27,633 nt of DNA from a virus. This document shows positions 1-27,633 of this stretch, piece by piece. The notes beneath the pieces were generated by a model. The model had not been told where the DNA came from. It searched no databases and saw nothing but the letters and a program-made list of their open reading frames with translations. The translations under genes and the position numbers were made by a program. Positions within the stretch are counted from its first letter, which is position 1; the number at the start of each line of letters is the position of its first letter. The stretch is taken from positions 1 through 27,633 of IMG/VR virus record IMGVR_UViG_3300030107_000194. One strand, written 5' to 3'.

Positions 1-327
1 GGTAGAAGTAGGTTTGCAGTAGAAGGTAAAAACTATTTTGGAATAAAAGAATACAATTTATCTGAGCCACACATGAAAGCAAAATTAAGACCTAATGCAG
101 AATGGGGATTGCGTAAATATCATTCTATGTGTGATTCAGTAGAAGATTACATGAACTTGTTATCAACAAGTTATAAATATGAAGAGTTTCAAGAACTATT
201 GTTAATGCAATGGTTTAAGAATGAAGTGGATTTGTTTGCATTAGTTGATACACTATATAACTATGCAGAAAATCCAGAGTACGAAAAAGAAATTAAAAAC
301 CTAATAACAAAATTGGAGGATATGTGA
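1..327 (+). CDS. Glucosaminidase-type peptidoglycan hydrolase (C-terminal part, 5' end outside window)
   Basis: The reading frame is open from base 1 without a start, so this is the last 108 codons of a longer gene; the ATG at 73 is internal. The visible start, SRFAVEGKNYFGIKEY, matches the core of the Bax/FlgJ-like glucosaminidase fold (S-R-F-A-x-E-G-N-N-x-F-G-I). It is followed by the typical W-G-L-R-x-Y segment, an SVEDYMNLL helix and a LVDTLYNYAENPEYEKEI helix. Such enzymes cut the glycan strand of peptidoglycan; here it would be the endolysin or an entry/exit muralytic enzyme. The catalytic glutamate is expected upstream of the window. It shares its stop (TGA 325-327) with the GTG start of the ERF gene. 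It sits on the early strand, apart from the holin on the other strand. Confidence 0.85.
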   Translation, partial: GRSRFAVEGKNYFGIKEYNLSEPHMKAKLRPNAEWGLRKYHSMCDSVEDYMNLLSTSYKYEEFQELLLMQWFKNEVDLFALVDTLYNYAENPEYEKEIKNLITKLEDM

Positions 328-902
328 ATTACGAACCTAGTGAAAAAACAGCACACTACATGGATGAGCCAGAAGAGTCTGTGCCTGTAAAACATGTAAT
401 GCAAGAGAATCATCTTGTAAGAATGCCAAAAACAATAAGCACTGCAATTAATAACATTACAAAAGAAATGCAGATGCTTGGTAAAGATGGCAAGAATGAA
501 TTTCAAAAATATAATTATGCAAGTATTGATAAGTTTTTAGGAACTGTTAATCCTTTAGCAGGTCATTTTGGATTAATAATAACCCAAGATGAAGAGTCGT
601 GTAAAATAATAACAGATACACAGGGAAGGCCGTGGTTAAATATTGTTTATCGTTTTATACTTTCACATAAAGATGGAGACACTTGGCAATACACACCAAG
701 AAGAACCATTTATTGTGAAATGAAAGGTGGGCAAGCAATGGGTGCTGCTCAATCTTATGCCTTAAAACAATTTATGAGAAGTTTATTTCTTATTGCTACA
801 GGTGAGAATGATGATTTAGATAATCAAAATCAAACCTACAACATAAAAAAACCAACAAAAGAAATAAATAAAGAAGGTAAAAATGAAAGGAGAATAGCAT
901 GA
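324..902 (+). CDS. ERF-family single-strand annealing protein
   Basis: 192 aa. It matches the ERF superfamily of phage recombinases, which anneal complementary single strands during recombination-dependent replication and genome circularisation. The family core is clear: a basic N-terminal helix (residues about 33-52), N-E-F-Q-K-Y-N-Y-A-S (about 58-67), and a C-terminal signature GGQAMGAAQSYALKQFMRSL leading into LFLIATGENDDLD (about 139-170). The tail is lysine-rich and probably disordered. The start is GTG at 324 because a strong GGAGG lies 5 bases upstream; it overlaps the lysin stop as GTGA. The downstream SSB-tailed gene overlaps by 4 bases, which fits a recombination pair of annealase plus ssDNA-binding partner. 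Confidence 0.9.
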   Translation: MNYEPSEKTAHYMDEPEESVPVKHVMQENHLVRMPKTISTAINNITKEMQMLGKDGKNEFQKYNYASIDKFLGTVNPLAGHFGLIITQDEESCKIITDTQGRPWLNIVYRFILSHKDGDTWQYTPRRTIYCEMKGGQAMGAAQSYALKQFMRSLFLIATGENDDLDNQNQTYNIKKPTKEINKEGKNERRIA

Positions 903-1177
903 GTAATGCTAAATTTAGAATGCGTTTGTTTAAAAACAAACATAAAGAAGCAGGTGATAAGAAACCACCATACAGTAATAGTAATTTTACTGTGCCAGAA
1001 ACAGTTACACTTGAGGCTGGTAAATCTTATTCGTGTGGATTGTGGAAAGATGAAAATCATGATGCATTAAATTTGCGTGTAGAGGAGAGACAAGAGTTTG
1101 GTGGTAGTGGTCAAAGTGGCATGCCCACACAAGTCCATGAAACGCCACCAGCACCAGAAGAAGATATACCATTTTAG
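899..1177 (+). CDS. Small protein with SSB-like C-terminal tip (putative ssDNA-binding partner)
   Basis: 92 aa, coupled to the ERF gene by an ATGA overlap. The N-terminal 60 residues are basic and contain K-x-R-M-R-L-F-K-N-K, a KPPYSNSNFTV segment and G-K-S-Y-S-C-G-L-W-K, reading like a small beta barrel. A low-complexity linker rich in G, Q, P and T follows, ending in PAPEEDIPF. That end is the acidic tip used by bacterial SSB (…DDIPF) to recruit replication and repair proteins. The layout of a small folded domain, flexible linker and DIPF tip, next to an annealase, argues for an SSB-like or SSB-mimic role. I cannot confirm an OB fold from sequence alone, so DNA binding is inference. Confidence 0.6.
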   Translation: MSNAKFRMRLFKNKHKEAGDKKPPYSNSNFTVPETVTLEAGKSYSCGLWKDENHDALNLRVEERQEFGGSGQSGMPTQVHETPPAPEEDIPF

Positions 1178-1188
1178 CATTGCTAGTA

Positions 1189-1317
1189 ATGAAATGGATT
1201 ATTTTTATTTTACTGTGTGTCTTATTGCTCTGCTCATTATTTATTGGCATTATGGTGTGGGCTATTGGTGAACAGCTTTCTAATCTAATAAAAAAAATTG
1301 AAAAATTACAAAAGTAA
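1189..1317 (+). CDS. Small single-pass membrane protein, 42 aa
   Basis: A short gene starting at ATG 1189 and ending in TAA 1315-1317. The product begins MKWIIFILLCVLLLCSLFIG, a strong hydrophobic segment (residues about 3-27), followed by a basic amphipathic tail (NLIKKIEKLQK). It fills the gap between the SSB-tailed gene and the HNH gene and overlaps the latter by 20 bases. There is no good Shine-Dalgarno, which lowers confidence, but in an otherwise gapless operon a coding membrane segment is more likely than noise. Role unknown: inner-membrane effector, superinfection exclusion or lysis helper are all possible. Confidence 0.5.
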   Translation: MKWIIFILLCVLLLCSLFIGIMVWAIGEQLSNLIKKIEKLQK

Positions 1318-1561
1318 ATTTTTAAAGTATTGGAAATATGGAGATCAAGACTTGCCTCAATGTTGGGGTTGTTATACGCAACCAGCAGTGGATATTCATC
1401 ACCTAAAGGGTCGTGGCATGGGCGGCGATCCTACAGGTGTCAGAGATGATATACGCAATCTCATTCCACTTTGTCGGCAATGTCATACAAAAACAGATAA
1501 TGATAGAGAATACAACGAAAAATTAAAACTAAGAGTAAAAAGATTTGTAGATGGGAACTAA
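1298..1561 (+). CDS. HNH endonuclease
   Basis: 87 aa. Zinc-stabilised HNH fold: first cysteine pair C-W-G-C (about residues 22-25), then the D-I-H-H catalytic pair (about 32-35), the central asparagine in R-N-L-I-P-L-C, and a second knuckle C-R-Q-C-H. HNH nucleases of this small free-standing type nick or cut DNA and in phages serve packaging, homing or recombination. The only start that keeps the full frame is TTG at 1298, within the end of the small membrane gene; it has no strong ribosome-binding site, so the start is uncertain. It overlaps the methyltransferase start by 11 bases. That proximity suggests a joint DNA-processing role but does not prove a restriction-modification pair. Confidence 0.8.
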   Translation: MKNYKSKFLKYWKYGDQDLPQCWGCYTQPAVDIHHLKGRGMGGDPTGVRDDIRNLIPLCRQCHTKTDNDREYNEKLKLRVKRFVDGN

Positions 1562-2651
1562 AATATTAACTGGAAACAATATGGAAAAGTTAAAAGAAAT
1601 AGAATCTGAAAGTATTGATTGTGTTGTTAGTTCTCCTCCTTACTTTGGTTTAAGAGATTATGGAACTGGAACGTGGGAAGGTGGAGATTCTAGTTGTCCT
1701 CATAAAAGATTAACTAAAATTTCTAAAGACACAGCCACTGGTCATGCAGGAATGTATGAACAAGGTCATGTTGTTGGTGATGCTATTTATAAACAAATAT
1801 GTCCAGAATGTGGTGCTAAAAGAGTTGATGATCAATTTGGTTTAGAGGAAACATTAGAAGAGTACATAGAGAAAACAGTATTGTTATTTGAAGAGTTGCG
1901 TAGAGTATTAAAGCCACAAGGCACTGTGTGGTGGAATCTTGGTGATTCTTATGCAAGTAAATCTAGTGCTTTTGGTGGAAGGGGAAAAAATTCTATATTA
2001 AACAATACGTCTTTTGAAGACAAACAAAGAAGAAATACAGTTGTTCCAGAAGGATTAAAAGCAAAAGATTTAATGATGATACCAGCTAGAGTTGCAATTG
2101 CTTTATCAGAAAATGGTTGGTATTTAAGAAGCGAAATAATATGGCATAAACCAAATCCTATGCCAGAGAGTGTAAAAGATAGACCTACATCAGCACATGA
2201 AAAGATATACTTGTTTTCTAAAAACAAAAAGTATTATTATGATTCAGAAGCTATACGAGAAGAGGCTAAAACAAAACCAACTGTAAGAAACAAATCAGCA
2301 GAAGGTTATCAAGCAGATTATCCAAATGGAAAAAGATTTAGTGAAGGTGAAAGAACTTATGGAAATGGTTATGCTAATAAACGTAATGTTTGGACAGTAA
2401 CAACTAAACCTTTTAAAGGTGCACACTTTGCTGTGTTTCCAACAGACTTAATAGAACCTTGTATTAAAGCTGGATGTCCTAAAGGTGGTATAGTTTTAGA
2501 TCCTTTTGGTGGTAGTGGCACAACAGGTTTTGTTGCTAATAATTTAGGTAGGGATGCTATCTTAATAGAACTTAATGAGGAGTATGTAGAGATAGCAAAG
2601 AAAAGAATAGGTGGTGATAACCCTTTATTTTCGGAGGTAGAAGATGGTTAA
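1551..2651 (+). CDS. Beta-class DNA methyltransferase (N4-C or N6-A) with zinc-knuckle insert
   Basis: 366 aa. Catalytic motif IV is S-P-P-Y at residues 28-31, and the AdoMet-binding motif I is D-P-F-G-G-S-G-T-T at 317-325, followed by ELNEEYVEIAKKR. The order IV then I is the beta arrangement; SPPY is common in N4-cytosine enzymes but also occurs in N6-adenine ones, so the modified base is open. Between them is a probable zinc site C49-P-H51 plus C84-P-E-C87-G, an insert seen in several phage methyltransferases. The W-W-N-L-G-D-S-Y segment (about 124-131) and I-I-W-H-K-P-N-P-M-P are further family marks. As the only modification gene here, it may protect phage DNA from host nucleases or from the neighbouring HNH enzyme. 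Confidence 0.92.
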   Translation: MGTKILTGNNMEKLKEIESESIDCVVSSPPYFGLRDYGTGTWEGGDSSCPHKRLTKISKDTATGHAGMYEQGHVVGDAIYKQICPECGAKRVDDQFGLEETLEEYIEKTVLLFEELRRVLKPQGTVWWNLGDSYASKSSAFGGRGKNSILNNTSFEDKQRRNTVVPEGLKAKDLMMIPARVAIALSENGWYLRSEIIWHKPNPMPESVKDRPTSAHEKIYLFSKNKKYYYDSEAIREEAKTKPTVRNKSAEGYQADYPNGKRFSEGERTYGNGYANKRNVWTVTTKPFKGAHFAVFPTDLIEPCIKAGCPKGGIVLDPFGGSGTTGFVANNLGRDAILIELNEEYVEIAKKRIGGDNPLFSEVEDG

Positions 2652-3018
2652 ATATGATGTTGGATTAAATAAGTATGACCCTCATCGTGTAGCAGAGTCT
2701 TATAAGAATGCGATTGTAGAGTATAGGAAAGCACGAAGAGAATATAAAAGTTTAGAAAGACAAAAGGATGAAAAAGAAAAACAACGATATTTGTTTTATA
2801 AGTTTGAATCTTTAGAAAAGCATGGCGTTGAAGATGCAAAAGCAAAAGCAAGAACTGATGAGCAGGTCATTGCTTACAACCAATTAATGGAGGAAAAAGA
2901 AAAAGAATTAGATGAATCATTTGCTGAATTAGAAAGATGTATATGGAAGAAAGACCTTATGCTTGATGCTAATGCAACAGCAAGAAAGGAAATGGAATTA
3001 ACAAGGATGGAAACATGA
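2644..3018 (+). CDS. Coiled-coil protein, unknown function
   Basis: 124 aa, start ATG 2644 with an excellent GGAGG 6 bases upstream, overlapping the methyltransferase stop by 8 bases. The protein is almost entirely charged helix: a long K/E/R-rich stretch (residues about 20-60) and a second E/K-rich helix (about 75-120), predicting a two-segment coiled coil. There is no enzymatic motif or cysteine pair. Its stop overlaps the next start as ATGA. Position inside the recombination/modification operon suggests an accessory DNA-metabolism or scaffolding role, but I do not recognise a family. Confidence 0.75.
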   Translation: MVKYDVGLNKYDPHRVAESYKNAIVEYRKARREYKSLERQKDEKEKQRYLFYKFESLEKHGVEDAKAKARTDEQVIAYNQLMEEKEKELDESFAELERCIWKKDLMLDANATARKEMELTRMET

Positions 3019-3335
3019 ACCAATTAGATATGGAATTTATAAGTCCTATTGAGTCAGATTTTAGAAAGTTTCACAAAGATAATCCAGAGATATATAAGTT
3101 GTTTAAGGAGTTTACTTTTACAGCTATTGGTCGTGGTCATAAAAAATTATCTTCTGAAATGATTATTAATCGTATTCGTTGGGAAACTAATATAATGACA
3201 ACTGATAAAGATTATAAGATTAATAATAATTATAAACCTTTTTATTCTCGTATGTTTATGAGTGAGCATCCAGAGTATGAAAATTTTTTTCACAAACGCA
3301 CATCAAAGGCAGATATGGAGACTTACAATGATTGA
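3015..3335 (+). CDS. Conserved phage protein of unknown function (F-x-K-F-H-K-D-N-P family)
   Basis: 106 aa. It contains a pattern I recognise from many phage and plasmid hypothetical proteins: an N-terminal D-F-R-K-F-H-K-D-N-P-E-I-Y helix, a central M-I-I-N-R-I-R-W-E-T, then D-Y-K-I-N-N-N-Y-K-P-F-Y-S-R-M-F-M and a terminal H-P-E-Y-E-N-F-F-H-K-R. The conserved aromatic/basic residues hint at nucleic-acid contact, but no function is established to my knowledge. It is coupled to the gene before (ATGA) and overlaps the oxygenase start by 8 bases, where its coding sequence supplies the GGAG ribosome-binding site for that gene. Confidence 0.7.
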   Translation: MNQLDMEFISPIESDFRKFHKDNPEIYKLFKEFTFTAIGRGHKKLSSEMIINRIRWETNIMTTDKDYKINNNYKPFYSRMFMSEHPEYENFFHKRTSKADMETYND

Positions 3336-3984
3336 AATACAAACAAAGGAACACGCACCTTTTAGTCCATTACTTATGGAATTTAAAATGCCACAAGAAC
3401 ACATTGATACATTAAATAAATATGGAGATAAAATTTCTGCTGATAAAAAGAAGTCTGAGAAGTTAGATTTTTCTGATAGATTGGTAGGTAATGTAAAACA
3501 AGAACACACTATTGAAGATCACATTTGGCGAGAGGGTAAACCTTCTATGTTTCAATGGGTAGGTGGTTGTGCAAGTTTATATGTACAGTCTCTTTTAAAA
3601 AGAAATAAAAACAGTTTAACATTTAATGAACAAGAACAAAGTGTAATGGACAATGGAATTAAAACTTTAAATGTTTTAAAAAGTTGGTTGGTTAATTCTG
3701 TAGCTGGGGATTTTAATCCTGTGCATCAACATGAGGGAAGGTTATCTTGTGCAGGATGGTTAATGATGCCAGAGTCTATACAAAAAGATGAAGAGAGAGA
3801 GCATGCTGGATGGATTGAATTTATGTATGGGGAAAGTTTATCTATGTTAAATAATAAACATGCAATTAAACCAGAGGTAGGACAAATATTTATGTTTCCT
3901 TCTTGGTTACAGCATTCAGTTTATCCTTTTAGAGGTGATGGCATTAGAAGAAGTATTTCATTTAATTTAGATTTTACGGTGTAA
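3328..3984 (+). CDS. 2OG-Fe(II) oxygenase (TIGR02466 / 2OG-FeII_Oxy_5 type)
   Basis: 218 aa from ATG 3328; I choose this over an in-frame ATG at 3262 because GGAG lies 7 bases before it and the longer version would overlap the previous gene by 74 bases. The double-stranded beta-helix signature is in the C-terminal half: N-P-V-H133-Q-H135 for the first iron ligands, then P-E-V-G-Q-I-F-M-F-P-S-W-L-Q-H196-S-V, and R-S-I-S-F-N, where an arginine near 207-208 would bind 2-oxoglutarate. Enzymes of this type hydroxylate a protein or small-molecule substrate using O2 and 2-oxoglutarate. They are frequent in marine phages, where the substrate is unknown. Confidence 0.88.
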   Translation: MIEIQTKEHAPFSPLLMEFKMPQEHIDTLNKYGDKISADKKKSEKLDFSDRLVGNVKQEHTIEDHIWREGKPSMFQWVGGCASLYVQSLLKRNKNSLTFNEQEQSVMDNGIKTLNVLKSWLVNSVAGDFNPVHQHEGRLSCAGWLMMPESIQKDEEREHAGWIEFMYGESLSMLNNKHAIKPEVGQIFMFPSWLQHSVYPFRGDGIRRSISFNLDFTV

Positions 3985-3986
3985 CC

Positions 3987-4310
3987 ATGAGAAAAACTAT
4001 GACAAAAATGGATGAACGATTTATATCGAAACTTGAATTACATATTATGCACAGAATGTTGAATGGAGAAAAACTTTATGAGTTTTTAGAGGGAGATCGT
4101 TCTACATTTATTGTTGGAAAAGAAAAAAGAGCAACGAGAGTAAGAAAAACATTAGTGTATGGTATGTTTAAAAACAATTTAGTAGAATTAAATTTACGCA
4201 AAACACACAAAGTAGGTAATGTTTATTTTATGGGATTTGCATCTAAGAATAAAAGGGAAATGAAATTAACACCAATAGGTGTACAAATAGCAAAGGAATT
4301 TACTGTATGA
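3987..4310 (+). CDS. Hypothetical protein, basic, possible winged-helix
   Basis: 107 aa, starting 3 bases after the oxygenase stop with only a weak ribosome-binding site. The protein is rich in K and R (EKRATRVRKTLVYGMFKNN, residues about 46-64). The pattern of two helices followed by a strand pair (KVGNVYFMGF) and a last helix starting L-T-P-I-G-V-Q-I-A resembles a winged-helix layout; T-x-x-G-x-x-x-A near the C terminus is common in such domains. I do not recognise the family, so the DNA-binding suggestion is weak. Its end supplies the AAGGA site for the HTH gene and overlaps it (ATGA), hinting that the two act together. Confidence 0.6.
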   Translation: MRKTMTKMDERFISKLELHIMHRMLNGEKLYEFLEGDRSTFIVGKEKRATRVRKTLVYGMFKNNLVELNLRKTHKVGNVYFMGFASKNKREMKLTPIGVQIAKEFTV

Positions 4311-4510
4311 AATATTATAAACCAGTTGATGTTGCTAGTATGTTAAATCTAACAACACAAACATTAATGTTATGGAGAAAGAAAGGGATAGGGCCTGAAT
4401 GGATAAAATTAGGTCAGAATATTGTTCGTTATCCTATGACAAATTTTGATGAGTGGATGAATGACAGGCATAATAAAAGTACACAACAGACAAATAATAG
4501 TACCAGATAG
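4307..4510 (+). CDS. Excisionase/MerR-like helix-turn-helix protein (HTH_17 type)
   Basis: 67 aa. The sequence Y-Y-K-P-V-D-V-A-S-M-L-N-L-T-T-Q-T-L, then W-R-K-K-G-I-G-P-E-W-I-K-L-G, and I-V-R-Y-P-M-T-N-F-D-E-W-M is a standard excisionase-family winged HTH: the DVASML helix, the recognition helix TTQTLMLWRKKG, the GP-W-x-K-x-G wing and the R-Y-x-x-x-x-x-x-W end helix. Such proteins bind and bend DNA as excisionases or small transcription regulators. No integrase is visible in the window, so a regulatory role is a reasonable guess. The last 10 residues are Q/N/T-rich and overlap the next gene. Confidence 0.82.
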   Translation: MKYYKPVDVASMLNLTTQTLMLWRKKGIGPEWIKLGQNIVRYPMTNFDEWMNDRHNKSTQQTNNSTR

Positions 4511-4670
4511 CCTAGATGACGCTGAAATATTCATTGGAAAATGGAAAAAAGCACAAAATAAAGCTATTGAGGAAACAATTAAGTTGACAAATTACAGTAT
4601 AGAAGAGTATAATTTTGATAAATTAGTAGATGAGAAAACAATAAAATATTATGTCGAAGATAATACATAA
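4461..4670 (+). CDS. Hypothetical 69-aa protein
   Basis: Starts at ATG 4461 behind GAGTGG and overlaps the HTH gene by 50 bases in another frame, which is long even for this genome; a later start cannot be excluded. The product is a mixed helix/strand protein (IIVPDSLDDAEIFIGKWKKA, then a K/E-rich helix) without known motifs. A consensus sigma70-type promoter lies within its second half (4584-4613). The sequence thus carries both coding and promoter information, or the real function of the segment is mainly the promoter. The stop is within the first 20 bases of the next gene. Confidence 0.55.
   Translation: MTGIIKVHNRQIIVPDSLDDAEIFIGKWKKAQNKAIEETIKLTNYSIEEYNFDKLVDEKTIKYYVEDNT
4584..4613 (+). 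promoter_or_regulatory. Consensus sigma70-type promoter inside a coding region
   Basis: TTGACA at 4584-4589 and TATAAT at 4608-4613, separated by 18 bases, both hexamers perfect. Transcription would start near 4620 and produce an RNA carrying the 160-aa and 139-aa genes, ending at the hairpin at 5532-5562. Even with high A+T, a 12-of-12 match with allowed spacing is not expected often by chance in a window this size. Activity is inferred. Confidence 0.6.
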
Positions 4671-5133
4671 CATAGAAATTTTAACTGATGGTGGAATAAA
4701 CCCAGAAACAGGTATCCACGAAGAAAAGTTATGGCAATTACATTTTGTAGATCATTCTGAATCTAGAATAATGGGTCGTTCTAAAGTTTTAGAATATCTT
4801 ACAAAAGGAACTGTGCCACCAAAGACAGTTCACTCTTTTAAAAAATGGGATATTACGACTACTCAAGGATCTAGGGTTAGGACTTGGGTTATTGTATATG
4901 ATGATAAGTCTCATGTTCAATTGATCAATAAAGATTTTTATTCACTGGTAACTAATGGTCATAAAGTTGAACAAGAAAAAGAAGAATTGGTGCACAGTTC
5001 CCCTCCCCCTATAGAAAGAAGCAGTCCATTAAATCCTGCTTTGTTTGAAAAAACATCAACAACAACAAAAGAAGAAAGAGAACAAATAGATTCTTTTAGA
5101 GAAAAAGTTATAGAAGATTATAAAGTAGATTGA
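4651..5133 (+). CDS. Hypothetical 160-aa protein with disordered tail
   Basis: ATG 4651 overlaps the previous gene by 20 bases and lies about 30 bases after the expected start of the internal promoter at 4584-4613. Residues 1-105 look like a compact beta-rich domain (HNIEILTDGG, KLWQLHFVD, RVRTWVIVYDDKSHVQL). Residues about 106-160 are a low-complexity S/P/T/E linker (HSSPPPIERSSPLNP) ending in a charged helix. No catalytic motif is visible. With its own promoter and an adjacent terminator it could belong to a separately timed transcript with the following gene. Family unknown. Confidence 0.7.
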   Translation: MSKIIHNIEILTDGGINPETGIHEEKLWQLHFVDHSESRIMGRSKVLEYLTKGTVPPKTVHSFKKWDITTTQGSRVRTWVIVYDDKSHVQLINKDFYSLVTNGHKVEQEKEELVHSSPPPIERSSPLNPALFEKTSTTTKEEREQIDSFREKVIEDYKVD

Positions 5134-5552
5134 TGATTACTCTTTGTTGGGAAGCAGAGAAAATAACGATAACAAAAGAAGAGTTGACTTTGTTGACAAG
5201 ACATGTTAGAGTACCTCAAACATTAAAAGGGAATAACATGTGGAAGTTGATTGATTGTGGAACTTATCCGTGGTTTATTAAAAAATCACATAAGTTTTAT
5301 CATTGTGTCTATGGACTTGATGGTGAATATAAAAAAATTAGAATACAAAACAGTTACATTAAAACAACTGAAAAAGTAAAATACTCATATGTAAAGGATT
5401 GGTTAAGTAATGATGGGTTTGAAAAACATCCATGTACTATAAGTAAAAAAACTTACCAATGGCATAAAAAACAATGGAAAGGTATGAGGCTTACAGTTTT
5501 AATGAAAGAAATATTAAAACAATTAAAAGACAGTAGAGTGGCTAATAGTTAG
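5133..5552 (+). CDS. Hypothetical 139-aa protein, last gene of the + strand arm
   Basis: I start it at ATG 5133, which overlaps the previous stop as TGATG; a TTG one codon earlier (5130) or an internal ATG at 5238 behind AAGGGAA are alternatives. The product is basic and aromatic (W-K-L-I-D-C-G-T-Y-P-W-F, then K-K-S-H-K-F-Y-H-C-V-Y-G), with a lysine-rich C-terminal half (KKTYQWHKKQWKG). This would suit nucleic-acid binding, but no family is recognised. The final codons and the stop lie in the hairpin shared with the convergent gene on the other strand, so the C-terminal sequence is constrained by the terminator. Confidence 0.65.
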   Translation: MITLCWEAEKITITKEELTLLTRHVRVPQTLKGNNMWKLIDCGTYPWFIKKSHKFYHCVYGLDGEYKKIRIQNSYIKTTEKVKYSYVKDWLSNDGFEKHPCTISKKTYQWHKKQWKGMRLTVLMKEILKQLKDSRVANS

Positions 5553-5801
5553 CCATTCTATTTTCTTTATCCAACCTTTTGGAATAACTGTAACTCTTCC
5601 TGCGTAACCTTCTGTTAAGTCAGCTATTAAGACATACTTTTTATCGTCTTCTTTATATAACCAACCAATAGAAACGCAATCAGCTAATACTGCTTTCTTG
5701 TCTATATCTTCATACTCATGCCACCCTGTATCTAAGGCATCATAAGCATCAAGCCAGTGAATACAGACTCTAGGTTTTTTTTCTTTTTCTGGATTTTGCA
5801 T
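5523..5801 (-). CDS. Conserved small phage protein, unknown function
   Basis: 92 aa. It has the layout of a small family seen in many marine phages: V-C-I-H-W-L-D-A-Y-D-A near the start, a W-H-E-Y-E-D-I-D segment, then V-S-I-G-W-L-Y-K-E-D-D-K-K-Y-V-L-I-A-D and R-V-T-V-I-P-K-G-W-I-K-K-I. This predicts an all-beta fold with paired tryptophans; no activity is known to me. The last codons overlap the + strand arm by 30 bases and form the terminator hairpin. There is no strong ribosome-binding site before ATG 5801, so it may be translated by coupling to upstream genes. Last gene of the late strand. Confidence 0.72.
   Translation of the reverse strand: MQNPEKEKKPRVCIHWLDAYDALDTGWHEYEDIDKKAVLADCVSIGWLYKEDDKKYVLIADLTEGYAGRVTVIPKGWIKKIEWLTISHSTVF
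5532..5562. terminator. Bidirectional terminator in the convergent gene overlap
   Basis: A 14-bp stem with two G-T wobbles: arm 5532-5545, 3-base loop TAG (5546-5548), arm 5549-5562. It is flanked by TTCTTTAT on the + side and, read on the - strand, by a T-rich run (GTCTTTTAATTGTTTT). It sits exactly where the + and - transcription units meet, and both genes use it as coding sequence for their C termini. Confidence 0.8.
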
Positions 5802-5817
5802 AATGTTTATAGCTTAT

Positions 5818-5895
5818 CTTATAGGCTGTTTTTCTTTTCTTTCTCATCTTGCCTGTAGGTTTTTTCTTTTTACCTTTACTAACTTGCTTTGGCAT
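5818..5895 (-). CDS. Very short basic peptide, 25 aa (tentative)
   Basis: A short frame between the stop of the 433-aa gene and the start of the 92-aa gene. Product MPKQVSKGKKKKPTGKMRKK plus five residues: almost half lysine/arginine, with no acidic residue. It starts 11 bases after the previous stop, behind a weak AGAG. It exactly fills an otherwise empty 100-base gap, and short K-rich peptides are frequent in this phage (compare 7440-7589 and 22433-22606). Lysine codons in A-rich DNA can also arise by chance, so the call is tentative. Confidence 0.4.
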
Positions 5896-5905
5896 AGATG
5901 CTCTA

Positions 5906-7207
5906 TTAATAACCATAATTCTTAAATGACTTTATACCTTTATTGCTAGCCATTCCACCTTGATTTTTAAATAATAAAGGATTTGTTCCTACTATTCCAC
6001 CTTGTGCAAACTGATACATATTTGCAGTTCCATAAGGATTGCCTATAAATTTCTTTGTAACTGGATCATAATAACCACCAGCAATTTGCATTTGCTCAGG
6101 CCCACCTAAATAATTAGGTGTAAATCCCGGCATGTATTGTCTTTTTAAAAGAAAGTCTGGTGTTGGAACAGTTGTGTCTGTTGCAGGTGGAGTAGGAGTG
6201 CTTGTTTGAAAATCACCTATACCACCACCACTTTGTTGTGTATTACCTGTAAAAGGATTTTTACCTTGTCTGCTTAATTCTTCACGAGCAGCAAATATTT
6301 TATTAGCAAAATCTCCAGAGAATTGACTTGCATCTAAGCTAGCTAAATCTACTAAACCTCCAGTAGTTTGTGGTACATTTTTTGGATCAGAATAATATTT
6401 TTCTGGATTTGCTATTTTATCGTAATAACTTTGAAACTTATCTGCATCTAATCCTTTACCTTGTGTCATAAATCTATCAGCAAGTGCTTGAGGATCACCA
6501 GCTTTAATTAAATCCATTAGTTTAGCATTGTCAGTTGGTGAAAGACCACCTGCATAATCCATTATACGATCAAGATTACCTTTTCTGTTTAAGAAATCCT
6601 CAAATTCTTTTTTATCCATATCACCAAACATCTTAGCAAAAGTTGCTGCTGTTCTTGGATCATCTGAACCAAATGATTTTTCTGGTCTAAAACCTGTAAA
6701 CTTATCTAATGCACCACCAAGTTTATCAATCATTGCAAAAGCTGGAACAACAGATCCAGTTGTGTCTACAAAGAAAATTTTACCATTTTTAATAATTGCT
6801 TTTTGACCTATTTTTTTTTCTAATAAAAATAAATCTCTTTCAGAAAGTTGACCAAGTTCATCATCATAATATTTAACCTGTTCTTTTTTGTCTTCTTTTG
6901 GTGGTTTGTCATCTTTTGGTGGTGTAGTAAATGTTGTATCTACTACATTTCCTTGTGCATCTAATTTTTCTCTTCTAGATATATTATCTTGACCAGTTGT
7001 AACAATAGTTCCACCTGCTCCCGGTGCAACGTAATTAGGATTTGCTTGACTTATTTTTAATCTGTCTTTTGCTGGTGTATAACCTGCACCCATATATCCA
7101 CTTGCTGCTGCTGATGAATATGCAGATGTGTTTGGTTTTGGTTTTGGTTTTGGTTTAACAGGAGAGTAATTAAAACCTCCCGGTGAATGTCCTGCAACGT
7201 GTGGCAT
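5906..7207 (-). CDS. Glycine-rich 433-aa protein, probable virion-associated
   Basis: Starts at ATG 7207 with an excellent AAGGAGG placed inside the end of the preceding HNH gene (TAATG overlap). The N terminus is low complexity with a KPKPKPKP run (residues about 17-26) and G/A/S/T stretches. Residues about 115-330 are a helical region with regular L/F positions (D-K-K-E-F-E-D-F-L-N-R, F-A-N-K-I-F-A-A-R-E-E-L). The C-terminal 40 residues carry two short motifs, F-A-Q-G-G-I-V-G and N-Q-G-G-M-A-S, which recur in the 646-aa and 158-aa proteins of the structural block. That shared motif suggests a virion or assembly protein although the gene is far downstream, next to lysis genes. No enzyme motif is visible. 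Confidence 0.65.
   Translation of the reverse strand: MPHVAGHSPGGFNYSPVKPKPKPKPNTSAYSSAAASGYMGAGYTPAKDRLKISQANPNYVAPGAGGTIVTTGQDNISRREKLDAQGNVVDTTFTTPPKDDKPPKEDKKEQVKYYDDELGQLSERDLFLLEKKIGQKAIIKNGKIFFVDTTGSVVPAFAMIDKLGGALDKFTGFRPEKSFGSDDPRTAATFAKMFGDMDKKEFEDFLNRKGNLDRIMDYAGGLSPTDNAKLMDLIKAGDPQALADRFMTQGKGLDADKFQSYYDKIANPEKYYSDPKNVPQTTGGLVDLASLDASQFSGDFANKIFAAREELSRQGKNPFTGNTQQSGGGIGDFQTSTPTPPATDTTVPTPDFLLKRQYMPGFTPNYLGGPEQMQIAGGYYDPVTKKFIGNPYGTANMYQFAQGGIVGTNPLLFKNQGGMASNKGIKSFKNYGY
7131..7157 (-). repeat. Six-base tandem repeat encoding Pro-Lys
   Basis: About four copies of a TTGGTT/TTTGGT-type hexamer (read on the - strand AAACCA/CCAAAA) encode K-P-K-P-K-P-K-P in the 433-aa protein. It is a likely slippage-prone spacer that varies in copy number between relatives. 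Confidence 0.8.
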
Positions 7208-7443
7208 TATTTTTTCCTCCTTAATTTTCCTCTGTTTACTTTTCTATGAACAACAGTAATATTCTTTGAGTTGTTATTTCTTGGATTTTTATCCTTGTGA
7301 TGTACGTCATAAGCACTACCCTTTTTAACTTTACCTTTTTTTAATGCAGATAGCCTTGCTTTATTTCGACCTGCTCTGTCTTTTTTTTGTTTAGGTCTAA
7401 TGTGATATTCACCATATTCTTTTTTATAATCTCTAGTTTTCAT
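7207..7443 (-). CDS. Small basic HNH-like nuclease
   Basis: 78 aa when started at ATG 7443. I prefer this to the ATG six codons upstream because 7443 overlaps the stop of the newly recognised 49-aa gene as ATGA. The sequence is strongly basic: a K/R-rich N-terminal half (K-K-D-R-A-G-R-N-K-A-R) followed by the HNH core Y-D-V-H-H-K-D, N-P-R-N-N-N-S-K-N, then V-V-H-R-K-V-N-R-G. The H-H pair, the N-rich loop and the last H-x-x-x-N correspond to the three HNH elements, without cysteine knuckles. Such proteins occur in many marine phages and may nick DNA. Location in the late operon hints at a packaging or host-DNA role. Confidence 0.72.
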   Translation of the reverse strand: MKTRDYKKEYGEYHIRPKQKKDRAGRNKARLSALKKGKVKKGSAYDVHHKDKNPRNNNSKNITVVHRKVNRGKLRRKK

Positions 7444-7589
7444 TTTGATAATTTCATCCAATCTATTCTAGGGCCGAAATAAATTGCCTTGTATTTATTA
7501 CCAAGCCAATCATGATCCCAATACCATTGAGAAACATATTTAACTTCTTTTTCTTTTTTTTTCTTACTCTTTGCTTTCAACTTTGGCAT
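7440..7589 (-). CDS. Small 49-aa protein with lysine-rich N terminus and aromatic core
   Basis: A short gene from ATG 7589 to TGA 7440, preceded by AGGAGG with 8-base spacing, one of the best ribosome-binding sites in the window. Its stop overlaps the HNH start as ATGA, and its first 26 bases overlap the end of the 73-aa membrane protein. The product starts with MPKLKAKSKKKKEKEVK and continues with an aromatic stretch, S-Q-W-Y-W-D-H-D-W-L-G, then Y-F-G-P-R-I-D-W-M. Tryptophan/tyrosine density this high is unlikely in a chance frame. Function unknown. Confidence 0.75.
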   Translation of the reverse strand: MPKLKAKSKKKKEKEVKYVSQWYWDHDWLGNKYKAIYFGPRIDWMKLSK

Positions 7590-7785
7590 TCCTAGTACCT
7601 CCTACATATAAACCAAACCATGCGGCTCCAGCACCTACAACAACAGAAACAAAAGCTGATTGTGCGTTTGTAGGGTCTGGTAACTGCATAAACCATTCAG
7701 TTGTTCTATAAAAAGAAAAACCATAGAGTGTAATTAGTAAACGTGGAAATATTCTCCATGCTGTTAATCTTTGTGGTGTAATCAT
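7564..7785 (-). CDS. Small membrane protein next to the holin, 73 aa
   Basis: Two hydrophobic segments: residues about 9-27 (W-R-I-F-P-R-L-L-I-T-L-Y-G-F-S-F-Y) and about 44-62 (F-V-S-V-V-V-G-A-G-A-A-W-F-G-L-Y-V-G-G), joined by the loop L-P-D-P-T-N-A-Q-S-A. A charged tail follows (R-N-A-K-V-E-S-K-E). Its start overlaps the holin stop as ATGA, so the two are translated together. Similar two-span proteins occur beside lysis genes of marine phages and may be a second holin or antiholin. This is inference from topology and position. Confidence 0.7.
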   Translation of the reverse strand: MITPQRLTAWRIFPRLLITLYGFSFYRTTEWFMQLPDPTNAQSAFVSVVVGAGAAWFGLYVGGTRNAKVESKE

Positions 7786-8174
7786 TTTTTCTTAATCAAT
7801 CCCATTGCACCTTTTCCAGCCTTAATTCCGAAGCTTGCTGAGCAGGCTATATATAATAAATGTTTATAATAATCCGGCAGTTGCTGGAGTGCAACAAACC
7901 CAGCTTCAACATGTTCTGTCATGCCGGGAAAAAATACTAAAACGGCAGGCCCTAAAAGACAAATTAAAATTAGTTCGTCTTTCCACGACCCTTTCATTTG
8001 ATCAACAGCAGATGCTTCCCATGAAACTTTACCAGCTATTTGGTCTTGTTTTAACTTAGTTGCCGCTTGAACTTCTGTAAGTTTCAATTGTGCCTTTGCT
8101 TTCTTTGTTTCTACGAAGCCAGAAACTGCTTGCCCGGCAACACCGAGCAAGGGTTTTAATAATAAATTTAACAT
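7782..8174 (-). CDS. Holin, GTA_holin_3TM-like
   Basis: 130 aa. It resembles the three-segment holins first described for gene transfer agent release. The N-terminal part has a weakly hydrophobic segment (L-L-K-P-L-L-G-V-A-G-Q-A-V) followed by an amphipathic helix rich in K, Q and E. The conserved S-W-E-A-S-A-V-D-Q-M-K-G-S-W-K-D-E element leads into a membrane span (L-I-L-I-C-L-L-G-P-A-V-L-V-F-F-P, residues about 68-83), and a last span follows (L-L-Y-I-A-C-S-A-S-F-G-I, about 105-116) ending in G-L-I-K-K-K. It would form inner-membrane holes to release the lysin at the end of infection. The muramidase-type partner in the window is on the other strand, more than 7 kb away. Confidence 0.82.
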   Translation of the reverse strand: MLNLLLKPLLGVAGQAVSGFVETKKAKAQLKLTEVQAATKLKQDQIAGKVSWEASAVDQMKGSWKDELILICLLGPAVLVFFPGMTEHVEAGFVALQQLPDYYKHLLYIACSASFGIKAGKGAMGLIKKK

Positions 8175-8177
8175 GGG

Positions 8178-8297
8178 TTAGATTGCACCAATTACAACGA
8201 TTACGATTATAGCTACAATACCAGCTTTAATCCAATCCTTCATTGACCAGTCTGACCATTCTTTTAAGTGATTCCATAAATCTTGAAGTAATTTCAT
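8178..8297 (-). CDS. Small amphipathic/membrane protein, 39 aa
   Basis: A short gene from ATG 8297 to TAA 8178, behind an AGGAG site (spacing 8) lying in the upstream gene. The product has an amphipathic, tryptophan-rich N-terminal half (L-W-N-H-L-K-E-W-S-D-W-S-M-K-D-W-I) and a pure hydrophobic C-terminal span, I-V-A-I-I-V-I-V-V-I-G-A-I. It starts within the stop of the 49-aa gene (ATGA) and lies four bases before the holin start. Topology and location suggest a lysis accessory (pinholin-like or antiholin) or small phage membrane anchor. No family is recognised, but four tryptophans in 39 residues argue strongly for real coding. Confidence 0.78.
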   Translation of the reverse strand: MKLLQDLWNHLKEWSDWSMKDWIKAGIVAIIVIVVIGAI

Positions 8298-8443
8298 TTT
8301 TTTTCTCCTGTTTTTACACGCACATTACCAACTTTGGCTTTGAGCTTGTTAGTTTTTTGCATCTCGATGACAAATTCTTTAAAAGTCATATCTTCGATAG
8401 CTTTAGTCTTTATGGGTTTTTTCGGTTTCTTTATATAAATCAT
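8294..8443 (-). CDS. Small basic protein, 49 aa
   Basis: From ATG 8443 (MIYIKKPKKPIKTKAIEDMT) to TGA 8294; a shorter start at ATG 8389 (31 aa) is equally possible, since neither has a strong ribosome-binding site. The longer form overlaps the DUF3310 gene by 41 bases. The end overlaps the next start as ATGA. The product is lysine-rich with a central helix F-K-E-F-V-I-E-M-Q-K-T-N-K-L and a strand-like V-G-N-V-R-V-K-T. Unknown function; kept because the ATGA junction and the AGGAG it supplies to its neighbour fit the local gene style. Confidence 0.6.
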   Translation of the reverse strand: MIYIKKPKKPIKTKAIEDMTFKEFVIEMQKTNKLKAKVGNVRVKTGEKK

Positions 8444-8657
8444 TGAGATAAAATTTAGCTTTATTCAAATCTTGAAAAGGATTACCCTTTACATCATATC
8501 TAAATAAATATTGTACTAATTGAATCCAAAGACCAGCTTGTGCTGGTGTCATTTTTGATTCTCTTAATTTCGCTTTAATAACATCTAATAACTCATACCC
8601 ACCAAACCGATAGTGTGGTGGCTTGTTAACCATGTCTTCAGAGGTGTACTTTTCCAT
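8403..8657 (-). CDS. DUF3310 (SaV-like) protein
   Basis: 84 aa when started at ATG 8657, chosen over ATG 8693 because GGAGAGTGGG stands just before it and the overlap with the phosphoesterase is then only 20 bases. The DUF3310 pattern is clear: V-N-K-P-P-H-Y, then G-Y-E-L-L-D-V-I-K, a helix ending in L-V-Q-Y-L-F-R-Y-D-V-K-G, and F-Q-D-L-N-K-A-K-F-Y-L. DUF3310 proteins are common in phages and sometimes annotated as nucleotide-kinase-like, but no reaction is established. Its presence in the late strand between a phosphoesterase and lysis genes suggests a DNA/nucleotide function used late. Confidence 0.85.
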   Translation of the reverse strand: MEKYTSEDMVNKPPHYRFGGYELLDVIKAKLRESKMTPAQAGLWIQLVQYLFRYDVKGNPFQDLNKAKFYLNDLYKETEKTHKD

Positions 8658-9354
8658 CCCACTCTCCATTTCTTTTAAGTACCATTGGAACAATTCGAGG
8701 TATGCCGTTATCTACAACTGACAAACTTAGAACTGGTCTCTTTACTATAATACGACTATACTTAAAAGCCAAATGATTTTTATTAATTAAACAACCTGTA
8801 TTCATTGCCCACATCAATCTTTCTGGACTTGATGTGTAATGTATACACGCTTTTGTATGATAGTGAGCTTGCACGACATTCATTGATACTGCCGCACATA
8901 CTTGTAAGACATTAGAGGATTGTTGATGCACAAAATATACAGATCCCATAGGAGTCTGTAATGTTAATGTGTCATGCCAAGTCCACTTTTTGCTTACACC
9001 CAACATTTCATTGTAGGGTTTTAATAAACTTCTTGCTAATCCTGCTGTATTTGCTTTGCGAAAAGCCATACTACCATGATTTGAATCTAATAATCTCATA
9101 GTAGGGAACGTCTTCTCTAGTTCCTTTATAACTTTTTTCCCTTCTTCAAGTTCTCTCGCTGGATTATACAATTCAGTTGAAGATTCATGATAACTTGAAG
9201 CAGAAAAATCTAGTTCGTCACCCATATTTACGACACAATCTGGCTTAAAAGCCTTATTGCATCCCCTAATAAAGTCTATGCTATTAGGATGATTATAGGG
9301 TGCGTGCAAATCTGAAATACAGAGTATACGCTTATATACTTTGTTATCCACCAT
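8638..9354 (-). CDS. Calcineurin-like metallophosphoesterase
   Basis: 238 aa. The two-metal centre is readable: I-S-D15-L-H17 (motif I), G45-D46-x-x-D49 (motif II), S-N92-H93-G (motif III, N-H-[GDE]), a later V-H-Q, and A-H-Y-H near residues 160-166. It would hydrolyse phosphomonoesters or diesters; DNA-end, nucleotide or signalling-nucleotide substrates are all known in the superfamily, and nothing here decides between them. ATG 9354 has no ribosome-binding site of its own. Translation appears to depend on a 9-codon leader ORF (9344-9373) that ends just inside this gene and whose AGAGGAA is paired in a hairpin. GTG 9351 is another possible start. Confidence 0.87.
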   Translation of the reverse strand: MVDNKVYKRILCISDLHAPYNHPNSIDFIRGCNKAFKPDCVVNMGDELDFSASSYHESSTELYNPARELEEGKKVIKELEKTFPTMRLLDSNHGSMAFRKANTAGLARSLLKPYNEMLGVSKKWTWHDTLTLQTPMGSVYFVHQQSSNVLQVCAAVSMNVVQAHYHTKACIHYTSSPERLMWAMNTGCLINKNHLAFKYSRIIVKRPVLSLSVVDNGIPRIVPMVLKRNGEWDGKVHL

Positions 9355-9396
9355 AATATTTTTGTTCTACCATTGTTCCTCTTGACCATAGAGGAA
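9344..9396 (-). promoter_or_regulatory. SD-sequestering hairpin plus 9-codon leader ORF
   Basis: Read on the - strand: TTCCTCT (9396-9390), 7-base loop, AGAGGAA (9382-9376), a perfect 7-bp stem whose second arm is the ribosome-binding site of ATG 9373. That start opens a 9-codon frame (MVEQKYYGG, stop 9344-9346) overlapping the phosphoesterase ATG (9354). The layout suits translational control by opening of the hairpin and reinitiation at 9354. A sequencing frameshift that splits the true N terminus is the main alternative. Confidence 0.5.
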
Positions 9397-9409
9397 GTTT
9401 CGTTTTATA

Positions 9410-9604
9410 TCAATCAGTAATTTTAATAAAAGTCCAAATAGCACCTAAAATTCCCCCAATTAAAAGGAAAACTTTAAGTCCACCAAGACCCATATTAGAG
9501 GTTTTATTAAGGTCTCTGATCTGTTTTTGCATAATATTGACATCTTCTCTTATATATTTGACATCAGTTCTTAGTTCAGCAATCTCTTTTTCCCACTCAG
9601 CCAT
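9410..9604 (-). CDS. Coiled-coil plus C-terminal membrane anchor, XhlA-like
   Basis: 64 aa, starting behind AGGAG. Residues 1-34 form a charged coiled coil (E-K-E-I-A-E-L-R-T-D-V-K-Y-I-R-E-D-V), a short G/N linker follows, then one membrane span (L-K-V-F-L-L-I-G-G-I-L-G-A-I-W-T-F-I, about 43-60) and a short charged end. This is the build of XhlA-type and related phage proteins that associate with the inner membrane and are sometimes linked to lysis. The ribosome-binding site overlaps the stop of the 2706-aa gene, 8 bases upstream, so they are probably co-translated. Topology is seen; the lysis role is inference. Confidence 0.72.
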   Translation of the reverse strand: MAEWEKEIAELRTDVKYIREDVNIMQKQIRDLNKTSNMGLGGLKVFLLIGGILGAIWTFIKITD

Positions 9605-9612
9605 TTGTTCTC

Positions 9613-12600
9613 CTATCCTAATATTCTGTCTGCTCTTTTTATAAAACGTTGAATAATTAAAGACTCTCTATCTAAAAGTTTTTTAATTTTATCTTTTTTC
9701 TGATCTTCTGTTAATCTTTTACTGTCTTCAATAAATTTAATTTGTTGTCTTATTTTTCTTCTTTGTGATTCAACTGATTTAATAGCTGGTCGAAGACGTA
9801 ATAAACTACCTCTTTCTTTTTTTAAATTTGCAAGAGCCTCTTTATTACCTTCTTCTCTATGATATTCCATAAGATTTTCAGCAATCTTAATTTCATCTCT
9901 AATATCAAAGTATGCTTGTTTATCAACAAATGTTGGCTGAGATTTGTATACTCTACGAGTAAAAGGCACTTGGTTAGGGCCTATTTCATCCCATTGACCT
10001 GTAAGAATATTTTTTCCTAACTCAGTAGTTCTTCCAGTAAAACTTCCTAGTCCACCAAATAAATGACCAAACCAAAAGTCCATAGTTTCTGGAGAGAAAT
10101 CTATAAATCCTTTTTCCATTTTACTACCACCAGTTAAACTGTTAAGTGTGTTAGCTGTTACTTGAGAAATACTTGAGGCATTCCAAAATCTTTGACTATC
10201 TGGTGGGCCTGCATTACCATCAAAAGGATTATCTGGTGGATAAATAGAACGACCAGCATAATCTTCATTTTGCATTAATTGTACAGCAGGTTTTAAAACT
10301 GTAGGTGAAACAAATTCAACTACACTAGAAGAACCTCCAATAGGATTGAAAGCATTAAACATAGAACCAACAGTTCTTGAAGCATTATCTCCTACAGAAA
10401 TTTGTTGTTTACTAGATCCACCCATATCTTCTGGCATTGATGATGCCATAGTTTGACCTAATACAGCCATAACATTGTATCCATATGGCATAGGAATAGC
10501 TATATACTTTTCAGTGCCGGGTAAAAACAAAATAAGATTGTGAGATTTAACCCATCCACTTAACTTATCGTATCTGTTTCTTCCATCTTCATCTTCACCA
10601 GCCGCCATTCTATTCAACATATCTAATGCAAATGAACCAGCAGTAATAGTATAAAGCATTTTTCTTATCTTAGGACTTCTAAATGAAGCCTGTAATACAC
10701 GAACACTACCTTGAATAGATGCATTATAGAATAGGTACATAGAGTTAATTAATCCACCCCATTCACCTTTTCTGTTAAAGTTAACAGTTAAGTTTTTAGC
10801 AAGACTTGCAGCTTGAGTTTGTGTTAATCCAGCATCTAATGCTGATTGAAAAGCTGATACACGAACAGCGTTCTCAACTGCTGCGTTAACATCTGATACA
10901 TACTTACCTACACTTTTAACAAAGTTAGATCCTTTTTTAAGTGATGCACTTGATTTTTTTTCTGTATTAAGACCACCAAGTTGTGCTTGTATTTCATCTA
11001 ATTGATTTTCTAATGTTTTAATAGATGTAAAGAAACCTACTTTACCACCAGCATTTTTATAATTTCTGTATATTGTTTCCCATTCACCTTGTGAATCTGC
11101 TTTTCTTTCAACGTTATACGCACCTTTTAATGCTTTCTTCCAGTTTTTAAACATACTATTTCTTAATTGAACAGTTTGTTCATCAGAAATATTAATTGCG
11201 GCAGTTTGTAAATCTCTTAATAAGTTTGCAACAACGAACTCTGGGTTATACCCTGTGTTAATCATTGCAAGATATCGTGTTACTCTACCTAATGCATTAG
11301 TAAACATGTTGCCAGATTGAGCACCTATGTTATTAAAGAAACGAGCAAGGTACTCATTCTCTAAAAGCATAACTTTTTTTTTGCCATCTATAATAAACTC
11401 AAATGGTTCACCTAAATTTTTAGCTTTCCATTTACCTTTAAGTCTACCTTTTTCTTTTCTAAATTCTTCTTTTAATTTTGTAAACTCTTCTATAGTTTTT
11501 GCTTGCTCTGGTTTAGTTGGATCTTCCATAATAGTCCAAAGACCATCAGTATTAGGATCAACTTCAGATTCATAATATTTAGCAAAGTCATATAATGATT
11601 TACCAACTCTATTTCTCTCTGCTCTTACAATATCATTGTGTAGTTGAATCATTGCTTGAGCAAAAGTATTTCTTGCTTCTCTTATATTTTCTGGAAGTAT
11701 TCCTCTGCCTCTACCTAGTTTAACTTCTCTACCTTCTTTTTTAACTTGAAAACCCGGTGGTTTAGTTACTTTTAATTTTTTTTCTGTTCTTTTAATTGGA
11801 ACGCCAAGTTTCCAATTAATTTCTTCAGCGTCTATTTCAAAATCAATACCACGCAAAGGAACATAATTTTCAAATTGATTAAGTAATTGATCTCTTATTT
11901 CTTTTGATATTATACCACCATCAAATTTTGTTTCTAAATTAGAACGCATCATTTCACTAACTTGTTTGCTAATGTCTTCTAATATTTTAAAATTATCTTG
12001 TTTTTTAAAATCAGCTAAAATAATGTCAGCTTGTTCATCAGTCATACCAGAACCCATAGCAGCTTCTTCTTCTGTTACTTTTTCAAAACCTTCTTCATTT
12101 TTTTTCTTTTTTTCTACATAAGATGCATTACGTTCTTTAGCATGTTTTGCATACAAATAAAGATCAAGATCACCTATAGGAATATTATTTTTTTCCAAAG
12201 TATCTATAATAGGTTCTACTTTAAGAGTTTGTAACTCTGCTAATCTTTCACCAGTTCTTCCATGAAATAATTCTTCAGCAACATAAGGATCTATTAAACC
12301 ATATTTTTTTTGTAATTCTGGGTCTGTAAGTTTCATACCCAGTTTTCTTTCTACAGCGTCTAGTATTCTACGAGTTCCATATCCTTTATCTTGCATTCCC
12401 ATTCTTAATTCAATAGCAGAGTTTGCTATCCAACCACCTAATTTAGGATATTTTTTTCTTAACTTATCTAACTTGGAAACGTATGTCTTGTCTATTCTAG
12501 CTAAACCAGATTTCACTCTGTCATCCATAATAACATCAGACATACTTACGATGCCTTCATCGTTATTATTACCCATTAAACTTTCAGTGCTATATAATGC

Positions 12601-15600
12601 TCCTGTCTCTGGAACAATATCTACTACTGTTTCTTTTCCTTCTGCTTCTAGATTAGCATCAGGCCCTTTAATGTAGTCATCAACTACTTTTGTTTCTTGG
12701 GTTTTTCCTTCTTCTGTTTGTTCTTCTCTTGTAACTTCTGTTCGTTCAATTCTGTTTCCAACTTCAACGCTTGGGCTAGAACTTTCAGACTCGATTTCTC
12801 CATACTTGTTCTCCTTAAAATTATTTATATACTTTTTTGCACCATCTGACAATGTGTATAATTTAGCTGCTTGCTTAACAGTATCAGCATACAATTCATG
12901 TTCATAATACCATAATGCAGCTTGTGCATCATTTGGTGTTAAACCTACCTTTTTAGCTAATGCTACAGCAAATTCATCTGCTCTTTTTTCATGTTTCTTT
13001 AACATTCCACCTTTTAATCCATCTCTGGATGAAGGAGTATTATCTGTTAATTGACCAAATAATCTGTAGAAACTTCTTGAAAACCATACATCTTTAGTAA
13101 CGCCTTCTGCTTCTGCATTATCTTTAATGCCTTTAATATCTAAATAAAATCTTCCTACTTTAGGGCCGAAGATAAATGTACCAAGAACATTGGTATCTAA
13201 TCCTTTGCCTGTGCCTAAAGAAGGTTTAGCGTTAGCTTTGTAGTTGTCATTAATTACGTTACCATATTCTGCTTTACCAGAATCACGTTGTACTTGAGCA
13301 AGTTCTCTTATTGTTTTTTCACTTTTAACAAAATCAACTGTGCCTCTTACACCTAATGTATCTAACATGTATTGTAATAAAGTTAATTGTTTTGATACAC
13401 CCGGCATACTCCAAAACTTATTAGTAGTTGGATTTTTAATTGGTAATACACCATGTTTATTGTAATAATAATAAATTCTAGAAGCTATTTCTACATTCTC
13501 TCTTGGATTTCTATTAACTGATGTAATAGCTGTCATAAGTCCAAACAAATCTTTATCATGTGGATTTGTTTCTAATGTAGGAAGAGCCTCACTTAATAAA
13601 TCAAATGTATCTTTTGCATCTTTTGAATACCAACCAATACCATTAAGAACTTGATTTTTTTGATACTCAATTTCTTTAGCCGCTGAATCTACAGCTTCGT
13701 TAAAAGCCTTATCATCCATAGGATCAGTAGGTTGAGTCATGTCATCAAAATACTTACCTAAATCTCTTGTTAATTTAAGTTTTTCTTTAGGTGGATTTTT
13801 TCTAACTGAAACTGTATCTACAGAAAACTTAGCTCGTAATATAGGTCGTTTACCTTCTATTGCTCTTCTTGCATCTTCTTGTTCTTTTTGTTCTGTAATT
13901 TCTTCTTGAGTAGCACCTTCTATTTGTTTATCTTTTAAAACTTTATCTGCTTTTGCTTTTGATCTTTCTGCAACTTCATCTTTTTCTATGTCTGCTTTTT
14001 TTACTTGTTGTTCCTCTTTTGTTCTTGGGAAAGAACCTTCACTAATAGCCCTGTAAAGAGATTTACGATTAACTCGTCTACCACTAAATTCTTTATGTAT
14101 GTCTGCATCTTGACCAGTTAATACTTCTCCACTACCAATAGTAATAGAGTCACCTGTGTTTGGATCTGTAATATCAAATTTATGCCCATGTCTTACAGCA
14201 ACAGCCGCATTAACCATAGGGTCTAACATTTCTCTTACAGTATCTTCATTAACTTGTTCTGGTTTTTCAGATATAATTTTATTTCTAAAGTTAACAATTT
14301 CATTGTATGCAGGTTGCATATCAGCAGAACGTTTAACTCTTTCTGTTTCTGTTTCTGGAACTTTACCTTTTTTAGTTTCAACAATTATGTCAGCAGCATT
14401 ATTAAGAATACTCATTGCCTCTTGAGAAGGTCTAAATCCAAGTGGTCTAAATATAGGATTGTTAGAATTTATAGTTCCTCTAACATTACTTTTTGGATAA
14501 ACAGTTGTAGGAGCAACAGAATATTGTGCTTCTGGTGGAGTAATAACTCTTTCACCTACATCTGGTGCATCAAGTAATTTTCTATCTTTAGCTTTTTCAA
14601 AATCAACATCAGTTCTTGTTGGTACATCTTTAGCAACCTCAAGTTCTTCTGCTCGTTGTTGACCAAAAGCCCTTGCTTCTTCTTCTGTTCTAAAATCAAA
14701 TCCTCTTCTGCCAACTTTACCTTCACCAGCTAATTTAAATACAGATTCAAAAGTGTTGTATCCTTTACCTTGTACAAATCTTTTTGTTTTAGTAAGTATT
14801 TCACCAATCTTATTAAAAGCACGTTGAATAATATTACCTACTGGAGGTCTCTTATTAAATGCTCTTTGTGTATTCCACGCTTGAAATACATAGGCTTGCA
14901 TTTCTACAGCTTCTAAATCTCTATCTCCATACTTTTTAGTAAGATAATCTATTGCTTTTGTTCCAAGAGTATCTTGAACCCATTGTGGCATATCTTTTAT
15001 TTTGCCACCAGCAAAAGCCTCATCTAGTGCTTTTTGTTCTTTTTCAGTAAAGACACCTTTCTTTTTTAAATTACCCATTGTGCGTTGTAATGCATGAAAA
15101 GATTCATGAGAAAGTAACTCAAATATTTTTGGTGTTGGATTGCCTTTAGCATCCAGCATACCTTCTAATTCTTGCAAAGAAAGATAAATAGTATCACCAG
15201 CTTGGTCATACCAACCTTGTATATTACCAACTGTTTCTTCACTTGTTTTAAAACCTAAAGAACCTTCTGGTGCTACAATTCTATCTGTAGCAAATAAAAC
15301 ATTTGTTGTAGGTGATATTTTATTTATAATATCATTAACAAATATTGCCATTGATCCTAATTCTGGACTTCTCTCAACAAGTTCTTTACTATTAATAACA
15401 GGCTCACCAGCGTATATATCTACTTCAACATTATTTTGTTTTTGTAAATATCGTAAACGAGCAGAAGCCACATTTTCTTCTTCATGTATACTATCTACTT
15501 TTTCTTGTACAACTCTGTCAGTTCCTTTTTCTTTAAGAACTTTAATAACTTCAAATTTTTCAGTAGGATCATCTCGAACATACTGTTTACCATCAATAAC

Positions 15601-17733
15601 TTCTGTTTCTTTTTCTAATACAGGTTTTAATTCAAAACCAACATCAAAAGCATCTTTTTCTTCTACTATGTTTTCTCTTACTTGTGATTCTATATCAGCT
15701 TTTATTTCTGTTCCACCAATAACACCAAGTTCATTTAACTCTCTGTTAGTAGTATAAATTTGGTCTTTATTAGTTTTTCTTCTATCTTTTAAAAGTTTAC
15801 GTTGTTTAGGTGTAAGATTAGCAATAAATCTTGCATCTTTTGGAACTACGCCAGCTTCTTTTAATTCTTTTAAATCAGTAAAGTTAAACTTTTCTGGATC
15901 TTTTCTAAAATTTTTTCTATTTCTATATTCAAATAATAGTCTTCTTTGTTTAGGTGTTAAATCAGTAAGATTAATTGCACCAGCAGTAAATGTTTCTTTA
16001 CCTGTTTTTTTATCTTTAACAACTTTAGCTGCTTTTAGTTCAGCTTCTGTTAAATCTGCTAGTTCTTCTGTGCCTCTTTGACCTTCCCATTTATCAACCC
16101 ATTGTTGTTTATCTGAATCCCATGCAAAACCTTCTGCTGGTTTTTCTGGTATAAGAACGTCTTCTTTAGTTAATTCTGGACTTCCTTTACCATCAATATA
16201 TGATTGTGCTTGTTCTTTAGTTTTAAAAGCAAGTGAGTCTTCTCCACCTCTTTTATTATCTCTAACAACAAAACCTTTACCATCTATAAATTGTTCTGTT
16301 TTAACTTCGTCTACTTCAAAACGTGGTTGACCTATTTGAGGGCCTTTAGGTTTAAGTTTAACTTTTCTTGTTACCTGTTCAAATGTAGGTGCAGGTAATC
16401 CTCTTTTCTTAAAGTATTCTTTTTGAAAAGTTTTATAATATTCTTTTGCTTGTGTTTCACCTTGATTATCTACAATAGTTTGTATTTTTTCATTAAGAAA
16501 TTTATCTACTGTTTCTCCACTTATAAAATCAAATGATTTTTCACTATCTACTTTAGCTTCGTCTTGTACTGTTTTAATTTCTTCTTTAGAAATAGTTTCT
16601 TCTGTTCTTTCTGGAACAGTAGGTGTAGGAATATCTGTTTCTACCTCTTCAATAATTTCTTCACCTAAATTTACAGGAAGTTCAGATTGTTCTGTTCTTG
16701 ATGTTCTTTCAATATCTTCTAAAGTTTTTTTATTTTGAATATTAAGAGGGCCTGTAACACCACCAATAACACCACCTAAAACACCACCAACAAATCCAGC
16801 TTCTGCATATTCTTTCATTGCATCTTCTGAAGTTGCGTAATCTAATCCACCAGCTTGTGCTCTTTCTAAAAATTGTTGAAATACTTCTGTACCAGCTTCT
16901 GTAGGTACACCAATAACTCCACCTTTTAATATTTTTTTAGTAATACCTGCTTGAGGTGTAGTCATTTTTAATGCTCTAGGAAGTAAAGCATATATTACTG
17001 TATCTGCTGCTGCTTGTGCTGGAGCAGTCATTAATGCTTGAAATTCATTAATGTCTACTTTTTCACCTGCTCTTACAGATTGATCTTGTCGTAAAATGTT
17101 TCTACCAAAAAATGATGGAGCAAGTGCAATAGTACCACCAATAATCATACCAGCAGTTCCACCAATAACTGTACCAATTGGGCCTAAAGTAGTTCCTACA
17201 GCGGCTCCAATTTTTCCACCAGCATAAGTACCAGCAATACCTTGTGCCATTTCTGGTGCAGATAATCCAAAGTTTTGTAATAAGTGACCAGTTAAACCAC
17301 CAATACCTTCTGCTTCGTATGCTTGTTTAGAACTTTGATAACCCGGCACTATTTGTGCTTGGGCTAGTTCTGCCTCTCTTGCTTTTTGTAAATAATATTC
17401 TTGATCTTCTTCATCACCTATTAAACCTTGAGTACCAGCAAGTATACCATATCCAGTAGATTTTAATCCAGCTATACCTTTTTTTAAACCACCAACTAAG
17501 TCTTCACCCATTGTTGTAGTTTGGTCTTCTGGATAATTAACTAAATCTACACGTTTACCAAATCGTTCTGTTTCTAAAGACTCTGGATCTATAGTAAAGT
17601 AATCTCTAAATTCATCGTAATTTGGAAATTCTTCTTTATAGAATTTATCATATAAATTTCTTGCTAAAGTGTAATCACTATACTGTGCAAGTTCTGGATA
17701 TTTTTGTTTATATAACTCAATAGGAGCAACCAT
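9613..17733 (-). CDS. 2706-aa polyvalent internal virion/ejection protein with zincin protease and LPD38-like domains
   Basis: The largest gene in the window, ATG 17733 behind AAGGAT. Visible layout: an N-terminal helical domain (1-100), glycine/alanine-rich hydrophobic stretches (about 145-215 and 311-331) resembling membrane-inserting parts of ejection proteins, E/K/T-rich linkers, and a tandem LTPKQR repeat (592-600 and 640-648). A zincin metallopeptidase follows with HESFH at 876-880 and likely third ligand E941 or E944. After a long mixed region (1300-1690) and a charged domain comes an LPD38-like region (about 2145-2450), then a basic coiled coil to the end. It is the last and largest of a 354-646-2706 series like T7 gp14-15-16. 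It would be packaged in the head and injected with DNA, the peptidase acting on envelope or host proteins. No transglycosylase motif is seen. Domain names rest on resemblance, not on a search. Confidence 0.85.
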   Translation of the reverse strand: MVAPIELYKQKYPELAQYSDYTLARNLYDKFYKEEFPNYDEFRDYFTIDPESLETERFGKRVDLVNYPEDQTTTMGEDLVGGLKKGIAGLKSTGYGILAGTQGLIGDEEDQEYYLQKAREAELAQAQIVPGYQSSKQAYEAEGIGGLTGHLLQNFGLSAPEMAQGIAGTYAGGKIGAAVGTTLGPIGTVIGGTAGMIIGGTIALAPSFFGRNILRQDQSVRAGEKVDINEFQALMTAPAQAAADTVIYALLPRALKMTTPQAGITKKILKGGVIGVPTEAGTEVFQQFLERAQAGGLDYATSEDAMKEYAEAGFVGGVLGGVIGGVTGPLNIQNKKTLEDIERTSRTEQSELPVNLGEEIIEEVETDIPTPTVPERTEETISKEEIKTVQDEAKVDSEKSFDFISGETVDKFLNEKIQTIVDNQGETQAKEYYKTFQKEYFKKRGLPAPTFEQVTRKVKLKPKGPQIGQPRFEVDEVKTEQFIDGKGFVVRDNKRGGEDSLAFKTKEQAQSYIDGKGSPELTKEDVLIPEKPAEGFAWDSDKQQWVDKWEGQRGTEELADLTEAELKAAKVVKDKKTGKETFTAGAINLTDLTPKQRRLLFEYRNRKNFRKDPEKFNFTDLKELKEAGVVPKDARFIANLTPKQRKLLKDRRKTNKDQIYTTNRELNELGVIGGTEIKADIESQVRENIVEEKDAFDVGFELKPVLEKETEVIDGKQYVRDDPTEKFEVIKVLKEKGTDRVVQEKVDSIHEEENVASARLRYLQKQNNVEVDIYAGEPVINSKELVERSPELGSMAIFVNDIINKISPTTNVLFATDRIVAPEGSLGFKTSEETVGNIQGWYDQAGDTIYLSLQELEGMLDAKGNPTPKIFELLSHESFHALQRTMGNLKKKGVFTEKEQKALDEAFAGGKIKDMPQWVQDTLGTKAIDYLTKKYGDRDLEAVEMQAYVFQAWNTQRAFNKRPPVGNIIQRAFNKIGEILTKTKRFVQGKGYNTFESVFKLAGEGKVGRRGFDFRTEEEARAFGQQRAEELEVAKDVPTRTDVDFEKAKDRKLLDAPDVGERVITPPEAQYSVAPTTVYPKSNVRGTINSNNPIFRPLGFRPSQEAMSILNNAADIIVETKKGKVPETETERVKRSADMQPAYNEIVNFRNKIISEKPEQVNEDTVREMLDPMVNAAVAVRHGHKFDITDPNTGDSITIGSGEVLTGQDADIHKEFSGRRVNRKSLYRAISEGSFPRTKEEQQVKKADIEKDEVAERSKAKADKVLKDKQIEGATQEEITEQKEQEDARRAIEGKRPILRAKFSVDTVSVRKNPPKEKLKLTRDLGKYFDDMTQPTDPMDDKAFNEAVDSAAKEIEYQKNQVLNGIGWYSKDAKDTFDLLSEALPTLETNPHDKDLFGLMTAITSVNRNPRENVEIASRIYYYYNKHGVLPIKNPTTNKFWSMPGVSKQLTLLQYMLDTLGVRGTVDFVKSEKTIRELAQVQRDSGKAEYGNVINDNYKANAKPSLGTGKGLDTNVLGTFIFGPKVGRFYLDIKGIKDNAEAEGVTKDVWFSRSFYRLFGQLTDNTPSSRDGLKGGMLKKHEKRADEFAVALAKKVGLTPNDAQAALWYYEHELYADTVKQAAKLYTLSDGAKKYINNFKENKYGEIESESSSPSVEVGNRIERTEVTREEQTEEGKTQETKVVDDYIKGPDANLEAEGKETVVDIVPETGALYSTESLMGNNNDEGIVSMSDVIMDDRVKSGLARIDKTYVSKLDKLRKKYPKLGGWIANSAIELRMGMQDKGYGTRRILDAVERKLGMKLTDPELQKKYGLIDPYVAEELFHGRTGERLAELQTLKVEPIIDTLEKNNIPIGDLDLYLYAKHAKERNASYVEKKKKNEEGFEKVTEEEAAMGSGMTDEQADIILADFKKQDNFKILEDISKQVSEMMRSNLETKFDGGIISKEIRDQLLNQFENYVPLRGIDFEIDAEEINWKLGVPIKRTEKKLKVTKPPGFQVKKEGREVKLGRGRGILPENIREARNTFAQAMIQLHNDIVRAERNRVGKSLYDFAKYYESEVDPNTDGLWTIMEDPTKPEQAKTIEEFTKLKEEFRKEKGRLKGKWKAKNLGEPFEFIIDGKKKVMLLENEYLARFFNNIGAQSGNMFTNALGRVTRYLAMINTGYNPEFVVANLLRDLQTAAINISDEQTVQLRNSMFKNWKKALKGAYNVERKADSQGEWETIYRNYKNAGGKVGFFTSIKTLENQLDEIQAQLGGLNTEKKSSASLKKGSNFVKSVGKYVSDVNAAVENAVRVSAFQSALDAGLTQTQAASLAKNLTVNFNRKGEWGGLINSMYLFYNASIQGSVRVLQASFRSPKIRKMLYTITAGSFALDMLNRMAAGEDEDGRNRYDKLSGWVKSHNLILFLPGTEKYIAIPMPYGYNVMAVLGQTMASSMPEDMGGSSKQQISVGDNASRTVGSMFNAFNPIGGSSSVVEFVSPTVLKPAVQLMQNEDYAGRSIYPPDNPFDGNAGPPDSQRFWNASSISQVTANTLNSLTGGSKMEKGFIDFSPETMDFWFGHLFGGLGSFTGRTTELGKNILTGQWDEIGPNQVPFTRRVYKSQPTFVDKQAYFDIRDEIKIAENLMEYHREEGNKEALANLKKERGSLLRLRPAIKSVESQRRKIRQQIKFIEDSKRLTEDQKKDKIKKLLDRESLIIQRFIKRADRILG
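15700..15969 (-). repeat. Tandem protein repeat in the polyvalent protein
   Basis: Two copies of a unit with 48-residue period: L-T-P-K-Q-R-R-L-L (592-600) and L-T-P-K-Q-R-K-L-L (640-648). Each is followed by a basic R/K/N stretch and then a helix of the type L-K-E-L-K-E-A-G-V-V or N-R-E-L-N-E-L-G-V-I. The K/R content suggests a DNA- or peptidoglycan-contacting helical repeat. Confidence 0.7.
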
Positions 17734-17743
17734 TTATTTATCC

Positions 17744-19684
17744 TTATTGTATTTTTTCTATATTATCTAAATCTATATCTTTACTTTCATCGGTAAGAAT
17801 ATCACTCATATCTTTTACTGCTTCTAATTTTTCAAAGAAAGCCTCTGGGTTTTCTTCGTATTCTTCAAACCAATATGGATTAGATTTCATGTAAGCCTGT
17901 AAAAGTTTAGTTGAATTTTTATCAGTAGCTAAACCAAGTTCTTGTATATGATATCCATCTTTATCTCTGTAAATTTGAACTTTCATATCTTTGCCACCAA
18001 TTTCAAGGTCAACAACAGATCCTGTTTCAAATCCTGCTGCTTCTGCTTGTGCATTGTTTTTAACAATTTGAGAAGTAATTAATTTACTATTTAAAAGATT
18101 TCCTGTTTCAGTTTTATACCAATCTAATTCAAGTTTTCTTTCATCTAAACTCATTCCTTGTAATTTTGCTTCATGATCAGCTTTAAATTTAAGTAAATCT
18201 TGTGACAATCTATTTGCTTCCATATCCATAGTTGCAGCTAAATTTTCATATTTAAATTTCAAATCATCTGCACTTATATCTCCTTGCTGTGCCATTTTTG
18301 CATATTCTAATGAGAATTGTTGATATGATTTCATAGCATCAGACGCTATATCATACTCTAATCGTTGTTGATTTTGGGTTAATTGATCTTTACTTAATTT
18401 AATTCTTTCTTCATCAAAGATCAGACCAGCTTTCTTTAAAGCCATTTCTTGTTCGTACTTTTCATCTTCACGTTTTTCTTTTTGTATTCTAGCGTATTCT
18501 TCTAAACCTTTAATACCACCTTCACCTAAAGCACCTAACATATCTGGATTATTAGAAGCAGCCATTTGTAGACCAGCCATCATTAGTGGCATAGCCCAAG
18601 CTGGTGCTTCCTTACCTTTATCTTTTTTATCTGGATTTAATGCTTTTGCAATTTTATCTGAAAGACTTACATCATCTTCTGTTAATTGACTTGAATCTTT
18701 ATTTGACATACCTTGAAATGTTGACATCCAATCTTCTGGTGTCATATCAAACATATTCTTTGGTTGACCATCAACACTTACAATATTAGTTTCAGTTGTT
18801 TTTTTGTTTTTATTCTTTTTGTTTTCTTGTATTTTATCGTCTATTATATCTAAAGTTTCTGATTGTTTAGTATCTTTTTTAGTTAAGTCTGGTTTTTCAA
18901 TTTGACCAAGTTCTCTTTCTATTTCAGTGTCTTTTCTTTTTTGTTTTATTTTATTAATTTCTTCTTGTGTTAGACCTGTAATACCATCATCTCCAAATCG
19001 AGAAGAACCTTCTCCACCAGTGTATTGTGGCATTTCTTCTTTTTCTACTGGTTTTTCTTTAGACATAAATTTACCTTCTATGTCACCTTCTTGTTCTTCT
19101 AATGCAGTAGGAGCACCTGTTAATTGTTCTATTGATGCTTTTTTATCTGGCACAGCTTTTAAAGACTCACCCTTTTTGCCTGTAACAGCTTTTTCTACAT
19201 CAAATGTTTCTATTTGATCACTGTAATCTGTAAAAGCATCTGCAACATCTGATACAGGAATTTTAAGCATATTAGCTATTCTTTGATAATCATTGTTTCT
19301 ATTTTTTTTTGCTTGACCTATACGATATGAATTTCCACCATAAAGATCATTTATTTGTTGTATAACATCAAGTCTACGTTGATTTCCTTTTGCACGAAAA
19401 TCTCCTGCTCTTACACCTACATTTTGTTCACCAGCAGCACCAGCAATAGATGGACTATAATAAGCTGATACAGTTCCACCCGGTGCATACCTTTGTGCTC
19501 TATTTAAAAAACCACCAGTGACTTTCATACCAGTAGGATTACCACCAGATATACCTCTAACCATTCCACCATATCTATATCCAACAGGATTTAAAGCAAA
19601 AAAGTTATTGAGTATTTCTGTATTAGGTAAAGTTGTTTTATAATTTCCTAAGTCTGCGTATAATCCACCTTTAAATTTTTTCAT
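17744..19684 (-). CDS. 646-aa probable internal virion protein (gp15-like position)
   Basis: ATG 19684 overlaps the stop of the 354-aa gene as TAATG. The N-terminal 70 residues hold two glycine motifs (R-Y-G-G-M-V-R-G and Y-A-P-G-G-T-V) also found in other structural proteins here. Residues about 170-320 are a charged, disordered K/E/D/T region. A short hydrophobic patch (W-A-M-P-L-M-M-A-G-L-Q-M-A) leads to a long coiled coil (about 395-540: R-I-Q-K-E-K-R-E-D-E-K-Y and repeated heptads), and a small C-terminal domain ends acidic. This build is typical of the middle ejection protein of podovirus-like marine phages. Position between the S74-tailed protein and the giant polyvalent protein supports that. 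No enzymatic motif is seen. Confidence 0.72.
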   Translation of the reverse strand: MKKFKGGLYADLGNYKTTLPNTEILNNFFALNPVGYRYGGMVRGISGGNPTGMKVTGGFLNRAQRYAPGGTVSAYYSPSIAGAAGEQNVGVRAGDFRAKGNQRRLDVIQQINDLYGGNSYRIGQAKKNRNNDYQRIANMLKIPVSDVADAFTDYSDQIETFDVEKAVTGKKGESLKAVPDKKASIEQLTGAPTALEEQEGDIEGKFMSKEKPVEKEEMPQYTGGEGSSRFGDDGITGLTQEEINKIKQKRKDTEIERELGQIEKPDLTKKDTKQSETLDIIDDKIQENKKNKNKKTTETNIVSVDGQPKNMFDMTPEDWMSTFQGMSNKDSSQLTEDDVSLSDKIAKALNPDKKDKGKEAPAWAMPLMMAGLQMAASNNPDMLGALGEGGIKGLEEYARIQKEKREDEKYEQEMALKKAGLIFDEERIKLSKDQLTQNQQRLEYDIASDAMKSYQQFSLEYAKMAQQGDISADDLKFKYENLAATMDMEANRLSQDLLKFKADHEAKLQGMSLDERKLELDWYKTETGNLLNSKLITSQIVKNNAQAEAAGFETGSVVDLEIGGKDMKVQIYRDKDGYHIQELGLATDKNSTKLLQAYMKSNPYWFEEYEENPEAFFEKLEAVKDMSDILTDESKDIDLDNIEKIQ

Positions 19685-20748
19685 TAGTTTAACCTCCTAA
19701 AGTCTACATCTAGTTTAGAATAGTCAACCATGAGGTATCCATCGTGTTCAGTAGATGCCCAAAGAACTTCTTGTGCTAGTACACCTTCGTATTTGTCTTT
19801 GCTTCCTTTGTAGTTAAATGAGTAAATGTTAATATTAGAAGGTGACTTACCTACTAATTCTACATTATCTTTTAATCTTACATCACTAAACAAATTACCA
19901 AATCCACCTGTTTGTCCAGCAGCACCTAATCCAGCAATACCAAGTCCTAATAGTCGTTGACCTGTACCTGCTGTAGGTTGTTGTTGGTAAGTTGTCATTG
20001 GAGATGGCATTCCACCAAGAATTCCTGCCGCATATTGTGCTTGTGCGTAAGGGAATTGTTGTTGTCTTTGGAAATCTTCATAAGCAATATCTCTACCAGC
20101 TTGTGCTTGAGTTTGACCTAATTGACCTGCTTGGTATAAACCAGATAAACCAGCACCACCAAGTTGCATTTCTTGTCCTGCAATATTTCCATATGCTTGA
20201 CCAGCTTGACCTTGACGTTGTTTGTCTGCTTGTGCTGCTGCTAATGCTTGTTGATAAGATTTTGCTTGTATATCTGCCGCTGCTTTTGCTTGTACATCTC
20301 TTAAATTACGTTCAGATTCTGCTTGTTGTACACCAAAACGTGCACCACCATAAGCACCAGATTTAACAGCTTGATCTGCCATTCCTTGATCTGCTATTTG
20401 TTGTCTACGTTCTAACTCATCTAGGGTAGTCTGCATAACTGCTTGAGAGTATGGGTTTTGATATTGGGAAATATTCTCAGCAGTAATGGGTTGAGCACCC
20501 ATAGTTGTTAATGCTCTAGACGCTTGTAAGTCTGGTCTATAGGCTTGTGCTTGTTGAACAGCACCTTGTCTTGCCATTTGTTGTTCTGTAGTTAAACCAG
20601 CTAATCTTTCGCCACCATAAGGAACATACTGAGCATTCATATCAGTAATGCCAGCAGTCATCTGCGTAATACGCTTTGCCTCATCCTCTAACCACGCTGG
20701 TAATTCTTGTTTTGTTGTCGTATCTACGACTTTACTTCCGAAACACAT
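19684..20748 (-). CDS. 354-aa Ala/Gln-rich virion protein with C-terminal S74 chaperone domain
   Basis: Starts at ATG 20748 behind GGAGG (9-base spacing), directly after the GNAT stop. Residues about 20-230 are A/Q-rich helices (Q-Q-A-Q-A-Y, A-A-A-D-I-Q-A-K-S-Y-Q-Q-A-L) that look like an extended coiled or tube-forming region, followed by a G-rich segment. The last 68 residues match the intramolecular chaperone (peptidase S74) family: F-S288-D-V-R-L-K293-D-N-V, then I-Y-S-F-N-Y, and Y-E-G-V-L-A-Q-E-V. Self-cleavage would occur before S288 using the Ser/Lys pair. S74 domains usually end trimeric fibres and are longer; here the domain is short and lacks the trailing coiled coil. By position it corresponds to T7 gp14. 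Confidence 0.8.
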   Translation of the reverse strand: MCFGSKVVDTTTKQELPAWLEDEAKRITQMTAGITDMNAQYVPYGGERLAGLTTEQQMARQGAVQQAQAYRPDLQASRALTTMGAQPITAENISQYQNPYSQAVMQTTLDELERRQQIADQGMADQAVKSGAYGGARFGVQQAESERNLRDVQAKAAADIQAKSYQQALAAAQADKQRQGQAGQAYGNIAGQEMQLGGAGLSGLYQAGQLGQTQAQAGRDIAYEDFQRQQQFPYAQAQYAAGILGGMPSPMTTYQQQPTAGTGQRLLGLGIAGLGAAGQTGGFGNLFSDVRLKDNVELVGKSPSNINIYSFNYKGSKDKYEGVLAQEVLWASTEHDGYLMVDYSKLDVDFRRLN

Positions 20749-21174
20749 TTAATTGTACCTCCATATATTTCCCATTTCTTTAAAACCCATCCTCTTATAT
20801 AGTGAGGCTGTATTTTTTCCTGTACTTACAGGTATTTGTATTGTCATGTTGTTTGAATATTTAATTAATTCTTGTAGTAATTTTCTTGCTGTTTTGTAGT
20901 CTCTATGCTCTGGAAGAACATAAAACCACGTTTCTGAAACAAATTGTTCGTCTGAAAACCACCACGAACTCTTCATTGCTCCTATACTGCCTACTAACTT
21001 ATTGTCTTTGTAAGCATTCTTAATAAATCCTTTTTTATAATGATCTTCTATTTCTAATCCAACTTTTCTTATACTAACAGTTGGATAAATATCATTAAAC
21101 TCTTTTTTAAATTTTAAAAGTAGATGTAATAAATCTATAAAATCATCTTTAGCTACGTCTCTTATTTCTAGCAC
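20749..21174 (-). CDS. GNAT-family acetyltransferase-like protein in the ejection cassette
   Basis: 141 aa, GTG start at 21174 behind GAGA, overlapping the previous gene by 26 bases. The GNAT fold is visible: N-terminal R-D-V-A-K-D-D-F-I-D-L-L helix, strand pair N-K-L-V-G-S-I-G-A-M, then W-F-Y-V-L-P-E-H-R-D-Y-K-T-A-R-K-L-L as a degenerate acetyl-CoA motif A (Q/RxxGxA is R-D-Y-K-T-A), and N-T-A-S-L-Y-K-R-M-G-F-K-E-M-G at the end. The length and place, directly upstream of the three large internal proteins, recall T7 gene 13 (138 aa). The missing glycine in motif A raises the possibility of a structural GNAT without activity. Substrate unknown. Confidence 0.82.
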   Translation of the reverse strand: MLEIRDVAKDDFIDLLHLLLKFKKEFNDIYPTVSIRKVGLEIEDHYKKGFIKNAYKDNKLVGSIGAMKSSWWFSDEQFVSETWFYVLPEHRDYKTARKLLQELIKYSNNMTIQIPVSTGKNTASLYKRMGFKEMGNIWRYN

Positions 21175-21625
21175 TATTCTCTGCTTTCTCCATCATTGCA
21201 TAAAGTTTTTGTGCTCCTTGTTTTCTACTTCCTCCACCAAAGCCTTTTACGGCATCTGCTGTCATTACAAATTCACCATCAGATAACATTGCTGGTATTG
21301 AATCAGATGTTCCTGTTCCCGGCCCACTAACACCACCACCAGCAGTAAAGTCTCGTATTGATGCTATGCCACCTTTAGCTTTTTTATCTCTGTAAGAACT
21401 TTCTACCTCATCAACAAATTTCATTAATTCTTCTTGATAACTTGTTCCATTTTGATCTGCTTTTTGTTGTATAAATCTAATTAAGTTTGGATCATCATAA
21501 TAGAACTCACCTTGACCAAATGTTTTACCTTCATCTTCTGGTTTCATTACTGGTCTAGATTCTGCTTCTTTTCTTTGTTGAAAAAAGTTTTTTATATTTC
21601 CTATTATATCTGATATTCCTGCCAT
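21149..21625 (-). CDS. 158-aa protein with tape-measure-like C-terminal signature
   Basis: ATG 21625 is preceded by GGAGATGA. The N-terminal 90 residues are charged helix (N-I-K-N-F-F-Q-Q-R-K-E-A-E-S-R, F-I-Q-Q-K-A-D). From about residue 87 the sequence runs K-G-G-I-A-S, then G-G-G-V-S-G-P-G-T-G-T-S-D-S-I-P-A and L-S-D-G-E-F-V-M-T-A-D-A-V-K-G-F-G. That S-D-S-I-P-A-x-L-S-D-G-E-F-V motif is well known from ends of tail tape-measure and other virion proteins of many phages, though its molecular role is not clear to me. A 158-aa carrier is far too short to be a tape measure, so this is likely an assembly or ejection-related factor. Confidence 0.75.
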   Translation of the reverse strand: MAGISDIIGNIKNFFQQRKEAESRPVMKPEDEGKTFGQGEFYYDDPNLIRFIQQKADQNGTSYQEELMKFVDEVESSYRDKKAKGGIASIRDFTAGGGVSGPGTGTSDSIPAMLSDGEFVMTADAVKGFGGGSRKQGAQKLYAMMEKAENSARNKRRS

Positions 21626-21996
21626 TACGTCATCTCCAATACTGATACTATGATGTGTACATCACTTCCTGTTGTTGTTGCCTTTAAAACCTCTGATGAT
21701 TTTAATATTATAGGTGTTGAAGAACTAACAGAAGAATCTGCTGAATCTACTTTCATATTTCCTGCTGCTAAAAGTTCTTGTGAACTTCCTTTTTGTATAG
21801 TTCTATTTAGTTCTAAGTAATACACTACAGAAGAACTATCTGTAACTGTAAGTGTTATATCTCTATCGTTTGACTCTTCTATATTTGAAACTCGTATAGA
21901 TTTTATAATAGACGTTCCTGCTGATGGAGCAGTGTAAACAGTTGTATTACCTCTTAAAACAGCTTTTGCATTTGTATATGTATTTGTTGTTGCCAT
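21625..21996 (-). CDS. Beta-sandwich virion protein, 123 aa
   Basis: Starts at ATG 21996 with GGAG in the tail of the preceding gene. The sequence is T/S/V-rich with alternating strands (V-Y-T-A-P-S-A-G-T-S-I-I-K-S-I-R-V-S-N; D-I-T-L-T-V-T-D; V-V-Y-Y-L-E-L; S-D-V-H-I-I-V-S-V) and no cysteine. This is typical of small head-decoration, collar or tail-tip beta-sandwich proteins; the T-A-P-S-A-G-T-S-I-I-K-S-I-x-V-S-N element is frequent in marine phage structural genes. The short 57-aa gene directly upstream ends with its ribosome-binding site. Exact location in the virion cannot be told. Confidence 0.75.
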   Translation of the reverse strand: MATTNTYTNAKAVLRGNTTVYTAPSAGTSIIKSIRVSNIEESNDRDITLTVTDSSSVVYYLELNRTIQKGSSQELLAAGNMKVDSADSSVSSSTPIILKSSEVLKATTTGSDVHIIVSVLEMT

Positions 21997-22170
21997 TTAA
22001 TCTCCAAATAGAAAAACCATTCTCTCCATAACAAGTTTGTTTTCTTCTGCTGAATAACTTGTATTAAGAGTTAATATAACTGTTTCAATTGCTCTAATTA
22101 ACTCACTCATTTGTTGAACATTATATTCTACAGATGGTGAAGGTAATCTTACGTTAGTTATTTTACTCAT
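21997..22170 (-). CDS. Short helical protein, 57 aa
   Basis: From ATG 22170 to TAA 21997. The start overlaps the stop of the DUF6321-like gene as ATGA, and the last codons form the GGAG site of the next gene. The product starts M-S-K-I-T-N-V-R-L-P-S-P and continues as one long amphipathic helix (Y-N-V-Q-Q-M-S-E-L-I-R-A-I-E-T-V-I, then E-E-N-K-L-V-M-E-R-M-V-F), likely coiled coil. Perfect junctions on both sides make it a confident gene in the structural block; probably a small virion or assembly component. Confidence 0.78.
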   Translation of the reverse strand: MSKITNVRLPSPSVEYNVQQMSELIRAIETVILTLNTSYSAEENKLVMERMVFLFGD

Positions 22171-22436
22171 TTCTTTTTATTGTTTTGTGCAAATTTACGA
22201 GCTGCTTCTACAGATCCAAATCCCCATTTTTTAAGTGCAAGTGCTTTACGAGTTGGTCGACCTTTAGAATCTTTCATAGGGCCTTTCATACCAGCAAATC
22301 GTGCAGCAAAAGAAACCCTTCTTGGGTTTTTACCTTTAGCTACAGGAGGTTTTAAATTAGCACCTTCTGTTCTTTTAAAATGTGCTCTGCCAGCAGCAGT
22401 TAAGCCACCTGTTTTGCTCTTGTGTACTTTTCTCAT
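22167..22436 (-). CDS. DUF6321-like small basic protein
   Basis: 89 aa, K/R-rich. The pattern G-G-L-T-A-A-G-R-A-H-F, then E-G-A-N-L-K-P-P-V, R-R-V-S-F-A-A-R-F-A-G-M-K-G-P-M and G-R-P-T-R-K-A-L-A-L-K-K-W-G-F matches the DUF6321 family found in many podoviruses and related phages. Its function is unknown to me; the basic charge and position in the structural block suggest DNA- or head-associated. It is linked by ATGA overlaps to the 57-aa genes on both sides, so the three form a tight translational unit. Confidence 0.78.
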   Translation of the reverse strand: MRKVHKSKTGGLTAAGRAHFKRTEGANLKPPVAKGKNPRRVSFAARFAGMKGPMKDSKGRPTRKALALKKWGFGSVEAARKFAQNNKKK

Positions 22437-22606
22437 TTTTTCTTTTTCTTTTTAAAAGCAGTTTTAGCTGATTGCTTTAATGCTTTATCAGTAACAGTGC
22501 CTTTGCCCGGTCTACTCGTTCCCTTTTTTTTGGCTTGATTTATATTATAATATAAACCTTTTTTAGCAATTCTGCCATCTTTAGTTCTGTGATATCCTTT
22601 TTTCAT
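22433..22606 (-). CDS. Very basic 57-aa protein
   Basis: From ATG 22606 to TGA 22433, behind GAGG with 5-base spacing inside the gap after the 610-aa gene stop. The product, M-K-K-G-Y-H-R-T-K-D-G-R-I-A-K-K-G-L-Y-Y-N and on to a K-run end, has about one third lysine. It resembles its downstream neighbour in the G-x-x-x-K-K-G-L element (compare G-G-L-T-A-A-G), so the two may be distant paralogues. Probably a DNA-binding or head-filling small protein. Confidence 0.75.
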   Translation of the reverse strand: MKKGYHRTKDGRIAKKGLYYNINQAKKKGTSRPGKGTVTDKALKQSAKTAFKKKKKK

Positions 22607-22607
22607 A

Positions 22608-24440
22608 TTACCTCATTCCATCTGGTTGAACTTCAAAACGTAGAGTACCTAATCTCCAGTTTTCTCCTGTTGCATCGTTGTTAACTGCATCATATCCATT
22701 ACTTTCTACACGAACAGCAATTTGTCTTCCTCTAGATCGAGGATTAAATCGTTGTGTAGAAGTAGATAAATAAAAAGGCCCTTTAGTAGTTTGTGAATCA
22801 CTAGGATAATATCTTGATTTTAAACTTATATTAACATTACCTACTTGATCTTTAAAGTCCTGTATGCCTCTTTTAATAAACATTATTTCATCACCATCAC
22901 CTATATCAAAATCTCCACTTTCAATATAAGATGTTAAAGTAGAACCATCATCGTCAGTTCCATTTTCGTGTACATAAACAGTTGTATTTGCACTACCATC
23001 GTATTCAGTTGCATAAGGCAATGAATAAGTACCAGAGTCTATCCATGTACTTCTACCTAAACTACCAGTATACCATAAGTTTTCTTGATAATTGTAAATA
23101 ACATATTTGTCATTTTGGTTTGATGCTGTGGTGCAATATAGCCACCAAATTTCACCAAATGCAGAGTTAGATCCTGCAAAAACTTGTTCATATTGTTTAG
23201 GCTCTATATTATCAAAAACAAAATCCTCTACTGTGCATGGTATTTTTCTTACAGTACCATCAAATCTATAAAAAGCATCACTACTCATCCAGTAAACAAT
23301 TCCACCTACATCTACAGCACAACTTGGACTTATTGCTCCACAATTAGATCCTAATTGTTGAAAACCAAAAGTAAATGGTGCACCAATAAATGACATACCA
23401 TGTGCTGATGTATCTGTTAGTATAAGTATTTGACCTCTTGTACGAACAGCAGTAACAATTTCACTACCATCAGTTATACGTTGTGATCCTGCTGTGTTTG
23501 TAGCTGTAGCAGTCCAAGAATTATAATCATCTTGATCTGACCATCTTATAAACATTGGATCTTGCGTTGATGTAGTTCCAATAGTTGTTTCAGTTCCAAA
23601 ACATATTAAATGTCTATCTGGATTTGATACTAAAGAAAATTTAGTTTTTGTAGGAGCATTAGTTATTGCTGCAGCTATGTTAGAAGCAGTTAATACACCT
23701 CCAGATGTATCCCAAACATAAATTCCACCATCAATATCAAGTGCAATTAAATCTTCTCCCCAGTTATCTAAAGCCCAGTTTCTTAAAGCAATTGTTACAC
23801 TAGAAGTTGCTCTTGGTGTATCCCATGTGCTTACATCCCATTTTCCAACACCCCATCCATAACCAGATAAGGCTTTATCTCTTCCTGCTGTAACTTCATA
23901 TTCTACAGAACAATTTCCTGTAGTTGAAACTGTTGAAGATGCATTTGTTCCCACATCTATAGTGTAAGTTGAAGTAGTTGGAACAGATGCTATTTCATAT
24001 TCTCCATCAACAGTTGAAGCAGAAACTCCACCTATACTTGCACTTGTACTTGATATAGTAACATAATCACCTTCTGAAGCACCATGCGAAGAATGAGTTA
24101 CAGTAAATATTGATGAACCACTTGATGTGGTAAAAACACTTGTTATATCAGCAGATGAACGAGTTGGCGTAGCATCAAAAAAATTACCTTCATTATAAAT
24201 GTATAATTTCTTATTAGTTCCAAAAGCATCATATGCAGTTCCATCTAATGAGTTCCAAGCTAATTGTGCTCTTGCTACTCCAATAAAAGTAGTTGTTGAA
24301 ACTTTTTCCCAACCACCTATTTTTTCTGGAAAACCATATCGAAAACGAACTTTGTCTCCATCAATCCATTTACCCTTAGATGTTATCTCAGTGTTTTGTT
24401 TATCAAAACCCGGTTGAAATTGAATTTTGTTAATTGGCAT
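22608..24440 (-). CDS. 610-aa head-tail/tail stabilisation-type protein
   Basis: The N terminus (F-Q-P-G-F-D-K-Q-N-T, then W-I-D-G-D-K-V-R-F-R-Y-G-F-P-E-K-I-G-G-W) is the hallmark of a family widespread in marine podovirus-like phages, usually annotated as tail or DNA-stabilisation protein. The body is beta-rich with repeated blades (L-I-L-T-D-T-S-A-H-G-M, V-Y-W-M-S-S-D-A-F-Y-R-F-D-G), suggesting a propeller-like tail nozzle or hub. Residues about 95-165 are a distinct S/T-rich insert (F-T-V-T-H-S-S-H-G-A-S-E-G-D-Y-V-T-I, G-E-Y-E-I-A-S-V) that looks like a small all-beta domain. It starts two bases after the fibre stop with a weak ribosome-binding site and probably forms part of the tail together with the fibre. 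Confidence 0.8.
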   Translation of the reverse strand: MPINKIQFQPGFDKQNTEITSKGKWIDGDKVRFRYGFPEKIGGWEKVSTTTFIGVARAQLAWNSLDGTAYDAFGTNKKLYIYNEGNFFDATPTRSSADITSVFTTSSGSSIFTVTHSSHGASEGDYVTISSTSASIGGVSASTVDGEYEIASVPTTSTYTIDVGTNASSTVSTTGNCSVEYEVTAGRDKALSGYGWGVGKWDVSTWDTPRATSSVTIALRNWALDNWGEDLIALDIDGGIYVWDTSGGVLTASNIAAAITNAPTKTKFSLVSNPDRHLICFGTETTIGTTSTQDPMFIRWSDQDDYNSWTATATNTAGSQRITDGSEIVTAVRTRGQILILTDTSAHGMSFIGAPFTFGFQQLGSNCGAISPSCAVDVGGIVYWMSSDAFYRFDGTVRKIPCTVEDFVFDNIEPKQYEQVFAGSNSAFGEIWWLYCTTASNQNDKYVIYNYQENLWYTGSLGRSTWIDSGTYSLPYATEYDGSANTTVYVHENGTDDDGSTLTSYIESGDFDIGDGDEIMFIKRGIQDFKDQVGNVNISLKSRYYPSDSQTTKGPFYLSTSTQRFNPRSRGRQIAVRVESNGYDAVNNDATGENWRLGTLRFEVQPDGMR

Positions 24441-24442
24441 AA

Positions 24443-25501
24443 TTATTTTTCTGTTGCAATAAAGAAGTTTACTCCTGTAGCAGGGTTTGTAATTGCATAA
24501 CTGTAATTACTACCAGAAGCTACGTTACTACCACTTGCTAAGTTTTCTGCACCAACTTTTGCACCAAGAGTTCTTGACGTTAATCCAGAACCTGCTCCAG
24601 CACCTATTGGCATACGACCTAACATGTCTGGTACGTTAAATGTAGACGATCCATCACCAGCACCAAAAGTTGTGCTAACAGCAGAAAATAATGCTGAGTA
24701 AGTTGAACGACTTACAGCTTGTCCATTACATAATAAATATCTTTTTGTAGAACCATCTGATTTAGTTGGCTCAGTTGCAAATCCTGCCATAATAATTCCA
24801 CCAGCAGGAACAACTTTTGTTACATCTTGTCCACTACCACTAAATAAATTACCTGTTACAGTTCCAGAAGCAGTGACTGCACCAGTAACATCTAAAGCAA
24901 CAGAAGGACTACTATTAAGTATACCTACTTTATCTGCTGATCCATCAACAAACAAAGCGTGAGTTTGTCCATTTGTTTCTACTCTAAAATCTACACTAGC
25001 AGAAGATTCATTAATAGTTACATTACCACCATCTAATTCTACTGCACCAGCTACGTTAAGAGTTCCTTTACAAACTAAATTGTTAACACCAGTTGCAAAT
25101 ACATCTTTTACAAATGTGCCATTACTATACATTAATGCATGAGAACCTTGAACAACAGCAGTTCCAGTTCCTGTATTTCCTGTGGTAGCTACAGTCAAAG
25201 TATAACTACCTGCCGTATTATTAAATACAACATATCTTGATTCTGTTGTTGGTAATAAAACATTAATATTTCCAGTTAATGTTCCAGTAAATTCTAATAC
25301 ACTTTGTCTTGATTCATCTGCTGTTGCATTACTATTTGTTAAAGTAACATTTGAAGATCCTGCAACACTTTTAGCAGCATAACCATAAATAGCTTCATCA
25401 ATAAGATCAAAAGTATCATTTGTTTTGTCACCCCAAGTGTTTGCATTTTCACCTGTGCCTTGTTTTTCTAAACGTAATCTTGTTGTATACGTTGATGCCA
25501 T
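24443..25501 (-). CDS. Tail fibre with phage collar domain
   Basis: 352 aa, ATG 25501 behind AAGGAG. The N-terminal 130 residues (R-L-R-L-E-K-Q-G-T-G-E-N-A-N-T-W-G, D-L-I-D-E-A-I-Y-G) match the virion-binding region of many marine phage fibres. A repeat-like trimeric stalk follows (V-T-A-S-G-T-V-T-G-N-L). Residues about 231-304 are the tail collar domain: V-P-A-G-G-I-I-M-A-G-F, L-L-C-N-G-Q-A-V-S-R-S-T-Y, F-N-V-P-D-M-L-G-R-M-P-I-G. The last 50 residues are N/S/G-rich and may carry the receptor-binding tip. There is no S74 domain, unlike the 354-aa protein. Confidence 0.88.
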   Translation of the reverse strand: MASTYTTRLRLEKQGTGENANTWGDKTNDTFDLIDEAIYGYAAKSVAGSSNVTLTNSNATADESRQSVLEFTGTLTGNINVLLPTTESRYVVFNNTAGSYTLTVATTGNTGTGTAVVQGSHALMYSNGTFVKDVFATGVNNLVCKGTLNVAGAVELDGGNVTINESSASVDFRVETNGQTHALFVDGSADKVGILNSSPSVALDVTGAVTASGTVTGNLFSGSGQDVTKVVPAGGIIMAGFATEPTKSDGSTKRYLLCNGQAVSRSTYSALFSAVSTTFGAGDGSSTFNVPDMLGRMPIGAGAGSGLTSRTLGAKVGAENLASGSNVASGSNYSYAITNPATGVNFFIATEK

Positions 25502-25505
25502 ATTA

Positions 25506-25742
25506 TTATGCTCCTTCTTCTATTTTATTTAATCCTGCTATAGGAAAACTTTCAAATTCTACACAATATGAATCTATTGCTGTTACTGATTTATACTCTG
25601 TAGATTTATTATTATATGTTTCGTGTAATTCATATCTTGCTACTTGGCACTTTTCTTCATTTGGATATATAAATCCATTATATTTAACTGAAGGTGCGTT
25701 TGGCATAGATACTAATACTAACATAAACCATATTTTAATCAC
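25506..25742 (-). CDS. Small exported two-cysteine protein, 78 aa
   Basis: GTG start at 25742 with AAGG 8 bases upstream, overlapping the previous stop. Residues 1-18 (I-K-I-W-F-M-L-V-L-V-S-M-P-N-A-P-S) look like a cleavable signal sequence. The mature part has C32 and C60, probably a disulfide in the periplasm, and ends acidic. The arrangement of leader, aromatic segment, Cys, helix, Cys and strand is shared with its neighbour at 25735-26055, so the pair may be paralogues. Function unknown; possibly acting in the host periplasm during entry, exclusion or lysis. Confidence 0.65.
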   Translation of the reverse strand: MIKIWFMLVLVSMPNAPSVKYNGFIYPNEEKCQVARYELHETYNNKSTEYKSVTAIDSYCVEFESFPIAGLNKIEEGA

Positions 25743-26055
25743 TTTTATCCTTGTTCCATTTTTCTTTAGCTTTTAAAGTCCATCTTTGAAATGCTTCTAC
25801 ACTAATATCTTTTTTAACCATTGTAGCTCCTTCTGGTACTTCATTATATAAAGCTACTACTTCATCATTTTTAATTTCTACAATAGCAGGACTACAAAAA
25901 GCATCCTTATCATATCCTGTGTTTTTCTTTTTAAGTAATCTTACTTCTTTCATGCATGATGATAGTGATTGCATAGGAATATATTGTGTCATTTGATGTT
26001 GTTGATCATTCATATTACCAAACATAAACATAACAATTATACTAATGACTTCCAT
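25735..26055 (-). CDS. Small exported or membrane-bound two-cysteine protein, 106 aa
   Basis: N-terminal hydrophobic segment (E-V-I-S-I-I-V-M-F-M-F-G, residues 2-13), a Q/M-rich linker, then C34 and C54 bracketing a basic helix (M-K-E-V-R-L-L-K-K-K), strands (A-I-V-E-I-K, V-V-A-L-Y-N-E-V) and a charged tail (A-F-Q-R-W-T-L-K-A-K-E-K). The leader is short and lacks basic residues, so export is less sure than for its neighbour. It overlaps the genes on both sides. Unknown family; likely works with the adjacent 78-aa and coiled-coil membrane proteins at the envelope. Confidence 0.65.
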   Translation of the reverse strand: MEVISIIVMFMFGNMNDQQHQMTQYIPMQSLSSCMKEVRLLKKKNTGYDKDAFCSPAIVEIKNDEVVALYNEVPEGATMVKKDISVEAFQRWTLKAKEKWNKDKSD

Positions 26056-26434
26056 TTGCTCTTACTTTGTCTTCTAGCTTTTCGCTATCTATAATTAATT
26101 TTTCTATATCTTGTTGTGCTCTTTTTATGTTTACGGTATTACTCATCATGCCTTCCATTTCTTCTTGCATTGCTTCAATTTGTGTAGACATAAATTCTAT
26201 AAGCATATCCTGTTGAGCATCTGCCGGAAGCGACCCCATTTCTCCACGAGGCCATTTAATTCTAAACTCTGTGTTTTTATCAACATCGGAAATCATTAGT
26301 TTACCATTTGTCTCAATATTATTGAGGCGTTCAATGATACCAAAATAACTATACACACCAATTCCTACAGCCGCAAGTATGCTGAGAAGATTTCTCATAG
26401 GCATACTAACTGCTGTATTATCTGAAATTTTCAT
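26042..26434 (-). CDS. Membrane-anchored coiled-coil protein, 130 aa
   Basis: ATG 26434 overlaps the previous stop as TAATG. There is one membrane span near the N terminus (L-L-S-I-L-A-A-V-G-I-G-V-Y-S-Y-F-G, about 16-32), then L-N-N-I-E-T-N, a short conserved-looking W-P-R-G-E-M-G-S-L-P-A-D-A-Q-Q patch, and a long charged helix (I-E-A-M-Q-E-E-M-E-G-M-M and onward) predicted to coil. Same build as the 159-aa gene upstream; together they could form an envelope-spanning or virion-membrane complex, or act like spanin i-subunits. No family is recognised. Confidence 0.65.
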   Translation of the reverse strand: MKISDNTAVSMPMRNLLSILAAVGIGVYSYFGIIERLNNIETNGKLMISDVDKNTEFRIKWPRGEMGSLPADAQQDMLIEFMSTQIEAMQEEMEGMMSNTVNIKRAQQDIEKLIIDSEKLEDKVRANGSH

Positions 26435-26913
26435 TATCCACCAAGAGGGTTACTTGTTGATGCTTTTACTTCTTCAATTAAAATATCTTGTAATTCATTT
26501 TCTTTTTTAACTACAGCAACATCCTTGCTTAGTTCTTCAATATCTTCTTCTAATTCCCAACCATATTCTTCTAATTTTGTAAGAGAATCATAGATAGGTT
26601 TTAAATTAGCAGGTTTAGGTAACATAGCTATTTGTTCTCTAATTTTACCTATTTCTGAAAATACTCTTGTTAAATCAGCAGGTTTAATTTGTTCTTCTAC
26701 AGCATTAATTCTATCAATTACATCTACTTCTAATACTGATATTCTTTCTTCAAGTGGAGATAAATCTACAGTTTCATTAATAACAGCTTTACGATTATCT
26801 AATTCATCTATTTTTGCCATTACTTTGCCGTATTGTACAAATCCCGCACCTATTGCTCCTACAACACCTAAGAGTGCCGCTACCGAACTTAATTTAGTTA
26901 CCATGTTATTCAT
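26434..26913 (-). CDS. Membrane-anchored coiled-coil protein, 159 aa
   Basis: ATG 26913 behind GGAGG. The N-terminal span (V-A-A-L-L-G-V-V-G-A-I-G-A-G-F-V-Q-Y-G, about 11-29) is followed by about 110 residues of heptad-like charged helix (K-I-D-E-L-D-N-R-K, L-E-E-R-I-S-V-L-E-V-D-V-I, E-L-S-K-D-V-A-V-V-K-K-E-N-E-L-Q). It ends in S-T-S-N-P-L-G-G. P-A-D-L and P-A-N-L breaks divide the coil into segments. Function unknown; paired with the 130-aa gene of the same topology. Confidence 0.68.
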   Translation of the reverse strand: MNNMVTKLSSVAALLGVVGAIGAGFVQYGKVMAKIDELDNRKAVINETVDLSPLEERISVLEVDVIDRINAVEEQIKPADLTRVFSEIGKIREQIAMLPKPANLKPIYDSLTKLEEYGWELEEDIEELSKDVAVVKKENELQDILIEEVKASTSNPLGG

Positions 26914-27633
26914 TTTTTAATGCCTCCAATTCAGCTAATAATTGTCTTTTCTTTGTGTTAATTCTTTCTAAATTTTTTTTGTGTACTTCTACAGGGTCAT
27001 TACTTACATAACTGTTAAGACTTACAGTTGTGTAAATATCTTTTGAATAAACGCCTAAATCTATTTGATTAAAAAAATCTAGATTAGTGTCTGTATAAAT
27101 ATCTTTTGATTTATAAAAATCAGTTTTGAGATAGGCGTTTAAAGTATTATTCTTAAAAAATAAATCCTCTTTCGATAAGTTCTCTGTATTCTGTTTTGTT
27201 GCTTCTGCTATTTGTTTTGCTACTTTCTTTAAATTTTCTTTTAATTTACTTTCTACTTTTGCAACAGTTGTAGAAATATTTGTGTCGGTGTCAAGGTCTC
27301 CTTTTCCTTCCGATTGTACATCTTCTTGCTCTCCACCATCCTCTGTTGATACTTCGGATTCCTCAGTTCCTTTGCTATCGGATTCTGTTTTTTCTTCAGA
27401 TTTGGTTTCATCTTGTTCATTACTTGCTACTTCTTTTTCTTCTTCTATAGATTCTGTTTTATTAGGCTCTTCCATTGCCTCTTCTTTATCTTCAATAACC
27501 TCTGGTACGCTTTCTTCGTTTGTTGCGATTTCTTCCACCGGTTCTTCAAACTCATCAAAAGATTCCTCAGTAAGTTCATCATTGAACTCCTCCTCAGTTA
27601 TCTCTTCAAAAAATTCTTCTGCTGTTATTCCTT
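26906..27633 (-). CDS. Acidic protein, 5' end outside the window
   Basis: The frame is open to base 27633, so the GTG at 27538 is not a convincing start and the N terminus is missing; at least 241 residues are visible. The first half is extremely acidic (repeated E-E, with S/T/D, e.g. E-E-F-F-E-E-I-T-E-E-E-F-N-D-E-L-T-E-E-S-F) and probably disordered. The second half is helical and lysine-rich (S-K-L-K-E-N-L-K-K-V-A-K-Q-I-A), then has two S-K-D-I-Y-T repeats 21 residues apart and a C-terminal coiled helix (E-R-I-N-T-K-K-R-Q-L-L-A-E-L-E-A-L). Acidic plus coiled layout recalls scaffolding proteins, but that is a guess. Confidence 0.7.
   Translation of the reverse strand, partial: GITAEEFFEEITEEEFNDELTEESFDEFEEPVEEIATNEESVPEVIEDKEEAMEEPNKTESIEEEKEVASNEQDETKSEEKTESDSKGTEESEVSTEDGGEQEDVQSEGKGDLDTDTNISTTVAKVESKLKENLKKVAKQIAEATKQNTENLSKEDLFFKNNTLNAYLKTDFYKSKDIYTDTNLDFFNQIDLGVYSKDIYTTVSLNSYVSNDPVEVHKKNLERINTKKRQLLAELEALKNE

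What the first reader, a model, noticed from the sequence alone, without database searches (positions are those of the whole stretch)
9613..21174. T7-like ejection cassette (GNAT, 354, 646, 2706 aa) ending in a protease-bearing polyvalent giant
The order GNAT protein of 141 aa, then three progressively larger non-enzymatic-looking proteins, parallels T7 genes 13 (138 aa), 14, 15 and 16. In T7 the last protein carries a lytic transglycosylase; here the giant carries a HESFH zincin motif and an LPD38-like region instead, and I see no transglycosylase motif. This suggests an ejectosome that injects a peptidase and other effector domains into the host, with muralytic activity supplied elsewhere. 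The synteny is read from the sequence; the functional parallel is inference.
Basis: partly seen in the sequence, partly recalled or inferred. Interest (0 to 1): 0.8.

Follow-up and report, generated by a model that had tools for sequence, protein, structure and literature searches.

The report
Giant multi-domain phage ejection protein cassette
A marine short-tailed phage ends its row of DNA-ejection genes with a 2,706-residue protein that very probably rides into the host cell and carries a self-cutting protease plus a widespread, unexplained domain; related phages keep the same slot but swap the cargo, so this is a new variant of a known kind of system.

Summary
The four ORFs are real and tightly packed on the minus strand: GNAT 141 aa, 354 aa, 646 aa, 2,706 aa. 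The giant has HESFH with a conserved downstream glutamate, LPD38 (E 6.6e-35), and no recognised muralytic domain.

The ejection-cassette reading holds at the level of slot and order. The 354-aa protein matches the "DNA ejection protein" PHROG. Relatives and isolates (Roseobacter phage CRP-901, phage DSL-LC04, pelagiphage HTVC023P) keep the slot, with final proteins of 759 to 3,620 aa. Homology to T7 gp14-gp16 was tested by profile and fold and not found. The layout resembles phage N4 virion RNA polymerase more than T7 gp16, again without sequence homology.

The giant is a polyvalent protein in the sense of Iyer et al. 2017. Its ~900-residue C-terminal module ends giants in at least 435 viral contigs, behind swapped payloads. 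Its own payload includes a "GWY" domain, a distant relative of DUF7178 found in at least 479 contigs, often in a separate gene at the T7 gene-16 position. That domain gives a confident all-helical model with no PDB match. Virion presence, injection and autoproteolysis remain inferred.

The parts
20749..21174 (-). GNAT-family protein, 141 aa, first gene of the cassette (T7 gene-13 position)
   Evidence: Acetyltransf_7 E 3.3e-9, Acetyltransf_1 E 5.8e-9; phrog_1249 acetyltransferase E 1.8e-16; 60% identical in L008 at the same position
19684..20748 (-). 354-aa ejection protein with weak S74 chaperone-like C-terminus
   Evidence: phrog_4287 DNA ejection protein E 1.1e-33; Peptidase_S74 E 8.7e-4, below cut-off; family HMM hits DSL-LC04, HTVC023P and CRP-901 proteins
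17744..19684 (-). 646-aa fast-evolving second ejection protein (gp15-like position)
   Evidence: No family, PDB or phage hit; 40% identical in L005 between neighbours at 97 and 92%; replaced in L007/L008
9613..17733 (-). 2,706-aa giant polyvalent protein, last gene of the cassette (gp16-like position)
   Evidence: Single open frame; LPD38; phrog_14770/616/10691
16714..17733 (-). N-terminal region of the giant (residues 1-340); first 60 residues a conserved leader, then glycine-rich
   Evidence: Shared with the otherwise unrelated giant P0005 of L008: BLAST E 2e-7 unfiltered, 4.8e-4 with low-complexity filter
14698..15414 (-). zincin-like metallopeptidase region (residues 774-1012)
   Evidence: Conserved HESFH plus downstream E in the window, L004 and L028; profile hits zincin regions of L071, L031, L038, L061
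15094..15108 (-). HESFH (residues 876-880)
   Evidence: 0.01 expected by composition
12664..13743 (-). 'GWY' payload domain, distant DUF7178 relative (residues 1331-1690)
   Evidence: Alignment A7 of 47 sequences; model pLDDT 85.3, pTM 0.82; 16/47 members hit PF23802; no PDB match
9616..12396 (-). C-terminal module of the giant (residues 1780-2706), mostly helical
   Evidence: >=435 viral loci; at the C-terminus of 78 ORFs; model pLDDT 80.4, pTM 0.79; no PDB match
9961..10578 (-). LPD38 within the C-terminal module (residues 2386-2591)
   Evidence: PF18857 E 6.6e-35
21149..21625 (-). 158-aa protein just upstream, ending like a tape-measure protein (SIPAMLSDGEFVM)
   Evidence: PHROG tape-measure C-termini; 46-55% identical over 82 aa to the end of the DSL-LC04 tape-measure protein
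22608..24440 (-). 610-aa tail/stabilisation protein that anchors the synteny
   Evidence: phrog_3287 virion structural protein E 6.2e-89; 47% identical to DSL-LC04 stabilisation protein, 42% to HTVC023P gp72

Best explanation
The four genes are the DNA-ejection cassette of a marine podovirus, and the 2,706-aa protein is its terminal ejection protein, enlarged into a polyvalent cargo carrier. Proposed working: the 354-aa and 646-aa proteins and the giant are packed in the capsid. On infection the two smaller ones leave first and build the outer-membrane/periplasmic conduit. The giant is threaded through the tail as a string of domains. Its N-terminal region and ~900-residue helical C-terminal module hold it in or near the envelope. 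The zincin then cuts the chain and frees the payload, including the GWY domain, into the host, where it acts on DNA, RNA or host proteins at the start of infection. Phages exchange the payload while keeping the slot. Shown here: the genes, the slot, the domain boundaries, the conserved zincin residues, the C-terminal module with swapped payloads, and the payload replacement in close relatives. Inferred: presence in the virion, injection, the assembly steps, autoproteolysis, and the activity of the GWY domain.
For: Ejection family for the 354-aa protein, confirmed by its HMM in three isolates: DSL-LC04 7.5e-33, HTVC023P 9e-24, CRP-901 1.4e-18. The slot is conserved: L005, L028, L007, L008; CRP-901 has GNAT-461-467-759 and DSL-LC04 has 294-645-1068 annotated 'DNA transfer protein'. 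Payload swap in one slot: L008 keeps GNAT 60% and 354 63%, but its last protein is 3,620 aa with a Strawberry-notch helicase. C-terminal module in >=435 loci, always at the C-terminus, behind InPase, ART, LPD1, LPD5, RadC, ParB, methyltransferase and helicase domains. GWY domain in a separate gene in T7-order ejection cassettes in 39 of 80 loci, with T7 gp13-PHROG and internal-virion-PHROG neighbours in those scanned. Homologous C-terminus in the Bcep22-group giants annotated transglycosylase/helicase/methylase or DarB-like (PMC10269572). Comparable layout in N4 virion RNA polymerase, which is ejected (PMC12633501).
Against: No sequence or fold similarity to T7 gp14, gp15, gp16 or N4 gp50, gp51. 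The 646-aa protein has no recognisable family. No virion proteomics for this phage or its near relatives was found in what I could search. Hydrophobic segments in the giant do not exceed shuffled expectation, so membrane insertion has no support from sequence.
Confidence: 0.74

Rival explanations
1. Strict T7 reading: the four proteins are true homologues of T7 gp13-gp16, with the transglycosylase of gp16 replaced by a protease that is an effector.
For: Order and sizes; bridging contigs with T7 gp13-PHROG and internal-virion-PHROG members beside GWY proteins.
Against: No profile similarity to T7 gp13, gp14, gp15 or gp16; C-terminal fold unmatched although gp15 and gp16 are in the PDB. The L008 giant in the same slot has no HExxH, so a peptidase effector is not required.
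Confidence: 0.12
2. N4-like reading: the giant is the functional counterpart of N4 virion RNA polymerase (membrane-associated N-terminal domain, enzyme, HExxH domain C1, large helical C2), and the 646-aa protein the counterpart of N4 gp51 (644 aa). This is a sharper form of the best explanation.
For: Same kind of domain layout described for N4 gp50 (PMC12633501); N4 order 150, 644, 3,500 aa; in many giants of the panel HExxH lies roughly 130-600 residues before the C-terminal module.
Against: No RNA polymerase domain; no HMM, BLAST or profile match between the two sets; in this protein the GWY domain sits between zincin and C-module.
Confidence: 0.35
3. The zincin is an effector that cleaves host proteins, rather than a self-processing peptidase.
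For: Iyer et al. list it as one of several possibilities (PMC5512222).
Against: Zincins sit between other domains in polyvalent proteins of all kinds, and phage P1 DdrB is processed before packaging (PMC5512222); position close to the C-terminal module in many giants.
Confidence: 0.2
4. The GWY domain is a divergent HhH-GPD DNA glycosylase.
For: Invariant K and D.W..R...R with the D+5/+9 arginine spacing also seen in E. coli Nth and MutY; a short helix, GPKxG turn, longer helix in the model.
Against: No PF00730 match in the window record at E<=1 or in 12 relatives at E<=10, while all 14 control genomes ring; profile comparison no better than unrelated or shuffled controls; no significant Foldseek hit in the PDB.
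Confidence: 0.1
5. The giant is a purely structural virion or tail protein whose enzyme-like regions are relics.
For: Late structural operon; no activity shown.
Against: HExxH, downstream E and invariant polar residues of the GWY domain are kept across divergent sequences; payloads of relatives match known enzyme families.
Confidence: 0.1

Closest known systems
Polyvalent proteins of phages and conjugative elements (Iyer et al. 2017, PMC5512222)
   Same: Large multi-domain late protein beside virion genes, LPD38, zincin-like MPTase, variable payload domains, predicted to be injected
   Different: Here the protein is placed in a defined ejection slot with swapped cargo in close relatives; the GWY/DUF7178-like domain was not found by name in that text
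N4 virion RNA polymerase gp50 with gp51 and gp52 (Schitoviridae)
   Same: Giant last protein after a ~645-aa ejection protein; N-terminal region, enzyme, HExxH, large helical C-terminal region without known fold
   Different: No RNA polymerase domain and no detectable sequence homology
T7 gp13-gp14-gp15-gp16 ejection proteins
   Same: Gene order; small GNAT at the gp13 position, then proteins of rising size; ejection-protein PHROG for the 354-aa member
   Different: No sequence or fold match; no lytic transglycosylase; the last protein is twice the size of gp16
Bcep22-group (Lessievirus) DarB-like giant with transglycosylase, helicase and methylase
   Same: Homologous C-terminal module (about 25-27% identity); giant following structural genes
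   Different: Carries transglycosylase, helicase and methylase instead of zincin plus GWY
Vibrio phage 252E42.2 giant (3,066 aa) and related phages
   Same: Homologous C-terminal module, 30.7% over 928 residues
   Different: Methyltransferase-type payload, different cassette neighbours
PF23802 DUF7178
   Same: Family of the GWY domain by 16 of 47 aligned members
   Different: The window's own copy does not match the Pfam model directly

Membership tests
Polyvalent proteins | Several disparate domains in one polypeptide | tested here: met
   LPD38, zincin, GWY/DUF7178-like domain
Polyvalent proteins | Gene beside late virion genes (phage type) | tested here: met
   Next to ejection, stabilisation and tail proteins
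Polyvalent proteins | Carried in the virion and injected | not testable with these tools
   Needs virion mass spectrometry and a delivery assay
Zincin-like MPTase of polyvalent proteins | HEXXH helix plus glutamate in a downstream helix | tested here: met
   H876-E-S-F-H880 and E944 conserved in L004 and L028; profile reaches zincin regions of unrelated giants
Zincin-like MPTase of polyvalent proteins | Zincin fold | not tested
   Region not among the two structure jobs
LPD38 | Match above Pfam cut-off | tested here: met
   121.4 bits against cut-off 27
T7-type ejection proteins gp14-gp16 | Gene order after the tail/stabilisation genes | tested here: met
T7-type ejection proteins gp14-gp16 | Sequence homology to gp14, gp15, gp16 | tested here: not met
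   Profile comparison, all probabilities below 3%
T7-type ejection proteins gp14-gp16 | Fold similarity of the last protein to gp16 | tested here: not met
   C-terminal 927 residues only; no PDB match with E<=0.001, although gp16 entries exist
T7-type ejection proteins gp14-gp16 | gp15-like helical tube for the 646-aa protein | not tested
   Only sequence was tested, no fold job
T7-type ejection proteins gp14-gp16 | Peptidoglycan hydrolase in the cassette | tested here: not met
   No such Pfam or NCBIfam family in the four proteins; the feature is not universal among ejection cassettes (PMC8954989)
T7 gp13 (PHROG 308, PF11090) | Family match of the GNAT | tested here: not met
   Window GNAT hits phrog_1249, not 308; T7 gp13 hits PF11090 only; bridging proteins in L150 and L158 hit 308 and, weakly, an acyltransferase PHROG
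N4 virion RNA polymerase | Sequence homology of the C-terminal region | tested here: not met
   No HMM or profile match
DUF7178 (PF23802) | Match above Pfam cut-off | tested here: inconclusive
   Window copy none; 16 of 47 aligned relatives match at E<=0.1, best 8.5e-15
HhH-GPD DNA glycosylases | PF00730 match or fold match | tested here: not met

The most novel reading that the evidence does not exclude
The GWY domain is a distinct, uncharacterised enzyme or effector domain with a fold not represented in the PDB. It is delivered into hosts by the gene-16-position protein of a very large group of marine and freshwater podoviruses, either in its own ejection protein or as cargo inside giant polyvalent proteins.
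Probability: 0.4. Interest if true: 0.75.

Novelty: new variant of a known kind. Interest (0 to 1): 0.52.

Why it matters
It ties two bodies of work together: the T7/N4 ejectosome and the predicted injected polyvalent proteins. The same four-gene slot holds final proteins from 759 to 3,620 aa, with swapped cargo in close relatives, so which parts are delivery machinery and which are cargo can be read from comparison and tested. It also points to a widespread domain of unknown function in the gene-16 position of many uncultured podoviruses, with one isolate (Limnohabitans phage DC33) in which virion presence could be tested at once.

Tried and rejected
HhH-GPD glycosylase for the GWY domain: suggested by motif spacing, then rejected as a membership claim by PF00730 scans, profile comparison with E. 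coli Nth and MutY plus controls, and Foldseek. Direct T7 homology by hhalign: nothing for GNAT/gp13, 354/gp14, 646/gp15, C-module/gp16. N4 homology: nothing. Membrane segments in the giant: one weak segment, not above shuffled sequence. Coupled exchange of the 646-aa protein and the giant's N-terminus: in L005 both differ between highly identical flanks, but they are adjacent, so one recombination tract explains it as well as physical pairing; not claimed. Profile search of the PDB with both modules: only chance hits. Cellular copies of the GWY domain: only six contigs in genome contigs, contexts not pursued. The 646-aa protein was not folded: only two jobs were allowed, and it has too few relatives for a useful alignment.

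Full report
Observation. The window is G000:C1:1-27633 of a 35,898-nt virus record. The four ORFs lie on the minus strand at the stated places and in the stated sizes, with at most 10 nt between them. HESFH occurs once in the giant, where 0.01 HExxH are expected from its composition. Pfam finds GNAT families in the first protein, a weak Peptidase_S74 end in the second, nothing in the third, and LPD38 in the giant. PHROGs place the 354-aa protein in 'DNA ejection protein' (phrog_4287, E 1.1e-33) and match only the C-terminal third of the giant at high significance. No muralytic family was found in the four proteins.

Slot and order. The upstream 610-aa protein is a stabilisation/tail protein, 47% identical to that of phage DSL-LC04 and about 40% to those of pelagiphages HTVC023P and HTVC027P. 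L005 keeps the order from the tail-fibre gene to the giant at 92-100% for most genes, but its 646-aa counterpart is only 40% identical and the first ~60 residues of its giant differ. L028 keeps GNAT 141, then 359, 620 and a 2,280-aa giant. L007 and L008 keep GNAT (60% in L008) and the 354-aa protein (63% in L008), but the last two genes are replaced. The L008 giant has 3,620 residues with a Strawberry-notch type helicase and a C-terminal match to the PLxRFG tail-700 model, below its cut-off. Only its N-terminal ~60-340 residues resemble ours. Isolates with the same slot have lean last proteins: CRP-901 GNAT 144, 461, 467, 759; HTVC023P 278, 286, 868; DSL-LC04 294, 645, 1068 'DNA transfer protein'. 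The 354-aa family HMM recognises the 461-, 278- and 294-aa members. The giant is therefore best read as an enlarged form of the last ejection protein of a conserved slot.

The giant's parts. (i) Residues 1-340, leader and glycine-rich region. (ii) Residues 774-1012, zincin: HESFH plus E944, conserved in L004 and L028, with profile matches to zincin regions of giants L071, L031, L038 and L061. (iii) Residues 1331-1690, here called the GWY domain. (iv) Residues 1780-2706, C-terminal module with LPD38. In the 78 ORFs examined it sits at the C-terminus behind payloads of very different length. In 27 payloads scanned, Pfam finds InPase (8), LPD1 (6), ART-PolyVal (5), LPD5 (4), RadC (3), ddrB-ParB (2), DUF7178 (2), methyltransferase (2), helicase (1), GNAT (1) and others. 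Among annotated phages the same module ends the giants of many Vibrio phages and the transglycosylase/helicase/methylase giant of the Bcep22 group (PMC10269572). Database rows also show it in Stx-converting phages; those regions were not fetched. Its AlphaFold model (pLDDT 80.4, pTM 0.79) is mostly helical and has no PDB match with E<=0.001.

The GWY domain. An alignment of 47 sequences has invariant S106, K226, D249, W251, R258, Q305, A306, W309, Y310 and E312 among others, numbering from window residue 1300. In 39 of 80 loci it lies in a 560-800-aa protein that follows a gp14-sized and a gp15-sized gene; in 33 of these a ~1,000-aa protein comes next, and downstream tail-fibre genes were seen in contigs read in detail. 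In that neighbourhood, PHROG 418 'internal virion protein' is found at the gp14 position, PHROG 308 (the T7 gp13 family) at the gp13 position in L150 and L158, and PHROG 6651 'internal virion protein' in the 1,005-aa protein of L138. Sixteen of 47 members hit DUF7178; the window's copy does not. The library of papers holds none with that name. The model is confident (pLDDT 85.3, pTM 0.82), finds phage polyvalent proteins in the viral structure library and nothing in the PDB (best E 0.41). A resemblance in motif spacing to HhH-GPD glycosylases was tested several ways and not confirmed.

T7 or N4? Profile comparison of the GNAT, 354, 646 and C-terminal families with T7 gp13-gp16 gave probabilities below 3%. 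That is not by itself damning: a review states that gp15 homologues are assigned mostly by size and synteny, and that P22 and T7 ejection proteins share little sequence (PMC8954989). The N4 cassette (150, 644 and 3,500 aa) and the layout of N4 virion RNA polymerase, with an HExxH domain C1 followed by a ~110-kDa helical C2 of no known fold (PMC12633501), resemble the present case more closely in build, again without sequence homology. 'Works like' is therefore proposed for both systems, 'is a member of' for neither.

Mechanism and status of each step. Shown: genes, slot, domain limits, conserved active-site residues, module exchange. From published work: N4 virion RNA polymerase and T4 Alt are packaged and injected; phage P1 DdrB is processed (PMC5512222, PMC12633501). 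Inferred: that this giant is in the virion, threads through the tail, is anchored by its ends and cuts itself, and that the GWY domain acts in the host.

Verdict. An ejection cassette ending in a polyvalent protein is a known kind. The defined slot with swapped cargo and the unexplained GWY/DUF7178-like domain make it a new variant worth a bench test.

Noticed in passing
PQ492659.1 (L024): Limnohabitans phage DC33 is classed in its record as Inoviridae (filamentous phages), yet it encodes a tail/stabilisation-type protein, gp14- and gp15-position proteins and a 3,125-aa polyvalent giant; the taxonomy line looks wrong.
   Followed up: partly
window 17744-19684 with the first ~180 nt of the giant gene (17554-17733), against L005: Sharp block of divergence (646-aa protein 40% identical, first ~60 residues of the giant about half identical) between neighbours at 97% and 92%; suggests exchange or strong diversification of this pair.
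   Followed up: partly
L021 6481-6891 (minus): Relatives L007 and L008 carry a SleB-type cell wall hydrolase (Hydrolase_2, E 6.5e-19) downstream of the giant; none was recognised among the window proteins tested, so the lysin of this phage was not found.
   Followed up: partly
window 21149-21625: 158-aa protein that matches only the C-terminal SDGEFV end of tape-measure proteins, as if a tape measure had shrunk to its end in this phage.
   Followed up: partly
L027 4931-10950: Distant relative with the 354-type ejection protein extended into a single 729-aa protein (its C-terminal half resembles the 646-type protein by eye only), followed by a lean 1,276-aa last protein and a 351-aa protein with a lysozyme-like stretch (phrog_4290, E 0.004).
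   Followed up: partly
window right end; L002 1907-3748: The window stops at a short run of N; across it lies a 613-aa ORF with a long Asp/Glu-rich repeat on the minus strand.
   Followed up: no
window 1551-2651 and 3262-3984: DNA methyltransferase (N6_N4_Mtase, E 2e-55) and 2OG-Fe(II) oxygenase (E 2.6e-18) in the plus-strand half.
   Followed up: no
Genome-contig loci L186-L191: GWY-like domain in a few bacterial assemblies (Polynucleobacter, several MAGs), probably prophages or phage contigs.
   Followed up: no

Follow-up and report, generated by a model that had tools for sequence, protein, structure and literature searches.

The stretch of DNA analysed here (the window; 27,633 nucleotides, IMG/VR virus record IMGVR_UViG_3300030107_000194) encodes a giant protein of an uncultured phage, P0001, whose parts are the following:

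9613..17733, minus strand: giant polyvalent protein P0001, 2706 aa, a single open frame with Pfam LPD38
14554..15426, minus strand: zincin-like block, aa ~770-1060, with HESFH and a downstream E; no Pfam profile match
15094..15108, minus strand: HESFH, aa 876-880, putative zinc site, from the alignment of relatives
14512..14529, minus strand: motif 1, AQYSVA, aa 1069-1074, at the C-terminal border of the zincin block, where identity to relative L001 ends
13834..14511, minus strand: module A, aa 1075-1300, no function assigned; replaced in L001, kept in L168 with 58% identity
13816..13833, minus strand: motif 2, AKFSVD, aa 1301-1306, an identity island between two replaced modules
12601..13815, minus strand: module B, aa 1307-1711, no function assigned; L169 has it with 77% identity, L168 lacks it
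12583..12600, minus strand: motif 3, ALYSTE, aa 1712-1717, N-terminal to the conserved C-terminal module
9616..12399, minus strand: conserved C-terminal module, aa 1779-2706, from comparison with relatives
9961..10578, minus strand: LPD38 domain, aa 2386-2591 (Pfam E 6.6e-35, 121.4 bits, cut-off 27)

P0001 shows two of the traits by which polyvalent proteins are recognised: it is large and contains a defined LPD domain, and it joins several unrelated domains that are exchanged among relatives, L001 and L168 having modules A and B replaced or missing and L171-L174 having other modules. Its C-terminal ~920 residues are also matched by PHROGs 14770, 616 and 10691. The zincin-like block has the HExxH and downstream Glu of a zincin-like MPTase, this Glu being invariant in the 4 aligned sequences, although its low-confidence fold gave no PDB match, and fold searches with both AlphaFold models returned nothing under E 0.001. 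A Pfam search found neither MuF nor MuF_C in P0001; MuF_C is present in the relatives L133 and L024.

The first-pass annotation had described three A-x-[YF]-S-[VT] motifs, AQYSVA at residue 1069, AKFSVD at 1301 and ALYSTE at 1712, at the ends of charged linkers just before apparent new domains. Both the positions and this placement hold, and all three motifs lie in stretches of pLDDT <50, with block means of 27, 28/25 and 24 in the two AlphaFold models. A location inside folded domains, which would have spoken against the annotation, was not found, the stretches being of very low confidence in models that are themselves poor overall (mean pLDDT 58 and 48). The full pattern occurs 3 times in P0001 with 0.084 expected, a count reached in 0 of 5000 composition shuffles, for a pattern that was written post hoc. 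The bare [YF]S[VT] (3 occurrences, 1.2 expected, 599 of 5000 composition shuffles) and [YF]S (8 occurrences, 9.8 expected in composition shuffles) show no excess in this protein. Within P0001 alone there is thus no excess of the motif, and the case depends on its relatives. A fourth A-x-Y-S, AQYSDY (residues 16-21), is found in the N-terminal region of P0001, outside the set.

Among the relatives listed, L001 is the closest, and it retains [YF]S at all three sites while the intervening modules are replaced; identity between the two proteins restarts ~25 aa upstream of motif 3. The linker at the end of the zincin block reads [FYL]-S-[VIL] in seven of the eight proteins compared (the window, L001, L169 and L171-L174), the words of the relatives being YSV, FSL, YSI, YSI, LSL and LSL; in L168 motif 1 is lost, and that linker carries ASV. 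At the border of motif 2, the clade of L169 and L171-L174 reads [FL]-A-[LV]-S. The conservation in homologues expected by the annotation is therefore partial, complete for [YF]S in L001 but with motif 1 lost in L168 and motif 2 altered in the sister clade. In these sister giants E-[FLY]-S-[VI]-S is itself repeated: [FYL]S[VI][SD] occurs 4 times in both L172 and L174, with 0.21 and 0.22 expected respectively (0 of 1000 shuffles each), and in L172-L174 the repeated motif is placed between the domains matched by Pfam and not inside them.

The survey was extended to LPD38 relatives, using the best 80 of 568 and the best 80 of 206 in the relative searches, and the giants were reduced by similarity from 153 to 120 nonredundant proteins. 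In the variable part of these 120 giants FSR was found 88 times with 27.6 expected, whereas in the C-terminal module [FY]S falls below expectation (324 vs 395). FSR is concentrated at module borders (border fraction 0.60 vs 0.37; two-sided, 13.5% vs 2.4%), and motif density is maximal 41-80 aa before the C-terminal module, at 10.0 per 1000 positions vs 0.5-4.4 in the remaining upstream bins shown. Some of the [FY]S strings that directly precede the module constitute its own start, such as GFSLPDE. After the removal of 16 ART-tailed and 44 similar linkers, 60 mutually dissimilar pre-module linkers were obtained, in which a blind EM search returned [FY]-S-[RK] as the best motif (log-likelihood 109.6 vs <=72.2 in 8 shuffled sets); 29 of the 60 contain [FY]S[RKLVIT], with 10.8 expected. 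The serine at the motif sites is encoded by 18 AGY and 17 TCN codons, and this use of both codon families indicates that selection acts on the protein. Positional conservation in the alignments is modest (S 0.38 vs 0.26 in the flank), and within Pfam domains the motif is not significantly depleted (7 of 85, with 11.5 expected; p 0.096). Enrichment at domain borders, as anticipated by the annotation, is thus seen for FSR and [FY]S in the LPD38 relatives but not in the window's own clade, where 11 of 47 borders defined by blastp lie near a motif with 8.9 expected, a value reached in 258 of 1000 shifts. An LPD5 search of 369 genomes gave 3 matches, too few for use.

As the annotation had suggested, similar Y/F-S motifs do precede domains in further polyvalent proteins, FSR and YSR being examples. 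The leading A, in turn, has to be discarded as a general part of the motif, taking into account that the relatives bear A, P, I, E, R, G or other residues there. The core of the motif consists of [FY]-S, with L-S or [FL]-A in some cases; next comes V, I, L or T in the window's clade, and R or K in most proteobacterial relatives.

In a second approach, the residues that follow one mobile domain, ART-PolyVal, were sorted into junction classes, namely R[FY]S, TKxxGG, ILxQ and [FY]MP. ORFs <400 aa were excluded, and the ART ORFs among the matches listed were thinned by similarity from 132 to 85 in a first set, on which classes and masks were tuned, and from 93 to 58 in a hold-out, for which both were frozen. 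The class of the junction recurs elsewhere in the same protein more often than in any label permutation of the first set (0 of 5000; 85 ORFs among the matches listed); the hold-out (58 ORFs among the matches listed) gave 97 of 5000 permutations, a result owed to the FS and GG classes, and the recurrence of the Q class was not replicated there (4 vs 4.7 expected, among the matches listed). The phylogeny of the ART domain does not account for the junction class (43 changes on the tree vs 45.9 when shuffled). Since the class does not track this phylogeny and recurs within the protein, the junction words are most likely protein-specific processing sites. A test of need that set terminal against internal ARTs was dropped, there being 4 terminal cases only and no power. 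Some ART tails bear NPDIRFSR within a conserved tail.

With regard to the enzyme that would read these words, HEx2-3H is carried by 70 of the 83 complete ORFs. The presence of HExxH was rejected as a predictor, having no effect on the motif excess (238/159 with it, 149/96.5 without). When the zincins were typed, a motif in the last linker was found in 24 of 37 giants with a HExxGHxG-type zincin vs 4 of 23 with the HExxHA type (p 0.0005), in an exploratory comparison that ignores kinship and in which marine HExxHA giants bear related strings (LSV, FSA, YSA) outside the pattern used. Among the matches listed, the Q class is associated with STF[LI]HE (8 of 15 vs 1 of 70; hold-out, 1 of 6 vs 2 of 52) and the S class with HExxGH zincins (6 of 25 vs 3 of 60), the latter without replication in the hold-out (1 of 12). 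The 5-8 independent word-peptidase pairs available point nearly all in one direction, but are too few, and the correlation of junction word with peptidase type is suggestive only.

The recurrence of the motif, its position before the module, the replacement of modules between motifs and the recurrence of one class within a protein were computed directly, and we infer that the motifs are recognition sites. The [YF]-S motifs would be short junction elements that lie exposed in the linkers joining the independently exchangeable modules of a polyvalent protein, and most likely processing sites cut by a peptidase, a proposal in which we place about even confidence. The cutting enzyme would be the HESFH zincin within the giant or a peptidase closely partnered with it, and the giant would be divided at the motifs while the virion assembles or once injection has taken place. 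Other junction words, such as KxxGG, ILxQ and [FY]MP, would be employed by related giants, and a module entering a giant would change over to the word already in use there, which would follow if the junctions of each giant need to be read by its own peptidase. The polyprotein behaviour put forward by the first-pass annotation gains from the persistence of the motif amid module exchange, from its presence at the borders of relatives, in linkers predicted to be floppy, and from its specificity for the protein, but the correlation with zincin type does not go beyond suggestion. A broader proposal is advanced only tentatively: the polyvalent proteins of phages would be genuine polyproteins governed by a junction code, in which every giant has one word ([FY]S[RKVLI], K[AS]xGG, ILxQ or [FY]MP) and its own peptidase, and incoming domains are converted.

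The same strings might instead act as docking or packaging tags: a phage head, portal or scaffold protein would bind them, and each module would thereby be kept or ejected uncut. Tags of this kind also predict exposure in linkers, one copy per module and phage-specific words, and packaging signals have been described for internal head proteins, as in P1 DarB, where the N-terminal 30 residues suffice (PMC9024508); that signal, however, is one N-terminal stretch and not many internal ones, and the covariation with the zincin, weak as it is, is not predicted by tags, which we consider unlikely. It is quite unlikely, in our view, that the motifs are relics of recombination, that is, inherited module tails or short DNA homologies used for exchange, with no function. 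NPDIRFSR does belong to a conserved ART tail, and the window and L001 share the DNA island CTAAGTT[TC]TCTGTAG at motif 2, between replaced modules; against this stand the use of both serine codon families, the persistence of the EM motif once ART tails and similar linkers have been removed, and a junction class that departs from the ART tree and agrees with the rest of the host protein. A structural role, in which the motif forms a short strand or turn and serves as a cap or breaker between successive modules, would accommodate those pre-module strings that form part of the module's own start, but the three sites of the window are among the lowest pLDDT stretches, an argument weakened by the poor AlphaFold models, and the adjoining folds are wholly different in the window and L001; this explanation is highly improbable.

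If the motifs are processing sites, single chains of ~300 kDa or larger would be delivered as sets of separate effectors, which would explain how a chain of 2700 residues is handled in the head or during passage through the portal. The words would also give module borders, a pairing of giants with peptidases and a test of the polyprotein proposal made in 2017; if the junction code is true, they could serve to split many unannotated giants into functional parts.

The processing of virion proteins during assembly is common to the present proposal and to prohead proteases, which cut the P1 major capsid protein at E120/S121 (PMC9024508); these enzymes, of the T4/P1 type, have Glu before the cut, whereas the window motifs read A-x-[YF]-S, and none of the three has Glu directly before Ser. 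The N4 virion RNA polymerase (PMC12633501; NC_008720) is, like P0001, a giant with a HExxH block, and it is ejected. It is reported to be packaged unprocessed (PMC5512222) and contains 8 [FY]S[RKLVIT] strings with 4.6 expected, so that such strings alone do not imply processing. P1 DdrB, reported to be processed to ~700 aa, has no such string near 700, and neither protein fits as a benchmark. The C-terminal module of P0001 is common to the DarB-like LPD38 giants of Bcep22-like phages, such as JC1 gp69, found in virions with 51 unique peptides (PMC9144972), although their upstream domains are unlike those of P0001; L007 (BcepMigl), a relative of JC1 gp69, carries GARFSV ~21 aa before the module. 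Finally, P0001 resembles the polyvalent proteins of phages and conjugative elements, with embedded zincin MPTases, of Iyer et al. 2017 (PMC5512222) in its size, its multiple domains, its LPD domain and its zincin-like block with HExxH. In that work a polyprotein-like release of domains by the embedded zincin peptidase was proposed, and P1 DdrB was cited as processed. We found no published cleavage-site motif for such giants, and the available portions of PMC5512222 name no cleavage sequence or junction motif; relative to these, what is new is the recurring [FY]S junction together with the alternative words.

The giant polyvalent protein is encoded in a virus record of 35,898 bases, with the following coordinates in the window.

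9613-17733, minus strand: open reading frame of the giant, encoding 2706 residues

LPD38 (residues 2386-2591) is its sole Pfam match, and its last ~920 residues are matched by three PHROGs of unknown function. The first-pass annotation had proposed that A-x-[YF]-S-[VT] strings mark domain borders of this giant and could be cleavage sites of a polyprotein; the three positions, AQYSVA (residues 1069-1074, motif 1), AKFSVD (1301-1306, motif 2) and ALYSTE (1712-1717, motif 3), are correct in the translated protein. The complete pattern would seldom arise by chance (3 found, 0.084 expected); bare [YF]S[VT] shows no such rarity in this protein (3 against 1.2 expected), and, the shorter string being unremarkable here, the decision was left to the relatives. 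Two AlphaFold2 runs of seven sequences each (mean confidence 58 and 48) put all three motifs in stretches with pLDDT below 50 (block means of 27, 28 and 24, the middle one falling to 25 in the second model), with zincin core blocks reaching 86. Placement of the motifs within folded domains, named as the outcome contrary to the proposal, was not seen in the two models, a weak test at this low mean confidence. Nearer the N-terminus, residues 158-201 (17131-17262, minus strand) are hydrophobic and rich in glycine; this stretch, which matches the tape measure protein 9ki1 below threshold (E 0.086) and a PHROG tail lysin (E 0.0028), may be a membrane-crossing part of an ejected protein.

The nearest relative, L001 (2231 residues, partial), is highly similar to the window protein except in two stretches. 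Identity reaches 87% over the C-terminal module (residues 1779-2706 of the window protein) and 83% over the zincin preceding motif 1, and the intervals between motifs 1 and 2 (module A) and motifs 2 and 3 (module B) are almost unrelated. Identity ends at motif 1, reappears as an island at motif 2 and restarts ~25 residues before motif 3, and [YF]S is present in L001 at all three places (DAQYSV, PKFSV and VLFSTE). L168, with 45-48% identity, has module A and lacks module B; it carries IAASV at the place of motif 1 and KFSVSSLFSS ahead of its C-terminal module. Searching with the zincin led to a sister group (L171-L174 and L176) with a related string repeated along the protein, in L172 as EYSI, ELSV, ELSV, ELSV, EFSV and ELSV. 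The pattern [FYL]S[VI][SD] occurs four times each in L172 and L174, where 0.2 would be expected (a count reached by 0 of 1000 shuffles), and once each, with no excess, in L171 and L168. Copies lie near ~515 extra residues of L172 that are absent from L171 (83-84% identical elsewhere), and the Pfam domains found between copies in L172-L174 are YunG, gp82-like and, as a weak match, methyltransferase. YunG-like and methyltransferase-like parts are included in the extra L172 residues.

The C-terminal module was searched in viral contigs (best 80 of 568 relatives) and genome contigs (best 80 of 206); 153 of 166 open reading frames had more than 200 residues before it, and 120 giants were left after similarity removal. 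Upstream of the module FSR is found 88 times (27.6 expected) and ranks third among all tripeptides relative to composition, behind PAP and TPE, which are typical of proline-rich linkers; within the module itself, [FY]S is under expectation. The proposed enrichment at domain borders holds for FSR, with a border fraction of 0.60 (all positions, 0.37) and borders on both sides in 13.5% (all positions, 2.4%), but not for blastp segment ends in the window's clade (11 of 47 near a motif against 8.9 expected), a result that stands even though such ends are imprecise in linkers. The dipeptide border list is headed by proline-rich pairs, with FS 60th of 337. [FY]S[RKLVIT] peaks 41-80 residues ahead of the module, and blind expectation-maximisation on the linkers returned [DG]-[IP]-[RLK]-[FY]-S-R. 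ART-PolyVal domains, with their conserved tail NPDIRFSR, contribute part of this signal. In 60 mutually dissimilar linkers with ART-PolyVal cases removed, [FY]-S-[RK] remains the top motif, and [FY]S[RKLVIT] is present in 29 against 10.8 expected, GFSIP in L005 and L068, among the listed strings, being the module's own start. In another group of giants (L066, L072, L082, L083, L102, L107 and L131), H[IVL]PDRxx[WF] replaces the motif ahead of the module. Judged from these sequences, the motif exceeds chance across relatives. Its serine is encoded by both AGY (18) and TCN (17) codons, which places the signal at the protein and not the DNA level.

ART tails offered a natural experiment, a single domain across many proteins. 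At least 132 open reading frames with an ART tail, from viral contigs and earlier loci, could be sorted by what follows the tail into R[FY]S (S), TK[AS]xGG and similar (GG), ILxQ (Q), [FY]MP (MP) and other classes; 85 nonredundant proteins were kept for the counts. Alternative words after NPDI (L183-L302, L314-L423) were TKADGG/NEARGG, NILFQG/SILNQ and [FY]MP. With ART tails masked, class strings recur elsewhere in their own proteins (S 33 against 22.4 expected, GG 13 against 3.4, Q 24 against 15.8, MP 6 against 0.6), the observed sum being reached in 0 of 5000 label shuffles. In proteins of other classes they are around or under expectation, with two exceptions in the GG class: [FY]S[RK] (10 against 4.8) and [FY]MP (6 against 1.2, every copy coming from a single protein). 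On the ART domain tree, where support is poor for 40 of 82 branches, there are 43 class changes against 45.9 with shuffled labels. Taking this together with the recurrence within proteins, the junction follows the host protein and not the ART domain. A hold-out found with a second pattern (at least 93 further frames; 58 nonredundant, dissimilar from the first set; definitions frozen) replicated S (20 against 10.9 expected) and GG (7 against 2.4), overall 97 of 5000; Q did not replicate (4 against 4.7) and MP had no case. Pooling both sets, xx[FY]SR occurs elsewhere in 22 of the 37 proteins of the S class and in 26 of the 106 outside it. In L094, residues 2700-3280 hold tandem ART-PolyVal domains (four phmmer segments) with F/Y-A-R-R in place of [FY]SR in their tails. 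Further minus-strand frames of the window (5909-7207, 17747-19684 and 21152-21625) contain xGG[IMT] strings (FAQGGIVG, KNQGGMAS, RYGGMVRG and KAKGGIAS) similar to the GG word, with total GG of 10 against 5.0 in the first and 9 against 4.0 in the second.

Strings kept at joints between exchanged modules might be processing sites, docking tags or relics of recombination. We favour processing sites, at about even chances; a docking tag would be an unlikely explanation, and a recombination relic a less likely one still.

If the motifs are processing sites, a cognate peptidase is plausible, as suggested by the distribution of zincins among classes. STF[LI]HExxH zincins occur in 8 of 15 Q-class proteins against 1 of 70 in the first set, and in 1 of 6 against 2 of 52 in the hold-out; the zincin sometimes directly follows ART, and this adjacency may explain part of the link. 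Any HEx2-3H is found in 3 of 17 GG-class proteins, which are shorter, against 81 of 126. In the first set HExxGH zincins are carried by 6 of 25 S-class proteins and by 3 of 60 others, an excess that the hold-out did not repeat (1 of 12 S-class proteins). Of the independent pairs on the ART tree nearly all point in one direction, but they are too few.

Our search of the open-licence literature turned up no publication describing a junction motif in polyvalent proteins. Neither of two benchmarks supports a simple reading: P1 DdrB lacks such a motif around residue 700, and N4 vRNAP, reported as packaged whole, has 8 such strings against 4.6 expected. Iyer et al. 2017 (PMC5512222) proposed that zincins in polyvalent proteins free their domains; the passages covered here name no cleavage site, and they describe P1 DdrB as processed and N4 vRNAP as packaged whole, and draw an analogy with RNA-virus polyproteins. 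Another LPD38 giant, JC1 gp69, has been found in virions (PMC9144972).
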